From positions 372,001 through 436,000 of the forward strand of contig NZ_QRHA01000001.1 of the NCBI RefSeq assembly GCF_003367475.1: DNA of 64,000 bases. Direction: 5' to 3'. This document shows positions 1 through 64,000 of the stretch, one piece after another. Under the pieces are notes generated by a model. The model was not told where the DNA came from. It saw only the letters and a program-made list of their open reading frames with translations, and did not search any database. How positions within the stretch are numbered: position 1 is the stretch's first letter; each line of letters starts with the position of its first letter. Position numbers and translations under genes: made by a program. The stretch is from Alteromonas aestuariivivens. Its GTDB lineage: Bacteria > Pseudomonadota > Gammaproteobacteria > Enterobacterales > Alteromonadaceae.

Positions 1-1571
1 TCAGCCAGCGGTGCCAGCTTTGCTGATAACGCGTTGATGCGCTTTTCGTATTTGCGGACTTCCGGCATGCTGGATTCGCAGCCACGTACAAATGGCAGAT
101 AGCTCTTAGCCAGGCTGCGCAGGGAATTTTTCACGCTGAAGGTAACGGTTTTGCGCAAGACTGTATTGAATTCAGCATCGGCACTGGGCTCGTTGCTGTG
201 GATCAGGTCCACCATTTCCTTCAAATACGGATGGCAGCGCATGGCACCCTGACCGAAAATCATCAGGTTACGGGTGAGAATGTTGGCACCTTCAACCGTG
301 ATCGCGATAGGCAGTGCACTGTAGCCACCCGCAAGGGTATTCTGGGGGCCGCGCTGAATGGCTTTACCAGCCTGAATGTCCATCGCAGAATTCATCACGT
401 CACGACCCAGCTCGGTCATGTGATATTTTGCAATTGCCGTTACAACGGAAGGTTTCAGGCCCAGCCCAAGACCTTCAGTGGTCAGAACCCGCATGGCTTC
501 CAGCAGGAAAGTTTTGCCGGCGATGTCCGCAAGTTTGCCCTGGATCCCTTCAAAGCGACCAATAGGTAGGCCAAATTGTTCACGCACGAAAGAGTATTCG
601 GCCGCACCTTTGAGTGCAGACTGCGCTGTCGCAACGCCCATCGCGGGCAATGAGATACCCCGGCCAGCGCCCAGGCAGCTAACCAGCATTTGCCAGCCAC
701 GGCCGATGTTCTTCTGGCCACCAATGATGAAATCCATCGGAATGAACACGTCTTTACCTCGGGTTGTACCGTTGTAGAAACGTTGTCCCATTGGGTCGTG
801 GCGGTTGCCCAGTTCCACACCAGGGTGTGATTTTGGTAGCAGGGCACAGGTAATTCCCAGCTCCAGCTTGTCACCCAACAGATGCTCGGGGTCAAAGACT
901 TTAAATGCCAGACCCAGCACAGTTGCGATCGGTGCCAGGGTGATGTAGCGCTTGTCCCAGCTCACAGAAAGCCCAATGACTTCTTCGCCGTTCCATTCGC
1001 CCTTGGTAACAATTGCAGCATCCGGAATGCCTCCGGCATCAGAGCCTGCTTCGGGGCTGGTTAGCGCGAAGCATGGAATGTCCTGACCAACGGCCAGACG
1101 TGGCAGCCAGTAATTCTGTTGTTCCTGGGTTCCGTAATGCATCAGCAGTTCGCCCGGGCCCAGTGAGTTCGGTACCATCACAGTCACTGCCAGGGCACCG
1201 CTTTTGGCGGCGATGGTGGCAACAATGGTGGAGTTGGCGTACGGGCTGAATTCAAGACCGCCGAATTTCTTCGGAATGATCATCGAGAAGAAACGGTTTT
1301 TACCCAGAAAATCGAGAATTTCCTGAGGGATGTGCTTGCCGTTGCCAAGTTCAAAATCGTCAATCATGGCAAGCAGTTCGGTTACAGGGCCATTCAGGAA
1401 CGCCTGTTCATCGGCGCTGAGTTTGGCCTGCGGGACATTACGCAGTGCCTGCATATCAGGTTTGCCCTGATAGATGGAAGATTCAATCCAAATATCTCCT
1501 GCGTCCAGAGCTTCTTGCTCGGTAATCGAAATAGGAGGAAGGACTTTTTTTAAACTTGTTCTGATACTCAT
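1..1571 (-). CDS. fadE: FadE-type acyl-CoA dehydrogenase, 3' end cut by window edge
   Basis: Flavin-dependent acyl-CoA dehydrogenase that catalyses the first oxidation step of fatty-acid beta-oxidation. The reading frame opens at ATG 1571 (MSIRTSLKKVLPP...) and stays open to the window start, giving about 523 residues; the C-terminal part is missing. It matches E. coli FadE as I remember it through blocks such as QGKPDMQALRN, VPNSLGPGELLMHYG, CFALTSPEAGSDAG, KRYITLAPIATVLGLAFK, TRGKDVF and ITVEGANILTRNLMIFGQGA. The long N-terminal membrane segment of E. coli FadE is absent, so the protein starts close to the dehydrogenase domain. It is monocistronic as far as can be seen and is divergent from the RND operon. 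Confidence 0.93.
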   Translation of the reverse strand, partial: MSIRTSLKKVLPPISITEQEALDAGDIWIESSIYQGKPDMQALRNVPQAKLSADEQAFLNGPVTELLAMIDDFELGNGKHIPQEILDFLGKNRFFSMIIPKKFGGLEFSPYANSTIVATIAAKSGALAVTVMVPNSLGPGELLMHYGTQEQQNYWLPRLAVGQDIPCFALTSPEAGSDAGGIPDAAIVTKGEWNGEEVIGLSVSWDKRYITLAPIATVLGLAFKVFDPEHLLGDKLELGITCALLPKSHPGVELGNRHDPMGQRFYNGTTRGKDVFIPMDFIIGGQKNIGRGWQMLVSCLGAGRGISLPAMGVATAQSALKGAAEYSFVREQFGLPIGRFEGIQGKLADIAGKTFLLEAMRVLTTEGLGLGLKPSVVTAIAKYHMTELGRDVMNSAMDIQAGKAIQRGPQNTLAGGYSALPIAITVEGANILTRNLMIFGQGAMRCHPYLKEMVDLIHSNEPSADAEFNTVLRKTVTFSVKNSLRSLAKSYLPFVRGCESSMPEVRKYEKRINALSAKLAPLA

Positions 1572-2007
1572 TGTAAACTCATCCGCTCATCTGACCAGTT
1601 GTGTGAAGTGATACTACGATGACTTTAAAAAAAGATCAAATATTCCGTTACAAAGTCGTTAAAACGTGGGGCGAATGCGTCTAGCATGAAGCGAGCCCTG
1701 AGCCGGAGACCTTTTTGTTTGACGTAAGATCAGGAGGATTTTCGTTTGGGCTACTTATACTTATGAATGATAAACGGATACACTCTAGGGCCTGTTGATC
1801 TTTGCTGTTCGAAATTTGTTCTCTCTGAGTGTTTTCAGGGCAAGGCGAGAGTCATGAAGCTTAGTCAGCTAAGTAAATGACGAACAACGCAGCCATGGAA
1901 GCACTCAGAGTGAACCCGAAATGCACGACAATTTGTTGCAAAATTGAACACTAAAGATCAACAGGCCCTAGACGTTAGTTAATTGAGCAATAAGGCAGAG
2001 TTGGAGC
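1572..2007. other. Non-coding divergent region with a MITE-like element
   Basis: This 436-bp gap separates the divergent fadE-like and RND-transporter genes. I see no credible coding sequence. The half nearer fadE is AT-rich (around 1620-1670) and could hold its promoter. The right part is occupied by the inverted-repeat element at 1785-1971, which ends only 36 bp before the transporter ATG, so any promoter of the RND operon must lie in or be overlapped by the element. Confidence 0.7.
1785..1971. mobile_element. MITE-like inverted-repeat element, 187 bp
   Basis: Perfect 19-bp terminal inverted repeats occupy 1785-1803 (ctagggcctgttgatcttt) and 1953-1971. The arms continue imperfectly inward, with a second pair at 1818-1831 and 1902-1915 (13 of 14 matching) and a central cttag/ctaag stem near 1859-1872, so the whole unit can fold into one long hairpin. 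It has no coding capacity. The outermost bases are CTAG on both sides, which could be a duplicated CTAG target as seen with some IS5-group elements; that assignment is inference. It is most likely a non-autonomous transposon remnant. Confidence 0.75.
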
Positions 2008-4317
2008 ATGGTGGCAGTACCCGCTTGGATCACAGTTTTTTTGAATCGGCCCAAAACAGGTTTGCTCGGGTTTGTAGTACTGTGTCTGGTGATTGGTCTT
2101 GGCGCCAAAAATCTTTATTTTCGCGGTGACTACAAAGTATTTTTTGAACCCAACAACCCACAGCGTTTGGCATTCGAGGAAATGCAGAACATTTTCAATA
2201 AAAGCGAAAATGTGGCGTTTTTGATAGTCCCTCAATCCGGCACCATTTACGATCCGGTATCCTTCAGCCTGATCCACGACCTCACGCACGACGCCTGGCA
2301 ACTTCCGCTCTCCACCCGTGTTGAGTCGCTCTCAAACTACCAGCATACCTATGCGGAAGATGACGATCTGGTGGTTACCGACCTTATTCTGTCTGGTCGC
2401 GCAACAGAGGAACAGGTCCTTTGGGTCGAATCTGTGGTTTCCGGTAGCCCGGAACTTAAGGGCCGGCTGGTGTCGGAGAACGGTGATGTGGCAGTGATCA
2501 ATGCAACTATCCAGTTGCCGGATGGTGACCAAACCCAGGAAGTGATCGAAATAGCCGCATTCGCCAGGGATTTGCAAACCCGCTACCAGCAGGATTACCC
2601 CAATCACCGAATATACCTGGTTGGTATGGTGATCATGAATGATGCCTTCGCTGTTGCTGCGCAAAACGATGCCCAGACCCTGATCCCCCTGATGTATCTT
2701 TTGATCATTATCATGATTGCCATTCTTACCCATTCGTGGGCGGCAGCCCTGGCGACGCTGACAGTAGTTGTGGGCACCATTGTGATTGTGATGGGCGGAG
2801 CTGGCTGGTATGGCATTTATCTGAGTACCGCGACAGTGAACGTGCCAACTATGGTAACCACGCTGGCGGTGGCTGACTGCATTCATGTGATTGTCGGCCT
2901 GCGTTATTTTCTGGGCAAGGGCCTCAATCGCAAACAGGCATTGCTTGAGAGTCTCAGCCTCAATATCAAACCCATCCTTATTACCAGCATTACCACCGCG
3001 ATAGGTTTTGTGATGCTGAATTTTTCGGCTGTACCGATATTGGCGCACCTGGGGAATATGGCTGCTGCAGGCGTTATGATTGCGTGCCTGCTATCGCTGA
3101 CGGTTTTGCCCGCCTTACTGATGCTTATGCCGGTTAACACGGCACAAAAGGATGAGGGCAAGCATGCATTTTTTCGTCGTGGTGGACAATGGGTCACCCG
3201 GTATTATCGACGGATTTTGCCCTATTCAGCATTGATTGTGCTGGTCGCCGGTGGATTTGCCTCTCACAATGAACTCAACGATATCGCGGTTAAATACTTC
3301 GATCCGGACAGCCGGTTCCGTCAGGCAGTGGATGTTCAGGAGCGCTATCTTGGCGGCATGTCGAATGTGGATTTTGTCGTTTACACCAATGAACCCTACG
3401 GCGTTACCGAGCCAGAAGTACTGGCCAGTGTTGACCAGTTTGCCGGGTGGCTGCGCAACCAGCCTCAGGTCCATCATGTGCTGACGTTTTCGGATACCAT
3501 GAAGCGCCTGAGCATGAATATGCACAACGACGAGGCCGAAGCATACCGGCTGCCACAGAACCGGGAACTGGCGTCGCAATATCTGCTGCTGTACGAAATG
3601 TCATTACCCTACGGTCTGGATCTCACCAATCAGCTGGACATCGATAAATCCGCGCTGCGGATTGTGGCGGTGATGAGCAACCTGGGCAGCAACGAGTTTA
3701 CCGCTTTCGAGACCCAGGCCCGGCAATGGTTTGTGCAGAACGCCCCGGGCTTGCGGGTTGAGGCGGCAAGCCCACCTTTGATGTTTGCACATATTGGCGA
3801 GCGCAATATGCAAAGTATGGTGTGGGGTACAGTGCTGGCGCTGATATTGATCTCTGGCCTGATAGTGCTGGCCCTTAAATCCTGGCGTCTTGGGCTGGTG
3901 AGCCTGTTTACTAATTTATTGCCGGCGTTGGTCGGGTTTGGTATGTGGGGGCTGTTATCCGGCCAGATCAATATGGCCCTTTCAGTGGTGCTGAGCATGA
4001 CGATGGGTATTATTGTTGACGACACAGTGCACTTTTTGTCCAAGTACCAGATTGCCCGAAACCAGAAAAAACGTGTTTCTGAATCCATTCATTACGCTTT
4101 TGAAACGGTTGGTCTGGCCCTGACTACGACCACACTGGTGTTGGTGGCTGGATTCGGTGTGCTGACACTGTCGGATTTTGCCCTTAATTCAGACATGGGG
4201 CTGTTGACATTGATCATTATTGTTGCAGCATTGCTGGTGGACCTGATTTTTCTGCCTGCATTCCTGATGTGGCTGGATCGGGACCGGCAGGTTTCTAACG
4301 GAGAGCACTATGGGTAA
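2008..4317 (+). CDS. MMPL/RND-superfamily transporter
   Basis: Inner-membrane exporter of 769 aa with two-fold RND architecture: TM1 near residues 17-35, a periplasmic loop to about 220, a TM block at about 225-385, TM7 near 405, a second loop, and a final TM block at about 605-750. The motifs ADCIHVIVG in the first half and GIIVDDTVHFLSKY in the second are the acidic membrane motifs typical of MMPL-type proteins. It overlaps the LolA-like gene by 8 bp and leads an operon that ends in two outer-membrane barrels. The likely role is moving a lipid or hydrophobic molecule towards the outer membrane; the substrate is unknown. Confidence 0.88.
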   Translation: MVAVPAWITVFLNRPKTGLLGFVVLCLVIGLGAKNLYFRGDYKVFFEPNNPQRLAFEEMQNIFNKSENVAFLIVPQSGTIYDPVSFSLIHDLTHDAWQLPLSTRVESLSNYQHTYAEDDDLVVTDLILSGRATEEQVLWVESVVSGSPELKGRLVSENGDVAVINATIQLPDGDQTQEVIEIAAFARDLQTRYQQDYPNHRIYLVGMVIMNDAFAVAAQNDAQTLIPLMYLLIIIMIAILTHSWAAALATLTVVVGTIVIVMGGAGWYGIYLSTATVNVPTMVTTLAVADCIHVIVGLRYFLGKGLNRKQALLESLSLNIKPILITSITTAIGFVMLNFSAVPILAHLGNMAAAGVMIACLLSLTVLPALLMLMPVNTAQKDEGKHAFFRRGGQWVTRYYRRILPYSALIVLVAGGFASHNELNDIAVKYFDPDSRFRQAVDVQERYLGGMSNVDFVVYTNEPYGVTEPEVLASVDQFAGWLRNQPQVHHVLTFSDTMKRLSMNMHNDEAEAYRLPQNRELASQYLLLYEMSLPYGLDLTNQLDIDKSALRIVAVMSNLGSNEFTAFETQARQWFVQNAPGLRVEAASPPLMFAHIGERNMQSMVWGTVLALILISGLIVLALKSWRLGLVSLFTNLLPALVGFGMWGLLSGQINMALSVVLSMTMGIIVDDTVHFLSKYQIARNQKKRVSESIHYAFETVGLALTTTTLVLVAGFGVLTLSDFALNSDMGLLTLIIIVAALLVDLIFLPAFLMWLDRDRQVSNGEHYG

Positions 4318-5107
4318 ATATTGCGCCAGCTGGAGCGCGTGTCTGATTTTATTGGCGCTGATGACCGGCAATCTGGTCAGGGCCGATGACGCTCAGACAG
4401 AGGGGCTTAGAATTGCCCAGGAACGCAAGGCCCGAGATCGGGGGTGGGACAATTCGGTGGCCGAAATGACCATGATCCTGCGCAATGCCCAGGGCCAGGA
4501 AGCGACCCGTGATATGCGAGTTAATACTCTGGAAGTACGTGACGATGGTGACAAAGCACTGACTATCTTTGATTCACCAAAAGACGTAAGTGGCACCGCA
4601 TTTTTAAGTTTTTCACATGCCAGCGAGCCAGATGAGCAGTGGATTTACCTGCCGGCACTTAAACGGGTAAAACGCATTGCCTCGCGAAATAAATCCGGGC
4701 CGTTTATGGGCAGTGAATTTGCGTTTGAGGATATGACGTCCTTCGAGGTGGAAAAATTCTCCTACCGCTTTATTCGCGATGATCAATTCAACGGCGATGA
4801 TGTGTACGTGATTGAGCAGGTTCCGCAAGATGAGTTCTCAGGTTACTCCAGACAGCTGGTTTGGATCGACAAGGCCCACTACCGGGTGCGTAAAGCCGAA
4901 TTTTTTGACCGTAAGGGAGCGGCCCTCAAAATCCTGGAATTTGAGGACTATGAGTTGTACATCGGTAAATACTGGCGGCCAAAAACCAGTTACATGTTCA
5001 ATTTGCAAACCAATAAATCCACCAAACTGGTCACTCATTCCCTCGAGTTTAAAGTGGGGCTGGATGAGTCGGATTTTGATAAAAACAGCCTCAGGAGGGC
5101 GCGATAA
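4310..5107 (+). CDS. LolA-like periplasmic protein (outer membrane lipoprotein-sorting protein family)
   Basis: 265 aa with a signal peptide of about 25 residues ending near VRA-DD. The mature part resembles the LolA-like family commonly encoded next to RND/MMPL exporters (PF17131 type), with characteristic stretches such as DEQWIYLPALKRVKRI, GSEFAFEDM and LVWIDKAHYRVRKAEFFD. Such proteins are thought to carry a lipid or lipoprotein between membranes. The start overlaps the end of the transporter gene, indicating translational coupling. This is not the housekeeping LolA, which is shorter and lies elsewhere in most genomes. Confidence 0.85.
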   Translation: MGKYCASWSACLILLALMTGNLVRADDAQTEGLRIAQERKARDRGWDNSVAEMTMILRNAQGQEATRDMRVNTLEVRDDGDKALTIFDSPKDVSGTAFLSFSHASEPDEQWIYLPALKRVKRIASRNKSGPFMGSEFAFEDMTSFEVEKFSYRFIRDDQFNGDDVYVIEQVPQDEFSGYSRQLVWIDKAHYRVRKAEFFDRKGAALKILEFEDYELYIGKYWRPKTSYMFNLQTNKSTKLVTHSLEFKVGLDESDFDKNSLRRAR

Positions 5108-5110
5108 GTC

Positions 5111-6298
5111 GTGTTTTTAAGGAAAATTATCAGTGCGGGGCTGATCCTCGCCAGTGGCCAGGTATGGGCCGAATGGGAACTTGGCGGGCTTTCCGGGCTG
5201 GAAAATCGCTACTTTCTCCAGGATGCAGCGTATTCCGGCCAGGAACGCATGCAGGTGTCGCTATTCATTGAACCGGAGCTCTACACAGAGTGGAACGACG
5301 GGATCGACAGCCTGGTGGTGAAGCCCTTTGTGAGGCTCGACCAACAGGACAGTGAGCGCACCCATGGGGATATCCGGGAGCTGGTATGGCTGCACGTTGG
5401 TGACAACTGGGAGAGTCGGGTTGGAGTCAGCAAAGTGTTTTGGGGGCAGACCGAGTCCCTGCACCTGGTGGATATAATCAATCAGACCGATGCTGTCGAA
5501 TCACTGGATGGTGAAGACAAGCTGGGTCAGCCAATGGTTAACCTCAGGGTATTTGGCGACTGGGGCACCGTATCCGGATTTCTGTTACCTTATTTTCGTG
5601 AACGTACCTTTGCTGGCACCGATGGTCGTCTGAGACCTCCGCTGCCGATTGATGCCGATGCGGCGCTGTATGAGTCTGACGATGAGCAGCAGCATCTGGA
5701 TTACGCTTTACGCTGGCAGAACAGCATTGGTGACTGGGAAGTGGGCGTGTCGTATTTTGACGGTACCACCCGGGAGCCCGAATTGTTATTTCTGGCCCAG
5801 AATTCCGAAAGTGTGACACCGTATTACGCTCAGGTGGAACAGTTCGGGCTGGACGTGCTGAAAGTGCAGGGCGCCTGGTTACTGAAACTGGAAACCATTC
5901 ACCGCCGCGGGCAAAGTGAAGATTTTACCGCTCTGGTGGCCGGGTTTGAGCGCACCAGTGTGGGGGTGTTCGATACCTCCCATGATTTGGGGGTTCTGAT
6001 GGAATACCAGTTCGATGAGCGCACTGATAACTTCTTTGCTAACGGGCAAAATGATCTCATGCTGGGCCTGCGTTGGGTTTTCAACGACCTGGATGGTACC
6101 GAAGTACTCGCAGGTTATGTGCAGGATTTGGATGAACTGGCCACATACAGTGGCTTTGTGGAAGCGTCCAGCCGCATGAGTGACCAGTGGCGCTGGAAAC
6201 TTGACGCCTACTTTTTGTCATCAGACGATGAAACGGATACCTATTTTTACCTGCGCAGGGACGATCACATTCAACTGACCCTGGAATATTTCTTTTAA
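5111..6298 (+). CDS. Predicted outer-membrane beta-barrel protein of the RND operon
   Basis: 395 aa starting at GTG 5111, with AGGAGG about 12 nt upstream. This start preserves a good signal peptide (MFLRKIISAGLILASGQVWA). The rest alternates polar and aromatic residues in short beta-strand-like stretches and ends in LTLEYFF, an aromatic C-terminus typical of outer-membrane barrels. It lies 3 bp behind the LolA-like gene. I cannot place it in a named family with certainty. From context it is the outer-membrane partner or acceptor of the transport module. Confidence 0.75.
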   Translation: MFLRKIISAGLILASGQVWAEWELGGLSGLENRYFLQDAAYSGQERMQVSLFIEPELYTEWNDGIDSLVVKPFVRLDQQDSERTHGDIRELVWLHVGDNWESRVGVSKVFWGQTESLHLVDIINQTDAVESLDGEDKLGQPMVNLRVFGDWGTVSGFLLPYFRERTFAGTDGRLRPPLPIDADAALYESDDEQQHLDYALRWQNSIGDWEVGVSYFDGTTREPELLFLAQNSESVTPYYAQVEQFGLDVLKVQGAWLLKLETIHRRGQSEDFTALVAGFERTSVGVFDTSHDLGVLMEYQFDERTDNFFANGQNDLMLGLRWVFNDLDGTEVLAGYVQDLDELATYSGFVEASSRMSDQWRWKLDAYFLSSDDETDTYFYLRRDDHIQLTLEYFF

Positions 6299-6318
6299 TT
6301 TATTTGTTCGGAAAAATC

Positions 6319-6879
6319 ATGTTTAAACGTATTGCCGCTGTGGCACTGGCGTTGGGAGTGAACGTCCAGGTAGAGGCAACCGAGCGCATGTATGGTGTGC
6401 TCAGTAGTGGGTATGCCGATGTGGAATTTGGTGAGTTATCGGAGCAGCAACCCCATTATCAGTTTGCAATGGGGCATCAGTTTCTGTCTCAGTGGTATCT
6501 GGAATTTGGTTATCAGTCGCTGGTAGATGGGCTCGATTCGCAGAGCGGCATGAAAGCCGACGCGCTGTATCTTGCGATGCTCGGAAAAGCGGGCAGCCCT
6601 TGGGGTGAGCTGTATTACAAACTGGGCGTTATGAACGCCGATGTGCTGACTGCACAAGGCTCCCTGCCAGACGGGACCTGCCGGCAGGGAGGGGAGCCGG
6701 GGACTCTGGCGAATACCTGCCATTACGACGAAGGGATTGCTGCTGCCCTGGTTGGGGTTGGGTTTGATTTTCAGCTCAGCATGAATTCCATGGTGCGTCT
6801 GGAGTTCAGTCATGCGCGTGGCCAACAGGATTTCAAAGCCAATGTGGTGACGGTTGGGTTGAGGTACAACTTCAACTGA
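6319..6879 (+). CDS. Small outer-membrane beta-barrel protein
   Basis: 186 aa from ATG 6319; an upstream TTG at 6304 would add five residues in front of the signal peptide and is less likely. The signal sequence is MFKRIAAVALALGVNVQVEA. The mature part looks like an eight-stranded OmpA/OmpW-type barrel and ends in VGLRYNFN with the usual terminal aromatic residue. Two cysteines (GTCRQGG and NTCHYDEG) may form a loop disulfide. It lies 20 bp behind the previous barrel gene and probably belongs to the same operon. Function unknown. Confidence 0.72.
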   Translation: MFKRIAAVALALGVNVQVEATERMYGVLSSGYADVEFGELSEQQPHYQFAMGHQFLSQWYLEFGYQSLVDGLDSQSGMKADALYLAMLGKAGSPWGELYYKLGVMNADVLTAQGSLPDGTCRQGGEPGTLANTCHYDEGIAAALVGVGFDFQLSMNSMVRLEFSHARGQQDFKANVVTVGLRYNFN

Positions 6880-6989
6880 ACCCTTTCCTGTGAGGTACCG
6901 GATGTATGGTGCCCGGATCGGTTTTGATGGCCTACACTTAAATGTTATTCGTCACGCTGATATCAGTGCCGGTTACAGGAGGAACTACA

Positions 6990-7247
6990 ATGAAAAACGA
7001 ACTCGACAGCAAGTTTGTTCTGAGGGTGTTTGAAAAGATCCGGCAGCACGGTGAAAAACAGGGCGACAAGTATGTGCTAAATGGGGTAACTGCCTTCACT
7101 GATCTGGATGGGTACACCCTGTTTATCGAAGATGCGACTGTAAAATTGCAGTTTGGTTTTCATAATCAGTACAATTTCGATTACCAATCCCAGGCGCAGT
7201 TCGAGAGCTTCGAGAAAAAACTCCGGCAAATCGATCGCGAAACTTGA
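6990..7247 (+). CDS. Small DUF3081-like protein
   Basis: 85 aa from ATG 6990, chosen because a strong AGGAGG lies at 6977-6982; an in-frame extension upstream to 6942 lacks such a site. The sequence (MKNELDSKFVLRVFEKIRQ..., GYTLFIEDATVKLQF) resembles the DUF3081 family of small gammaproteobacterial proteins as I recall it. No signal peptide or membrane segment is visible. Function unknown. Confidence 0.7.
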   Translation: MKNELDSKFVLRVFEKIRQHGEKQGDKYVLNGVTAFTDLDGYTLFIEDATVKLQFGFHNQYNFDYQSQAQFESFEKKLRQIDRET

Positions 7248-7335
7248 GGGAATTGCGGTATGCCGGCGTTGCAAAGGTGGGCTTGTCCGGGATCTGACGC
7301 TACAATACGGCAAATTTTTTCAGGATGAGTCGACG

Positions 7336-8265
7336 TTGTCTCAAGCAATCAAACCTCCACAGTTCAAATTGGCCTTTCTTGGCCCCCGCTACTGGCCGGT
7401 CTGGTTAGGTGCCGGAATTTTGTATTTGCTGATATGGTTACCCTTACCACTCATTCGCTGGTTGGGGGCGGGGTTCGGGCGTCTTATTGGCTGGATAGCC
7501 CCAAAGCGGGCCGCCGTTGCCCGCCGGAACATCGAACTGTGTTACCCGTATATGAGCGAAAGCGACAAAGATGCGCTGGTAAAGGAAAATCTCCGTCGCA
7601 CCGGTATGGCTCTGTTTGAAACGGCCATGGGGTGGTGGTGGCCGGCCTGGCGGGTTAAGCGGATAACCGAGGTTGAAGGTTATGAGCATGTGGAACAGGC
7701 TTTGGCGCAAGGTAAGGGCGTGTTCGGCATGGCGCTGCACAATGTGAACCTGGAATTCGGCTGCCGGGGCATCGGTTACATTCACCCGAGTATTGGGTTT
7801 TATCGCAAGCACAATAACCCGTTGATGGATTACCTGCAGTATCATGGCCGCGCTAAATCCAATAAATATATGATCCACAAGCGCAATTCCCGTGCCTTAT
7901 TGTCTGCTCTGGATCATCAGGAATTGTGTCTCTATCTTCCCGACCAGGATTACGGTCGCGCACAAAGCATTTTTGTGCCATTTGGTGGGGTAAAGCATAC
8001 CGCCACCACTACCGCTACGCTGATGTTCATCCGCCGCTCCAATTGTGTGCCTATGCTGATTTCTTCACAGTATACCGCCCGAGGTTACAAGATTAAGATT
8101 TACCCTCCCATGCCCGAGTTGGGAGAAATGGACGATGTTGCGGCCTTGACCCTGTTGAATCAGCGCATTGCGGAAATTGTGCTGGAACAGCCGGAAAGCT
8201 ATTTGTGGATGCACAAACGGTTTAAAACCCGTCCGAATGAGGATGACCCATCGTTATATGCCTGA
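7336..8265 (+). CDS. lpxL: Late lipid A acyltransferase (LpxL/HtrB family)
   Basis: 309 aa from TTG 7336, supported by AGGATGAG at 7322-7329 and by alignment with E. coli LpxL, which likewise begins just before the ...LHPRYWLTWLG block (here FLGPRYWPVWLG). The open frame runs further upstream, but that part overlaps the DUF3081-like gene and looks non-native. It transfers a secondary acyl chain to Kdo-lipid IVA at the inner membrane. Key features are one N-terminal membrane helix, the catalytic HX4E motif at H135-E140, PDQDYG and the C-terminal LWMHKRFKTRP. Whether it is LpxL, LpxM or LpxP cannot be decided here. Confidence 0.88.
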   Translation: MSQAIKPPQFKLAFLGPRYWPVWLGAGILYLLIWLPLPLIRWLGAGFGRLIGWIAPKRAAVARRNIELCYPYMSESDKDALVKENLRRTGMALFETAMGWWWPAWRVKRITEVEGYEHVEQALAQGKGVFGMALHNVNLEFGCRGIGYIHPSIGFYRKHNNPLMDYLQYHGRAKSNKYMIHKRNSRALLSALDHQELCLYLPDQDYGRAQSIFVPFGGVKHTATTTATLMFIRRSNCVPMLISSQYTARGYKIKIYPPMPELGEMDDVAALTLLNQRIAEIVLEQPESYLWMHKRFKTRPNEDDPSLYA

Positions 8266-8279
8266 ATGTACTTCATGCT

Positions 8280-8307
8280 TTGTAAAGTCTGGCCGATAAG
8301 GTATAAA
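8280..8307 (+). promoter_or_regulatory. Candidate sigma-70 promoter
   Basis: TTGTAA at 8280-8285 and TATAAA at 8302-8307 are separated by 16 bp, about 60 bp upstream of the TcpQ-like gene. This is a match by eye to the -35/-10 consensus only. Confidence 0.4.
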
Positions 8308-8367
8308 TGGTGATTCCCCGAAATATTGCAGTTCGCTGAGATAGGCAGTAGTGGTTAATTGAATTCT

Positions 8368-8988
8368 ATGGCGAAAAAAGGCTATTCCAATACTCTGTTC
8401 TGGGCCAGACATATTGCCCTGGCTCTGTTGTTGGTGATCATTGCCGGTGTGCTTATTCAGATGAAGCAGGCTAATGATGCCCGCCCGTTGCCGGAAGGCG
8501 CTCCGGAACAAAAGTCGATTGCCAAAGGGCTGTCGGATTTTTACCGTGAGTTCCGCCATTCTTCATCGCAGAAAATCGAGGAAGACGGCGGTGATTTTGT
8601 TATTGAATTAAGTGAATCTGAGCAGAACCTGGAGTCGCAGCTCCAGGATATGTCCAGTGACCTGCGCCCCGCCAATCACCGGTGGGTAGGGGAACACAAG
8701 CACCGCAGTTTCAAAGCCGGTAATACCCTGCGGGAAGCCATGTCAGATTATGCCCAGCAGGAAGGTATGCAACTGATATGGGATCTCAGGGAAGATTTTG
8801 TCATCAAGCATCATTTTCAGATGGACAACACCATTGCCGGCTCGCTGGCTAAAATTGCATCTGCGATTGACAGTAATTTTGACGGTGAGGTTAAGGCCTT
8901 TGTCTGCCCTGGTCAGCGTACCCTGGTGGTGACCGTCGAGAGTACGCCGTTCCTGAAAGAAAACTGCAACCGCATCACCGCGGGCTAA
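8368..8988 (+). CDS. TcpQ-like C-terminal domain membrane-anchored protein
   Basis: 206 aa from ATG 8368; a TTG nine bases upstream is a less likely start. A single N-terminal membrane helix (about residues 10-30, TLFWARHIALALLLVIIAGV) anchors a periplasmic part. Residues from about 110 to the end (HRSFKAGNTLREAMSDYAQQ, LIWDLREDFVIKHHF) resemble the toxin co-regulated pilus biosynthesis Q C-terminal domain, found in secretin-associated and envelope proteins. No pilus or secretion genes are nearby, so the partner is unknown. Its stop overlaps that of glnE, which converges on it. Confidence 0.62.
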   Translation: MAKKGYSNTLFWARHIALALLLVIIAGVLIQMKQANDARPLPEGAPEQKSIAKGLSDFYREFRHSSSQKIEEDGGDFVIELSESEQNLESQLQDMSSDLRPANHRWVGEHKHRSFKAGNTLREAMSDYAQQEGMQLIWDLREDFVIKHHFQMDNTIAGSLAKIASAIDSNFDGEVKAFVCPGQRTLVVTVESTPFLKENCNRITAG

Positions 8989-11885
8989 CCCAATACCTGT
9001 TGCCAGATTTCCGAAACCCGCTGGCGGATTTGGCTTAATACCTCCGTATCTGAGGCGTATTTATGCTCCGCAAGAGTGAGCTGGTGGTAATGGTCCCGCA
9101 ACTTTAGATAACCCTGTTGCAATTGTGTTACTTCTTCCCCTGGCAACAGGCCGGCCTCTCCAACAGCATCCAGAATCCGTAAATTGTCACTGTATCGGGT
9201 CAGGGTTGGGTGTTCATCGGCATAGGCCAGTACCCAGTACTGGGTCAGAAACTCAATGTCGGTAATGCCCCCTTCACACTGTTTCAGGTCAACGCCTTCC
9301 TCTTTGTTGTTCAGCAGGTGGGCACGCATTTTTTCGCGCATGGAGACCACATCTTTTTGCAGCTCTGAACGCGCTCTTTTTGCTCTCAGGGTTTGATGTC
9401 GGATTGAATCAAAAGTAGCGAGTAAGGCTTTGTCACCTGTGATACTCCTGGCCCGAACCAGCGCCTGGTGTTCCCAGGTCCAGGCTTCGTGCCGCTGATA
9501 ATGTTCAAAGCCATCAATATGACAACACAGCAGCCCTGAGTTGCCGGATGGCCGCAGGCGCAGATCGGTTTCATACAACTGACCAAACAGGGTGGTGGTG
9601 TTGAGCAGGTGCATTATGCGTTGGGCAAGCTTGATATAAAACTGCTGTGCGCTGACAGATTTGCTGCCGGTGGTATTGGCCGTGCGCGGCGCATTGTGCA
9701 AAAACACCAGGTCGAGGTCCGAGCCATATCCGAGCTCATAGCCCCCCAGCTTGCCATAACCTATTACGGCAAAGCCGGTATTGGCAGCAGCGGGGCATTC
9801 CTGGGCTCCGGTATTGAGGTGGTCCGGTATGCCGAAGCGGTCAGAAACCTGCCGCCAGGCTTCATGAATGACGCTGTCGAGAACCACTTCAGCCAGTACT
9901 GTCAGTTTGTCACTCACCGCTTCCACCGGCAGGGAACCACTGATGTCACTGGCAGCAATGCGAAGCTGCTGGCAGAGTTTGAATTGTCGCCAGCTATCCA
10001 TCAGTAGTTCTGTGTCTTCGGGTTCAATCCGCAACAGAGTTTGACGAAGTTCATCCTGATAATGCTGCTTGCTAATGAAGATGTCGGCATTCTGTTGCTG
10101 GAGGTACAAGGGAGTGAGTAACTCGTCCAGCAACAAGGGGAAACGCTGGATTTGCTCGCTAATCCAGCCACTGTGATGACACAGCTTCACCAGCTGTTGC
10201 AGAACGTCAGGATTTTCCAGTAGCAGATCCAGGTAGGTGGTTCTTCCGGTAACCGCATTGACAACATCCAGTACCCGGCCAAGAACCTGCCCCGCCTGTT
10301 CGGGGAGCTGACAGGTCAGTACATACAGCAATTCGGGGATAAGTTTATGCAGGGTTTCCTCACCCCGCTCACCCATGCGGTAGGCCCTGAGTTGCTGGCG
10401 GAAGGCGAGCAGTTGGTGATAACACTTTGCTGCTGCCGCTTCGCTAAGCGGTGGGCTCATCAGCTGGGTAAATTCGGATTCATCCAGACCCAATTGCCAT
10501 GCATCGCGACATTTTACGAACAGTTCATCGTTGTGCCCGCGGCTTTCCTGGGGTTCTTCGATTAACTGGTTGAACTGGGCATGTATTTGCGCCATTACCC
10601 GATGCAGACTAGCGTAAAAGGCAGTGTAATCCGGCTCTTTGCACACGGTAAATACAATTTCCTGACCCCATTCCTCGTCGGGCAGGGTCTGGGTCTGTTC
10701 GTCACGCCATTGCTGCAGGGTGTGCTCTACTTTGCGCAGGTAACAATAGTCAGCATACAGGGTGTTCAGGGTAGCCTGGTCTATCAGGTTCAGTTTTTCC
10801 AGTGCCTCGAGGGTTGCCTTAACACTTTGGGTTCTCAGTTGTGGTTGGCGTCCACCGTGAATCAACTGAAAGCTCTGGGCAAAAAACTCCACTTCCCTGA
10901 TCCCGCCCGCACCCAGCTTGATATTGTCGGCCAGGCGTCGGCGTCTTATTTCCCGGGCAATCAGCTGTTTCATGGAGCGCAGCGCGTCTATGGTGGTGAA
11001 ATCCAGATAGCGCCTGAAGGTAAAGGGCGTGAGTATATCCTCAAGTTCTTCAGTGTAGGCGTCAGGAGGGTTCATAATTCGGGCTTTGACCATTGCGAAC
11101 CGCTCCCAGTGGCGGCCCTGCTCCTGGTAATAATCTTCCAGCGCAGCAAAGTGCATGGTCAAGGGCCCGGACTCGCCAAACGGGCGTAGCCGCATATCAA
11201 CCCGAAAGACCTGGCCGTCAGCGGTGATTTTTGCCAGTGCCGAAATCAGCTTTTGCGCCAACCGGTTGAAGAATTGCTGGTTTTCAATGGGCTTGCGGCT
11301 GCCTTCAGTGTGGCCTTTGGCGGGAAAGCTGAAAATCAGGTCAATATCAGATGAAAAGTTGAGTTCCCTGCCGCCGAGTTTCCCCATCCCCAGGATGAGC
11401 ATAGGCAGGGGGCCGTGCTCGCCAACAGGCGTGCCATAGTGTTCACAATGGCGTTGGTATAGCCATTGGTAAGCTTCCAGGATCAGTGCGTCAGCGAGTT
11501 CGGAAACCTGTTTGAGGGAATCTTCGATGATCTGAACGTTGGTAAGATCACGCCAGGCAATACTCATCATATGCCGGTGCCGGAAATGTCGCAGGGCCTG
11601 ATGGAAGTCGTTTTCGTGCTCGATGCCGTATAAAGACTGCCTTAAATGTTCGGCATAACTGCTGTGATTGTGGCAGAGGTGCTCGCCCTGGCTAATAATT
11701 TCCGTCACCCACTCAGGGTGGCGGATGGCCTGTTCGGCAATAAACTCGCTAAGGCCAAATACTTCTGTGAGTAAATTGCTGTGGGAAAGCAGCGCAGAAT
11801 GGCCACCCATGGCATCGCAAAAACGTTGCCAGAACTGAGCGCCACGCTCAATCATAATCCTGTTATTTCTTTGCAGCGTAGGCAT
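8985..11885 (-). CDS. glnE: Bifunctional glutamine synthetase adenylyltransferase/deadenylase
   Basis: Adds AMP to, and removes it from, glutamine synthetase in nitrogen control. There are two nucleotidyltransferase domains, each with the GGxEL...SDxDL signature: GGRELNFSSDIDLIF in the N-terminal half and GGYELGYGSDLDLVF in the C-terminal half, separated by a helical linker. From ATG 11885 it is 966 aa, close to the E. coli protein (946 aa). ATG 11855, with CAGGA just upstream, is an equally plausible start, and the frame stays open to 12017 without good evidence for use. The stop codon overlaps the end of the TcpQ-like gene. Confidence 0.95.
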   Translation of the reverse strand: MPTLQRNNRIMIERGAQFWQRFCDAMGGHSALLSHSNLLTEVFGLSEFIAEQAIRHPEWVTEIISQGEHLCHNHSSYAEHLRQSLYGIEHENDFHQALRHFRHRHMMSIAWRDLTNVQIIEDSLKQVSELADALILEAYQWLYQRHCEHYGTPVGEHGPLPMLILGMGKLGGRELNFSSDIDLIFSFPAKGHTEGSRKPIENQQFFNRLAQKLISALAKITADGQVFRVDMRLRPFGESGPLTMHFAALEDYYQEQGRHWERFAMVKARIMNPPDAYTEELEDILTPFTFRRYLDFTTIDALRSMKQLIAREIRRRRLADNIKLGAGGIREVEFFAQSFQLIHGGRQPQLRTQSVKATLEALEKLNLIDQATLNTLYADYCYLRKVEHTLQQWRDEQTQTLPDEEWGQEIVFTVCKEPDYTAFYASLHRVMAQIHAQFNQLIEEPQESRGHNDELFVKCRDAWQLGLDESEFTQLMSPPLSEAAAAKCYHQLLAFRQQLRAYRMGERGEETLHKLIPELLYVLTCQLPEQAGQVLGRVLDVVNAVTGRTTYLDLLLENPDVLQQLVKLCHHSGWISEQIQRFPLLLDELLTPLYLQQQNADIFISKQHYQDELRQTLLRIEPEDTELLMDSWRQFKLCQQLRIAASDISGSLPVEAVSDKLTVLAEVVLDSVIHEAWRQVSDRFGIPDHLNTGAQECPAAANTGFAVIGYGKLGGYELGYGSDLDLVFLHNAPRTANTTGSKSVSAQQFYIKLAQRIMHLLNTTTLFGQLYETDLRLRPSGNSGLLCCHIDGFEHYQRHEAWTWEHQALVRARSITGDKALLATFDSIRHQTLRAKRARSELQKDVVSMREKMRAHLLNNKEEGVDLKQCEGGITDIEFLTQYWVLAYADEHPTLTRYSDNLRILDAVGEAGLLPGEEVTQLQQGYLKLRDHYHQLTLAEHKYASDTEVLSQIRQRVSEIWQQVLG

Positions 11886-12032
11886 AATACCAACGAAAAG
11901 TCTGTTAAGTGAATAAATTACAAGGCTTTGCCTGTATGGCATAGCCTGTTGAGTCTGGCACAGTTTCAACTTGCTCTCCAGCGCCGTCAACGTCGGTTCT
12001 GCGCAGATAAAAGACATGAGGAATTATTAGCG

Positions 12033-12950
12033 ATGGAAAACCTCGTAAAGCTGGTTACCCTGCCACACGATATGTGGGTCTATCTGGCAATTGATCTTGC
12101 ACTGGCGCTTATGTTGCTGGTGGCGATGAAATGGCTGACCCGAATGTTCAGAAAGGATATGGGGTCGGTGACCGAAGAGTTGGGGGTAAAAGACAATTTT
12201 GCCTTCGGCATCAGCATCGCCGGGGGAATGCTTTCCTTGTGCATCGTACTGGCATCGGCCGTGGGTCGCCACATTGGGCATGGCTATCAGAATGCAGCGC
12301 TTGGCATGCTGACCTTTGGAGTGGTTGGGATTGTGCTGGTGAAGTTCGGTCGTTTTGCACACGACAAGCTGGTACTCAACCGGCTGGATACCATGGAAAT
12401 GATCTCCGAACGCAGCGTGAGTGTAGCGCTTGTAGATGCAGCCAGTCTGGTCGCCAGTGCCATCATTTTGCGCAGTATCATGCTGTGGGTGGAAGGCAGC
12501 AACCTCAACGCCATTATTGCGGTTACCACCGGTTTTATGGTTGTGCTTGCCATTTTGCTTGTTATGACCCGATTTTACGAGGCCCGCTATGCCAGCGAGA
12601 ACCAGAACGATTCGTTTCAGGGGGCGTTGCGAAAAGGTCAGTTGGCGCTGGCAATTGATCATACCGGCAATCTGTTGGGTACCGCCACCATTGTCACCTC
12701 TGCTGCCAGGTTACTGGTCTACGACCCGGCGGGTTACGTCAGCAATATTACCGGTTGGCTGGTAGTGAGCGTGTGTCTGGCATTTGCCCTTCAGTTGACG
12801 GTGCTGTTAAGCAAGAAGATCATTCTTTTTGGCATGAATTATCGTCAGGAAGTCGATCACCAGCACAATGTCGGAGTGGCATCGCTGGGGTTTGCCCTCA
12901 GTATTGGTATTGCCCTGGTTGTTAATGGCGTTCTGGAATTTTTACTCTGA
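12033..12950 (+). CDS. DUF350-family membrane protein
   Basis: 305 aa from ATG 12033 with GAGGAA upstream. It has about eight hydrophobic segments arranged as two similar halves (FAFGISIAGGMLSLCIVLASAV, and later LGFALSIGIALVVNGVLEFLL), as in tandem DUF350 proteins. The family is of unknown function. It is divergent from glnE with an intergenic region of roughly 150 bp that should hold both promoters. Confidence 0.8.
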   Translation: MENLVKLVTLPHDMWVYLAIDLALALMLLVAMKWLTRMFRKDMGSVTEELGVKDNFAFGISIAGGMLSLCIVLASAVGRHIGHGYQNAALGMLTFGVVGIVLVKFGRFAHDKLVLNRLDTMEMISERSVSVALVDAASLVASAIILRSIMLWVEGSNLNAIIAVTTGFMVVLAILLVMTRFYEARYASENQNDSFQGALRKGQLALAIDHTGNLLGTATIVTSAARLLVYDPAGYVSNITGWLVVSVCLAFALQLTVLLSKKIILFGMNYRQEVDHQHNVGVASLGFALSIGIALVVNGVLEFLL

Positions 12951-12971
12951 CAAACAGTACGGTTTGAAGCT

Positions 12972-13340
12972 TCAGACCTCTGGTATTGGCGTTGTCTGAA
13001 ATTGATGTGTGACGTTGGTCAGTTCAGAGTTCATTGGGTGTTGTCCGAGAATCAGAGCCTGTTTTTGCACTCGGGAAAGCGATTTTATTCGCGCTTCCCA
13101 AACCGACGCCTGAGAACGGTCGGTGCTCTGAAAAACCGCCTGCATAACCAGCGGCCCCTTTCCGCGCAATGATTTTGCTCCTCCAACTATTTCACCGCTG
13201 TGCTGACGAAAGCGCCGTACCGGGTCCGTTGTGATGCCCGTATACAGCTGGCCTGTTCGGGTTTGCAGCAGGTAAAGATACCAGCTCGCCGTGGCGCGGG
13301 TTTCTGCTTCTGATGATTTGGCTGTTATACTTCTTGGCAA
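12972..13340 (-). CDS. GIY-YIG nuclease superfamily protein (YhbQ-like)
   Basis: 122 aa beginning at TTG 13340; no ATG is available upstream of the domain. The GIY-YIG core is visible as WYLYLLQTRTGQLYTGITTD, followed by the catalytic arginine region RRFRQH and a WEARIKSLSR block with the metal-binding glutamate. Single-domain proteins of this type (UPF0213) are probably structure-specific DNA nucleases. The start codon is uncertain because no clear ribosome-binding site is seen. It is divergent from hldE by 26 bp. Confidence 0.82.
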   Translation of the reverse strand: MPRSITAKSSEAETRATASWYLYLLQTRTGQLYTGITTDPVRRFRQHSGEIVGGAKSLRGKGPLVMQAVFQSTDRSQASVWEARIKSLSRVQKQALILGQHPMNSELTNVTHQFQTTPIPEV

Positions 13341-13366
13341 TTTTATTGAGGTACTGAAGAAAAATT

Positions 13367-14803
13367 ATGATTCTACCAGATTTCAGCCAGGCCAAAATCC
13401 TGATTGTCGGCGATTTGATGCTCGACCGGTACTGGAGTGGCGGGACCGGACGGATTTCTCCCGAAGCTCCGGTGCCGGTTGTGAACATTCGCGAAAGTGA
13501 AGATCGCCCCGGCGGTGCAGCCAATGTGGCAATCAATGTGGCCACACTTGGTGCCAGTGTCCGTTTGATGGGCCTGTGCGGTAGGGACGAAAATGCTGAA
13601 ATTCTGAAAAGTCGCCTCGCCAGCTTTGACATTGACTGTGATTTTTTCGCCATTGAAGGCCAGGACACCATTACCAAATTACGGGTGATGAGCCGCAATC
13701 AGCAATTGCTGCGGCTTGATTTTGAAAAGAGCTTTGCCGATGACGATAAGTCAGCGCTTTATTCCGCTTTTGAAACGGCCGTTCAGGAGGCTGATCTGGT
13801 GGTGCTGTCAGATTACAACAAAGGCTGTCTGAGTGATCCCCAGGTGCTCATTCAACTGGCGCGACAGCATGGCAAGCCAATTCTGGTTGACCCCAAGGGC
13901 AGCAGCTTTGACAAGTATCGTCAGGCAACCCTTATAACCCCCAATATGGCGGAACTGGCCGGGGTAATGGGCGAAGCTGGAGATGAACAAACCCTGATTG
14001 CGCAGGCTGAGGCCTGCCGCGATGCCCTGGAGTTACCGGCGCTGCTGCTGACCCGTTCGGAGCAGGGGATGACCTTGTTCGAGTCCGGCAAAGAAGCCTT
14101 TCATCTGCCCGCCAAGGCCAAGGAGGTTTATGACGTGACCGGCGCGGGTGACACCGTAGTGTCTACGCTGGCAGTATGTATGGCCACCGGGGTGGCCTTG
14201 TCGGATGCCTGTGTTCTGGCGAATCTGGCGGCCAGTGTGGTTGTGGGCAAACTGGGTACTTCTACCGTGTCTACCACCGAACTGGCGGTCGCGCTTGGGC
14301 ATCAGTCTACACACCTGGATGGTGGAGTGATGACCGAGGAACAGCTGGCTCTGGCACTGGAGCAGGCGCACAAGCGGGGTGAAAAAGTAGTGATGACCAA
14401 CGGGTGTTTCGACATCCTGCATGCCGGTCACGTGTCGTATCTTGATGCCGCCGGAGCATTGGGTGACCGCCTGATTGTTGCGGTGAATACGGACGAGTCG
14501 GTCTCGCGTCTGAAAGGGCCCGGACGACCTGTGAATTCAGTGCAGCGACGTATGGCTGTGCTGGCAGGCCTGAGTTCGGTTGACTGGGTAGTGCCGTTTT
14601 CAGAGGACACTCCACAGCGCCTGATTGCCCGCCTGCTACCTGATGTGCTGGTCAAAGGCGGCGACTACAGGGTGGAAGACATTGCTGGCGGCCGTGAGGT
14701 GCTGGCAAATGGCGGTGAAGTCAAGGTGTTGCATTTTGAAGAAGGAGTTTCTACCACGGGCATCATTGAACGTATTGTGCAAAACCAGCACAAAGAGGCA
14801 TAG
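13367..14803 (+). CDS. hldE: Bifunctional heptose kinase/adenylyltransferase
   Basis: Two activities in ADP-heptose synthesis for LPS core: D-glycero-beta-D-manno-heptose 7-phosphate kinase and heptose 1-phosphate adenylyltransferase. 478 aa, the normal full length. The PfkB-type kinase covers roughly residues 1-320, with RPGGAANVA near 47-55 and the catalytic DVTGAGDTV at 256-264. The cytidylyltransferase-like domain follows from about 340, with [10 protein letters not shown] at 346-355. The ATG is preceded by GAGG. It stands alone, just ahead of the exosortase-associated ATPase gene. Confidence 0.97.
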
Positions 14804-14872
14804 CCCCTGTGCATGCTTTAGGATAAGCTAGCACCAAAGGAAGTTGCCACATTAAGCATTAGCGGTATCACT

Positions 14873-15949
14873 ATGTACGAAAGTTATTATGGACTGGACT
14901 CCAAACCGTTCCAGCTGACGCCGGACCCGGCGTTTTTCTTTGCCAGTAAGTGGCACAAGCGGGCCATGTCCTATTTGCAGTATGGCTTGTCTCAGGCGGA
15001 AGGCTTTATTGTCATTACCGGTGATATTGGTACCGGAAAAACTACCATCGCCAACAGCCTGTTGGCGGACATTCAGGACGATATTGTGGCGGCGCAAATT
15101 GTCACCCCAAAACTTACTCCTGATGAACTGGTCAAAATGGTGGCGGCCAAATTTGAGCTTGATACCGCCGGCAAGAGTAAGGCAGACATTCTTGATGAGC
15201 TGGAAACGTTTCTGTTTACCCTCAGTCAGCGGGGCCAGCGAGCCTTGTTGCTGGTTGATGAAGCACAGAATTTGCCGCTGGAAACCATAGAAGAATTGCG
15301 CATGCTTTCCAATTTCCAGCAGAAAGGAAAGCCGTTGCTGCAGAGTTTCCTGCTGGGGCAGGAAGAGCTTCAGCCGATACTGCGGGCACCCAATATGGAG
15401 CAGTTCCGTCAGCGCATTGTGGCGTCCTGTCACCTTGCTCCTCTGACCCAGGAAGAAACCCGCGCCTACATTGAATACCGTATGCAACATGCCGGCTGGA
15501 ATGGCGACGCTTTGTTTGCTGACGCTGCATTTGAGCGCATTTATCAGTTCACCCGTGGAGTGCCACGGAAAATCAATACTCTGATGGACCGGATCCTGTT
15601 GTTCGGTTTTCTTGAAGAACTTGAAGTTCTGACTGAGGAAGCGGTGAATGCCGTAATCGACGAGGTCAGAGAAGAGATGTTTGTTCCGGATAAACCTTCA
15701 GTTGCTGATGAAGCGGAAGAGATTGAAGTGAGCGTACCAGAGGGAACCCATAAACCGGCGAAGAAGCTCCTGACTCCCAATGGTAATGAGATACAGGATG
15801 CCGAATATTATAAGGCGATGCTCAGTGAACTGGTTGATGCACTGGATGATGCCATCAGCCACAAAATCAAGCTGACCCAGTACATTGACAAGCTGCTGAA
15901 AAAGAAATACCGCACTTACGTGCGACTGAAATCCGATGAAGATCAGTAG
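14873..15949 (+). CDS. XrtA/PEP-CTERM system-associated ATPase (TIGR03015-like)
   Basis: 358 aa AAA ATPase of the ExeA/GspA-like type that accompanies exosortase A loci. The N-terminus MYESYYGLDSKPFQLTPDP is characteristic. Walker A is GDIGTGKT at about 50-58 and Walker B is ALLLVDEAQ at 124-132. The C-terminal extension (about 275-358) is acidic then coiled and lies outside the ATPase core. It is followed by a good intrinsic terminator, so it is probably monocistronic. Its exact role in polysaccharide or PEP-CTERM export is not established. Confidence 0.88.
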   Translation: MYESYYGLDSKPFQLTPDPAFFFASKWHKRAMSYLQYGLSQAEGFIVITGDIGTGKTTIANSLLADIQDDIVAAQIVTPKLTPDELVKMVAAKFELDTAGKSKADILDELETFLFTLSQRGQRALLLVDEAQNLPLETIEELRMLSNFQQKGKPLLQSFLLGQEELQPILRAPNMEQFRQRIVASCHLAPLTQEETRAYIEYRMQHAGWNGDALFADAAFERIYQFTRGVPRKINTLMDRILLFGFLEELEVLTEEAVNAVIDEVREEMFVPDKPSVADEAEEIEVSVPEGTHKPAKKLLTPNGNEIQDAEYYKAMLSELVDALDDAISHKIKLTQYIDKLLKKKYRTYVRLKSDEDQ

Positions 15950-15954
15950 TAAGA

Positions 15955-15983
15955 AAGGTAATCTAATATGATTGCCTTTTTTT
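15955..15983 (+). terminator. Rho-independent terminator after the XrtA-associated ATPase gene
   Basis: A nine-bp stem (15955-15963 aaggtaatc with 15970-15978 gattgcctt, one G-U pair), a six-base loop, and a run of seven T at 15977-15983 lie directly after the stop codon at 15949. Confidence 0.85.
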
Positions 15984-16056
15984 ATGCAATTAAATAAGGT
16001 TGCCTTGTAGTCATGGAGCAACTACAGTAAAAAAAACTCTGTCAGAAAGGAAGACG

Positions 16057-16680
16057 ATGATTGCTGTGCTAACTGGCGATCTAGTGCATTCAAGCAAAAT
16101 GTCGCAGCCGGATTTTAACCGCTCGGTACAGGCTGTAGAGACTTTTATTGCTGATTGTACCGATAAATACGGGGCCCAGGGCTATGGCTATCGCGGCGAT
16201 GCGTTTCAACTGATGTTTCCCGAGCCGCAACCCGCGCTGAACGCAGCACTGCAGTTCAAACTTGCGCTGGGTGCCGGCGTGGGGCTGGAAACGCCAGCCG
16301 ATTGCACATTATCACTGGCGTACGGTGAAGGGACTGTATCGGAAAGTGGCCCCCGTTCGGCGCTTGGAGAAGCTTATGTGTGCTCCGGGCGTAACCTCGA
16401 TAGAGCGGCCCGTGGCAGTATTCATGTCGCAATTTGCGGTGGCTCAGGAGATGAGGAGATGGGGTTGCTGTGTGAGTTTCTCAGTCATCTGCTTGGCAGG
16501 CTGACAACAAGCCAGAAGCAGTTGTTACACTCGTACCTGGAAAGTGGCTTTGCCGAGCATCGTGTACTTGCACAGCAGCTGCATACCAGCCGGCAGAATA
16601 TCAGCCAGCGGCTGGCCGCCATCGGCGCAGAGCTGGTCAGAGATTTTGTGTATTTGGTAAATACACGGGTAGGGGGCTGA
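16057..16680 (+). CDS. SatD family protein
   Basis: 207 aa from ATG 16057, chosen because AAAGGAAG sits just upstream and the family begins MIAVLTGDLV.SS. The N-terminal half is the SatD-type region. The C-terminus (VLAQQLHTSRQNISQRLAAIGAELVRDFVYL) looks like a helix-turn-helix, which suggests regulation or nucleotide-linked sensing. The next gene (DUF3307) begins 1 bp after its stop, an association I recall from other genomes. It interrupts the exosortase locus and has no obvious part in polysaccharide synthesis. Confidence 0.75.
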   Translation: MIAVLTGDLVHSSKMSQPDFNRSVQAVETFIADCTDKYGAQGYGYRGDAFQLMFPEPQPALNAALQFKLALGAGVGLETPADCTLSLAYGEGTVSESGPRSALGEAYVCSGRNLDRAARGSIHVAICGGSGDEEMGLLCEFLSHLLGRLTTSQKQLLHSYLESGFAEHRVLAQQLHTSRQNISQRLAAIGAELVRDFVYLVNTRVGG

Positions 16681-16681
16681 A

Positions 16682-17425
16682 ATGGAATTACTATTGTTTT
16701 TGCTGATGGCCCATCTGATTGGGGATTTTTACGCACAGCCTCTACCCTGGGTGGTATGTCGCACTACACACCACTGGCGTTCGGGCGGGCTGTGGAAACA
16801 CGTTGCGGTTCACGCGGCACTCAATACCGTTGTGGTGGCTTTTTTTGCTCCATCCTGGTGGGCTGGCATGGCGGCGGTGGTTGCGATTGTGGGCAGCCAT
16901 CTGCTCACCGACGTGTGGAAGTCTTATCGCCAGGATATTCTCAGGTTTTTTCTGCTCGATCAGGCTGTGCATATCATTATCCTTCTGCTCGTGGCCTGGT
17001 GGTTTTCCGATCTGACAGTTGAATCACTCATCGGCCTGACAAAACATGTATTTACGCCGGATAACCTGCGTATCGCTCTGGCCTATGTTGTGGCGTGGCG
17101 ACCTGCCTCCATTTTCATTGCCAAAGCGCTTAAACCCCATACCGATGCGCTGCAGCAACACGCTGGGGCGCCCGACGGGCGTCAGGGCCTGCTGTTTGCC
17201 GGGGCATGGATTGGCTATCTGGAACGCAGCCTGGCCTTGTCCTTTGTTTTGCTGGAACAGTTTGCCGGTATCGGCTTTCTGGTGGCGACAAAAACCGTAT
17301 TCCGGTTTGGGGATCTGACTAAGGAGCGGGACATGCGATTGACGGAATATATGATTCTGGGCACCCTGATGAGCTTCAGCGTGGCGCTGTTTGCCGGATG
17401 GGTGATTGCCGGGCAAACCCCATAG
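16682..17425 (+). CDS. DUF3307 membrane protein
   Basis: 247 aa integral membrane protein starting MELLLFLLMAHLIGDFYAQP, the typical DUF3307 opening (LLxAHxxGDFxLQ). Multiple hydrophobic segments are visible between residues 1-20, 40-75, 90-120, 175-200 and 220-245. It is translationally adjacent to the satD-like gene and must be co-transcribed with it. Function unknown. Confidence 0.8.
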   Translation: MELLLFLLMAHLIGDFYAQPLPWVVCRTTHHWRSGGLWKHVAVHAALNTVVVAFFAPSWWAGMAAVVAIVGSHLLTDVWKSYRQDILRFFLLDQAVHIIILLLVAWWFSDLTVESLIGLTKHVFTPDNLRIALAYVVAWRPASIFIAKALKPHTDALQQHAGAPDGRQGLLFAGAWIGYLERSLALSFVLLEQFAGIGFLVATKTVFRFGDLTKERDMRLTEYMILGTLMSFSVALFAGWVIAGQTP

Positions 17426-17464
17426 AGGCCTCTCTACAGGGTAAGCCGGAATGCCAGATTAGGT

Positions 17465-19111
17465 TTATTCGTAGGTGTAACGAATGCCCAGCGTCAGGCG
17501 CCGGTCTTCATAATTGGCACCAAAGTAGCTGTCGGTTAAATCACCATTCTTCTTGACCAAACTGACATCCAGACTGCTGACCAGATACCGGCCAAATTGG
17601 CGTTCCAGCCCGAATGAGGCGTTGGTGTTCTGGCTGTTACCATTGGAAAAGGTGGCAGACTGCTGTTCAATGTCGGCGAAGCGCACACTGGCGTTGATGT
17701 GAGTATGCTGACCAACTGAAAAGCTGGCGTTGATACCGGCTGCCATGGTGGTACGGAACCTGTCCTGATCCAGATAGTCCTCTTCAGTGTGCTGGGCAAA
17801 AAGGCCAAATGTAAGACGGGAAAACTGATAGTTAACCTGCCCGTTTGCCGATTTGCGTAACACAATGTTGTCGTCCAGCTCGAAGTTTTCGGAATTGATC
17901 ACAAACACCTGCTCACCAGACTGCGGTGTGTAGTCGAGATTGTCCGGAAGGTAGCAGGCTGTCAGAGTCGCGTTGTCACCGTAGGGGCAAACCAGCAGGC
18001 CGAGCAGAATCGGGTCAGACAGCAAACGGGACGAATTGGTAATGTCTTCGGAATAGCTCAGACTGGAGCGTAGATACTTGGTATTGTAATTCAACGCACC
18101 ACTGGCACTTTCACCGTAGAAACGCCGCCCGTAACGGGCATCCAGTGACGTGCGTGGGGAGAAAGCCCAGCGCAGATCGATACCCACAAAGGTATCGTCA
18201 CCCGCTTCATCCAAATCGGACTGGCTCTGGTTGGCCGTTACCGACAGGTAGCGGTTTTCCGATTGGCGGTAGGTCAGGCCAACGCCGTAGCTGTCGAATT
18301 CGCGCACATAGGTTTCTGAGCCAGTCACATCCGATACTTCGTTTGATTCGTGACTGGCAGTGAGCCTCAGGCCCCAGTTACCCAATAGCATGGTATCCAG
18401 ATAGCCGTTTGCATCCTGGCTGACAAAATCACCCTGGGCGGCCGTGTTGCGCTCAGTATTCTGGTAACCGCCGGTAACAGACCAAATCAGAATTTTGGCC
18501 TCATCGCCATTACGCAGACTTGCACGGGCTGAGGATGAAGTGCTGTCAAGACCAGCAAAACCGGCAGTCAGGTTTTGCTCAGAATCCACTTTGGCGTAAC
18601 TGACTGATGCCGATGCGCGAACCCAGTCTCCCTGTTCCATGGTCAGATTTGAAGCAATACGGTTGGTTTGGGTTTTGGCCAAATCCTGTTCATTGGCAAG
18701 AAAGTCGGAGACCAGAAAATTTGATGCGTTCGCGTTGCGGTAACTGATACCGCCTGAGGCCTGGAAGCTCAGGAGTCGTTCAATCGCCAGCCAGTTGGCA
18801 CTGTAGCTGTATTCTGCATAATTGTCAGACTGGCTGTTGTCGTTGTTGTCACGGTTCAGGTGGGTCAACGCACCACTGAAATTGCCCAGAAAAGTGCGGC
18901 TTTGATAAGCGGCGTTGAATCTGGGCTTGAGGCTTAGCGTATTCAAAGTTCCTTCGCCCTGGCTGTCAGAATCGACATTCTGGACAATCACATCAGCGTC
19001 GGCTGAAGCCGTAATCTTGACCTGATTTGCCAGGCTCATGGCCGGCAAAGTGCCCAACATTACACAAGAGAGTGGTGCGGCCAGCCGAACGCGCTTACTA
19101 ATCGGTGACAT
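17465..19111 (-). CDS. PEP-CTERM system-associated outer-membrane beta-barrel (TIGR03016-like)
   Basis: 548 aa from ATG 19111; the frame is open further upstream, but this start gives a proper signal peptide (MSPISKRVRLAAPLSC... ending at SLA-NQ) and lies 5 bp behind the kinase gene. The mature part is a series of amphipathic beta strands with many YxxS and SxSY stretches, ending LGIRYTYE. It is the last gene of the left-facing export operon. By position and family it is the outer-membrane porin-like protein of XrtA exopolysaccharide export. Confidence 0.85.
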   Translation of the reverse strand: MSPISKRVRLAAPLSCVMLGTLPAMSLANQVKITASADADVIVQNVDSDSQGEGTLNTLSLKPRFNAAYQSRTFLGNFSGALTHLNRDNNDNSQSDNYAEYSYSANWLAIERLLSFQASGGISYRNANASNFLVSDFLANEQDLAKTQTNRIASNLTMEQGDWVRASASVSYAKVDSEQNLTAGFAGLDSTSSSARASLRNGDEAKILIWSVTGGYQNTERNTAAQGDFVSQDANGYLDTMLLGNWGLRLTASHESNEVSDVTGSETYVREFDSYGVGLTYRQSENRYLSVTANQSQSDLDEAGDDTFVGIDLRWAFSPRTSLDARYGRRFYGESASGALNYNTKYLRSSLSYSEDITNSSRLLSDPILLGLLVCPYGDNATLTACYLPDNLDYTPQSGEQVFVINSENFELDDNIVLRKSANGQVNYQFSRLTFGLFAQHTEEDYLDQDRFRTTMAAGINASFSVGQHTHINASVRFADIEQQSATFSNGNSQNTNASFGLERQFGRYLVSSLDVSLVKKNGDLTDSYFGANYEDRRLTLGIRYTYE

Positions 19112-19115
19112 AGAA

Positions 19116-20024
19116 CTACTCTTCACGCTCCGCGTAGTAATACCCATAATATCCGGTTCCCTCCGCGTCATTATTGACGGATTTATTCACCACAAAACCG
19201 ATCGCCATGTTGGGGTTCAAGCGCTCAACAGCATGGCGGATATCGGAAAGTTTGGATTTACCCTCTTCGGTAACCACAACCGCCTGGCCGGCAAAATTTG
19301 CCAGTACAGCTGACTCGGTAATACCAATCAGGGGAGGGGTATCGAATATCACGATACGATCAGGGTAGCGGTTGGCAAACTCGTTAACCGTATCCTGCAT
19401 CTTCTGGCTGGCGAGCAACTCGGTAGAGAGATGATGAGAACGCCCGGCCGGAATGATTTTCAGCTTGTCGACGTTGGTGTGGTAGAGCACATCCGAGATA
19501 TCTTCCACTTCACCCAGCAGGTATTCCATCAGGCCGGCTCTTTTTTCCAGCCCCAGAGTGTTGAGTACATTGGGCTTGAGCACATCCGCATCCACCAGCA
19601 GTACCGTCTTGTCCTGTTCTGAGGCGATACTCAGAGCCAGATTGGCGGCAGTGAAGGTTTTACCTTCGGACGGCCGGCCACTGGTAACCATGATAATGTT
19701 GCTGTTATTCAGGGTGGAAGAGATCGGCCCAAACGCATTGCCGATCAGCTTGCGTTTGATTTCCCGGTATTCTTCGTTGATTTGGGTACGGGCGCCCGTC
19801 AAAGAAATAAGGCCTTTAGAGGCCAGTTTCTCCAGATCTATCTCAAATGGTTTGGTTTCTGGCAGTTTTTCGGGCTGTTGCTGAGGCGCCCGGGCCGGTT
19901 TGACTGGCACAGCCTCAGAGGCGGTCTGGCTGACCGCTGCCGCTTTCTCCAGGGTTGTGGCTTTCTCAGCGTCACGCTTGGCCTGCTGCTGCCTTTGCAG
20001 CGCTTTTTCTATGGTACTGCTCAT
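19116..20024 (-). CDS. XrtA-associated tyrosine autokinase (BY-kinase, EpsG/CpsD-like)
   Basis: 302 aa cytoplasmic bacterial tyrosine kinase that controls polymerisation together with the chain-length protein. The Walker A-like loop is SGRPSEGKTF (about 115-124), the A' motif is LLVDADVLKP (142-151), the B motif is VIFDTPP (225-231), and the C-terminus carries a tyrosine cluster (Y292, Y293, Y295, Y296, Y297). The N-terminal 60 residues are a coiled, Gln/Ala/Lys-rich linker. It overlaps the chain-length gene by 4 bp (ATGA), as expected for interacting partners. Confidence 0.9.
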   Translation of the reverse strand: MSSTIEKALQRQQQAKRDAEKATTLEKAAAVSQTASEAVPVKPARAPQQQPEKLPETKPFEIDLEKLASKGLISLTGARTQINEEYREIKRKLIGNAFGPISSTLNNSNIIMVTSGRPSEGKTFTAANLALSIASEQDKTVLLVDADVLKPNVLNTLGLEKRAGLMEYLLGEVEDISDVLYHTNVDKLKIIPAGRSHHLSTELLASQKMQDTVNEFANRYPDRIVIFDTPPLIGITESAVLANFAGQAVVVTEEGKSKLSDIRHAVERLNPNMAIGFVVNKSVNNDAEGTGYYGYYYAEREE

Positions 20025-21592
20025 GACAAGATGCTCTGCATTAGGTTGATGCTCATCATCTCTGCGCCTACCAGCACGCCATACAGTGCCAGAATAACGC
20101 CCGAAGATAATGCAAATACAGCCACCCGCGTGCGGTTAACGTTGCGGATATGTTTTACATTTAAATGGCTTACTGAGCCCCAGACCGGATAGTCGGTAAT
20201 CTGGCTCAGCTGTTTGGCCCGGATAAGTACCGGCGAAAGCTGGCTTATCAGGAATGCCAGTGCAATGCCTGCACCAAAGCCCACTATCAGTACCCCGGTA
20301 TACAGCAATACCCGTTTGGGGCCAGACGGCTTGAGTGGCTTGAGCGGGGGCTCGATTATTCTGAACTGCAGTTCTTCTGACGACACGTCTGCACGACGGG
20401 ACAGGTCTGCTGATTCGCGGCGTGACAGCAGTTCTTCGTATTTTTGCTTGGTAATGCCATAGTCCCGGTTCAGGGACGCAGATTCCGCTTCAATTTGCGG
20501 CACCAAATCGATTTTTGAATTTAAATCAGCAATTTTACGCTCGAGATCCTGCTCTTTTACCCGCAATGAGGCAATGGTGCTCTCCAGACGGCTGATTTCA
20601 AGTTTGAGTTCGCGGTTGAGTTCACCCACCGGCTCATTGCTGTCGGAAGTATCCTGGCTCAGGAAGGCGTCAATTTCTTTCTGGCGAGCCTGGGTCAGAC
20701 TGTCGAGCAGCGCCTGGGTCTCCATCACATCCGGGTGCAGGTCAGTAAAGCGCAACTTAAGACGATCCATTTCTTCTTCGAGCGCTTTAATACGCTCGTC
20801 GTAACGGGTGCGCAATACGGTATCGCCTTCATTGGTAACGGCAAATCCGTCAGCCGCTTTAGTGCTGGAAAGCTGGTTTTTGAGTGATTCTACCTGTTGC
20901 TGGGTTTGCCTGATCTGCAGCAGAGTGGCTTCCTGTTCCGCATTCAGCTGTTGCAAACGGGAGTAGAAGGACCCCTGAACGGGCAAAATATCGTTGTACT
21001 GGCGTTTAAAGTCAGACAGCCTTTGCTCCGCTTCGGCCAGCCGGCTTTCGTATTCGGCAATCTGTTCGTCAAGAAAACGGCCCGCCGTGTCGGTATCTTT
21101 TCGGTTATTCCCAAGAGAGCCTTCAACGAATAAATCCAACGTCTCCTGTACCACTCGTTGTGCGGTGTTGGGGGATGTGGTGCGGTAGGAGATAGTGTAG
21201 ATGTTGTCCCGCCCGGTGGAATTCAGATCGATGTCTTCTGCCAGGCCGTTAACCAGGGAAGTAAACTCCTGTTCGGTGGCCGCAGTAATATCCAAATCGC
21301 TTTCACGGGCAATGGTTTCGAGGTTGGAGCGGCTGAGCAGTGTCCTGGCCATCATCTGGATCTCCTGATCCGGATTGGTCTGAATCGCCAGCCCGCGCAG
21401 CAAGGGCTGCAATACCGAGCGTGTGTCAACGTACACCACGGCTTTGGATTCATACTGATCCGGCATGCTTGCCACGTAGGCAAAGCCAATGGGGCAGATC
21501 ACCCATGAACAGATCATCACAAAGCGTTTTTTGATCCAAATACCCTTAACATAATCAACAAGTTGATTAAGGGTTTGTTGTAAATCCTGCAT
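20021..21592 (-). CDS. XrtA system polysaccharide chain-length determinant (Wzz/PCP family, TIGR03007-like)
   Basis: 523 aa inner-membrane co-polymerase. It has an N-terminal TM near residues 20-40 (FVMICSWVICPIGFAYVASM), a large periplasmic coiled-coil region from about 150 to 400 with heptad-rich Glu/Leu/Lys stretches, a proline-rich PPLKPLKPSGPKR segment, and a TM at about 430-450. A further C-terminal TM is present near 490-510. It works with the downstream tyrosine kinase to set polymer length. Confidence 0.9.
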   Translation of the reverse strand: MQDLQQTLNQLVDYVKGIWIKKRFVMICSWVICPIGFAYVASMPDQYESKAVVYVDTRSVLQPLLRGLAIQTNPDQEIQMMARTLLSRSNLETIARESDLDITAATEQEFTSLVNGLAEDIDLNSTGRDNIYTISYRTTSPNTAQRVVQETLDLFVEGSLGNNRKDTDTAGRFLDEQIAEYESRLAEAEQRLSDFKRQYNDILPVQGSFYSRLQQLNAEQEATLLQIRQTQQQVESLKNQLSSTKAADGFAVTNEGDTVLRTRYDERIKALEEEMDRLKLRFTDLHPDVMETQALLDSLTQARQKEIDAFLSQDTSDSNEPVGELNRELKLEISRLESTIASLRVKEQDLERKIADLNSKIDLVPQIEAESASLNRDYGITKQKYEELLSRRESADLSRRADVSSEELQFRIIEPPLKPLKPSGPKRVLLYTGVLIVGFGAGIALAFLISQLSPVLIRAKQLSQITDYPVWGSVSHLNVKHIRNVNRTRVAVFALSSGVILALYGVLVGAEMMSINLMQSILS

Positions 21593-21613
21593 GTAAAATT
21601 GTTCCGACTACGA

Positions 21614-22246
21614 CTAGAACCAGGCTTCAGGGATGATAACAATGTCACCAGGCAGCATATCAACGTTCTCGGAGATATCGCCTTCGCGGATCAAATCATC
21701 AATGTTGATGGAAAAGGTTTGTTGCTTACCGTTTACCACGCGTACCAGTTTGGCGTTGTTGCCATCGGCAAACTCAGTTAAACCGCCAACGGCAATCATC
21801 AGGTCCAGCAGGGTCATGTGCTCTGTGTAACTGATGGCACTGGGATTGGTGGCTTCGCCAATGACCCGGACCTGCTCACTTAGCGGGCCGACAAAGTTGT
21901 TTACGCTTACGGTAACGCGGGGGTTGTTGATGTAGGTGGAAAGTTTTTCCTCAATTTCCCGCGCCAGCATGGATGGCGTCCGGCCGGCAACATCGATATC
22001 TTCCACCAGTGAAGTGGTGACTTTACCGTCAGGACGAACGATGAACTGCCCGGAAATCTCGGGGTTACGCCATACAAAAATGGTCAGGGTGTCACCGGGA
22101 CCAATCAGATACTGGTAATTGTTTACATCGGTGGTCAGAGATGCCCGGGCGGTGGCCTCAGGGAGAGAACTGGTATTACTACATCCGGCGAGCAAAGTGA
22201 TAGCTGTTCCAAATGCGACTTTTAACAAACGTCTAGAGCAGTACAT
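21614..22246 (-). CDS. Polysaccharide export lipoprotein (Wza/EpsE-like, TIGR03027-like)
   Basis: 210 aa with a lipoprotein signal; the lipobox is LLAGC with Cys22. The mature part holds a poly-export domain (YLIGPGDTLTIFVWRNPEISG) followed by SLBB-type repeats (VRVIGEATNPSAISYTEHMTLLDLMIAVGG). It is shorter than E. coli Wza, as is usual in exosortase loci, so it lacks the long C-terminal helix that crosses the outer membrane. That would fit a division of labour with the barrel encoded at the end of this operon. First gene of the left-facing operon. Confidence 0.9.
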   Translation of the reverse strand: MYCSRRLLKVAFGTAITLLAGCSNTSSLPEATARASLTTDVNNYQYLIGPGDTLTIFVWRNPEISGQFIVRPDGKVTTSLVEDIDVAGRTPSMLAREIEEKLSTYINNPRVTVSVNNFVGPLSEQVRVIGEATNPSAISYTEHMTLLDLMIAVGGLTEFADGNNAKLVRVVNGKQQTFSINIDDLIREGDISENVDMLPGDIVIIPEAWF

Positions 22247-22292
22247 AAGAGATCATCCTACACATCTTATGGTTAATTTTTTTAGAATATAA

Positions 22293-22320
22293 TTTACCCT
22301 AAGGCAAATAACACTATAAT
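22293..22320 (+). promoter_or_regulatory. Candidate sigma-70 promoter of the right-facing XrtA operon
   Basis: TATAAT at 22315-22320 is a perfect -10 hexamer, with TTTACC at 22293-22298 as a weak -35, spacing 16 bp. It lies in the 149-bp AT-rich divergent region between the export lipoprotein gene and the sugar transferase gene. Confidence 0.5.
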
Positions 22321-22395
22321 GCCATCATGATACGTAGTCTATTAGAATAATAACCTTTATCATGGGTTTGCAGTTGTAGTTACAGGGGGCCAGGG

Positions 22396-23808
22396 GTGGC
22401 AGTAAACAGGCACAATCAAAGTAAGCGTTCAAACATACTCGTACTGAGTGAAGCGCTTCTCATCGCATACATGGGTTACATCACCCATTTCATTCTCATA
22501 CATTTGTCCATCACCGCGTCCGTTTCTATTGAAAAACTGGCGGTAAACGTTGGGCTTATCACCATCTCTATCTTGTTGTGCTCACTGGCAGTGGGCCTTT
22601 ACGAAGCCAAGCTGAGGGAGACTTTTCGCGGCATAATCCGACGGATCTTTGTCAGTGTAGGTTTGAGTTACTTTCTGGTTGAGGTGGTCAGCAGGGCGTT
22701 TTTTGAACACCTGATCATGGACTCCTACTTCCTGCCTGCGGCCATGTCGGCCATTGTGATTTCTCTGGTGGTATTTCGTTATTTTACCAATCGTCTGGGT
22801 TTACTGGGGCTAGGCAAGGCGCGAATTGTCATCCTCGGGGCCGGTGAGCGGGCTTCGATTATTGAAAAGCGCATGCGCCGTGATGTTGACCGCATCGGTT
22901 TTGAATTACTTGGGTTTATTCCCATTCCCGGTGACAACCGTGAAGAGGGCATCAAAAAAGAAAAAATCATTCACGTTAAAGTGGATGAAAATTTCCAGCA
23001 GTTTATTGCCGACAACGATATTGAAGAAATCGTTATTGCCTGCGACCAGCGCCGAGGAACTTTGCCCATCGATGTACTGTTCGAGTGCCGTTTGCGCGGC
23101 ATTGAAGTCACCGACCTGCTGGATTTCATGGAGCGGGAAACCGGCCAGATTGTGGTGAATCTGATGTATCCGAGCTGGGTGATATACTCCAACGGCTTTC
23201 ACAGCCAGAACTATCTGCGTGATGCGCTGGATTACAGCCTCAATGCATTTCTTGCCACCCTGGTGCTGTTTTTCACCTGGCCTTTCATGGCGCTGACGGC
23301 ATTCATTATTTATCTGGATGATGGTCGGCGTACCGGTACCTCGGTATTCTACAAACAGGAGCGGGTAGGCCTGAACGGCAAGCTGTTCAAGATCATTAAA
23401 TTCCGCAGCATGCGCCCGGACGCTGAAAAAGACGGTGCCAAATGGGCCAGCAAAAACGATGACCGCGTTACCAGGATTGGTCATTTTATTCGCAAGTACC
23501 GCATCGACGAACTGCCCCAACTGTTCAACGTGTTCAAAGGCGAAATGGCTTTTATTGGCCCGCGCCCGGAACGCCCGGAATTTGTTGAAAAGCTGGTGCG
23601 GGAAGTGCCGTATTACAATCAGCGTCATAATGTGAAACCTGGTCTGGCAGGCTGGGCCCAGCTCAATTACCCCTATGGGGCAAGTGTGGAAGATTCTATG
23701 GAGAAGCTGAAATTTGACCTTTACTACGTCAAACACCAAAGCTTGCTGCTGGATATTCTGATTCTCATCCGTACCGTGGAAGTGGTGCTGTTTGGTAAAG
23801 GGCGCTAG
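22396..23808 (+). CDS. Initiating undecaprenyl-phosphate sugar transferase (XrtA type, TIGR03013-like)
   Basis: 470 aa polyprenol-phosphate hexose-1-phosphate transferase that starts the repeat unit on the lipid carrier. GTG start at 22396 behind AGGGGGC. There are four or five N-terminal TM segments, a central nucleotide-binding-like domain (RIVILGAGERASIIEKR), a TM at about 280-300, and the catalytic C-terminal domain with KLFKIIKFRSMRPDAE, KYRIDELPQLFNV and FIGPRPERPEF. First gene of the operon that continues through exosortase A. Confidence 0.93.
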   Translation: MAVNRHNQSKRSNILVLSEALLIAYMGYITHFILIHLSITASVSIEKLAVNVGLITISILLCSLAVGLYEAKLRETFRGIIRRIFVSVGLSYFLVEVVSRAFFEHLIMDSYFLPAAMSAIVISLVVFRYFTNRLGLLGLGKARIVILGAGERASIIEKRMRRDVDRIGFELLGFIPIPGDNREEGIKKEKIIHVKVDENFQQFIADNDIEEIVIACDQRRGTLPIDVLFECRLRGIEVTDLLDFMERETGQIVVNLMYPSWVIYSNGFHSQNYLRDALDYSLNAFLATLVLFFTWPFMALTAFIIYLDDGRRTGTSVFYKQERVGLNGKLFKIIKFRSMRPDAEKDGAKWASKNDDRVTRIGHFIRKYRIDELPQLFNVFKGEMAFIGPRPERPEFVEKLVREVPYYNQRHNVKPGLAGWAQLNYPYGASVEDSMEKLKFDLYYVKHQSLLLDILILIRTVEVVLFGKGR

Positions 23809-23826
23809 TGCTCAAGGTGTTTTAAC

Positions 23827-24672
23827 ATGCAGTCAAAAAAAGAGTCTCGCCTCAATGCCATGACGGTAGACGTGGAAGATTACTTTCAGGTTTCCGCATT
23901 TGAAGATGTCATTTCTCAGGATGGTTGGGATTTTATGCGTCTGCGTGTTGGGGAGAATACGCACCGCTTGCTCGATCTGTTCGCTGAACATGGGGTTAAA
24001 TCGACTTTCTTTACCTTAGGTTGGGTTGCCAGGCGTTGCCCGGAAGTGATCAAGCGCATAGTGGACGAGGGTCATGAACTGGCCAGTCATGGTCTGGCTC
24101 ACCAGCGCGCCACCACCATGACCGAAGCGGAATTCCGCGACGATGTCAGCACCAGCAAGGCGATCCTCGAAGACATTGGTGGCGTGAAGGTAGACGGTTA
24201 CCGCGCACCGAGTTTTTCCGTCAATGAGTCAAATACCTGGGTTTATGAAGTGCTCAGTGAGTTAGGGTTTACTTACTCTTCCAGCACATACCCTATTGAA
24301 CATGATCTTTACGGTGTACCGCACTGGCCGAGGTTCAAACACCAGCGTCCGGAAGGGATTACCGAGATCCCCATTCCTACCGTAAGAAACAACGACACCA
24401 ACACAGGGATAGGCGGTGGCGGCTACTTCCGCCTGTATCCCTATTGGCTTTCACGGCGTCGCATAGAGCGTTTTTTCAAACAGGAAAGTGCGCCATACAG
24501 TTTCTATTTCCACCCGTGGGAAATTGATGCTCAGCAGCCTCGCATTAACAACGCACCATTGAAATCGCGTTTTCGCCATTACGTGAACCTCTCCCGTATG
24601 GAAGGTAAGCTGGTAAAACTGCTGAAAGATTACCGCTGGGGTACCATGAAACAGGCTTACGAGCTCGAATAA
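23827..24672 (+). CDS. XrtA system polysaccharide deacetylase (NodB domain plus DUF3473)
   Basis: 281 aa metal-dependent carbohydrate deacetylase. The NodB motifs are visible: TVDVEDYF with Asp near 15-18, and the metal-binding SHGLAH (H88, H92), then YRAPSFSV. The C-terminal part (FYFHPWEID...) matches the DUF3473 extension seen in the exosortase-linked TIGR03006 family. No signal peptide is evident, so it may act on a cytoplasmic or lipid-linked intermediate. It lies between the initiating transferase and exosortase A. Confidence 0.9.
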   Translation: MQSKKESRLNAMTVDVEDYFQVSAFEDVISQDGWDFMRLRVGENTHRLLDLFAEHGVKSTFFTLGWVARRCPEVIKRIVDEGHELASHGLAHQRATTMTEAEFRDDVSTSKAILEDIGGVKVDGYRAPSFSVNESNTWVYEVLSELGFTYSSSTYPIEHDLYGVPHWPRFKHQRPEGITEIPIPTVRNNDTNTGIGGGGYFRLYPYWLSRRRIERFFKQESAPYSFYFHPWEIDAQQPRINNAPLKSRFRHYVNLSRMEGKLVKLLKDYRWGTMKQAYELE

Positions 24673-24694
24673 GCGCGGAAAACAGGCAGTCTCC

Positions 24695-26173
24695 ATGAAG
24701 TGGTTTAGGGAAGAACGTAATGACTGGCAATGGGCTATAGGGCTTACTGCAATACTGTGGCTGGCATTCTGCTGGCAGGGGCTGTGGACGGCGGCGCAAA
24801 TCTGGTGGGGCAATGAAATATTCAATCATGGCTTTTTCATTGTTCCCGGAGCCTTGTATCTTATCTACCTGAAACGTTATGCGTTGCAGGCCTGCGGCCT
24901 CAAAAGTACTCTTTTGCCGCTGCTGGCGATTGGACCAACTTTGCTGTTGTACGTAATTGGTATTGCCGGCGATGTGCAATTGTTCATGCACATTGCAACT
25001 TTCACCCTATTGCCTCTGCTTTTGTGGGCCTTGCTGGGTCATAGAGCGGCGTACGTGGTTGTGTTTCCGCTGTGCTTCATTCTGTTCAGCGTTCCGGTTG
25101 GTGAGCAACTGATCCCCTATTTACAGGAGATCACAGCAGATGGTTCAGTCGCCCTGCTCAAGGCAACGGGCATACCACTGTACCGCAATGGCCTTTATAT
25201 CGAGATACCCCAGGGGCGGTTTCTGGTTGCAGAGGCTTGTTCCGGAGTCAGTTTTTTTATTGCCAGTATTGTCATAGGTACACTCTACGCCTATCTCAAT
25301 CTGCGAAAAGCATCTAAACGCATTCTGTTCACCCTGATTTCCATCGCGTTTCCCGTAATTGCCAACATCATTCGTGTGTACGGCATCATTCTGATTGCCT
25401 ACCAAACTGATATGAAACACGCTGCTGGTGCCGACCACCTCATTTATGGCTGGTTTTTCTTTGCGCTGGTGATCATGTGTTTGCTTGGCATAGGTGAACT
25501 GATGCGGGACAAAGACGCCCAGTGGGAAGCGCCGAAGCAAAGCGGCGCTCAGCTCACTGCAAAAGTGAGCAACGTCCATGTTTCGGTGCTTGCTTTACTT
25601 TTACTGTCGGGTACAGCCTGGACGGGATGGGTTCAATCCAATCTGGCCTCCTTCGCGGGGGCTGAAAGTCACTCATTCACAGTGCTTAAAAACGCGCAGT
25701 CAGGCTGCCAGAGCCGGCATGCCTGGCAGCCGGCCATGTCCAATCCAACCGCTGAGCTGATGCAGTTTATGGAGGCGGATGGCCGCTGTGAAATCCAGTT
25801 TTACCAGGCCTGGTTTAACGGCGATGGCAATGAGCTGGTAAGCGACCTCAACCGCCTTTACGCTCAGCATGACTGGTCACTGGAGGCTTCTGCGACAGTT
25901 ACTGTGCAACTGGAGAACCATCAGCTAACCCTGCCGGTAAGAAATCTGGTTTCCCCTCTGGGCAAGCGGGTGCAATTGGTGCACTGGTACGAAGTGGACG
26001 GTCAGCTGTTTTCCGGGCAAATCCAGACCAAGTTGTATCAAATTCGTAATGCACTGTTGGGTGGCAACACCCACGGCAGTGTCAAGGTGCTGGTTGCACC
26101 TGTCACTATACCTTTGGATTCGCTGACATCTCGTGTTTCCGGTCTGAATTTGAACTCTGCGGAAAGCCGATAG
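24695..26173 (+). CDS. xrtA: Exosortase A with C-terminal EpsI domain
   Basis: 492 aa inner-membrane cysteine protease/transpeptidase that recognises C-terminal PEP-CTERM signals. About eight TM helices fill residues 15-275. The family's invariant triad is present: Cys182 in VAEACSGVSFF, Arg227 in ANIIRVYG and His248 in GADHLIYGW. The region after about residue 295 is an EpsI domain, a fusion found in the XrtA subtype and one reason to call type A. It is embedded between the deacetylase and a Wzy-like gene. Confidence 0.95.
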   Translation: MKWFREERNDWQWAIGLTAILWLAFCWQGLWTAAQIWWGNEIFNHGFFIVPGALYLIYLKRYALQACGLKSTLLPLLAIGPTLLLYVIGIAGDVQLFMHIATFTLLPLLLWALLGHRAAYVVVFPLCFILFSVPVGEQLIPYLQEITADGSVALLKATGIPLYRNGLYIEIPQGRFLVAEACSGVSFFIASIVIGTLYAYLNLRKASKRILFTLISIAFPVIANIIRVYGIILIAYQTDMKHAAGADHLIYGWFFFALVIMCLLGIGELMRDKDAQWEAPKQSGAQLTAKVSNVHVSVLALLLLSGTAWTGWVQSNLASFAGAESHSFTVLKNAQSGCQSRHAWQPAMSNPTAELMQFMEADGRCEIQFYQAWFNGDGNELVSDLNRLYAQHDWSLEASATVTVQLENHQLTLPVRNLVSPLGKRVQLVHWYEVDGQLFSGQIQTKLYQIRNALLGGNTHGSVKVLVAPVTIPLDSLTSRVSGLNLNSAESR

Positions 26174-26185
26174 GCAGGCTGTAAA

Positions 26186-28426
26186 ATGGTTTACCTTGCA
26201 TACCTCCTGCCTGTAATTGTTTCATTGTCCTTTGCAGGGCTTGCGGTTTACTTGCTTGCTGCCTTTCCCATGTACCAGTGGCAGCTTGCCCTTTTCGGAT
26301 TAGTGTATGCCGCAGGCAGTTGTTACTTTTCCCGCCTTTGGCTCTATGTATTACCGGTGCTCACCGTTGGTCTGAATCTGGCCCCCTGGACTGGCCGCTA
26401 TGTTGCCGATGAGCTGGACTTCTTCGTCTTGCTGACACTGGCGGTTGCCAGTGCCAAGCGCGATTTTGGTGTGCATCTGGCCCAACGTAGCAAGCTTGTG
26501 GCGATTGCCTTTGTTGCACTCTGTATTTTTGTAACGCAGCCATTTGATTTTGTTGGCCTGTTTGAGCCAATGACCACCAACTTCTATCATACCCCCCTGT
26601 TTGGCGCAGCCATCCTCAAAGGCATTGTTTATGCCCTGCTACTGAGCTGGCTGCTGCAAGCCCAATTTCAGCAGCATTCCGAAAAAACGCTGAATCATTT
26701 CTTATGCGCGGGGCTGCTCACAACCTTTGTCCTGTTCGTTCTGGTTCTGTGGGAGCGGGGCATTCTGGCGACCTGGGCCTCAGATTCTGGGTTGTGGCTG
26801 AAACTGCATGCCTTGGCTAACTTCTCGTCTATTTACCGCATTACCGGCCAAATTGCGGGGATGCATACTGGCGGAGAGAGTCTGGATGGCATTCTGCTGT
26901 TTCTGGCGCCGGTTAATTTGATGGCAGTGATGTATTTTCGCTCCTCTCGCAGCAGGTTTATCAGCCTGTTGGCAATGGGCTGCCTGCTTTACTGCATTCT
27001 TGTCGGCTTTACCCGTGCTACCTACGCAGCGACCGCCATCGGCCTGGCAACCGTGGCTGCAATGTATTGGTGGAGTGTAAGGGGGCGAAACTCCGGAGCA
27101 AATGAACTTGCCACGGTTGTTCTCTATGCTGCTTTGCTGCTTGGTACTTTTCTGGTTTTTCAGCGGGCTGGCTACTACGCGCTTATCGCCTCCGGGGGGC
27201 TGTTAGTAGCAAGCCTGTGGATAACACAGCAGCGCGGGGTATTAAAAGCGGGATACTGGCCAGCGATGGTTGGTGTTGCACTGGTATTTTTGTTGATTGC
27301 TGTTAAAAGCTATCTCGATAGCCGGTGGATTGAGCAAAGTCTCGCGCAATCTGTCTGGCTGGCAGCTGGAATAATAGTCTGCCTGGTTTCAACGCTCGCC
27401 CTCGCTCGAAGGTCCCCAGAAGCCGAACCCGTCAGTCAGGTTTTATTCAGAGGGGGAGCCTATACACTGGTAGCAGCGGTGATGGTCACCAGCCTCAGCG
27501 GGTCCAGGATCACCATTCGCAATGAAACCATCTGGGCAGATTTACAAACCCGCCTGACCCACTGGCAAGCGGTTCTTGATTCCGGCGAGCCGTCACTAAC
27601 GGCCCAATTCCTGGGTAATGGGCTGGGAAGCTTCCCGCTCAATCATGCTTTAAACAACATTGAAGTGGTGGCCAAAGACGGGACTTTTTCTGTTTCACAA
27701 GGGCAGGGGTTGCTTGAACTTGATTCGGGCGGCGATCTGCAGCTTGGACAAAGGGTTAATGTGACGCCCGGGGGTGAGTACAGTCTGCAGTTTCGCTACC
27801 GCGCCCGCGGGCCGGCGGGGCTTTTGGTTAAGGTTTGTCAGCGCAATCTGATTATTTTTGAACACTGGGCAGGAAATTGCACCACTGAAAAGTTCCGTTT
27901 TGAACCTTCGCAGGAATTCAAAACCGTTTCAAAGCAAATCAAGCTGGATTCTTTTGATGCATCAGCTTTTGCGCTGCCCGCTACTTTTCTGATTGGACAG
28001 AATAACAGCAGCGGCAAAACCGGGCTGACCGGCCTGGCTCTGCTGGATGGCACAGGCAACAATCTGATCAGCAACGGAGACTTTTCGGCTGGTATGGATC
28101 AGTGGTTTTTTTATCACGATTTTTCCCACCTTCCCTGGCACATAAAAAATCTCTATGTGAGTGTTTACTACCAGCTTGGGTTTCTTGGCTGCGTTCTTTT
28201 TGTGGTGATATGTGTCATGGGAATTGGCCGTTACCGTCACTCTGGTACAGTGGCTGAAGGGGCGTTGCGCATTACATTTCTGGGTATTTTAGCCGCTTAT
28301 CTGGCATTTGGCTTTTTCGGCGATCCTACTGATTCTGCGCGAGCCAACATGTGGTTTTATCTGGCGGTTTTTACACAGGCACTGTTACTGAAAGCACACT
28401 CGGAAGTGGGAGAGCTAAAGCGATGA
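26186..28426 (+). CDS. Large O-antigen polymerase/ligase-like membrane protein with extracytoplasmic insert
   Basis: 746 aa. Around fourteen hydrophobic segments cover residues 1-440, then a hydrophilic segment of roughly 200 residues (about 450-645) lies before the final TM helices. The insert contains beta-rich, carbohydrate-binding-like sequence (GGEYSLQFRYRARG, SNGDFSAGMDQW). The last part has HIKNLYVSVYYQLGFLG, similar to the H-NxxL motif before the last helices of Wzy/WaaL proteins. It probably polymerises or ligates the XrtA-linked glycan. It overlaps the next gene by 4 bp. Confidence 0.78.
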   Translation: MVYLAYLLPVIVSLSFAGLAVYLLAAFPMYQWQLALFGLVYAAGSCYFSRLWLYVLPVLTVGLNLAPWTGRYVADELDFFVLLTLAVASAKRDFGVHLAQRSKLVAIAFVALCIFVTQPFDFVGLFEPMTTNFYHTPLFGAAILKGIVYALLLSWLLQAQFQQHSEKTLNHFLCAGLLTTFVLFVLVLWERGILATWASDSGLWLKLHALANFSSIYRITGQIAGMHTGGESLDGILLFLAPVNLMAVMYFRSSRSRFISLLAMGCLLYCILVGFTRATYAATAIGLATVAAMYWWSVRGRNSGANELATVVLYAALLLGTFLVFQRAGYYALIASGGLLVASLWITQQRGVLKAGYWPAMVGVALVFLLIAVKSYLDSRWIEQSLAQSVWLAAGIIVCLVSTLALARRSPEAEPVSQVLFRGGAYTLVAAVMVTSLSGSRITIRNETIWADLQTRLTHWQAVLDSGEPSLTAQFLGNGLGSFPLNHALNNIEVVAKDGTFSVSQGQGLLELDSGGDLQLGQRVNVTPGGEYSLQFRYRARGPAGLLVKVCQRNLIIFEHWAGNCTTEKFRFEPSQEFKTVSKQIKLDSFDASAFALPATFLIGQNNSSGKTGLTGLALLDGTGNNLISNGDFSAGMDQWFFYHDFSHLPWHIKNLYVSVYYQLGFLGCVLFVVICVMGIGRYRHSGTVAEGALRITFLGILAAYLAFGFFGDPTDSARANMWFYLAVFTQALLLKAHSEVGELKR

Positions 28427-29586
28427 AAAAGGTACTGGTGTTAACCGAGAACTTTCCACCCATTGAAGGCGGAAGCGGGCGCTGGTTCTGGGAGTTGTAT
28501 TCCCGATTACCCCGGGAGCAGGTGCTGATAGTTGCTCATAGTGAGGACGGGGCGAGCAAATTCGACCAATCACACAATCTCAATATAATCAGAATGCCGC
28601 TTCGTTGCCCTGAGTGGGGACTGAAAAGCCTTACTGGTCTGAAATTTTATTTTCAAACCATTAGGCAGCTGCGCAGCATCATAAAGCAGAATGGGATTAC
28701 CGAAATCCACTGTGGGCGGGTAATTCATGAGGGCGTAACCGCCTGGTTACTGAATCTGGTTTTTGGCATTCCGTACCGCTGTTTTGTGCACGGAGAAGAT
28801 GTGGAGTGTGCTGCAAGCAGCCGGGAGCAGGCTTGGTTGGTCAGGCAGGTATGCAAGCGGGCCCGCAATCTTATCTGCAACAGTCAGAATTCCGCCGGAC
28901 TGGTTGAATCACTGGGGTTTGGAAACGCTGGGCAATGTGCTGTGCTGAACCCAGGTGTGGATACCAACCAGTTTTTGCCAGCTGCGCCAGATTTGGATTT
29001 TCGCGCACAGATGGGCTGGACAGACAAGACTGTGCTGTTAACCGTAGGGCGGTTACAACAACGAAAAGGGCAGGACTATCTGATTGAGGCAATGCCTGCT
29101 CTGCTCAAACGTAAGCCTGATTTGTTTTATGCCATCGTCGGCAGAGGGGAGCAGCATCAAAATCTGCTGGGCAAAATTCAGCAACTCGGGCTTGAGTCAA
29201 AGGTTGTTGTGTATACCAACCTCGACGATTTGCAACTCGTGAAGTGCTATCAGCAATGCGATCTGTTTGTCCTGCCCAACCGAACCATCGGGGGGGATAT
29301 TGAAGGTTTTGGCATGGTGCTGGTTGAAGCCCAGGCTTGTGGGAAACCCGTTGTGGCGGGTAATTCCGGAGGTACGGCCGAGGCGCTGGCTGACAGTGAA
29401 ACTGGCAGCATTATCGATGCCGCGACGGTTGCCAGTATTGAAAAGGGTATCGGCGAGGTCCTGGAATCTTTGCCTGTCATGGACGCATCACGGCAAAGAC
29501 AATTGCACGATAAAACGGCCATAAAGTTTGGCTGGAAGGGCCATGTGAAAAAATTCTCTCGTCTGGTTAATTGGGACGCGGATTGA
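28423..29586 (+). CDS. GT4-family glycosyltransferase
   Basis: 387 aa from ATG 28423, which overlaps the preceding stop (ATGA). It is a GT-B fold retaining glycosyltransferase: the N-terminal glycine-rich start PPIEGGSGRWFWEL, the middle LLTVGRLQQRKGQDYLIEAM, and the donor-site EGFGMVLVEAQACGKPVVAGNSGGTAEAL are all classical. The acceptor sugar is not predictable. It belongs to the right-facing operon with exosortase A. Confidence 0.9.
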   Translation: MKKVLVLTENFPPIEGGSGRWFWELYSRLPREQVLIVAHSEDGASKFDQSHNLNIIRMPLRCPEWGLKSLTGLKFYFQTIRQLRSIIKQNGITEIHCGRVIHEGVTAWLLNLVFGIPYRCFVHGEDVECAASSREQAWLVRQVCKRARNLICNSQNSAGLVESLGFGNAGQCAVLNPGVDTNQFLPAAPDLDFRAQMGWTDKTVLLTVGRLQQRKGQDYLIEAMPALLKRKPDLFYAIVGRGEQHQNLLGKIQQLGLESKVVVYTNLDDLQLVKCYQQCDLFVLPNRTIGGDIEGFGMVLVEAQACGKPVVAGNSGGTAEALADSETGSIIDAATVASIEKGIGEVLESLPVMDASRQRQLHDKTAIKFGWKGHVKKFSRLVNWDAD

Positions 29587-29632
29587 AAACGGTGCGTAGG
29601 CCAGTAGCGGGTGAAGGTGTAGGTGGTATGAA

Positions 29633-30454
29633 ATGAAACGGTTGTTTTCGATAGTTCTGATCGCAGTGGCAGTGATGTTGTTCGCCATCAATCTTTACGG
29701 CCTGCGAAAATCCCTCAATCCTGACGCAATATCAGCTGAGAACCTAAGATTTGGCGCGCAAGATGTTTCAATTACACCTGATCAGTTGCTGCTTGAAACG
29801 ATAAAGCGAGCCGATGAATCTCCTCAGGTGTATGTGTCGAGACTCACACAGGCCATCTCAGGTGGGCTGGCGCATATTCACTGGGAGAGTTATGAACCGG
29901 GCCGGTTTAATCAGAGGGTGCCTGTGTGGGAAAACTATTTGTTGTACGCCATGGGCCTATGGTCAGGGATCCCTGAATACCAGCGATATCACTTTAGTTC
30001 GCCAGAGAAGTCGATTGAGCGTGGTATTGGCATTTGCGGGGATGCGTCCATGCTGATGTCCCAACTGCTCGACAGAAACCAGATTGCAAACAAAATCATT
30101 ACCGTGCCGGGGCATGTGATGGTGGAAGTGGATTACGGTGATCGCAAACAGTTGCTCGACCCGGATTTTGGCATTGTGTTGCAGCATGACCTGGCGTTCT
30201 ATCAGGCAAATCCCAAAATACTCGAACAGGAATACAACCAGGCTGGTTATACCGCAAACGGTGAAGATGTGGTGGTAAACGGCATGTCTGCCAAGGCCGG
30301 ATACTGGAATGGAGTTCGCCACTTCATTACAAAAAAATATTATTTTGAGAAAATATCTTACTGGGCAATTTGGCTGATCCCGGTTTTCCTGATGTTATCG
30401 GGAGTGTTTCTTTTGCGCCGAAACTCAGCCAATTTCAGTTCGGGTGACTGCTAG
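29633..30454 (+). CDS. Transglutaminase-like membrane-anchored protein
   Basis: 273 aa with an N-terminal TM (about 5-25) and a C-terminal TM (about 240-262), so the middle faces the periplasm. The core shows a papain/transglutaminase-type triad: Cys in RGIGICGDASML, His in VPGHVMVEV and Asp in LLDPDFG. It may be a protease, amidase or acyltransferase acting on cell-surface material. The next gene starts 1 bp after its stop. Family membership is inferred from the motifs only. Confidence 0.7.
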   Translation: MKRLFSIVLIAVAVMLFAINLYGLRKSLNPDAISAENLRFGAQDVSITPDQLLLETIKRADESPQVYVSRLTQAISGGLAHIHWESYEPGRFNQRVPVWENYLLYAMGLWSGIPEYQRYHFSSPEKSIERGIGICGDASMLMSQLLDRNQIANKIITVPGHVMVEVDYGDRKQLLDPDFGIVLQHDLAFYQANPKILEQEYNQAGYTANGEDVVVNGMSAKAGYWNGVRHFITKKYYFEKISYWAIWLIPVFLMLSGVFLLRRNSANFSSGDC

Positions 30455-30455
30455 G

Positions 30456-31712
30456 ATGCTGAGCCGTATTGCCGGTTTTTTTGCAATTGTGGGGCTGCTG
30501 TCAACGGTGGTCGGCGTGACCGCATTCTTTGCAAGCGACATAACCCTTTATCAGATAGTTTCGAAATTGACCGAGCGGGGCGTCTTGGAGCCGCCTCCTG
30601 TTCAGCGGCAAACCGAGGTGGCCACTTCGGTCAGAAAAACCTTCTTTGAACCCAGAATTGAAGTGCCCCAGTCCTACCGGCGGATTAACGTGAATAATGC
30701 TGATGAGTTGCTTGGCGCCCTTAAACAAGCGGCACTGAGCAATGGAAATGCCGCCATTTTGCTGGCTTCAGGGGTATATGAGTTACAAAAAACGGTGTAC
30801 GTTCAGCACGACAACATTATGGTGATGTCGGAAACCGGCGACCCTTATGACGTTGTGATTAAAGGTGGCAGCGGAAATTTGTTTCGTGTTGCGGCGAATC
30901 ATTTTTATCTCGACGGGGTGACCCTGGCTGAGGCAAGAAACCATTTAATTCAAATCGCCGGTGAGTCAAACGCAAGTTACCCCATCATCAACAATTGCAT
31001 ATTGCAGGATGCCTACGAGCAGTTTATTAAAGTCAGCTACAACAAACACACCCCGGAAAATACTTCTGTTGGCGGCGTTGTTAAAAACAGTATCTTCCAG
31101 TTTACCCGCGGGGTAGCGCAGAACTATTACACCGGCGGCATTGACGCACTGGGTGCAGAAGGCTGGCTGGTAGAGAAGAACGTATTTCGGGATATTGCCA
31201 GCCCGAGCGGTCATATCGCTCAGCATGCAGTGCATTTTTGGGTGAATTCCGCCCATAACCGAGTTATCGGCAATTTGTTTGTGGACGTCGACAGGGCCAT
31301 CGGTTTCGGTATGCCGCTGCCGCAGAACAGTGCGGTACTCAAGTATTCCCACCACGGTGGAGAAATAGCGGAGAACGTCATTTATCACTCCGACAACGGC
31401 GACCCTTTCGGCGATACGGCAATTATTCTTGAATCGGCCAGTGACGCCAGTGTGCACAATAATATTGTGTTTATGGAGCACTGGTACCCAAATGCCATCG
31501 AATACCGGTTTGAAACTTCGGTGGGCCTGCGAATTTTTGCCAATCGTGTCAATAAATCCATTGCCGCAAGAACAGGGGCTAAGGCCACACTGGCTGAAAA
31601 CTCAGAGCGATTGTCACAGCAAGGCTTCCTTGCCGAATTCAACGCCATTATGGACAGGCTTGGCATTGAAACCTTGCACGAATCCATTGTGCAGTCCGCC
31701 GTAGCGGAATGA
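30456..31712 (+). CDS. Right-handed parallel beta-helix protein, secreted or anchored
   Basis: 418 aa from ATG 30456. An N-terminal hydrophobic segment (about 5-25) could be a signal anchor. The rest has repeated short beta-coil patterns (NHFYLDGVTLAEARNHLIQI, IINNCILQDAY, NRVIGNLFVDVDRAIGF, SVHNNIVFMEH), the pattern of pectate-lyase or epimerase-type beta-helices. It could be a polysaccharide lyase, epimerase or binding protein for the exported glycan; no catalytic residues can be assigned with confidence. It ends the right-facing operon. Confidence 0.75.
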   Translation: MLSRIAGFFAIVGLLSTVVGVTAFFASDITLYQIVSKLTERGVLEPPPVQRQTEVATSVRKTFFEPRIEVPQSYRRINVNNADELLGALKQAALSNGNAAILLASGVYELQKTVYVQHDNIMVMSETGDPYDVVIKGGSGNLFRVAANHFYLDGVTLAEARNHLIQIAGESNASYPIINNCILQDAYEQFIKVSYNKHTPENTSVGGVVKNSIFQFTRGVAQNYYTGGIDALGAEGWLVEKNVFRDIASPSGHIAQHAVHFWVNSAHNRVIGNLFVDVDRAIGFGMPLPQNSAVLKYSHHGGEIAENVIYHSDNGDPFGDTAIILESASDASVHNNIVFMEHWYPNAIEYRFETSVGLRIFANRVNKSIAARTGAKATLAENSERLSQQGFLAEFNAIMDRLGIETLHESIVQSAVAE

Positions 31713-31774
31713 GCACAGTTACACTTCCAAACCTGTGTTGTGCTGCCGCAGTGAATTAGACATCTGGAAAACGG

Positions 31775-32620
31775 CTATTTGTATGGGTTACCAAATACTA
31801 AACGTTGACTATACCAGGCCAATTTTGCCAGCCAGGGGTTATCCGCTTCCAAATTGAATGTTTTTGCCACAGAGTTATAAAGCGCGGTTATTTTATGGTG
31901 CTGGAATTGCTCATCGCGGACCTCTCCGCTAACCCGCACTCTGGATGCCCGTTGGGAAAAGCACGTCACTTTTTCGTTTCTCAGCGCGTATTTCAGAAAC
32001 ATCTCGCTGTGAAGTGGTGTGTGGTTATGGCGGCAGTAGTCTAAAACCTGAGTAAATCGGTTGCCGTAGGCCTGGATAGCCGAATGGCCGTTCGCGACAG
32101 CAAATCGGTCGTTAACGCCTTTCCAGTGTTGCCAGTTAGGTAACTGAATCATCGGTGACTTTGATTTCAGTGCTTTAGCGATAAGGGGGCTGAGTGAATC
32201 GTGATAGCGCAAATCCGGGCGGGCAAAAATCACCACATCCGGTTGCCATTTCATCGCCAGATTGGTGACGCAGTGTAAAGACCAGAGTTGGTGGAAAAGG
32301 TTTTGTAATGACTGATACTTATCGTCGTACAGGTCACCAAAGCGGCAGATTTCCTCGAATTTGGGATTGGATAGAATATTTTTTGGCGGTTCGAGTAACA
32401 CTCTGTCTGCGTTCAGAAGCTGGTATTCGTCTCGGTTCAGACCGGATTTTTCGCCACTTCTTGGGTTGTCTATGTAAGCCTGATCGAAAAAATGCGCAAA
32501 GGTTCCTGAATTGCCAAGCCGGGATGCGTGCTCAAGAATATTCTCTTTTATGCTGGCAATGGTATGAGACAGCGACCGGGTAATACCAAAAAAGCACACT
32601 GCGATTTTTTTATCCGACAC
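31775..32620 (-). CDS. Unrecognised cluster protein, possibly glycosyltransferase-related
   Basis: 281 aa if it starts at GTG 32620; an in-frame TTG at 32650 would add ten residues. It overlaps the preceding GT2 gene by 11 bp. The opening SDKKIAVCFFGITRSLSHTI and the internal WQPDVVIFARPDLRYHD look like a nucleotide-sugar or Rossmann-type fold, but I cannot name a family. No signal peptide or TM. Last gene of the long left-facing operon; likely modifies or transfers a sugar, by context only. Confidence 0.55.
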   Translation of the reverse strand: MSDKKIAVCFFGITRSLSHTIASIKENILEHASRLGNSGTFAHFFDQAYIDNPRSGEKSGLNRDEYQLLNADRVLLEPPKNILSNPKFEEICRFGDLYDDKYQSLQNLFHQLWSLHCVTNLAMKWQPDVVIFARPDLRYHDSLSPLIAKALKSKSPMIQLPNWQHWKGVNDRFAVANGHSAIQAYGNRFTQVLDYCRHNHTPLHSEMFLKYALRNEKVTCFSQRASRVRVSGEVRDEQFQHHKITALYNSVAKTFNLEADNPWLAKLAWYSQRLVFGNPYK

Positions 32621-33575
32621 TGACGACGTTTCTCCACAATGCCCGCACAAAATGAAGGTGGCTTTTCCAGCTCAACTCCGCTTTTTTGCTGCTTTTATAG
32701 AAGTTGATGAAGCTTTTGCGGTCTTCCTGGTAATACAGCTGCAAGGCAATCTGCCGTGTGTGACTGGCGATTTCCGCTTTTGTTTTGTCGTACTGTTGCT
32801 GAGATAGCTTTGTGTTGCTCAGGATATCTTCAAGAATGAACCGCCCACCCCGTAAATTGGACACAAAGGAATGCGACATGTTATCACCCTGTCTCCCCAA
32901 TGTGACCAGCGTACGGTCGACAAAATAAGCCTGCCTGGTGAGGGCGGAGCGCCTTATGATATGGCTGTCTTCAGACGTCAGCACCGTATTGCGCTCAATA
33001 TTATTGATGCCTTCGGAGATACCGCCAATCTTACGGTAGTGCTCTGCGGTTAATGCCTGACAGGACGTAAATATGGGCTGATAATCAAGCAACGCCAGGT
33101 AGAGGTCATCAAAGTGGTATACTGAATCGCTTACTAGATTGCTGTTGTCTGCCAGCCACTGTTGTACGAGATCTTTACTGGTGTCGATTCGCGGCCGACC
33201 TTCACCAGTTACAATGTAATTGGTAAATACATACTCTGCCTGTTGGTGTTCGAAAACGTCTAACAGAGTCTGCAGGTAATCCTGGTGCCATAGATCATCG
33301 CTGTCGCAAAAAGCCAGGTACTGCCCCTTGGCATGCTCACAGGCAATCCTTCTGGATTGGGTTTGGCGGGAGTTAGCTTTGGCAATAACCCGCAACCGCT
33401 TGTCTTTGATGGAGTCCAGAATCTCAAGAGTATTATCTGTGCTGCCGTCGTCAACCACAATCAACTCGAAGTCGCTGTAGCTTTGATTGAAAATCGCACT
33501 GGTGACAGATTCGATTAGTGATGCCCGATTGTATGCGGGCATGATGATACTGAAAACGGGCTTAGGGTCAGGCAT
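32610..33575 (-). CDS. GT2-family glycosyltransferase
   Basis: 321 aa from ATG 33575, chosen because the GT-A domain starts there (VFSIIMPAYNRASLIESV); an upstream in-frame extension lies inside the neighbouring gene. The motifs are IVVDDGSTDNT and the DxD-type YLAFCDSDDLW. An inverting transferase using an NDP-sugar, likely adding one sugar of the repeat unit. It overlaps the upstream GT4 gene by 8 bp. Confidence 0.9.
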   Translation of the reverse strand: MPDPKPVFSIIMPAYNRASLIESVTSAIFNQSYSDFELIVVDDGSTDNTLEILDSIKDKRLRVIAKANSRQTQSRRIACEHAKGQYLAFCDSDDLWHQDYLQTLLDVFEHQQAEYVFTNYIVTGEGRPRIDTSKDLVQQWLADNSNLVSDSVYHFDDLYLALLDYQPIFTSCQALTAEHYRKIGGISEGINNIERNTVLTSEDSHIIRRSALTRQAYFVDRTLVTLGRQGDNMSHSFVSNLRGGRFILEDILSNTKLSQQQYDKTKAEIASHTRQIALQLYYQEDRKSFINFYKSSKKAELSWKSHLHFVRALWRNVVSVG

Positions 33576-34686
33576 CGTGGCATATTCCTGCTGGTACAAG
33601 TGTGGATTCATACAGATTAAGGATCTGTTTGATAAACAGCGACTGATCAAAATTCTCAACTACTCTTTCGCGGGCATTTTGTGCAATGTTTGCACGCAGG
33701 GCAGGTTGTTCGATAAGGGTAATGACGCCCTCGGCCAACTCTGCGGGCGAATGAGGCGGAACCAGTATTCCAGTGTGCTTATTCAGTGCCTCCGGAATGC
33801 CATTAACGTTGGTGGTGACAATGGCTTTGGCGCAGGCCATGGCTTCTAGAATGGTAATGGGAAAGGCCTCTTCATGGGAAGCGCACACAATAATGTCCTG
33901 ATCCGCCAACAGCGACCTCACATCACTTACTTGGCCATGAAAAACAACATACTGGTCAATGTTGAGTTTTATCGCCATTGCTTTGAGCAGTGGTTCACGG
34001 GGTTGTTCCAGAATGTCACCGCCAATGATATGAAAGCGCACCTGCAACCCCTTTTGGACAATTATTCGGGCCATATTGAGAAAGTCCTCATGGCCTTTGC
34101 GTTTTTGCAGGTTGCCAATAATACCAACGTTTAGCGGTTGGTCTTCGCTACGGGGTTTGCCCGGCGAAAAATCCTCGGTGTTGATGCCGTTATGTATCAC
34201 CGTGTGCCTTGCCGCCGGAACCAATTGGGACAGAAACGGGCTAAGGTTGCTTTTGAGCTCTTCACTGCAGTATATGAAACTGGCAACCGGGGATGTGCGG
34301 TCAAAGGCCCATTTCATAAAGCCTTTGTCGTAGGGAAAATGCACGTGGCAAACCATGGGAATTTTCAGCAGTTTACAAATGGGTTGCAGACTTCTGAAAG
34401 CCAGAAGGTCACCGGTATGCACAATTTCTGGTGAATATTTGCGTATCAGCCGCGCATATTGGGCGAACTGCCGTAACGTGCGGACAGGATGTAAAATTTC
34501 TGCCTGGCCGCAGCTAACGGGTTCAAAAACGGCCCCGGACTGCTGCGCTTTGAGTCCCAGTTCACCACCATCAGGAGCCAGCATGATGCAACGATAGTGA
34601 GTTTTCACGCCCTCCATAACAGAGAGGGTGACACGTTCTGCACCACCAATAACATTGACACTGTGAGCGAAGAATACGTTTTTCAT
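33568..34686 (-). CDS. GT4-family glycosyltransferase
   Basis: 372 aa from ATG 34686. GT-B fold: N-terminal HSVNVIGGAERVTLSVMEG, the middle GIIGNLQKRKGHEDFLNMA, and the C-terminal EEAFPITILEAMACAKAIVTTNVNGIPEAL with the EX7E motif of retaining GT4 enzymes. Specificity unknown. About 100 bp separate it from the flippase gene upstream. Confidence 0.9.
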   Translation of the reverse strand: MKNVFFAHSVNVIGGAERVTLSVMEGVKTHYRCIMLAPDGGELGLKAQQSGAVFEPVSCGQAEILHPVRTLRQFAQYARLIRKYSPEIVHTGDLLAFRSLQPICKLLKIPMVCHVHFPYDKGFMKWAFDRTSPVASFIYCSEELKSNLSPFLSQLVPAARHTVIHNGINTEDFSPGKPRSEDQPLNVGIIGNLQKRKGHEDFLNMARIIVQKGLQVRFHIIGGDILEQPREPLLKAMAIKLNIDQYVVFHGQVSDVRSLLADQDIIVCASHEEAFPITILEAMACAKAIVTTNVNGIPEALNKHTGILVPPHSPAELAEGVITLIEQPALRANIAQNARERVVENFDQSLFIKQILNLYESTLVPAGICHDA

Positions 34687-34786
34687 CAAACCGCCAACTA
34701 CCTTATGTATCTGTTAGAACGGCCCCTTTTTGCGGGAGCGTTTTATTCTGTAACCAAACCTGTCTTTATGCAGCGGCGGGCATTGT

Positions 34787-36310
34787 TCAACCCTGTTGTT
34801 TACCCGCTTGTATCCTGTTATCACTGAACCTCTTGTTGCTTGCCTTGTTACCCAGAGCACCTGCTATTTTTTGCGCATAGTTATACAGGGTTGAAAATTC
34901 ACCAATGTGTTTTTTCAGCATCAGAACATAGGTTATCGAAAACAGACCGTATGCCAGCGCGTAGGCCCCACCATGCAGGATTAGTTCTATAATCACCGGT
35001 GAATCCGGCATGTCGGGCAGCAAAGCCATGAACTCCAGGCTGAACAGGGCGGATAAAATCAGTGGAATAAACAGCAGCAGCATGCGAAACAGGTTGCGAG
35101 GCCCGGTGTAAGCGCTGACTGTTACAATCAATAAACTGAAACTGAACACATTTTCCAGCGAAACTCGGATGCCGGTAAACAGAACCAGGTTGTCCAGCCC
35201 GGCGAGATACAAGGTGGAATAAATGCCAGTAAAGGCAAAGATTTCATAAATGAATATGTACTTGGTATGACCGTATATGATCATCAGCCTGTTGGCCTGA
35301 TGGAAGGCAACAAAAGCCGGAATGAGCAAGGAAAACAGTGAGAACAGATAGGCATATTCTACCCACTGGTTACCAAGTAACAATTCCACCAGCGGTTCGC
35401 TTTTGGTGTAGCAGAAAACGGCAACCGGAATGGCAATTAGCAATGCGGTGAAGGTAGAAACATTCAGGCTGGTTCTGAAATGTTCGGCTGAATCTTTAAT
35501 GGACGACAACTGCCGGAGAAGGGGTTCAGTGGCCGGGCCAAGCACCAGGATATTGGGCAGGAAGGCAATGTATTTCATTACATTGTACTGCCCCAGCTGG
35601 TTTTGCGAAAAGCCGGACGCAACCAGGAATGTATCCAGTTGAGTACGTCCGTATCCAAGAGAGGCCTGGGCTATTAACCAGATCGAGAAGCCAAATTGTT
35701 CCCGCATATTTGTCAGGCAGAATCTTGGCCGGTGGGAGTGAACAAAATAGCTGCCTGTGACCTTGGTCAGAATGGAAATAAACTGCCCGATGACCAGTGC
35801 CCAGTAGCTTTCGAAAATCAACGCAATTGATATGGCACTGGCGACCGCGAGAACCTTACCGCACAGGTTGTTGATCACAATGGGCAGCAAGTGCTGCTCT
35901 CTGCGCAACAGGTTAAGGCCTGGATTTTCCAACCCGCTGACCACGGTGGTAAATGCATAAAAATACAGAATTTGTGTCAGGCGTACATCGCCAAAATAGT
36001 CGGCGACATGGGGGGCCGATACTACCGTTACCGCAGCGATTAACGCTTTGAGGGCCAGGTTGATGGTCCAGCTGGTGTTGAGCATGTCGTCATTAATGTC
36101 ATTGGCCCGCAGCAGATAGTGCTGGCCACCGGTCTGCCCCAGTATGGATACAAAACCAAAGAATATCGTGGCCATGGCAACCAGACCAAAATCCTCGGGC
36201 ACCAGCACCCTGGCCAGTACGAGGGTACTTATCAGGCCCACAGATTTTTCGATGAACGACTGGGCGACGGACAAAATACTGGCCAGCAGACCTTTCTTCA
36301 ATTGCGGCAC
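34787..36310 (-). CDS. Polysaccharide flippase (Wzx/MOP superfamily)
   Basis: 507 aa integral membrane protein with about twelve TM helices and the typical MOP opening (GLISTLVLARVLVPEDFGLVAMATIF). It moves the lipid-linked repeat unit across the inner membrane. The start is GTG 36310, with AAGG about 14 bases upstream; the next Met is residue 47, which would remove the first helix. Confidence 0.9.
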   Translation of the reverse strand: MPQLKKGLLASILSVAQSFIEKSVGLISTLVLARVLVPEDFGLVAMATIFFGFVSILGQTGGQHYLLRANDINDDMLNTSWTINLALKALIAAVTVVSAPHVADYFGDVRLTQILYFYAFTTVVSGLENPGLNLLRREQHLLPIVINNLCGKVLAVASAISIALIFESYWALVIGQFISILTKVTGSYFVHSHRPRFCLTNMREQFGFSIWLIAQASLGYGRTQLDTFLVASGFSQNQLGQYNVMKYIAFLPNILVLGPATEPLLRQLSSIKDSAEHFRTSLNVSTFTALLIAIPVAVFCYTKSEPLVELLLGNQWVEYAYLFSLFSLLIPAFVAFHQANRLMIIYGHTKYIFIYEIFAFTGIYSTLYLAGLDNLVLFTGIRVSLENVFSFSLLIVTVSAYTGPRNLFRMLLLFIPLILSALFSLEFMALLPDMPDSPVIIELILHGGAYALAYGLFSITYVLMLKKHIGEFSTLYNYAQKIAGALGNKASNKRFSDNRIQAGKQQG

Positions 36311-36373
36311 AAAAATATCTACCTTGAAACTAACTCTGTTATTTGATTGTTGAGGTACTCAGGTCTGAGTACC

Positions 36374-37282
36374 TCAACGGTTTTGTGCTGACGCACTCTT
36401 TAATACCCCGGTATTTGGCCTGGCTTTTTTGAGGAGCTTCGCAAGGCGCTTTCTGACCAGGTACCGTTTTACTTTGCCTAGGTGTGCGGTGTCGGAAACG
36501 AAATTTTGCTCAATTTTACAATTGATTTCATACATATCCGCGGGCCAATCCTGAACACTCAATTGCTCCAGGTAGATTTCCTGAATTTTGCCCAGTTCAT
36601 ACCGTGCAATCCGGTTGATATACAGGTTAATGTCGCTGAGTTTGAAGACCGAGAGGCTGTCGAATTCGTAGCCAACGTTATTTTTGTAAGTCACCCGGTT
36701 GGGCAGATTGTAATTAAAGAATTTCAGGTCCGTATTCACCGCTTTGGTCAGAAAGGAATCAATCCAGTTCAGACCTATGGGCAGTCTGAAGCTGTCTTCC
36801 CTCACTCTTTCAAGAAACTGGCGTTTCAAGCCATACAGGTTTCCGAAAAAGCAGGAGCGCTCAACGATGAGCTCGCGGTAGAAATCGAGATTTCTGCCGG
36901 AAAGTGGCATGCCTGCAACAGCAACGGTTTCATCCGGTGTTTGCAACAGGGTCTGTGCAAGTTGTGTAAAGCTGTTTTGTGAAAAGCAGACGTCTGCGTC
37001 AACAAAAAAATGCACATCTGCGTCATCTGCCAGGTTATGTGTGTAGTGGTTCCAGGCATTGCACTTGTCACCCAGTTCCAGGTCGACGATTCGCAGTTTT
37101 TCAAGCCCCTGCTTTTGTTTAAGCTCATTGAGAACCGTAACGGTATTGTCACTGCAACCATTCGCAATAACGGTCAGGTAACCCAGAGAGGCGTCAACAT
37201 TGGCAAAGACGCTCGATACTGAACGCGCGATGTTTTTTTCTTCGTTGTAGGCGAACATGGTTATATTGTATTTGCCGACCAT
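36374..37282 (-). CDS. GT2-like glycosyltransferase
   Basis: 302 aa from ATG 37282, with GGAG six bases upstream; a TTG at 37300 is a weaker alternative. The N-terminal KYNITMFAYNEEKNIARSVSSV and the DxD in VHFFVDADVCFS mark a GT-A enzyme. The C-terminal third is charged and helical (VKRYLVRKRLAKLLKKARP), suggesting peripheral membrane contact. It lies between the O-ligase and flippase genes. Confidence 0.82.
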   Translation of the reverse strand: MVGKYNITMFAYNEEKNIARSVSSVFANVDASLGYLTVIANGCSDNTVTVLNELKQKQGLEKLRIVDLELGDKCNAWNHYTHNLADDADVHFFVDADVCFSQNSFTQLAQTLLQTPDETVAVAGMPLSGRNLDFYRELIVERSCFFGNLYGLKRQFLERVREDSFRLPIGLNWIDSFLTKAVNTDLKFFNYNLPNRVTYKNNVGYEFDSLSVFKLSDINLYINRIARYELGKIQEIYLEQLSVQDWPADMYEINCKIEQNFVSDTAHLGKVKRYLVRKRLAKLLKKARPNTGVLKSASAQNR

Positions 37283-37332
37283 AGGCCTCTCCGTTCCCAA
37301 AGGTTAATTCCAAGCGTGGTTTGCATGCTCAT

Positions 37333-38619
37333 TCAGGTTGCCGCCAGAGGTTCCTGGCTTGTACCAGCGCTGTGCCGTATGGTGTTGAAATAGCAGATGC
37401 ACAAACACATAAGCAGATAATAAAAGGGTTCAAACACCAACATATCCAAAAATAATGCACCGACAAAATATCCAGCCATGCCGATAAATGCAGCATTGGA
37501 GTAATAGCGAATTGTTTCATCCTTGGAACTGTTTTGTGTGTGTCTGTGCATTCGAAACGCGCACACAAATATATACAGATACAGAATGCCGCTGAGTATC
37601 CCGCTGCCTGCCGCAAAGGTGATCAGTGTGTTGTGCGCAACGTGGGGAGAGCGGCCCGGATATTCAATGTCCGAAGCAATTTTAAAGCGGTGCAGACCCA
37701 CACCCAGAATGGGGTGATTGAGTATCAAATCTTTACCGACCAGCCAGGAGACAATCCGTGGGTTTATGGGTTCCTGGGTACTTGCGCTGGAATTTGTCAC
37801 CATCTCTTGCGATCGGCTAAGTACATTGCCGCCCTGATAAATAACGACAACCAGAAACCCGGCGATAATCGAGTAGGTGAAAAATTTGGATTTTACCGTT
37901 CGCGCACACAGCAGCACCGCCACGCCCAGTGCCAGCAGCGCGCCCCGGGAGCCAGTCATAAGAATGCTGTGCATGATCAACCCCAGCGCCAAAACCATGG
38001 TCGCTTTTATCACAATGTTTTTAAAATGGAAAAAGCCCAGCAGGACATAAGGAACGCAGACGACAAACAGAACAGCAAATTTATTGTTGTCGTTGTAGGC
38101 GCCTTTTGATGGCCCGGTAAGCCTTCCAGACTGAAAATGGCTCCAGTCTCCGGTGAAATAAGCCAGGTTGGCGTCAAAGCCGTAATAAGCGCCGCTTAAT
38201 AAGAAGCTGAAACCCAGAAACTTGAGTGCCCGCTCATTGGTAAGCAATGGAAGGCAGGCGAAATACAATAAAATGATGGTATTGAACAGTTCCTGAAAAA
38301 GATCTGCGGGGATGCCTCCGGGGTAGGGCGCAAACCAGTGAGACAGATTTACCATCAGCGCAAGCAACATCAGTGCTTTGTTTACCGGCAGTTTATAGAT
38401 GCTGAAATCAATGTTGCTTTTAAACGCCTGAATGAGCCAGGAAAGCAATACAAGACCGGCAAAAAACTTGAAGGCTGGCAGGCCCTCGAATGACCAGAAC
38501 CAGACAAACTGGGGCTGCAGAATGGAGTACAGGGCATACAGCCCAGGTGCGAGCCATGGCAGCGATAACAGGGAAAGCATTGCGGCCAGCATGGCCAGGA
38601 TGGTGATCAGCTTAACCAA
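37333..38619 (-). CDS. Putative O-glycosylation ligase, exosortase A-associated (Wzy/WaaL-like)
   Basis: 428 aa membrane protein with about ten TM helices. The signatures SGRLTGPSKGAYNDNNKFA and MTGSRGALLALG, and the late NHPILGVGLHRF with SPHVAHNTLI, match the exosortase-associated ligase family (TIGR03097-like). It starts at TTG 38619 with GGGAG eight bases upstream; the alternative ATG at 38592 would trim the first helix. It is a candidate for transferring glycan to sorted proteins or polymerising the chain. It is the second such protein in the locus. Confidence 0.85.
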   Translation of the reverse strand: MVKLITILAMLAAMLSLLSLPWLAPGLYALYSILQPQFVWFWSFEGLPAFKFFAGLVLLSWLIQAFKSNIDFSIYKLPVNKALMLLALMVNLSHWFAPYPGGIPADLFQELFNTIILLYFACLPLLTNERALKFLGFSFLLSGAYYGFDANLAYFTGDWSHFQSGRLTGPSKGAYNDNNKFAVLFVVCVPYVLLGFFHFKNIVIKATMVLALGLIMHSILMTGSRGALLALGVAVLLCARTVKSKFFTYSIIAGFLVVVIYQGGNVLSRSQEMVTNSSASTQEPINPRIVSWLVGKDLILNHPILGVGLHRFKIASDIEYPGRSPHVAHNTLITFAAGSGILSGILYLYIFVCAFRMHRHTQNSSKDETIRYYSNAAFIGMAGYFVGALFLDMLVFEPFYYLLMCLCICYFNTIRHSAGTSQEPLAAT

Positions 38620-38687
38620 CGGCGGGCTCCCGGGTTGAAAACCAGCGGCAAATGTTTGCTTGGGTTGTTGGGATATTGAACGGCATA

Positions 38688-39797
38688 TCAGTTCAGCGCA
38701 CTGTACAGAGAACAGTATTTTTGTGACATCTGTGACACAGGAAATTTATTGTAGAATCGCTGCTCAGCCTTGCTGCCCATTTCTGCACTCAGGCTATTGC
38801 TATGAATGATTTGGTTGATTGCAGCGGCAAACGGCTGTTCATTCTGGTTTTCGGTAACAAAGCCGTTTACGGAATTCTTAATAATTTCAGCATTGCCTCC
38901 GGCGTCGGTAACCACGCAGGGTTTGCCCAGCGACATTGCCTCTAGCAATGTCATAGAAGTTCCCTCGCTCAGCGATGAAAGCAGAAAGATGTCCATTGCC
39001 GCCTGAAGGTCCGCAGGGTTGGGCTGGTAGCCGGTGAGAACAACTCTGTGGCCGATACCGAGGCTGGCAATTTTTGCTTCAATGTTTTGCCTTTCATCGC
39101 CATCCCCGACCATTACCAGCCAGGTATCAGGGAATTCCTTGAGGACCAGGGCAAATGCATCCAGCATCATTGCATGGTTTTTAATTGGGTCGAAGCGGGC
39201 GATGGTGCCCAGTACTTTAGCGTCTTTCGGGATCCCCAAAGCTTCTTTGGTTTCGGGCACCTTACTCATATCCACTTCCAGCGGCTTTATGCCGTTGTAG
39301 ATAACTTCGATTTTATCTCTGGGAATGTATTCAAACTCGACTAACGCTTCCTTGGTAGCTTTGGAGATGGCGGTTACCTGGTTGGTGAACTTCATCAGAA
39401 GCGGGTTGACCAGTTTGCGCTTCCAGGAACTCGAATCCGGATAAAAACGCCCATGCTCGGTGAATATCACTTTTGCCTTGGTAAAAGCCGCGGCGAGCGC
39501 TCCATACACCCAGGGGGTGTATTGGTGGCAGTGCACCACATCGATTTGGTTTTCTAGGATGTGCTTGCGGATAGTTTTTACCAAACTGGTATCAAAGCCC
39601 GGTTGCCGTTCATGGGTTGTGATTGCAATGCCGCTTTCCTGCAGTTCTTTACCCCAGGGCCCAAGAGGGGCTTCAATGCAAAATATCGACATGTCGAATT
39701 CTGAAGGGTCAGTGCCTTCGATGATGTTTTTGATCACCATTTCCGTACCGCCAATACGCATGTCGTAGGTGATGTGGAGTACCTTGCTACGCGGCAT
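38688..39797 (-). CDS. GT4 glycosyltransferase, XrtA-associated (TIGR03088-like)
   Basis: 369 aa GT-B enzyme. The opening KVLHITYDMRIGGTEMVIKNIIE and the motif VVHCHQYTPWVYGALAA fit the PEP-CTERM-associated transferase family Stp2; the donor region is SLSEGTSMTLLEAMSLGKPCVVTDAGGNAEI. It overlaps the amidotransferase gene by 11 bp, so the pair is translationally coupled. Confidence 0.87.
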   Translation of the reverse strand: MPRSKVLHITYDMRIGGTEMVIKNIIEGTDPSEFDMSIFCIEAPLGPWGKELQESGIAITTHERQPGFDTSLVKTIRKHILENQIDVVHCHQYTPWVYGALAAAFTKAKVIFTEHGRFYPDSSSWKRKLVNPLLMKFTNQVTAISKATKEALVEFEYIPRDKIEVIYNGIKPLEVDMSKVPETKEALGIPKDAKVLGTIARFDPIKNHAMMLDAFALVLKEFPDTWLVMVGDGDERQNIEAKIASLGIGHRVVLTGYQPNPADLQAAMDIFLLSSLSEGTSMTLLEAMSLGKPCVVTDAGGNAEIIKNSVNGFVTENQNEQPFAAAINQIIHSNSLSAEMGSKAEQRFYNKFPVSQMSQKYCSLYSALN

Positions 39798-41667
39798 ATT
39801 TGTTCCACCACATCTGGTACATCAGCATGCTCCAGAGCACGGCTCCGTGGTCCTGTTTTGCGGACTGATGCTGGTTCCAGAGCTTTTCAATCGCCGACTG
39901 GCTGAAGATTTCCGTCAGTCCGCCTTCAGAGTTCAGCAGAGCCTTTTCTGCGGTTTGTTTCAGTTCGTTTCTGAACCATTCTGCCAGCGGCACTGAGAAG
40001 CCCATTTTCTTTCTGTACAGCAAGGATTCGGGTATGAATGGCTTAAAAACTTCCTTGAGCAGGTATTTCTTTTCACCCTGATTGTACTTTTGCTCTGCCG
40101 GAAGTTTGGCGGCAAATTCAGCCACCTGATAGTCGAGGATCGGCGCGCGCACTTCCAGCGAGTTGGCCATGCTGGTGCGGTCCACTTTTACCAGAATTCC
40201 GCCGGTCAAATAGGTTTTGATGTCGGTGTACAGAATTTTGCTCAAATGGTCCGGGCCATCCGCCTGGTTGTAGAAATCAACAGTGAGCTGGCTAGGGTGG
40301 TAGCCCTGCAGTTGCTGACCAATGTCGGGTTTCACCAGGCTCTGCCAAATATCGTCAGTCATCTGGCTGTTGGTAATGTAGAAGCCCATAGCCGGGTCGT
40401 GACTCAGGCTGGTCAGCAGGGATTTGGCCTTTTTACCTATGGAACCAGGAATTGTTCCTGCCAGCGTGGCTAGCCCGGGGAATAGCGTCTTCCTGACAGA
40501 TTCAGGGAATTTGTTGCGTAGCTTATTCTCGATGTCATCGGTGGTGTATTTTTCGTAACCGGCGAACATTTCGTCGCCGCCATCGCCTGCCAGCGCGACC
40601 GTAACGGCCTTGCGGGCCAGCTCTGAAACAAAGAACGTGGGTACCAGAGAAGGGTCTGCAAAGGGTTCGTCAAAAAAGCTGACAATGTGTTCCAACCGCT
40701 CGGCTACGTTTTGGTGTACGGTAAATTCGTGGTGCTCGGTATGATATTTTTCCGCAATTTCGCGGGCGAAGTCGGCTTCGTTGTATTTTTCATCGTCAAA
40801 ACCAATGGTGCAGGTTTTGACCGCTTGCCCGCTGGCTTCAGCCATCATGGCCACCACGCCGGAACTGTCGACGCCGCCGCTCAGGAAAGCCCCCAGAGGC
40901 ACATCACTCACCATGCGTTGCCGAGTGACTTTCTCAAGCAGCGCCTTAAGTTGTTCGCAGTGCTCCGCTTCACTGAGATGGGAAGTGTGGGCGAAACTCA
41001 GGTCCCAGTACTGGTGTATGGACATGCCACTGGCATCCAGTTGCAGGTAGTGGGCGGGTGGCAGTTTATGGATATGCTTAAAAATGCTCTTGGGGTCTGG
41101 CACGTACTGGTAGGCAAAAAAATCGTATACCGCATCCAGACGAATGTCGCGGGGAATATCATTTAATGTGAGCAGGGCTTTGATTTCAGATGCAAAAGCA
41201 AAGCGGCCATTGTGGCTGAAGTAGTAGAGAGGCTTCTTGCCCAGCCGATCCCGGGCGATAAAAAGCTGTTTTGTGGTTTTGTCCCAGATGGCAAACGCAA
41301 ACATGCCATTGAGCTTTGCCAGGCAGTTCGAACCTTCCCGGGCATACAGTGCCAGAATGACTTCGGTATCGGTGTGGCTGTTGAATTGGTGGCCCTCGGC
41401 TTCCAGTTCTGCTCTGAGCTCAAGAAAGTTGTAGATTTCGCCGTTGAATACAATAACCAGATTGCCGTCAGCCGAATACATAGGCTGGTTTCCGGCTTCT
41501 GAGAGGTCGAGTATGCTCAGACGGCGGTGGCACAGGCCGATGTGGTCATCGAGATAAATCCCGCCGGCATCTGGCCCCCGATGGTAAATGGCCTGACCCA
41601 TCGCTTCGAGCGTTGCTTCATTTCCTTCCAAACCGTTAAATTGGCTGAATCCTGCTATGCCACACAT
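39787..41667 (-). CDS. XrtA system asparagine synthetase-like amidotransferase (TIGR03108-like)
   Basis: 626 aa with an N-terminal class II glutaminase domain (nucleophile Cys2 in MCGIAGF, RGPDAGG near 30-36) and a C-terminal ATP-pyrophosphatase domain (SGGVDSS at 263-269). Members in exosortase loci are thought to amidate a sugar acid or amino-sugar rather than make free asparagine; that role is inference from context. Its position between FemAB-like and GT4 genes matches the order in other XrtA clusters. Confidence 0.92.
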   Translation of the reverse strand: MCGIAGFSQFNGLEGNEATLEAMGQAIYHRGPDAGGIYLDDHIGLCHRRLSILDLSEAGNQPMYSADGNLVIVFNGEIYNFLELRAELEAEGHQFNSHTDTEVILALYAREGSNCLAKLNGMFAFAIWDKTTKQLFIARDRLGKKPLYYFSHNGRFAFASEIKALLTLNDIPRDIRLDAVYDFFAYQYVPDPKSIFKHIHKLPPAHYLQLDASGMSIHQYWDLSFAHTSHLSEAEHCEQLKALLEKVTRQRMVSDVPLGAFLSGGVDSSGVVAMMAEASGQAVKTCTIGFDDEKYNEADFAREIAEKYHTEHHEFTVHQNVAERLEHIVSFFDEPFADPSLVPTFFVSELARKAVTVALAGDGGDEMFAGYEKYTTDDIENKLRNKFPESVRKTLFPGLATLAGTIPGSIGKKAKSLLTSLSHDPAMGFYITNSQMTDDIWQSLVKPDIGQQLQGYHPSQLTVDFYNQADGPDHLSKILYTDIKTYLTGGILVKVDRTSMANSLEVRAPILDYQVAEFAAKLPAEQKYNQGEKKYLLKEVFKPFIPESLLYRKKMGFSVPLAEWFRNELKQTAEKALLNSEGGLTEIFSQSAIEKLWNQHQSAKQDHGAVLWSMLMYQMWWNKYAA

Positions 41668-41679
41668 CTTAACTGCTTC

Positions 41680-42750
41680 CTACAAACTGATATAAGGCCT
41701 GATCAATGCGCCGGCTTTTATGGTAAAGCCTAAGGGTAATTTGCGCCATGTATTTTCCACCATTGCTCTGAGTGAGCCGCTGCCGCTTTCGCGCCCCGAG
41801 TCAGCCAGTGGTTGTGCCTGGTGGTTAAATTTTTTCCACAACAGCAGTTGCGGTTCTGCTCCCCACTGCTTTTTGAACCGGTACGTCCCTTCTTCATAGG
41901 TTGAACGGCCAAAATCAAACAGCCTGATGCCGTTATCGGCGCAATGCTCAAGTAACGACCAGTACAACAGCATATTGGGCGCCAGCGGGTTGTATTCACG
42001 CAGGGTGGATGCCCAGGGAATGCAGGCGGAACTGCCATTTTTGAGGATCAGTCCGGCGCCGGCTGGGTGTTCGCCCTTGTACACCACGCTGATCAGCGCG
42101 TTGTCACCATAATGCCGGATAATTTGCTCAAACCAGGCCTGTTTGTGCACGGGCGAGCCCAGGTCGCGCATATTGCGCGCGTAAACCTGATAAAACGCCT
42201 CGATAAACTCGCTTTGGGTACCCAGACTGACGGTAAGGCCATTTTTCTCCGCTTTACGAATCTGGCTGCGTAGCTTGGATTTGAAGGAGGCCAGCAGGGC
42301 TTCACTGCTTTCGGGCAGCGTTAACAGCATCCGCACTTTCTGGCCCTGCATGGCGCCGGAGTCCATCGGCGTCTGGGTGACATCGCGGATTTCAACATAC
42401 TTGCCGGACTGGCGCTGATTGAATTCGATTAGCCCATTTCGCATAGCGGCCAGTATTTCAGGGCTGTCTGCCAGCCCGTAACCTGCATCACAGTAGGGCA
42501 GAGCGCAGATTTTTCTGCCTGCGAACGGGATGTTCATCTGTATTGCCGGCAACACACCAACCACCGCATTGGTGGATTTGCTGAGCGCCATCAAACCGGC
42601 AATGGGATGGCCGTAAGCCTGATTGACCGCCCGTTGCCACTCGAACCTGTGATAGGGCGTTGCGAGTGGATCTGCAGCTACATAGGCGTTCCACGCTATA
42701 GAATCGGTGGGCGTTGCTGGTTTTAAGTAAAAATCAGTCGGATTATTCAC
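41680..42750 (-). CDS. FemAB-like XrtA/PEP-CTERM-associated protein (TIGR03019-like)
   Basis: 356 aa cytoplasmic protein of the GNAT/FemAB superfamily. The blocks PLATPYHRFEWQRAVNQAYGH, RSQIRKAEKNGLTVSLG, HPAGAGLILKNGSSACIPWAST and LFDFGRSTYEEGTYRFKKQWG are characteristic. FemAB proteins transfer aminoacyl groups from tRNA; here the acceptor might be a sugar, but no substrate is proven. It overlaps the downstream deacetylase gene by 4 bp. Confidence 0.9.
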   Translation of the reverse strand: MNNPTDFYLKPATPTDSIAWNAYVAADPLATPYHRFEWQRAVNQAYGHPIAGLMALSKSTNAVVGVLPAIQMNIPFAGRKICALPYCDAGYGLADSPEILAAMRNGLIEFNQRQSGKYVEIRDVTQTPMDSGAMQGQKVRMLLTLPESSEALLASFKSKLRSQIRKAEKNGLTVSLGTQSEFIEAFYQVYARNMRDLGSPVHKQAWFEQIIRHYGDNALISVVYKGEHPAGAGLILKNGSSACIPWASTLREYNPLAPNMLLYWSLLEHCADNGIRLFDFGRSTYEEGTYRFKKQWGAEPQLLLWKKFNHQAQPLADSGRESGSGSLRAMVENTWRKLPLGFTIKAGALIRPYISL

Positions 42751-43769
42751 GCTGTTTCCGCCTCCCTGAGGTGTTGAGGTGGATGCTCAGAAGACTGGCG
42801 CAGCAGTACCGAGGCCTCTGATATGGTGCAAAATCGCACGTTGGCGCGGGTTTGTAAGTAAGCCACCGAAGCAGCAATGCGCTTACAGATGCGTGTGAAG
42901 GCATCCTGCACATCCAGCAGGCCAGTGGCACCATCCAACAGGCTGGAACTGTGCAGGTACATATGAATAACCGGGCTTTGGTTCGCCAGGCTGGTGTCGA
43001 TAAGGGTATTCATGTCCTGCGCGGAGGTAAGTTCCGGGCTTAAATAAAGCTTGCGCAGCAGTCGGGTGTGCCACAGCACCCCCACCAGTTTTGTCCAAGC
43101 CAGCGCGGGAGAAGACAACGTATTGTGCAAGCCTGCTGCGCGTGAAAAATGCTTGTGATTGAAACCCGCGGTAACAGGGATTTCCATGATATTACGCTGG
43201 CTTCCTTCACTCAGTGCATCTGTTGTGCTGGGCCAGTAGGGGCGGTTTGGCGCACCCTCACAGCTGAAAAACTCGTTGCGGTAAAAAGGATACACACTGG
43301 AATCCACCTGGAAGCCCCGAGCGGCCAGAAGTTGCAGGGTCCGGGCGTTGATGCCCCAGCGACCACTGCGAAAAGAGCGCGGGGCGACGCCGATGTTCTG
43401 GCTGATGATTTGGGTCAGGCTGTCGAGTTTCTGAATTACCTGTTCTTCGGGCAGGTTGATGACATGGGATTCGACTTCAGTGGTTTCCCCAAAATACGGA
43501 GGGTTGCACCATGGATGAAGGTGAGCACCCACTTCTGCTTCGCGGTTTTTGACAAAATCGCCCAGATGGGCCATTCCCTCAGGGTCCTGAGCCACGGCGT
43601 AGTCTACAAAATACGTTGGGCGAATACCCAGATTCCGGCAATGATGCTGAAATGCCGGCAACTGCTGTACGTTTTGTACCGAGCAGTTGTCGCGCGGAAA
43701 AGCCTCGTTCCACTGCCATTCTTCTTCGGTGTCTACCGTAAGGACAAACAATACGTCGGGTTTAGGCAT
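42747..43769 (-). CDS. Second polysaccharide deacetylase-like protein of the locus
   Basis: 340 aa from ATG 43769; the longer open frame upstream lies inside the neighbouring glycosyltransferase. It has a NodB-like start (VLFVLTVDTEEEWQWNE), the sequence EVGAHLHPWCNPPY as likely metal site, and RSGRWGIN. It differs clearly from the deacetylase at 23827, so the locus has two. It overlaps the GT4 gene by 8 bp. Confidence 0.82.
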   Translation of the reverse strand: MPKPDVLFVLTVDTEEEWQWNEAFPRDNCSVQNVQQLPAFQHHCRNLGIRPTYFVDYAVAQDPEGMAHLGDFVKNREAEVGAHLHPWCNPPYFGETTEVESHVINLPEEQVIQKLDSLTQIISQNIGVAPRSFRSGRWGINARTLQLLAARGFQVDSSVYPFYRNEFFSCEGAPNRPYWPSTTDALSEGSQRNIMEIPVTAGFNHKHFSRAAGLHNTLSSPALAWTKLVGVLWHTRLLRKLYLSPELTSAQDMNTLIDTSLANQSPVIHMYLHSSSLLDGATGLLDVQDAFTRICKRIAASVAYLQTRANVRFCTISEASVLLRQSSEHPPQHLREAETA

Positions 43770-44874
43770 CAACTTGCTCTTCTGCCAGCTCGCGGAACAA
43801 TTCGTAATATTCGTTTGCCATACGCTGAGCCGAAAAATGGGTTTCAACAAACGTTCTGGCGTTGGTGGCCAGTTGCGCAGCGTATTTGGGCTGATCCAGC
43901 AGACATTCCCAGTCTTTCTGCAATTGCTCCTGGTCATGCAGGGTGGCGAGTAACCCGGATTCTTTGTTGGTGATCAGCTGATCAACGCCTGCAATGTTGT
44001 AGGCTGAAACCGGGATCTCCATTGCGCAGGCCTCCATCAGGCAGCGCGGAATGCCTTCCAGGGTGGAGGTCATTACGAACAGGTCAAAATCCCGCAATAA
44101 AGCGAGGCGATCATTACGGAACCCCAGAAATTCAATCGCCGCACTGCTGTTAAGTGTGGTGCAGTATTCTTCCAGTGCGGGGCGCGCATCACCGTCGCCA
44201 AGCAGCACCAGGCGGATATCCTGACGTTTGCGATAAAGAGTATCAAAGCAGTCCAGAATGGCGTGAATGTTTTTGCGGCTGATCATCTGGCCAACAAAAC
44301 CAATGGTTTTAACCTGCTCATCGGGTTTGGGCTGTTTGGTCAACCGCACCGCTTCCACTTCGGAGAGATCGACACCATTCTGTATGTAGGCCAGTTTACT
44401 GGCAGGGATGTTGAATTTTTTGACGTCTTCCATTAACTGGCGGGACAAAGGCACCACTTTGGCGGCGTACTTCATGGCCAGACAGCCCAGCCAGATAAAG
44501 GCACGAAGTTTGATATCTGCGGCGTTTTCAAAACCGTGGGGAGTGACCACACAGGGGATCCCAGCTTTTCTGGCTGCCATGACCCCAATGATGTCCGATT
44601 TGTAACCATGGGTATGCAGCACATCGATTTGCCGCTCTTTTATCAGTGCAGCCAGTTTCCCAACGGCACCAACATCAAAGCGGTTTTGCATTGCCAGACG
44701 GTGGGTAGTGCCAATGGGGGCAAACTGTTTTACCAGTTCCAGCTCTTCCGTGCCGGGCTCCTGGGTAACGACAAGTTCGCTGGTTACCGAATCCGGTAAA
44801 TGTTTGGACAGCGCCAGTACCCAGCGTTCCGCACCATAAAAACCAGTTGAACATATAAACTGTAAAACTTTCAT
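43762..44874 (-). CDS. GT4-family glycosyltransferase
   Basis: 370 aa. GT-B motifs: QFICSTGFYGAERWVLALSKHL, VVTPHGFENAADIK, KTIGFVGQMISRKNIHAILD and STLEGIPRCLMEACAMEIPVSAYNIAGVDQLI. It may act in chain extension; specificity not predictable. The next gene upstream lies 5 bp away. Confidence 0.9.
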   Translation of the reverse strand: MKVLQFICSTGFYGAERWVLALSKHLPDSVTSELVVTQEPGTEELELVKQFAPIGTTHRLAMQNRFDVGAVGKLAALIKERQIDVLHTHGYKSDIIGVMAARKAGIPCVVTPHGFENAADIKLRAFIWLGCLAMKYAAKVVPLSRQLMEDVKKFNIPASKLAYIQNGVDLSEVEAVRLTKQPKPDEQVKTIGFVGQMISRKNIHAILDCFDTLYRKRQDIRLVLLGDGDARPALEEYCTTLNSSAAIEFLGFRNDRLALLRDFDLFVMTSTLEGIPRCLMEACAMEIPVSAYNIAGVDQLITNKESGLLATLHDQEQLQKDWECLLDQPKYAAQLATNARTFVETHFSAQRMANEYYELFRELAEEQVDA

Positions 44875-44879
44875 GATCC

Positions 44880-45845
44880 CTACTTATGTGAATTGGTGCC
44901 AATGTTTTGCCTGATCCCTGCCACAGTTCCAATTGCCCGGGCAGGGAAATACAACAAATAAAAGCTGATACACTGGGGCCAGCCAACGTCGCCTCTGGCC
45001 AGACGGGTTAATCGCAAGGCATAGACAATAACGGGCAAAATCCCACCAACGAATGCCAGTGTAGCGAAGCCGGGCTCAGAAATCACCAGGCAAATAATCG
45101 CCAGCAGCCAACAGCTTAATACCGCGATGGGCACGACAAAGCTCGGCCATTCGCGCAATGGGATGCGTCGGCCAGACAAGGATTTAAGATTGGACTGGCC
45201 GCGCCAGATCTCTTTCCTGAACATCGGAATGAAGGCTTTGTCTTCACCAAGATGAACGTAGCTGGCCTTTGAGGTATAAAACAGGTTACCGAGCTGATTG
45301 ACCCTGTCGGTAAAATAGTAATCTTCGCAGGTGAGCAGGTGCTCAGGAAAGCCGCCGACCTTCCAAAAGGTGTCGCGGTGTAAAAACAGGTTACGGCCGG
45401 GTAAAAAGGCCACTTCAGTATCCAGTTCTGCGTTACTCAATGCGGTGCGAATTCGCTCCAGTGAGGGCGCATCAGGTCCGTTCACCTGCATGGCGCTGAC
45501 AAGCACAATATCATCATCCCGGCTGACAACGCCGAGCATGGTTTCGCTCCAGTTTGCAGACAGTGCCACGTCGGCGTCCAGAAACGCCAGATATTCGCCC
45601 TGAGCCTGGCGGGCACCCAAATTGCGGGAGTGGGAGATGGTATGGTCCGGCTCATTGAACACTACAGTTAATGCCAGTTGCTGTTTTAGCTGCGCCAGTT
45701 CGTCGGAGATTTCGCTGTTCTGGCTCACCACAATGACCTCCATTTTTTCAAGGTCGAAAGCTTGGGCGGCAATACTGTGCAACGTTTGTAGCAGCATTGC
45801 TTCGCGGCCTTTGTGGGGGATGACGAAACTGATTAATTTTTTCAT
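44880..45845 (-). CDS. GT2-family glycosyltransferase with C-terminal membrane segments
   Basis: 321 aa. The GT-A domain starts ISFVIPHKGREAMLLQTLHS; the DxD motif is in YLAFLDADVALS, and the acceptor region is LLTCEDYYFTDRVNQLG. Two hydrophobic segments between about 235 and 285 suggest membrane anchoring. It overlaps the upstream PL26-like gene by 4 bp. Confidence 0.9.
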   Translation of the reverse strand: MKKLISFVIPHKGREAMLLQTLHSIAAQAFDLEKMEVIVVSQNSEISDELAQLKQQLALTVVFNEPDHTISHSRNLGARQAQGEYLAFLDADVALSANWSETMLGVVSRDDDIVLVSAMQVNGPDAPSLERIRTALSNAELDTEVAFLPGRNLFLHRDTFWKVGGFPEHLLTCEDYYFTDRVNQLGNLFYTSKASYVHLGEDKAFIPMFRKEIWRGQSNLKSLSGRRIPLREWPSFVVPIAVLSCWLLAIICLVISEPGFATLAFVGGILPVIVYALRLTRLARGDVGWPQCISFYLLYFPARAIGTVAGIRQNIGTNSHK

Positions 45846-48370
45846 GATTTGCCCACCCAGGCCGGAAGTTGTGGAAAGCGCCTGCTCAATTGCCGGCGCT
45901 CATGGTGCAGGGAAAAATTCCGGAGGGTGCGGGCCAGCACCTGCCGGAGGGCTGGGCGGTATAGGGCATCATCCTCAGGGTAGCTGTCCTTCAATGGCAT
46001 TGGAGCAGGGGTATGCTGATAGCCCATCCAAACGTAATTTTGCATCATTAAACACAGTACCCGGGTGGTAGTGGATTCGCCGGATCCACCCAGGCGCTTT
46101 TGAACGGTTTCAAGCAAGGTCTTTGCCTTGGCTTCCGCCTTACTGGCTTCTGCTTCGGGCAAATAATGGCTGGCAAAACGTAATACGCAGATCTTCCTCA
46201 AATCCTGGCCGCTCCAGGTCTGGTTGGGAAATTCGAGAATGTCCGGCTTGTCGAGATAGGCGTATTCGTTTTCCGACATCCAGCGTGCGTAATGGCACAG
46301 GGCGTCGACAGCATAGCGGTAGCTGGAATCATTCCGCTGGTTTTGCTCTTTAATGCTGATAAAGCGGCAAACGGCCTGCAGGAAAACGGTGTAAAACCAG
46401 TTGGCTTCGATGTTATCCAACTGGCGCTTTTGAATGTCTTCATCCGGCTGAATGGTGTTGTAAATAATGTGAGCGCATTTGGCAAGGTCACCGGGCTGGC
46501 CGAGCAGGGCGTATCTGTCCATTAGTGCCTGGAGATAATTGCCGGTTCCTCTGTCGAGCGGATAGGCGCCGGTCAAAATATTTCTGAGGCCGGGTACATG
46601 GCGGTTTTTCAGCCCCATAAGGGTAGCAACCAGGGTTCCGTCCCCTTCGTAGTAACGCTCAATCCAGTCACATATGCTGAGCAGAGCCTGTTTAGAAGTA
46701 GCCGATCCAGTCAGATAATAATGCAACAGCAACCCATTGGTGTAGCAATGCTGCCCACCCGGCCCGCCTCCGCCGGCATGGTCGTCATATACGCCCTTTG
46801 GCTGATGCTCAGAATAGGTGCGGTGAGTGGCAGTATGGGCCTGCACATAGTGGTCGGTGTGCCAGAACAGGCCACCGGAATATTCAGGTTTGTCCTGGCA
46901 GGTATGGTATACGTCTATATCGGCCACATGTCGGGCGAGATCGTTGGCCAGTGTGAACCATTGCCGCTTGCCGGTTAGCAGGTACTGATAAAGCATCCCA
47001 TACAATGGGTCATACTGATTATTGTAATGGGAAATAAAATACGTCTCGTCAGGCTGCAGGGCTTTCTCGTGGTCGGCGTACAGCTCGCCAAAATGTCGCC
47101 AGCCAAATTCGTCAATGTCCAGGCGCTTGGCGAAGAAGCTATGTTCGCCGCTAACACCTTGCTGGATAAGAGCATGCAGGGGGGCTGAGTGCTGTTGCGC
47201 ATGAAACCAGCATACGGCCTTGGATTGTTCCGTCCACTGTGGGTTGAGTACGATTTTAAGTGGAGTCTGGTATTGACCAGTAAGTGAAAAATCGCGGGTT
47301 TTCTGTTCGCCGGGCTGCAATTCGGTTAGCGGAGCTTGCCGTGACCCTAACAGGCTGATTTGCATTTTCTGGCCGTTACCGCTCACAGATGCCGGGAAAT
47401 TTTGCCAGAACTGGTCAACGCTGAGTACCGGGCTATGCCTGTTGCTGATGAGTGTAACTGCTGGCTGGCAGTGGTCTTTGCACCTTTGTAGCTGGTTGTT
47501 GATGTGCCAGCGAAAGCCGCGAAACGGCAGCGAAACCTGGTTACTTTTATCAACATGTGCAGGGCTCTGCCAGTTGTCGTATCCGCTGGAAGCCTGATAG
47601 AGGCAATAGTCGGTGTCAGCTTCCAACTTTATCGGTGTTTCGCTTGTGTCCAGCGATATCGCCAGTGCGGGAGCCTCAGCGCTCAGGCTCCATTGCTCGA
47701 TCAGTATGGAATTAGGGTCGCCCAAATCCCACTTGCCATCAGGATGGGCTGCTGCACTGGGGTTACTCACTGTTACAGTAGCGAACAGGTCGCCGGTGGA
47801 CAGCATGATGGTAATTTCCGCTTGCAGCAACACGGGTTTGCCACCGGTAATCGCACTGGCCTGCTGAAACAGTTTTACCGCTACCGTGCGATGGCCGTTT
47901 TGACGGGTTTCATATTGGCTGGAAATCAGCCTGACTTCGGCCAACCCTGCTTGTGTGGTTAGCTCGCTATCAAGCCGGATGCCAGCTGAAACTTCCAGGC
48001 GTAAAAAACTGTTCGGGTCAATGCTGATGCAATCGCCGCTGTCGAGTTTAATTTCCCAACTGCTGTCAGATTGCGTGACCGGGCAGATCAAAGGCGTTAG
48101 CTGTGGTTTCGCTTCAGAGATGAAAATTTCTTCTTGGGCGTTGGCACCAACTGATAGGGTGCCTTCGATATCAAGCCATCGTACCGAGCCATCCTGCCAC
48201 AATCCGGTTACGCTGCAGCAGGCGTCGACCAAAGGGCCTGCGGTTGTGCTGAGTTGGAGTGCATCAGTTGCCTGCCATAAACCCTTGGGGCAGGGTATGC
48301 CGGTCCGGAATCGCCCATTTACGGTGTCGCAGGATGACGAATTTACAACTGAAAATACTGGCGTCGTCAT
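45842..48370 (-). CDS. PcRGLX/YetA-like (PL26-type) protein in the exopolysaccharide operon
   Basis: 842 aa from ATG 48370; first gene of the left-facing operon. The N-terminal region (GRFRTGIPCPKGLW, then LWQDGSVRWLDIEG) matches the pattern of the YetA/PcRGLX RIFT-barrel family related to exo-rhamnogalacturonan lyase. The central and C-terminal parts (about 420-760) look like an alpha-helical toroid with LFWHTDHYVQAH and GGQHCYTNGLLLHYYLTG. There is no signal peptide, so it would be cytoplasmic unless exported otherwise, which is odd for a lyase. Function could be glycan trimming or a non-catalytic role. Confidence 0.65.
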   Translation of the reverse strand: MTTPVFSVVNSSSCDTVNGRFRTGIPCPKGLWQATDALQLSTTAGPLVDACCSVTGLWQDGSVRWLDIEGTLSVGANAQEEIFISEAKPQLTPLICPVTQSDSSWEIKLDSGDCISIDPNSFLRLEVSAGIRLDSELTTQAGLAEVRLISSQYETRQNGHRTVAVKLFQQASAITGGKPVLLQAEITIMLSTGDLFATVTVSNPSAAAHPDGKWDLGDPNSILIEQWSLSAEAPALAISLDTSETPIKLEADTDYCLYQASSGYDNWQSPAHVDKSNQVSLPFRGFRWHINNQLQRCKDHCQPAVTLISNRHSPVLSVDQFWQNFPASVSGNGQKMQISLLGSRQAPLTELQPGEQKTRDFSLTGQYQTPLKIVLNPQWTEQSKAVCWFHAQQHSAPLHALIQQGVSGEHSFFAKRLDIDEFGWRHFGELYADHEKALQPDETYFISHYNNQYDPLYGMLYQYLLTGKRQWFTLANDLARHVADIDVYHTCQDKPEYSGGLFWHTDHYVQAHTATHRTYSEHQPKGVYDDHAGGGGPGGQHCYTNGLLLHYYLTGSATSKQALLSICDWIERYYEGDGTLVATLMGLKNRHVPGLRNILTGAYPLDRGTGNYLQALMDRYALLGQPGDLAKCAHIIYNTIQPDEDIQKRQLDNIEANWFYTVFLQAVCRFISIKEQNQRNDSSYRYAVDALCHYARWMSENEYAYLDKPDILEFPNQTWSGQDLRKICVLRFASHYLPEAEASKAEAKAKTLLETVQKRLGGSGESTTTRVLCLMMQNYVWMGYQHTPAPMPLKDSYPEDDALYRPALRQVLARTLRNFSLHHERRQLSRRFPQLPAWVGKS

Positions 48371-48485
48371 GGGGGCTGAATACTTCTTCCGTGAACTGAT
48401 TACAACCAGGTTACTTTATCTGAGTTTGTGTGAATTGCCAATTGTTGATCCGCGCCGATGCCCGTCCTGCAACGGTGCGAGACTT

Positions 48486-48514
48486 TTGACCTGGTCTGAA
48501 AGTCGTCGTAACAT
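48486..48514 (+). promoter_or_regulatory. Candidate sigma-70 promoter of the TIGR03087-like gene
   Basis: TTGACC at 48486-48491 and TAACAT at 48509-48514 are 17 bp apart. The -10 overlaps the in-frame ATG at 48513, so a transcript from here could not use that ATG; this supports TTG 48564 as the start of the following gene. Confidence 0.5.
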
Positions 48515-48563
48515 GCTGGCGGGATTCAGAATTTACGCACTAAGAAGTGAAAGTGGTGGCTGT

Positions 48564-49760
48564 TTGAAAATTTGTGTGTTGGCACAGCGGGTGCCCTATC
48601 CGCCAAATAAAGGCGAGAAACTGCGAAGTTACCATCAGATTAGGCGGTTGGTGGAATTGGGCCATCAGGTTGAGGTGTACTCACTTACTGAATCTGCGCA
48701 GGATCAGGAGGACGCCCGGGCGCTGGCACAACAGTTGAATGTCAGGGTTGTGACTGAACGTCTTTCAGCAAGGTGGAAACGCTATCTGTGGGCCTTGTTG
48801 CATAACCAGCCTTTGAGTGTCGGAGCGTTTTACACTTCGGCAATGCAGAAGCACGTAGCGAGGTTATTGGCGGATTCCAGTGTGGATGTCATGCTGTTAA
48901 CCGCATCCAGCCTCGGTTTTTATGTGTTTAACGCCACTCCCAATCCGAATTGCGCCAAAGTCCTGCTGGATTTTATGGATGTAGACTCGGATAAATGGCG
49001 CCAGTACGCCGAGCGTGCCAACTGGCCGCTGACCTGGGTATATCAACGTGAATCCAGCGGAATACGCTGGCTGGAACAGCGGGCCAACCAATCTTTCGCG
49101 GCCACATTTCTGATTGCTCAGGACGAAGTATCATTGTTCCATTCCAAGGTTTCACACGCCAAACCGGTTCAGGTGTTAGGCAACGGCATGGCTTTCGACG
49201 ACTTTTACCCGCCTGAAAAAGCGCCTGATCACACCAGGCCCCATTTTTTGTTCACCGGTGTCATGGATTACAAACCAAATGTGGATGCGGTTGTGTGGTT
49301 CGTTCAGGCGTGCTGGCCGTCGGTGAAGGCGGCTTTGCCTGGCGCTGTATTTACCATTGCCGGAATGAACCCTGGTAATGAAGTTAAGGCGCTGGCACAG
49401 GACCCCAGTATTCAGGTCACCGGTTTTGTCGACGATATTCTGCCTTATTTTCACAACGCGACCGTTTTTGTGGCTCCGTTCCGCATTGCCCGGGGTGTGC
49501 AGAACAAGGTCTTGCAGGCCGCGGCCTGCGGTGTGCCCATTGTGACAACTTCAATGGGCGCAGAAGGAATTGGGTTCGCCCATTCAGACTGTATGACCAT
49601 TGTGGACGATGCTGACGGGTTTGCCGAGGCCTGCATTAAAAGCTGCGAGAACCGCACCCAGTCACTTGAAATGGCACAGTGTGCATTACAACAACTGACA
49701 GAGACTTACAGCTGGGAACAGCAGTTGCGACCATTGGAAGAGGCGTTGGCTGAGCTATGA
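48564..49760 (+). CDS. GT4 glycosyltransferase, XrtA-associated (TIGR03087-like)
   Basis: 398 aa from TTG 48564. The family begins MKI....R.PYPPNKG.K.R, here KICVLAQRVPYPPNKGEKL, and the promoter upstream argues against the longer frames (the frame is open from 47955). The motifs FLFTGVMDYKPNVDAVVWFV and FVAPFRIARGVQNKVLQAAACGVPIV mark the donor domain. Conserved member of XrtA loci (Stp1). It overlaps the acetyltransferase gene by 4 bp. Confidence 0.88.
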   Translation: MKICVLAQRVPYPPNKGEKLRSYHQIRRLVELGHQVEVYSLTESAQDQEDARALAQQLNVRVVTERLSARWKRYLWALLHNQPLSVGAFYTSAMQKHVARLLADSSVDVMLLTASSLGFYVFNATPNPNCAKVLLDFMDVDSDKWRQYAERANWPLTWVYQRESSGIRWLEQRANQSFAATFLIAQDEVSLFHSKVSHAKPVQVLGNGMAFDDFYPPEKAPDHTRPHFLFTGVMDYKPNVDAVVWFVQACWPSVKAALPGAVFTIAGMNPGNEVKALAQDPSIQVTGFVDDILPYFHNATVFVAPFRIARGVQNKVLQAAACGVPIVTTSMGAEGIGFAHSDCMTIVDDADGFAEACIKSCENRTQSLEMAQCALQQLTETYSWEQQLRPLEEALAEL

Positions 49761-50371
49761 AAAACGGCTTGAAACAGATTTTGTTTACCCTTTGTGCGGT
49801 TGCAACGGCACCTTTGTGGCTTTCCTTTCGGCTGTTGGCGCTGGTTGTAAACAAAGACTCGCTGCTGGCTGGTTTCAGCCAGTTGCTTTCGCTGTTGCCC
49901 GGAAAATGCGGCACCTATCTGCGGGCCGGATTTTACCGTTTTACGCTGACCCACTGTGCACCGAATGCGGTGATTTCCTTTCTTACCCTGTTTTCACAGC
50001 AGGACACAGAGATTGCCGAAGGCTGTTATATCGGCCCACAATGCAATATTGGCAAATGCTCGATTGGACGCAACACCCTGGTAGGCAGTGGCGTGCACAT
50101 TATGAGCGGAAAAGGGCAGCATAACTTTGATGATCCGGATACCCCTATCAAAGATCAGGGCGGTGTTTTCAGCAAGATTTCCATTGGTGAAAATTGTTGG
50201 CTGGGCAATGGCGCGCTGGTCATGGCAAACGTTGGTGCCGGCAGCGTGGTGGCGGCGGGGGCGGTAGTGGTTAACGACGTGCCGGAGGGTGCCATAGTGG
50301 GTGGAAATCCGGCCAAAGTTATTAAAATGCGAGGCGAAACAAAAACGTCACAAGCCAGCGTGAAGCGTTAG
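49757..50371 (+). CDS. Left-handed beta-helix acetyltransferase
   Basis: 204 aa. An N-terminal membrane-associated stretch (about 5-30) precedes a hexapeptide-repeat domain from about 93 to 185 (GCYIGPQCNIGKCSIG, ISIGENCWLGNGALVMANVG, VGGNPAKVI). It is a CapG/NeuD-like O-acetyltransferase using acetyl-CoA, likely modifying a sugar of the exopolysaccharide. Its stop codon overlaps that of the convergent FemAB-like gene. Confidence 0.85.
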   Translation: MKNGLKQILFTLCAVATAPLWLSFRLLALVVNKDSLLAGFSQLLSLLPGKCGTYLRAGFYRFTLTHCAPNAVISFLTLFSQQDTEIAEGCYIGPQCNIGKCSIGRNTLVGSGVHIMSGKGQHNFDDPDTPIKDQGGVFSKISIGENCWLGNGALVMANVGAGSVVAAGAVVVNDVPEGAIVGGNPAKVIKMRGETKTSQASVKR

Positions 50372-51444
50372 CCTGATATTAGCCGTTTCAATTTCACAAG
50401 GGCCTGAAGCAGCTTACCACGCCAGTTTGGGGCGTATATGGTAACACTGTGCATGCTGTAGTGAGCTGTAGCCAGTGAGCGTTTGTACTGGCTGTCTCCG
50501 GCCAGAAAGTCGTAGTTTTCAAACCCCTGGCGGGCGTAGTGTTCCATTATCGCACAATGCAGGACGTAACCGGGTTTGATGTGTCTGGTGGCTATAGCGT
50601 AGTTTATCCCACAGCAATAGAAATACACCTGGCTGCCCATCAGCAGATTGTAGCTGAAGCCAATTGTGACTTCGCCGGCTGCAACCCGAACTACATCCGT
50701 CAGTTCAGGGGCGGAATGCAGTAACCCTTTATGATGCCTGATAAAATGGGGGTTCGAGAATCCGCTGCCTTCCGCTGTGGCCTGCCATCTGGCCCGGTGC
50801 CAGTGGCCCAATTCGTTCAGCCAGGCCAGTTTTTCCTCTGAAGACTTTGCTGCTGAGACGTGGATGGTGCCAAAGGCCATCTCCAGTTCTTTAAACGCTT
50901 TGCGAACCCGGGGGCGGGTATTGCGGGAAAGTGTCGCAATGATGTCGCCATTGGCGGGCAGTCGGGCGATTCGCGCCTGCACAGTCTGGTGCTCATGCAG
51001 CCCTGTGGGGAGGGTAGCCAGCCATTCGGAATAACAATCTGTCATTGATACCTGAAGTTCAGCGACGTATAAGTGCTGGAATATCAGCTCCATCAGAGCC
51101 TGAAAACAGCCCTTCTGGTATTCTTCGGCACACTGAATGCGGTTATGTTCAATCCAAACCTGATCGCAGGGAATGTTACCGGCCTGATTAAGGTGTGCGC
51201 GGGCAAGAGGCAGCCAGCCCGGCCCCCGGCGTTTAACTGAAAACAATGCCACGCCAACCAGTGTCTGATTTTGAAAAAAGCGCACCATATCAACGCAGTG
51301 ATCAAGCGAATTCAGCCAGCATTCAAACCAGTGCCGGGTAAGAAAAGGGGAAGGTGGCGCGTAGCGTTCAGATAACTCAGCCATCGCCTGAGAGTAATCC
51401 TCAGGAGCGATGGCTGGAGCATAATGAGCGGAGATGGAGCTCAT
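50368..51444 (-). CDS. Second FemAB/GNAT-like protein
   Basis: 358 aa from ATG 51444. It has the GNAT/FemAB-like layout: FLTRHWFECWLNSL, a basic RNTRPRVRKAFKELE region, and a C-terminal YFYCCGINYAIATRHIKPGYVLHCAIMEHY with FENYDFLAGDSQYKRSLA. It resembles CelD/BcsL-type acetyltransferases more than the TIGR03019 protein at 41680. It lies 11 bp behind the TPR lipoprotein gene and is probably co-transcribed with it. Confidence 0.78.
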   Translation of the reverse strand: MSSISAHYAPAIAPEDYSQAMAELSERYAPPSPFLTRHWFECWLNSLDHCVDMVRFFQNQTLVGVALFSVKRRGPGWLPLARAHLNQAGNIPCDQVWIEHNRIQCAEEYQKGCFQALMELIFQHLYVAELQVSMTDCYSEWLATLPTGLHEHQTVQARIARLPANGDIIATLSRNTRPRVRKAFKELEMAFGTIHVSAAKSSEEKLAWLNELGHWHRARWQATAEGSGFSNPHFIRHHKGLLHSAPELTDVVRVAAGEVTIGFSYNLLMGSQVYFYCCGINYAIATRHIKPGYVLHCAIMEHYARQGFENYDFLAGDSQYKRSLATAHYSMHSVTIYAPNWRGKLLQALVKLKRLISG

Positions 51445-51455
51445 TTCGTTATGAG

Positions 51456-53966
51456 TTACCCTTGCTTGGCTGACAGTTCGTCAATCATGGACTTGGTGTC
51501 CATGATATTGGCGTTGTCTGGCGCCAGTTTCAGAGCCTGTTCAATGTAAACCCGCGCCTGTTCCAGTTCACCTTTGTTGGCCAGCAGGTAGGCATAGTTG
51601 TTCAGTGAAACCGGATTTCTGGCCATAAGGGATTGATCCACACTGGCATACAGGCTCATGGCGGATTCAGGCTCTGTTCCGGTGACCAGCGTGGCCAGCA
51701 TCATTTTCACCGTATCATCACTGGGGTTAGCTTCCACATGACTTTTCGCGAGGTTGATGGCTGCCCTGGGCTGAGAGCTTTTGAGCAGGCTGTCGATGCT
51801 GTTAACCGCATATCGCGTGGTTGGGTTAAGCCGATAGGCCTGGATGTAATGGCTGGCAGCCGCCTTATAGTCTCCGGAGGAAGCAGCGATGGCACCCTGC
51901 AGACCGGTAACGGCATCCGGATGGGCTTCGCCGTCTATCAGGCTGAGCAAGCGTTGTGCTTCGTTAATGTTTTTGTTCTGCAAAGCGCTTAAAACCAGGG
52001 TTTCCTTTTGCTGTAAGGAGTACGAGGCTTCCGGTACGCCTGCAAACAGGTTGGTCAGTTTTTCACTGTCGCCAGAGCCTTTGTAGTAGCGTTCGAGCAT
52101 CTTAAACGCACTACCGGAGACTGGTTCACTGCCAATCAGGCGCAATGCGGTAGTTTCGAAGCGGTCAACTTCGCCTGTTGCAACCAGGGCATGCAGGTAC
52201 TCGCCCTTTTGTTGTTCGGGAAGCTTGAGCAGAACTGCCTGCCCATCAACGAAACCTACCAGTTCCTTGTGCATTTCCTGTTGTGACAGGTAACTTACCA
52301 GCCCGGCGCTGTGCTCAGGGCTGAATGTGTTTTCATTCAGTATTTGCGATGCACCGAGTTCAAATTTATTCTGAAGGATCAACTGGCCAACCAGCATGGT
52401 AAGCAGATCTTCTTTGCCCTGAAGCGCCTTTTTCGCCTGCTCAATGTCAGCTTGTGATTCGGACGCGTTTACCAGCAGAGTAATGGACAATGGGTTGGCA
52501 TTATTGTGTTTCAGTGCTTCCAGCCCCAGTTGGCGGGCTTCGGCATTACTGCCTTTGCCGATGGCGCTGAGCATTCTGAGGTTGCTCTTGAAAGCCGGTG
52601 AAGACAGCGTGGCACCTTTAATGACTTCGTCTGCTTTGTCAAATTGCTTTGCCTGCAGCAGTGACTGGATGTAAAGCACCGCGATTTGCGGGTTTTCTGA
52701 ATCAGCCTGATAGGCTCTTTCAAGGGAATCAAGCGCACTGGACTGGTTGTTCTCCAGTTTTGCCAATATTCCCTGGGATAGGTGGGTGTACGCAGAGGAG
52801 GGGTTGGACAACGCCAACTCTTTTAAAAACTGCCCGGAAAGCTCGGTTTCGCCGCTGGTAGCAAATTTGACCGAGGTAGCGCTCAGAATTTCTTCATCAG
52901 ACAGTTTTTCACTGCTCTGAAATACCTGCTGAGTCATCTTCTCAAGCAGTGCAGTGTCTTTAAGTTTGGCTGCCAGCGCCAATAGCAGATTGTTACCTGC
53001 TTCATTGCGTGACAGTTTGCCCACCAAAGGCTGCAGACTTTGCAGTGCAGATTCATAGTTGCCTAAACGAAAAGAAGCGGCAGCGGACAATACCCGTGCT
53101 GACTCACCCAGTCGGGGGTCGTTCACTACGTACTGGGAATATTCACTAACCTGTTCCAACTGCTGATTCTGGTAGTGGAATACTGCTTTGGCGTAATTTG
53201 CCAGCGGGTGTGTTTTGTATACTCCCAGTATTTCGGAGGCATACTTTTCAGCTTTTTCCAGATTGTTTGACAGTAAAGCAGAACGGGTCAGCAATACCAG
53301 CGAGCGGTTGTCTCTTGGACGCAGCAGCCGGTATGACTCGTAAGCGTCGTATGCCGCGGGAAAATTGCCCTGGCGCTCTGTAAGCATGGCATTTAGAAGA
53401 TGGGCATCCGCATTGTTTTTATCCAGCGCGATGGCCTGGCTGGCCAACCTCTGCGCCCGTTGAACGTCATTTTGTGCTACGGCATTGAACGCTAAACCTA
53501 AGGCGGCGTAGCTGCTGTTCAAATCTGAAAGAGTGGAGGCAAGTTTGTCGGCCTTCTCGGCCCGGTCAAGGTTCAGGGCTGCGTTAATGGCAAACGCGGC
53601 GGCCTGATCAGTAAGCGGCCCATGAGTTTGGTCCAGCAGTTCAAGTGCTGAATTGAATTCTTCCAGCAACGTTGCCGTTATTAGCATACCTTCAAGCGCT
53701 GACTGGCTTTTTGCAACCGCATAGACATCATCAAAGTTTTTGCGTGCGGAGGCGAAACTACCAATACGGAGCTCAGCCTGAGCCAGCAAAAGCCGCGCTT
53801 CAATATTATCGGGTTGTTCTGCAAGAACGTTTTTGGCAAGGATAATGGATTCGGAGGGAGCATCTATCAGCTTTTGTTGGGCCGATGACAGTTTTTCTTC
53901 GTTGCTCTGGCCACCACAGGCGACAAGGCAGGAGGTTAACAACAGGGTACTGCAAATTCGATACAT
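51456..53966 (-). CDS. prsT: PEP-CTERM system TPR-repeat lipoprotein PrsT
   Basis: 836 aa lipoprotein: signal with lipobox LVAC (Cys17 in MYRICSTLLLTSCLVACGG), then many TPR helices up to the C-terminus (e.g. NADAHLLNAMLTERQGNFPAAYDAYESYR). This is the TIGR02917-type protein that occurs only with exosortase systems and is thought to help export or assembly of the polymer or sorted proteins at the envelope. It lies downstream of the PEP-CTERM-like gene, separated by that gene's terminator, with no other gene between. Confidence 0.92.
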   Translation of the reverse strand: MYRICSTLLLTSCLVACGGQSNEEKLSSAQQKLIDAPSESIILAKNVLAEQPDNIEARLLLAQAELRIGSFASARKNFDDVYAVAKSQSALEGMLITATLLEEFNSALELLDQTHGPLTDQAAAFAINAALNLDRAEKADKLASTLSDLNSSYAALGLAFNAVAQNDVQRAQRLASQAIALDKNNADAHLLNAMLTERQGNFPAAYDAYESYRLLRPRDNRSLVLLTRSALLSNNLEKAEKYASEILGVYKTHPLANYAKAVFHYQNQQLEQVSEYSQYVVNDPRLGESARVLSAAASFRLGNYESALQSLQPLVGKLSRNEAGNNLLLALAAKLKDTALLEKMTQQVFQSSEKLSDEEILSATSVKFATSGETELSGQFLKELALSNPSSAYTHLSQGILAKLENNQSSALDSLERAYQADSENPQIAVLYIQSLLQAKQFDKADEVIKGATLSSPAFKSNLRMLSAIGKGSNAEARQLGLEALKHNNANPLSITLLVNASESQADIEQAKKALQGKEDLLTMLVGQLILQNKFELGASQILNENTFSPEHSAGLVSYLSQQEMHKELVGFVDGQAVLLKLPEQQKGEYLHALVATGEVDRFETTALRLIGSEPVSGSAFKMLERYYKGSGDSEKLTNLFAGVPEASYSLQQKETLVLSALQNKNINEAQRLLSLIDGEAHPDAVTGLQGAIAASSGDYKAAASHYIQAYRLNPTTRYAVNSIDSLLKSSQPRAAINLAKSHVEANPSDDTVKMMLATLVTGTEPESAMSLYASVDQSLMARNPVSLNNYAYLLANKGELEQARVYIEQALKLAPDNANIMDTKSMIDELSAKQG

Positions 53967-53977
53967 GACTACAACCT

Positions 53978-54004
53978 AAAAAAAAGGAGCCGACTTCGGC
54001 TCCT
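53978..54004 (-). terminator. Rho-independent terminator of the PEP-CTERM-like gene
   Basis: Nine-bp stem (53985-53993 aggagccga with 53996-54004 tcggctcct) and, on the minus strand, a run of eight T immediately after it (plus-strand A 53978-53985). It follows the stop at 54031 and precedes the prsT ATG at 53966. Confidence 0.88.
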
Positions 54005-54030
54005 AACTTAACAAATGTGCTGGTAAAAGA

Positions 54031-55242
54031 CTATGCAAATCTGCGTCTTAGACCCAGAGCCAGCAGAGCCAGACCAGACAGCAGCAGAGAACCCGGAGAG
54101 CTGGCTTCGATGGAAGCACTGGCGTCGGTTTCGGTTTGGCGTGCCAGCAGGTCGAACTCACAGCTTGCGTTCGGGCCGGCACAGCCTGCGGCGTCACGGA
54201 TCAGTTGCTTCAGTTCGTCCCATTTGTCGTCAGCGGCAGATGGGTCACCAATCAGGCCTGAGCAGCCACCGAATGGGATGTCAGTATCAGGCAGTGAACA
54301 ACCAGCGCCGTTGGCTTCTGCAGTGATGTCCCAAGCGTTGTAATCGTCTTTGGTGTAGTAGTACAGCTGACCTGCATCACCGTTACCTGCCAGGTTGGTG
54401 TCACCAACAGTTACGCTCTGCAATGATCCAGGGACTTCGCTGTAGCTGCCAACACTTTGGTCGATGTTGGTATCAACGCGAATGGTTGGGTTAGTTGCGT
54501 CAGGGTCAGCAACCAGGTCTGCAAAAGAGTTACCGTACTGGTCATACAGCAGGTCTTCCGCTGCCTGGATGGTTTCGCCCAGAATGTTCAGAGTGAACAA
54601 ACCGCCGCTGGTTTCGCTGTCCAGGCCGCTAACATCAAATGACCCAGCCAGAGCCAGGCGGTTACCCATATCGTCGGTCAAAAACAGGTTGAAAAGACCA
54701 TCAGTGATATTGGCGTAAAGAATTTCGTCAGAGTCACCGTCGATGATGCCATCGTTGCTCATCGCTTCTGCGATTGTGGCACACACAGGGGCTGTGAAGA
54801 TGTCGGTAACAGTACAGCCCATAGTCGCTGTGTTTACTGCAACAACGTAATCTTCAACTGACAAACCAACGTTTGCAGCCATGGTTGCAAGTGCAACTTC
54901 TGATTGAGTAGTTGCTACTGCAGTACCAACCAACAGGTAATCGGCAACCAAAGAGTAGCTGCCAGAGAACGTTGAACCACCAATCTGAGTATTGTTCAGA
55001 TAGTAGGCTCCCAGATTAACGTTGTTGCCGAAGTCGAAAACGAATTCGCCGTTGTTAACAAAGCCGTCCTGGGTGGAGTCAACGTAGTACGATGACGGGT
55101 ACATTTGCAGGAAGTCCAACTCATCAAACACGATTGCGTCAGAAAGGTCGCCATCCATAGTTGGGTCAAGTGTAATTGGGCTTGCCATAGCGCCGGCAGA
55201 CAGTGCAGAGCTCAAAGCAAGTGTAAGCAGTAACTTCTTCAT
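54031..55242 (-). CDS. Secreted protein with variant PEP-CTERM sorting tail
   Basis: 403 aa from ATG 55242 (GGAG seven bases upstream); an upstream extension to 55317 is not native. It has a signal peptide (MKKLLLTLALSSALSAGAMA), an acidic, Asp/Asn/Thr-rich body with few lysines, and a C-terminal tripartite signal: SSPG, a hydrophobic segment (SLLLSGLALLALG) and RRR. The canonical Pro-Glu-Pro is replaced by Ser-Pro-Gly. Its position next to prsT makes it the likely exosortase A substrate. No domain is recognised in the body; seven cysteines could form disulfides. Confidence 0.85.
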   Translation of the reverse strand: MKKLLLTLALSSALSAGAMASPITLDPTMDGDLSDAIVFDELDFLQMYPSSYYVDSTQDGFVNNGEFVFDFGNNVNLGAYYLNNTQIGGSTFSGSYSLVADYLLVGTAVATTQSEVALATMAANVGLSVEDYVVAVNTATMGCTVTDIFTAPVCATIAEAMSNDGIIDGDSDEILYANITDGLFNLFLTDDMGNRLALAGSFDVSGLDSETSGGLFTLNILGETIQAAEDLLYDQYGNSFADLVADPDATNPTIRVDTNIDQSVGSYSEVPGSLQSVTVGDTNLAGNGDAGQLYYYTKDDYNAWDITAEANGAGCSLPDTDIPFGGCSGLIGDPSAADDKWDELKQLIRDAAGCAGPNASCEFDLLARQTETDASASIEASSPGSLLLSGLALLALGLRRRFA

Positions 55243-55286
55243 TTCTATTCTCCATGAAACAAAATTGGGCAATTCGCAATCAGTAA

Positions 55287-55302
55287 AGCAGGTATCTTGC
55301 CA
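55287..55302 (-). promoter_or_regulatory. Sigma-54-like promoter upstream of the PEP-CTERM-like gene
   Basis: On the minus strand TGGCAAGATACCTGCT matches the -24/-12 consensus TGGCAC-N5-TTGCW at all but two positions, with correct GG-to-GC spacing. It would start transcription roughly 35 bases before the ATG at 55242. PEP-CTERM genes in other bacteria are known to depend on RpoN and the PrsK/PrsR pair, which fits. Confidence 0.6.
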
Positions 55303-55389
55303 ACTTTTAAAACTCATTTAATTTCAATGGTTTATCTAAGCTTGCTCGATTGACATGGATCCGGTCTGTAAAAAAGTCTGACAACATCT

Positions 55390-56247
55390 TCAGTCTTTGA
55401 GAACGATAGATTTGGCTATCCGGTACTTGAGCTTTTGCAGTGGCCCACGGTTGCCGAACGGCAGATACGAGCGTTTGAATTTATTTCGGTAGGCATCGAA
55501 ATGAAGGCCGTGGGGCGCCGCTGGCACTTTGCCGCGCTTCAACAGAATTTTGAGAGCGTTTGTGGCGGTTACACCGGCGCAAAGTTTCACTGCCATTGGG
55601 GTGGACGGGCCTCGGTGCTCCCGGAAATTGGCGGCTGTTGGGTCAACCAGATAAGGGCGCTGAAGCATAAATGGCGACAGCCCGACCAGAAATTTGATGC
55701 ATTTTTCTTCCAGCGAGGAAACTTCGCTCATGTCGAAGTAATCATTAAACGACATCTTGCCCGGCATAAAGGTAAGCAGAGACACACCCATTCCGAGTGG
55801 GGCTGCGGTGAGTGCGGGAATGCCTTTTTCATGGCAGCGGGTAAATACCCGTTCGCGGATATCAATAGTAAAAAAATCCAGACCATCAATGAACAGGTCA
55901 GCGTTGCGCAAAAAGTCATCCAGGTTGTCGGCATGGATACCCAGTGGAAACTCACTTATTTCGCATTCGGGATTAATGTCACGCAGAGTGCGGGCCAGTA
56001 CCGAGTTTTTGGGCTGCTCCACCGTAGACATGAAAGCGCCGGCCTGGCGGTTCATATTGTGAACTTCAAATTCGTCAAAGTCGGCAATGGCAAAGCGACT
56101 GATCCCCAATCGTGCCAGAGTGACCGCATGCTCAAAACCCACACCTCCGGCACCGGCGATGGCTACCTTTTTGTTTCTGAGGATCTGCTGCTCTTTGGCG
56201 GTCAACCAGCCAATGTTGCGGGAAAATGCATCTTCGTAATTGAACAT
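55390..56247 (-). CDS. ThiF/E1-like (ubiquitin-activating fold) protein
   Basis: 285 aa. Rossmann nucleotide motif KKVAIAGAGGVGFEHAVTLARLGI (from about residue 26), then FDEFEVHNMNRQAG and DINPECEI, all typical of ThiF/MoeB/E1 enzymes, and FIDGLDFFTIDIRERVF. Such enzymes adenylate a C-terminal carboxyl group. I see no CxxC zinc pair, so it belongs to a divergent subgroup. It is the last gene of the operon with the exosortase-associated acyltransferase; substrate unknown. Confidence 0.82.
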   Translation of the reverse strand: MFNYEDAFSRNIGWLTAKEQQILRNKKVAIAGAGGVGFEHAVTLARLGISRFAIADFDEFEVHNMNRQAGAFMSTVEQPKNSVLARTLRDINPECEISEFPLGIHADNLDDFLRNADLFIDGLDFFTIDIRERVFTRCHEKGIPALTAAPLGMGVSLLTFMPGKMSFNDYFDMSEVSSLEEKCIKFLVGLSPFMLQRPYLVDPTAANFREHRGPSTPMAVKLCAGVTATNALKILLKRGKVPAAPHGLHFDAYRNKFKRSYLPFGNRGPLQKLKYRIAKSIVLKD

Positions 56248-56267
56248 AACGGTGATTTGGTACTGCT

Positions 56268-57137
56268 CTATTGGTTGCGGGCCGACAATTCTATCGACTT
56301 TTGAATGTGCTCCAGCATGACTCTGAATCCGGGTGTCAGGCTTTTATACAGTAATTTCTGGTTAATGTAATAGGGCGCACGCTTGCCATGATAGTCCACT
56401 ACCGGACCTATTTGTTCAAACCGGATCCCGACAAACCCCATGCTTCGTGCCAGTCTGGGTTCCATCATGACGTATGCATGCTTGATGTTTTCATGCATGG
56501 CCAGTGCTGCAGCTGAGAAGTAAAGCCCTACGGCGATAAACGGGAAACAGCGCAATTCGGTTTCAGAGTAGGTGCTATAGTTTATCGCCCCGGTTGCGGC
56601 ACCGGCAAACCGGTCCATCTGACGTCGGCGGAACACATTCGGTACCGCCAGACGTGAGACTTCACAAATATCCTGGCGGGCAAAATTGGTTGGATTTAAA
56701 GACGCATTAGTAATTGAATCGAGACAGTATTTTTCAATTGGAAGCTTGTCATCGCTTTTTTGTGGCGTAACGATGCGTACGGTGCCCGCGTACTGTTGGG
56801 TATTGAGATGTTCTATCAGGCAATATTTGGCGTAACGATCGAATTCGTCGGTTTCTTCTCCGTTTTCCCTGATGGGTTCAAAGCCCAATTCATTGCAGTA
56901 GACATTGTGCCGGATCTGAAAGACCTGACTTTTCAGGTCCTCATTGCTGGCAATCAGCGGCTGCAAATAGCGGGAGAAATGGCTGCAAATGTCGTTGGCT
57001 TCTTTCAGTTGCCTGTAGCCATCCAACAATTTTCCGAGTTTTGAGCGCTTACCAATTAGCCGGGTTAACTGATCAAGCCAGCGGTTGTCATTTGCATCCT
57101 GCAACATTCCTGTGGCGTTTGAGGGTACTGCTTTCAT
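56268..57137 (-). CDS. PEP-CTERM/exosortase-associated acyltransferase (N-acyl amino acid synthase-like, TIGR03694)
   Basis: 289 aa from ATG 57137 (an in-frame TTG at 57167 is possible). GNAT/autoinducer-synthase-like fold: FQIRHNVYCNELGFEP and EVSRLAVPNVFRRR are signature stretches. Relatives recovered from environmental DNA make long-chain N-acyl amino acids from acyl-ACP, and this family is linked to exosortase loci. Product not predictable. It is between YdcF-like and ThiF-like genes with short gaps. Confidence 0.85.
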   Translation of the reverse strand: MKAVPSNATGMLQDANDNRWLDQLTRLIGKRSKLGKLLDGYRQLKEANDICSHFSRYLQPLIASNEDLKSQVFQIRHNVYCNELGFEPIRENGEETDEFDRYAKYCLIEHLNTQQYAGTVRIVTPQKSDDKLPIEKYCLDSITNASLNPTNFARQDICEVSRLAVPNVFRRRQMDRFAGAATGAINYSTYSETELRCFPFIAVGLYFSAAALAMHENIKHAYVMMEPRLARSMGFVGIRFEQIGPVVDYHGKRAPYYINQKLLYKSLTPGFRVMLEHIQKSIELSARNQ

Positions 57138-57179
57138 TGTCCTTGGTGTGTCCTGACGTTTAACCAATCGCTGGCATAG

Positions 57180-57926
57180 TTAGCTAAGCACGATAGCCTT
57201 GAGTATAGCCACATATTCATAAAGGGCGCTACGGCTACTTTCTAGTGCATCAATTGAAGGTAATGATATATAAGGTTTTAGTTTACCACTACTGTGAAAA
57301 TCCACCGGATAGAAGTAATACTCCCTGACCTCCTTCACCATCATCATTTTAAGCCGGGTTGCATGGGTTGCTGAGGAAACCACCATAACGGATTTGTTTT
57401 TGATGAGGGGGCCGATGGCATCGATTTCAGTTTGGGTGGTGGTGCCCTTACCTACCGTTTTAATTTTATTTTCGTTCATCCCCAGCTCAAGTAAAAATGT
57501 TTCAGCCTGGTGTGCGTAGGAAACGTCACGGTCTGCAAGAAAATGCCCCCCGGTTACGATAACGGGGACGTCATGGCGGCGGGCAAGTATTGATGCCTGA
57601 ACCAGTCTTTGTAAGGAGCATTCGCTCCAGCGGGAAATAGTGCTGACATCACCCTCGGTATTAAAGTAACAGCCTGGGGTAAAAATAAGCTCGGGTTTGA
57701 TGTTATCCGCTTTATTCAGAGTTGGCATATGTTCCAGCGGGTATAGCAGAACATCACTTACATAACGCTGTGAGAATATCAGCACAATAACCGAAGCGGC
57801 CAGCCAGCACCGTTTTGCTGCACGAGTTCGCTCTGTGCGTTGTGCAATAAATCCGGCGGCAGTGAGAAACACAGCGACATTGAACGGGGAGATAAAAAAT
57901 ACCGCCAGAGCTTTTAGAAAATCCAC
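57180..57926 (-). CDS. YdcF/DUF218-family membrane protein
   Basis: 248 aa starting at GTG 57926. There are two N-terminal TM helices (about 10-27 and 41-58), then a DUF218 domain with VPVIVTGGHF, AETFLLELGMNENKIKTVGKGTTTQTEI and VMVVSSATHATRLKMM. Related ElyC/SanA/YdcF proteins act in envelope or lipid-carrier metabolism. First gene of the three-gene left-facing operon. Confidence 0.83.
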   Translation of the reverse strand: MDFLKALAVFFISPFNVAVFLTAAGFIAQRTERTRAAKRCWLAASVIVLIFSQRYVSDVLLYPLEHMPTLNKADNIKPELIFTPGCYFNTEGDVSTISRWSECSLQRLVQASILARRHDVPVIVTGGHFLADRDVSYAHQAETFLLELGMNENKIKTVGKGTTTQTEIDAIGPLIKNKSVMVVSSATHATRLKMMMVKEVREYYFYPVDFHSSGKLKPYISLPSIDALESSRSALYEYVAILKAIVLS

Positions 57927-58006
57927 CTGAAAACCATTCCTTTTCGAGTTTACGTGCTACTATGGAGCCGATAAGGAGCGTTCAAGCTAACAGAACAAGG
58001 TGAAAT

Positions 58007-58792
58007 ATGAAAGTTGTAAGTACCCGAATTTCTGCCACATTTAACTTATACTTCGCGTTTTTTACCTGCTTTTTAGCGTCATTTCCCTCACAGGCCGGCA
58101 TGGTTGATACGGTTGAGAAGGTCACTGAGAGTGTCGTTGCTATCGGTTTTCACTCGCCCCTGGATCACAGTGCGCCAAAGGTTCTCGGTACCGGATTTGT
58201 AGTCGGAGACGGTACCTGGGTTGCCACAAATTATCATGTTGTTGATCAGTTGCTGGATCCACAAGTCGTGCAGTATTACGTTGTACTTACTGGTACAGGA
58301 GATCATGTTTTACAGCACCCTGTGGAAATAAGTGAAATAGATCCTGTACACGACTTGGCCCTGCTAAAACTGCCCATCAAACTGTCACCGCTCAGGCTGG
58401 TAGACGATGAAATGCTCAAACCCGGAAGTGACATCGCTTTTACCGGCTTTCCGCTGGGCTCGGTTCTTGGCCTGTATCCAGCGACTCATAAAGGTATGGT
58501 TGCCGCTGTTACCCCGGATGCCATACCGGTTTACAATACTGATCAACTTACTGCAACTATGATGAAGCGGTTAGGGCAATCGCAACGAATCTACCAGTTG
58601 GATGCCACAGCCTATCCGGGAAATTCAGGTAGCCCGGTGTATTTACCTTCAAGTGGCGAAGTGATTGGGGTTATGAACAAAGTCATCGTTCGTGACGCAA
58701 AAGAGAGTGCACTATCCAGCCCCAGCGGGATTAGTTATGCCGTACCCGTGAAGCATTTACGGGCACTAATGAATAAAGCAAACGCCGGGTAG
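58007..58792 (+). CDS. Secreted trypsin-like serine protease
   Basis: 261 aa with a signal peptide (about residues 1-30, ending SQA-GM). The chymotrypsin-fold triad is complete: His77 in ATNYHVVD, Asp116 in DPVHDLALLKL and Ser207 in YPGNSGSPVY. HtrA-type PDZ domains are absent, so it is a short DegP-like protease. SD AAGGTG precedes the ATG. It could process surface or PEP-CTERM proteins or the neighbouring Tat protein; that is inference from position. Confidence 0.88.
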   Translation: MKVVSTRISATFNLYFAFFTCFLASFPSQAGMVDTVEKVTESVVAIGFHSPLDHSAPKVLGTGFVVGDGTWVATNYHVVDQLLDPQVVQYYVVLTGTGDHVLQHPVEISEIDPVHDLALLKLPIKLSPLRLVDDEMLKPGSDIAFTGFPLGSVLGLYPATHKGMVAAVTPDAIPVYNTDQLTATMMKRLGQSQRIYQLDATAYPGNSGSPVYLPSSGEVIGVMNKVIVRDAKESALSSPSGISYAVPVKHLRALMNKANAG

Positions 58793-58873
58793 GGTGTCAG
58801 CTTTTTTAACATTCCTAAATTCCGGACAGTATGGTTTTTTATATATTCGATTAAAATCAATAACTTGAATTTG

Positions 58874-58889
58874 AGGCCTGATTATTGCT
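58874..58889 (+). promoter_or_regulatory. Sigma-54-like promoter upstream of the Tat-signal gene
   Basis: AGGCCTGATTATTGCT matches TGGCAC-N5-TTGCW with an intact GG (58875-58876), an intact TTGCT and the correct 12-bp GG-to-GC spacing; three consensus bases differ in the -24 part. It lies 35 bp upstream of the ATG at 58925. This is the second such site in the region. Confidence 0.55.
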
Positions 58890-58924
58890 AAGTTAAGGGC
58901 AGCATATAGTTCATAGGGTGTATC

Positions 58925-59668
58925 ATGAGCCAGTCAAAGTTTGAAAATGGACGTCGATCGTTTGTCAAAAAGGTAGCTGTTGGGACAGTTGTTTCCAGCC
59001 TGCCCGCTCAATCCGTTTGGGGCGCATGCAATGCGTCGGGGATTTCCGGTGGATCCCGGGTTATTTCGTTAACCTGTTCCCTGCCGGATATTTGTGGTGG
59101 CTGGTCTCCTGGCTCCTGGCAGAAATTTGTAAATGGATCTGGGGGAAGGGATACGAACGGCGGATTGCAAAGCGATAAGCTGACCAAGCTGTTCACGGTT
59201 CCGTGGCCGGCCAACGACTGCGTTTATGATCATTATTATGATCAATTGCAGGCGTTTTTCGCTGCGACAACACTTACACTGGGCGATGGAGGAATCATCC
59301 CCAAACTGCAATTCAATATTGCGGAAGTTTTCAGTAAGGACGATACCGGCAATTCCAAGATGGATTTGTCTGCACTTTATCTGAACTGCTATTTCGGCCT
59401 GGCAACCTGGGATACATTGTTGTATCCAACGCTGGATGAACTGATGAACGCGGTTTGGGCGGGCATGTGTGTGAATATGGGCACCCGCAGCAGTGATGGT
59501 TCTTACGGGTACCCAACCGGCTCGTTTGAAGGGTTAACCATGGAAAGCTACCTGACCGGTACTTACAAGTATGAAAGCTCACCTAAAGGTTCACTCACAG
59601 AACTGGCAAGCGCGCCGTTAAGTTGTCAGCCATCATCGGGCAGTGCCAACCCGAACCAGACACGGTAA
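58925..59668 (+). CDS. Tat-signal secreted protein of unknown function
   Basis: 247 aa. The N-terminus carries a twin-arginine motif (NGRRSFVKK, Arg11-Arg12) followed by a moderately hydrophobic stretch and a probable cleavage after VWGA. The mature part has seven cysteines, Gly- and Asn-rich segments (WSPGSWQKFVNGSGG, DPxLYLNCYFG-like region) and a disordered tail. No family recognised. It lies directly before the PqqD/HprK/nucleotidyltransferase genes and carries its own sigma-54-like promoter, so it may be the exported target of that cassette. Confidence 0.72.
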   Translation: MSQSKFENGRRSFVKKVAVGTVVSSLPAQSVWGACNASGISGGSRVISLTCSLPDICGGWSPGSWQKFVNGSGGRDTNGGLQSDKLTKLFTVPWPANDCVYDHYYDQLQAFFAATTLTLGDGGIIPKLQFNIAEVFSKDDTGNSKMDLSALYLNCYFGLATWDTLLYPTLDELMNAVWAGMCVNMGTRSSDGSYGYPTGSFEGLTMESYLTGTYKYESSPKGSLTELASAPLSCQPSSGSANPNQTR

Positions 59669-59672
59669 TTAA

Positions 59673-59717
59673 ACGTTGCGCCAACGTGCGTCTTTGTTAG
59701 ATTATTCGTTAATCTGA
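59673..59717 (+). other. Two adjacent hairpins between the Tat-signal and PqqD-like genes
   Basis: A small hairpin acgttg-cgc-caacgt (59673-59687) and a second of eight bp with one G-U pair (59697-59704 with 59710-59717, loop ttcgt) fill most of the 64-bp gap, just before the GAGG ribosome site at 59721. No T run follows, so they are not clear terminators; attenuation or RNA processing is possible. Confidence 0.4.
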
Positions 59718-59732
59718 CATGAGGTAAGTAAT

Positions 59733-59981
59733 TTGTTGTACTCGCACATCGTGATTAAAACAATGCCGGATCGCTCCGGTATTGTTGTTTTTAACCGCAA
59801 TACTTTTACTACCCAGTTTATTCAGAACCCTTTTGTTGAACAACTCAAGGCCGACCCGGTTTCAGGTGAGGTCGACTGGAACTGGTTGCAGTCACAGTGC
59901 GGGCAAAATCAGGATGCCCACGGTTTTTTGTCAGACCTTGTTGATTTGGGTCTGGTAGACGGAGGCAGCCGTGATCATTGA
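59733..59981 (+). CDS. PqqD-like protein of the HPr-rel-A system (TIGR04353-like)
   Basis: 82 aa starting at TTG 59733, with GAGGTAAG at the right distance; TTG 59736 is equivalent and ATG 59763 would remove part of the fold. The sequence (GIVVFNRNTFTTQFIQNPFVEQL, then FLSDLVDLGLV) fits the winged-helix PqqD/RiPP-recognition fold that binds leader peptides. It overlaps the kinase gene by 11 bp. Its peptide partner is not identified. Confidence 0.78.
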   Translation: MLYSHIVIKTMPDRSGIVVFNRNTFTTQFIQNPFVEQLKADPVSGEVDWNWLQSQCGQNQDAHGFLSDLVDLGLVDGGSRDH

Positions 59982-60816
59982 TACCGGGCATTACCGGTTT
60001 CGCGTATCCGGAGCTCCGGAATATTGCTACTCAGAACTGAGCCGCATGTATGGCGACAGTGTGAATCTCTCCCCTGAAAAACCGGTGGATTTTCAGCTTG
60101 ATTTCACATCAACCTCCTGGCTTCGAACACTGGTTCGCCCGCAAAGGGTACTGAATGTCGACAATCAGCGCATTTTTAACCCTATTGCCAAGGACAAATG
60201 TCTGCCTTCCATTGAATGGGGAATGAACTGGTGTGTGGCTTCCTATGACCATACCCGGTTACTGATTCACTCCTCAGTGCTGGTAAAGAACGACAAGGCA
60301 ATTATCTTTCCTGCAGCTCAAGGCTCGGGGAAAAGCACACTGGCAACCTTGTTGGGGCTGAATGGGTGGCACCTGTATTCCGACGAGATGGCAATTGTGG
60401 ATTTGAATTCTGCGACAGTGAGTGCGGTACACAGGGCATCTTCGCTGAAAAACCAGTCAATTAAAGTCGTACACAGCCAGTTTCCCAATGCCGTTTTTTC
60501 CCGTACCACCGAAGGCACTCAAAAAGGTGCCATTGCCCATGTGCAGGTACATTCCCGGGCTGAGTTTGATCACTTTGGCCCGGCCAGTGTGGTGGCCGTG
60601 GCGTGCCCCAAATACGTTGGTGGTGCCAGGACTGAGATTCTGCCGCTAAATCAGTCCCAGGGTTTTGCGCAACTTGTGCGCAACAGTTTTAATTACAGTA
60701 CCCTCGGTGAGCAGGGGTTTGAGACCCTGTTTAAGCTGGTGCAGGGTGCTGAGTTTTTTGCCCTTCGTTACAGTAACGTCAATGAGATCGGCGATTTTTT
60801 GGAAACGCTGGTATGA
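59971..60816 (+). CDS. HprK-related kinase A (TIGR04352-like)
   Basis: 281 aa from GTG 59971 with GGAGG five bases upstream. The P-loop is AAQGSGKST (about 115-123), followed by WHLYSDEMAIVDL with the acidic pair D138-E139, as in HPr kinase/phosphorylase. It lacks the N-terminal domain of true HprK. Relatives in lasso-peptide clusters phosphorylate the precursor peptide; here the substrate is unknown. It overlaps the nucleotidyltransferase gene by 4 bp. Confidence 0.85.
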   Translation: MIIDTGHYRFRVSGAPEYCYSELSRMYGDSVNLSPEKPVDFQLDFTSTSWLRTLVRPQRVLNVDNQRIFNPIAKDKCLPSIEWGMNWCVASYDHTRLLIHSSVLVKNDKAIIFPAAQGSGKSTLATLLGLNGWHLYSDEMAIVDLNSATVSAVHRASSLKNQSIKVVHSQFPNAVFSRTTEGTQKGAIAHVQVHSRAEFDHFGPASVVAVACPKYVGGARTEILPLNQSQGFAQLVRNSFNYSTLGEQGFETLFKLVQGAEFFALRYSNVNEIGDFLETLV

Positions 60817-61898
60817 AATCCGAAGCAAGAGCGTTATTTGACTGGTTACTGACCCCCCGGCAAGCCCTTGAATGGCAACCGCAGGAATGGGAGCGGGCGT
60901 TAAGAATACTGCGTGCCAATGATATGCTGGCGACCTTTGCAGGTTTGTTTGAACCCGGCGATCTGGAGCAGTTATCGGAATATGCCCGCAGACACCTGCA
61001 TTCCGCGGTGACTTATTATCAACGGCAGAAGCATCAGGTGCATCATGAAGTGGAATTGTTGCATGAGTTGATGGCTGGGGCCGGGTGTCACCCCGTATTT
61101 TTGAAAGGTGCCGGTTACGTGCTGGCAGAGGATTCCAATCATCGCGGACGGCTGATGTCTGACATTGACGTCATGGTGGACAAAAGTGAGTTGCGACGGG
61201 CTGAACTGGCTCTGCTAAACTCAGGTTGGAAGGCCAAGGAAGTCACCGATTATGATGATCGTTACTATCGGCAATGGAGCCATGAGTTGCCGCCTTTTGT
61301 TCATCCCGAGCGGGGAACCACCCTGGATTTGCACCATACTGTATTACCCCCGATAACCGGCAGGCGCATTGAAACTGTCACACTGTTTGACAACACTGTA
61401 CAGACTGATTCGGGATACACCATTTTTAACCTGAAATTTCGCTTGCTGCATTGCATCATTCACCTGTTTTTTAACGAAGACTATGAAAAAGCCTGTCGGG
61501 ATGTATGGGATATTCATTGCCTTGCAGAGCAGTTTTCTCAACCTGAATTGATGGAATTTATTGCGTTATCACAGCAGTTGGGATTTGGAACTGAAGTGTG
61601 TTTTGCGCTGAGATTGAGGCAGTATTTATTGGGAACCGAATACTGTGACCAAGCCAGTGAAACACTCAACCGGCAGTTGCGTGGGCGAGAATGGATGGTG
61701 AAACGCGTTATTGCACCAGCGGTGATGCCCACCCACCCACTGGTGGACACGTTTGGCACCAGGATTGCAAAGTCGCTGATGTATCTGCGTGGTCACTGGG
61801 TCAAAATGCCACTGCGAATTCTTCTGCCCCATGCCGCCACGAAAAGCTATCGGGCTCTTGTGTCGTCGGTGATGGGTAAATACCACTACGAAAGCTGA
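60813..61898 (+). CDS. NTP_transf_5 nucleotidyltransferase-family protein
   Basis: 361 aa. The Pol-beta-like core is visible as PVFLKGAGYVLAED followed by RGRLMSDIDVMVDKSEL (the DxD metal-binding pair), then LDLHHTVLPP and FRLLHCIIHLFFNEDYEKA. The family (PF14907-like) is a regular partner of HprK-like kinases in peptide-modification clusters. Last gene of the cassette, 21 bp before the epimerase gene. Confidence 0.85.
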   Translation: MKSEARALFDWLLTPRQALEWQPQEWERALRILRANDMLATFAGLFEPGDLEQLSEYARRHLHSAVTYYQRQKHQVHHEVELLHELMAGAGCHPVFLKGAGYVLAEDSNHRGRLMSDIDVMVDKSELRRAELALLNSGWKAKEVTDYDDRYYRQWSHELPPFVHPERGTTLDLHHTVLPPITGRRIETVTLFDNTVQTDSGYTIFNLKFRLLHCIIHLFFNEDYEKACRDVWDIHCLAEQFSQPELMEFIALSQQLGFGTEVCFALRLRQYLLGTEYCDQASETLNRQLRGREWMVKRVIAPAVMPTHPLVDTFGTRIAKSLMYLRGHWVKMPLRILLPHAATKSYRALVSSVMGKYHYES

Positions 61899-61919
61899 TT
61901 CTTTGAAGAGGGAACCGTT

Positions 61920-62936
61920 TTGAAAATACTTGTTACCGGTGCAGCCGGTTTTATTGGAGCCGCGGTATCACAATACCTGATGGATCGGGGGGACATCGTA
62001 GTCGGTCTGGATAACATCAATGACTATTATGATGTAAACCTGAAGTTTGCCCGTCTGAAGAAACTTGAATCCAGCCCATCTGCTGCCAATTTCAGCTTTG
62101 TGAAAATGGGTGTGGAGGATCGCAGCGGGATGGCTGATTTGTTTGAAACCCATCAGTTTGATCGGGTGGTGCATCTTGCCGCCCAGGCCGGGGTTCGTTA
62201 TTCGCTGGAAAATCCACACGCTTACGTTGACGCCAATCTGGTCGGTTTTATGAATATTCTGGAGGGGTGCCGCCACAACAAGGTAGGCCACCTGGTGTAC
62301 GCGTCTTCCAGTTCGGTTTATGGCGCTAACGAAATCATGCCTTTCTCCGAACAGCATAATGTGGACCACCCGGTTAGCCTTTATGCTGCATCCAAAAAGG
62401 CCAATGAACTCATGGCTCATACCTATAGCCATTTGTATCAGCTGCCCACAACCGGGTTACGCTTTTTCACCGTATATGGCCCCTGGGGGCGCCCGGACAT
62501 GGCCTTGTTCAAGTTCACCAAGGCCATTCTCGAAGGCGATAAAATCAGTGTGTATAACTATGGCAATCACCATCGTGATTTCACCTACATTGATGACATT
62601 GTCGAGGGAGTGGTACGTAGTCTTGATTCAGTTGCCCAGAGCAATCCACAGTGGTCCGGTAAACAGCCTGACCCGTCCTCCAGCAGAGCTCCGTGGAAGG
62701 TTTACAATATTGGCGCTCAGACTCCTGTCCACCTGCTGAAATTTATTGAAACCCTGGAAACGGCCTTGGGTATGGAAGCGCAGAAGGAATTGCTGCCTAT
62801 GCAGCCCGGGGATGTACCGGATACCTACGCCAGTGTTGAAGCACTGGTGCAGGACACTGGCTATCGCCCAACTACTTCAATTGAAACCGGCATACAGGCA
62901 TTCGTTGACTGGTATCGCGCGTTTTACAAGGTGTGA
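61920..62936 (+). CDS. NAD-dependent UDP-sugar epimerase, probably UDP-glucuronate 4-epimerase
   Basis: 338 aa from TTG 61920, preceded by GAGGG. Extended SDR: GAAGFIG NAD motif at 7-13, HLAAQAGVRYSLENP, SSSSVYG, YAASKKANE (the catalytic YxxxK) and RFFTVYGPWGRPDMA. The last stretch and the GNHHRDFTYIDDIV sequence fit the UDP-glucuronate 4-epimerase/CapI group. It supplies UDP-galacturonate or a related sugar, plausibly to the exopolysaccharide. Confidence 0.9.
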   Translation: MKILVTGAAGFIGAAVSQYLMDRGDIVVGLDNINDYYDVNLKFARLKKLESSPSAANFSFVKMGVEDRSGMADLFETHQFDRVVHLAAQAGVRYSLENPHAYVDANLVGFMNILEGCRHNKVGHLVYASSSSVYGANEIMPFSEQHNVDHPVSLYAASKKANELMAHTYSHLYQLPTTGLRFFTVYGPWGRPDMALFKFTKAILEGDKISVYNYGNHHRDFTYIDDIVEGVVRSLDSVAQSNPQWSGKQPDPSSSRAPWKVYNIGAQTPVHLLKFIETLETALGMEAQKELLPMQPGDVPDTYASVEALVQDTGYRPTTSIETGIQAFVDWYRAFYKV

Positions 62937-62944
62937 TTATCAAT

Positions 62945-62978
62945 CAGGCTGTGGCCAGAATAGCGGGGCCACAGCCTG
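62945..62978. terminator. Bidirectional terminator-like hairpin
   Basis: Perfect 12-bp inverted repeat caggctgtggcc (62945-62956) and its complement (62967-62978) with a 10-base loop, in the 51-bp gap between the convergent epimerase and glcB genes. The T-tracts on both sides are weak. Confidence 0.65.
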
Positions 62979-62987
62979 GATTGTCTC

Positions 62988-64000
62988 TCAGTTGTTACCT
63001 GTCAGGTGTGCTTTCATTTCCCGTCGACGGGCGTGCAGCAAGGGTTCTGTGTATCCGTTGGGTTGTTCCTGGCCCAGCAGGATCAAATCCCTGGCAGCCT
63101 GAAAACCAATCGACTCATTCAGTTCCGGCCCCATAGGAATGTAGTCACTGTCACCTTCATTTTGTTTATCAACCAGCAGTGCCATGCGCTCCAGCGACTC
63201 TTCGACCTGTTGTTGCGACAACAACCCGTGGGCCAGCCAGTTTGCGATATGCTGGGAAGAAATCCTCAGCGTTGCCCTGTCTTCCATAAGCCCGACGTTG
63301 TTGATGTCCGGCACCTTTGAACAGCCGACTCCCTGGTGAACCCAACGCACAACGTACCCCAGTATGCCCTGGACATTGTTGTCCAGTTCCCGCTGGATCT
63401 GTGCACCGGAGAGGGCAGAGGGGTTACTGAGCAACGGTATTTTCAGGATGTCCTCAAGACCATCGTACATTGGGTCCAATTTCTTCTGTACGTCAAATAC
63501 GTCGACCTGATGATAGTGCAGGGCATGCAGTGTCGCCGCTGTAGGTGAGGGCACCCAGGCCGTACTGGCGCCAGCATTGGGGTGTGCGAGTTTGCTTTGC
63601 ATCATATTGGCCATCTGGTCGGGGATTGGCCACATGCCTTTGCCTATCTGAGCCTTGCCGCTCAACCCGCATTTAAGCCCGGTGGCCACATTGGCTTTTT
63701 CGTACGCAAGTAACCAGGGCAAAGATTTCAAATCGGCTTTGCAGGCAAATGGCCCTGCCAGCATAGAGGTGTGGATTTCATCACCGGTGCGGTCCAGAAA
63801 TCCGGTGTTGATGAACACAACGCGGCTCTTTGCCGCCTCGATACAGGCCTTGAGATTGACGCTGGTGCGCCGCTCTTCATCCATTATCCCCATCTTGAGA
63901 GTATTGGCCGGTACGTCAATCAAACGTTCAATTCGGTCGAACAGGGCATTGGCAAAGGCCACTTCCTGCGGACCGTGCATCTTGGGTTTGACGATGTAGA
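62988..64000 (-). CDS. glcB: Malate synthase G, 5' part beyond window end
   Basis: Condenses glyoxylate and acetyl-CoA to malate in the glyoxylate bypass. The visible C-terminal 337 or so residues match E. coli GlcB closely: [108 protein letters not shown] and [15 protein letters not shown], the last containing the conserved catalytic Asp. The frame stays open through the window edge, so the gene is truncated only by the window. Confidence 0.95.

Follow-up and report, generated by a model that had tools for sequence, protein, structure and literature searches.

The window, a stretch of 64,000 nucleotides of Alteromonas aestuariivivens DNA, contains four genes that follow one another on the forward strand. 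They and the main candidate site within the first of them are as follows:

58925..59668, forward strand: Tat-signal protein of 247 aa, putative substrate (ORF call; RR at residues 10-11, signal end near residue 33, Ser38/Ser42/Ser46 region, SPGSW at 61-65, N154)
59036..59038, forward strand: codon of Ser38, a near-invariant serine and candidate modification site by its presumed role (alignment of 91 family members)
59733..59981, forward strand: PqqD-like protein of 82 aa with a TTG start, putative leader-binding element (gene position, positional homologs, profile comparison)
59971..60816, forward strand: HprK-related kinase A (TIGR04352) with a GTG start (NCBIfam score, conserved residues)
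60813..61898, forward strand: NTP_transf_5 nucleotidyltransferase-like protein (PF14907) (Pfam score, conserved residues)

The gene order and the overlap of the last three genes, given in a preliminary description of the window, were borne out by the ORF positions: the PqqD-like gene overlaps the kinase gene by 11 nt, and the kinase gene overlaps that of the NTP_transf_5 protein by 4 nt. The assignments of the two enzymes, including the intact P-loop of the kinase, stood as well. The kinase scored 255.1 bits against TIGR04352 (NCBIfam, cut-off 200), and its His100, P-loop (G118-S119-G120-K121) and Asp138-Glu139 are invariant in 20 aligned sequences; the nucleotidyltransferase scored 138.2 bits against PF14907 (Pfam, gathering cut-off 31.2), and Asp117, Asp119 and Asp172 are invariant in 20 aligned homologs. 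Judging from these alignments, the catalytic residues of both proteins look intact. Each of the two has a single match in the genome. No relative of solved structure matched the kinase profile at E ≤0.01, and Rfam gave no match anywhere in the window at gathering thresholds.

'PqqD-like' is the weakest of the four gene labels. No PqqD model, TIGR04353 included, matched the protein of the window; that it is a PqqD-like recognition protein, as described earlier, is suggested by position and by homologs. We retain the label because of the gene position, because TIGR04353 matches 3 of 20 positional homologs (best E 8.9e-6), and because the profile of the PqqD-like proteins pairs in hhalign with that of seven fetched PqqD-type proteins (87.6% probability, E 3.5e-6, with the L045 sequence present in both profiles). 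To judge by the name of TIGR04353, HPr-rel-A system PqqD family peptide chaperone, the existence of a linked PqqD partner had already been noticed; no paper naming the TIGR04352 or TIGR04353 models was found among open-licence PMC papers.

Three further genes of the window bear on the interpretation:

58007..58792, forward strand: Trypsin_2 serine protease, possible processing protease (Pfam)
61920..62936, forward strand: sugar-nucleotide epimerase-like protein, possible donor supply in the genus (best GalE score 147.8 bits, cut-off 262.3)
39787-41667: asparagine-synthase-like ORF, 18 kb from the gene set (lasso cyclase and XrtA amidotransferase models)

In 29 of the 80 named loci described below (the best 80 of at least 558), a same-strand gene for a protease homolog lies at most 1.5 kb upstream. 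The epimerase-like gene starts 21 nt downstream of the NTP_transf_5 gene, and in 13 of 21 loci of relatives an epimerase homolog is found within about 100 nt of that gene. The asparagine-synthase-like ORF scored highest with the XrtA amidotransferase model (721.9 bits, cut-off 816.9), and its score with the lasso cyclase model was 310.8 bits (cut-off 525); neither cut-off was reached. Upstream of the gene set there are also genes for a DUF218 protein, for a ThiF-family protein and for an exosortase-associated acyltransferase that exceeds its cut-off, and farther upstream lies an XrtA exopolysaccharide locus, with exosortase A, a chain-length determinant, a tyrosine autokinase, a deacetylase and an ATPase, over cut-off.

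The Tat-signal protein has two arginines at residues 10-11 and, as described before, seven cysteines (35, 51, 57, 99, 155, 182 and 234). With its twin-arginine signal, a hydrophobic region and a small residue at the likely cleavage site, it would qualify as a Tat substrate, and TatC is encoded in the genome. Its matches to generic Tat-signal models are weak (TIGR01409, 12.8 bits, cut-off 16.7), and it was over the cut-off of no NCBIfam model. Pfam had no match for it and no model specific to the family (21 members scanned); likewise, NCBIfam 20.0 had no family-specific model when 91 family members were compared with it, the matches at E ≤0.01 being to two Tat-signal models only, with six members each. 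The AlphaFold2 model of the protein was poor with 21 sequences (pLDDT 58.7) and reached a pLDDT of 71.2 with 82 sequences. Foldseek comparison of the latter model with the PDB gave a best E of 3.0, and a sequence search of the PDB with the Tat profile gave weak matches only (best E 0.0099).

To describe conservation within the family we used an alignment of 91 rows, from which 11 of 102 rows had been left out, four with a start that was not settled (L076, L089, L120, L139) and seven as near-duplicates (L046, L103, L107, L116, L127, L130, L142). The near-invariant columns are R10 (90/91), R11 (91/91), S38 (90/91, with Thr replacing it in one homolog) and N154 (86/91); S42 (79/91) and S46 (72/91) are weaker. 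Column 33, the likely end of the signal peptide, is Ala or Gly in 87 rows, and the S38 column follows it by 5-9 residues in 82 of the 91. In a group of 19 rows the serines are clustered in a pattern like SxxxSGxGS, and there the choice of the S38 column is uncertain.

Two other candidate sites were rejected. Cys35 is not a good candidate for a lipoprotein cysteine, as the position of the cysteine after the signal varies among homologs. The cysteines that flank Ser38, one before and one after it, are both present in 66 of the 91 members, both absent in 14, and single in 11; since the position is not fixed and the pair is mostly present or absent together, a disulphide is likelier than a lipoprotein cysteine. 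A C-terminal serine, as in lasso peptides, was rejected as the phosphorylation site because 22 aligned C-termini have no conserved residue.

In near relatives, 60 genomes were searched for a kinase over the cut-off, and 22 such kinases were found in 20 of them. Directly upstream of all 22 lies an RR protein of 190-299 aa, with a Tat-family member in each locus, and every one of these loci has a small ORF (42-107 aa as called) between the Tat protein and the kinase. When the single Tat sequence was used as the query, homologs were found in 12 of the 60 genomes, each beside the kinase (12/12). In named GTDB genomes, there were at least 558 relatives of the kinase, of which the best 80 by similarity were kept. 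All 80 have a Tat-family match (82 matches in total with a wide profile that had been retrained on its own matches, the first round, from 22 proteins, having given 76), and in 79 of these best 80 of at least 558 loci the match lies upstream of the kinase and ends no more than 600 nt before its called start. In L128, a Tat-family match is found downstream of the kinase. RR or KR followed by a hydrophobic stretch was recognised in the matched ORF by a script at 65 of the same 80 loci, the pick in L139 being possibly spurious, and by eye at 14 more; in L076, the RR part is out of frame with the Tat match. A BLAST homolog of the NTP_transf_5 protein is present in each of these best 80 of at least 558 loci, and in 21/21 loci of relatives.

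The same association was seen at the level of the class, where a draw of 369 genomes included 41 with a kinase over the cut-off. In whole-genome profile searches, which scored part of their first-look candidates and in which Tat-kinase distances across separate searches were compared by hand, as they were in the near relatives and the phylum, 35 of 41 kinases had a Tat-profile match beside them, four of these matches being weak (G116, with internal stops, G272, G372 and G381). Five of the other six have an RR protein upstream (G193, G344, G150, G074, G361), and the kinase of G317 sits at a contig end; in total, 40/41 class kinases are preceded by an RR protein. Near-complete Tat-family matches, which cover the profile from position 25 or earlier to position 147 or later, were found beside the kinase in 31 of 32 cases in the class draw, and the sole case away from it is an additional copy in G354, whose genome has the cassette as well. 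Matches to the cargo part only (about positions 60-190) were found in ORFs without an adjoining kinase of the same family (G139, G274, G074:C37, G158), which suggests that the cargo domain may also exist apart from the part with the RR and the serine.

The preliminary description had proposed a survey of the neighbourhoods of Tat homologs, and at all three scales they co-occur with the cassette; near-complete homologs away from it are the exception (1 of 32 in the class draw) and not the majority. That the four genes are adjacent by chance or by shared transfer, with no common function, is very improbable. Several Alteromonas-like loci do share the same flanking genes, as such a history would produce, and the related rows are for this reason not independent, but the arrangement also holds where the flanking genes differ, and across other families and classes. 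The set of four genes is tight, real and widely conserved. There is strong support for assigning the Tat protein to the cassette and for taking it as the cassette's likely substrate. The earlier remark that no precursor peptide was seen at the locus is better replaced: the Tat protein itself is the likely precursor.

A draw of 299 genomes across the phylum included 51 with a kinase, for 40 of which the loci were fetched; seven were counted by a Tat-profile match alone, and four (G442, G489, G578, G594) were left out. An RR protein is encoded upstream in 34 of the 40 fetched loci and was not seen there in the other six (L246, L247, L248, L259, L266, L273), and the seven further kinases have a Tat-profile match adjoining them. 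Among the 34 RR proteins, 32 have 116-149 residues from the RR on and, by eye, no SPGxW cargo motif; L267 is longer and L254 is cut short. As the RR leader is kept in 34/40 loci and the cargo is mostly another one, the leader varies less than the cargo.

The Tat profile also matched short ORFs of 56-149 aa with an RR leader. In nine aligned ones Gly-Ser follows shortly past the likely cleavage site. Nine loci with such ORFs are near an HprK-like kinase that scores below the TIGR04352 cut-off (G417:C15, G376:C112, G343:C1, G160:C1, G081:C51, G243:C15, G095:C77, G226:C27, G264:C97), and in the available stretch beside six others no HprK-like kinase was found (G344:C464, G417:C25, G243:C4, G107:C99, G095:C104, G376:C239).

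The leaders of these groups were compared using patterns that were chosen after the sequences had been viewed, and on sets with apparent mis-picks (at least two of the 28 control Tat leaders, L285 and L291, and three of the 36 phylum leaders, L246, L269 and L273). PxhhT[LVMI] occurs in 28/36 phylum leaders and 8/9 short peptides, and in 0/28 control leaders; in the Tat family of the window it occurs in 5/91 leaders, that of the window protein not being among them. YxxPx[hydrophobic], which is described for the leaders of lasso peptides and of linear polyphosphorylated peptides (LPP) in PMC13381572, was found in 8/9 aligned short leaders versus 0/28 controls, and the RRE-binding motif [Y/W]xxPx[hydrophobic] in 0/91 leaders of the window's Tat family. 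Looser patterns separate the groups less well: any proline in the hydrophobic part was found in 9/28 controls, 64/91 family members, 35/36 phylum leaders and 9/9 short peptides, and T[LVMI]x[SA] in 1/28, 32/91, 20/36 and 8/9, respectively.

The location of the gene set raises the question of another substrate. The cassette might modify a peptide or a polysaccharide that another locus encodes, such as the XrtA exopolysaccharide locus beside it in the window, the Tat protein being a secreted partner and not the substrate. Such an arrangement appears unlikely. A homolog of the exosortase-associated acyltransferase is indeed present in 22 of the 80 named loci (the best of at least 558), but the fetched stretch of the other 58, some of them cut by contig ends, has none, and in 79 of the same 80 the kinase is preceded by a Tat-family member; moreover, the short RR peptides beside related kinases resemble precursors. 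By the same count, a dependence of the cassette on an exosortase is not general.

The nearest described systems are LPP and the lasso clusters of the paeninodin type. LPP clusters, as PMC13381572 describes them, combine a discrete RRE with an HprK-like kinase and an NTP transferase. In the paper's account of the lpp cluster of P. alginolyticus, the one to four phosphates of the precursor depend on the kinase, and the modified residue is Ser3 of the core, just after the leader; the N-terminus of the precursor is conserved and its C-terminus is variable, and the clusters were described from inside capsular polysaccharide loci. The window set, as we propose it, resembles LPP in these features, the PqqD-like protein being a putative counterpart of the RRE and Ser38 a candidate counterpart of the serine just past the leader. 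In contrast, LPP clusters, mainly of Bacillota, have a SipW-like signal peptidase and an MsbA-like transporter (PMC13381572), whereas neither a SipW-like signal peptidase I nor an MsbA-like transporter was found among the ten proteins of 51456-61898 and the downstream ORF, the putative leader here is an RR (Tat) signal, and the cargo is mostly 185-300 aa. The whole word Tat is absent from the main text of PMC13381572. In paeninodin and pseudomycoidin clusters, an HprK-like kinase and an annotated nucleotidyltransferase are likewise tied to the modification of a precursor serine; PsmK phosphorylates pseudomycoidin, and PsmN is linked to the addition of one or two hexoses, as reviewed in PMC9266682, the main text of which mentions neither Tat nor twin-arginine. 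Unlike in lasso clusters, the substrate would be a protein, and the proposed serine is N-terminal and not C-terminal; no lasso macrolactam cyclase or B2-type protease was found among the ten neighbouring proteins scanned. We found no published description of a Tat/PqqD-like/HprK/NTP_transf_5 system among open-licence PMC papers (titles and starts of abstracts).

By analogy with LPP and pseudomycoidin, Ser38 would be the modified site, the kinase would act first and the NTP_transf_5 protein second, and the Tat signal would be the leader. Our preferred reading, which we regard as reasonably probable, is that the four genes work as one system, by which a Tat-exported protein is modified while still in the cytoplasm, with the Tat signal doubling as a leader peptide. 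The PqqD-like protein would bind the Tat signal, and could keep the Tat protein off the translocon until it is ready. The kinase would phosphorylate the serine just past the signal peptide, Ser38 in this protein, and the NTP_transf_5 protein would then put a sugar or a nucleotide on the serine phosphate. Phosphorylation followed by nucleotidylation or glycosylation would thus precede export of the modified product by the Tat system, and the adjoining serine protease may trim it. The precedent for the second step in LPP is weak, because the deletion of lppN, the gene of the NTP transferase, caused no visible change in the work described in PMC13381572.

A cytoplasmic protein that binds a Tat signal could have a different function, and the serine adjoins the signal peptide, which in most loci is an RR signal. 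Tat proofreading chaperones, such as TorD and DmsD, are cytoplasmic proteins of the TorD fold that bind Tat signals during cargo maturation, when cofactors are inserted. They share with our proposal the binding of the signal in the cytoplasm while the cargo matures, and differ from it in that the binder here is a PqqD-like protein, not one of the TorD fold, and that a covalent modification is proposed and not cofactor insertion. It is conceivable, and in our estimate improbable, that the PqqD-like protein is mainly such a chaperone, and that the kinase and the NTP_transf_5 protein control export or folding by reversible phosphorylation, as in HprK/HPr, without a permanent decoration. The relatedness of the kinase to the HprK family would fit this, but the serine belongs to the mature part, no phosphatase was found among the ten neighbouring proteins scanned, and the HprK-like kinases described together with an RRE and such an NTP transferase leave the phosphate on the peptide, as presented in PMC9266682 and PMC13381572.

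Taken together, the gene set probably encodes a variant of the RRE/HprK/NTP-transferase type of modification, the probable substrate being a protein exported by the Tat system. More tentatively, and with somewhat more doubt than confidence, it may represent a widespread proteobacterial system in which the Tat signal is a RiPP-type leader read by the PqqD-like protein, the kinase and the NTP_transf_5 protein build a phosphate-linked adduct on the serine, and the decorated protein, already folded, is exported through the Tat system. In the material examined, TIGR04352 and TIGR04353 carry system names without a substrate, and the link to the Tat protein supplies a concrete candidate for both the substrate and the site. 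RRE-guided modification would thereby be extended from peptides to exported proteins, and the results point to a possible second role of Tat signals, as leaders for modification. If so, the same principle would serve the short Tat-led peptides encoded beside related kinases.

Several features of the window lie upstream of the Tat-signal protein gene:

14873-26173, XrtA/PEP-CTERM exopolysaccharide genes, followed by ORFs resembling glycosyltransferase genes
24695-26173, exosortase A, one of these genes
54031-55317, protein that looks secreted and whose end resembles PEP-CTERM (Pfam 13.7 bits, under the cut-off of 20.7)
58007-58792, Trypsin_2 protease gene, immediately upstream of the Tat gene

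Among the best 80 loci of at least 558 kinase relatives in named GTDB genomes, 29 have a same-strand homolog of the Trypsin_2 protease no more than 1.5 kb upstream.

One surveyed genome carrying the cassette (G354) also has a second Tat-family copy (L198:5076-5597, G354:C20), beside which a search for a kinase of the HprK-related kinase A family found none. Directly upstream of the HprK-related kinase A genes in six fetched phylum loci (L246, L247, L248, L259, L266 and L273), the twin-arginine (RR) protein is absent.

Short ORFs of 56-149 aa with an RR leader were observed in L190, L191, L192, L193, L195, L209, L213, L232 and L233, with three in tandem in L209. The kinases close to them are HprK-like, scoring below the TIGR04352 cut-off. 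The short ORFs of these nine loci look like Tat-led RiPP precursors.
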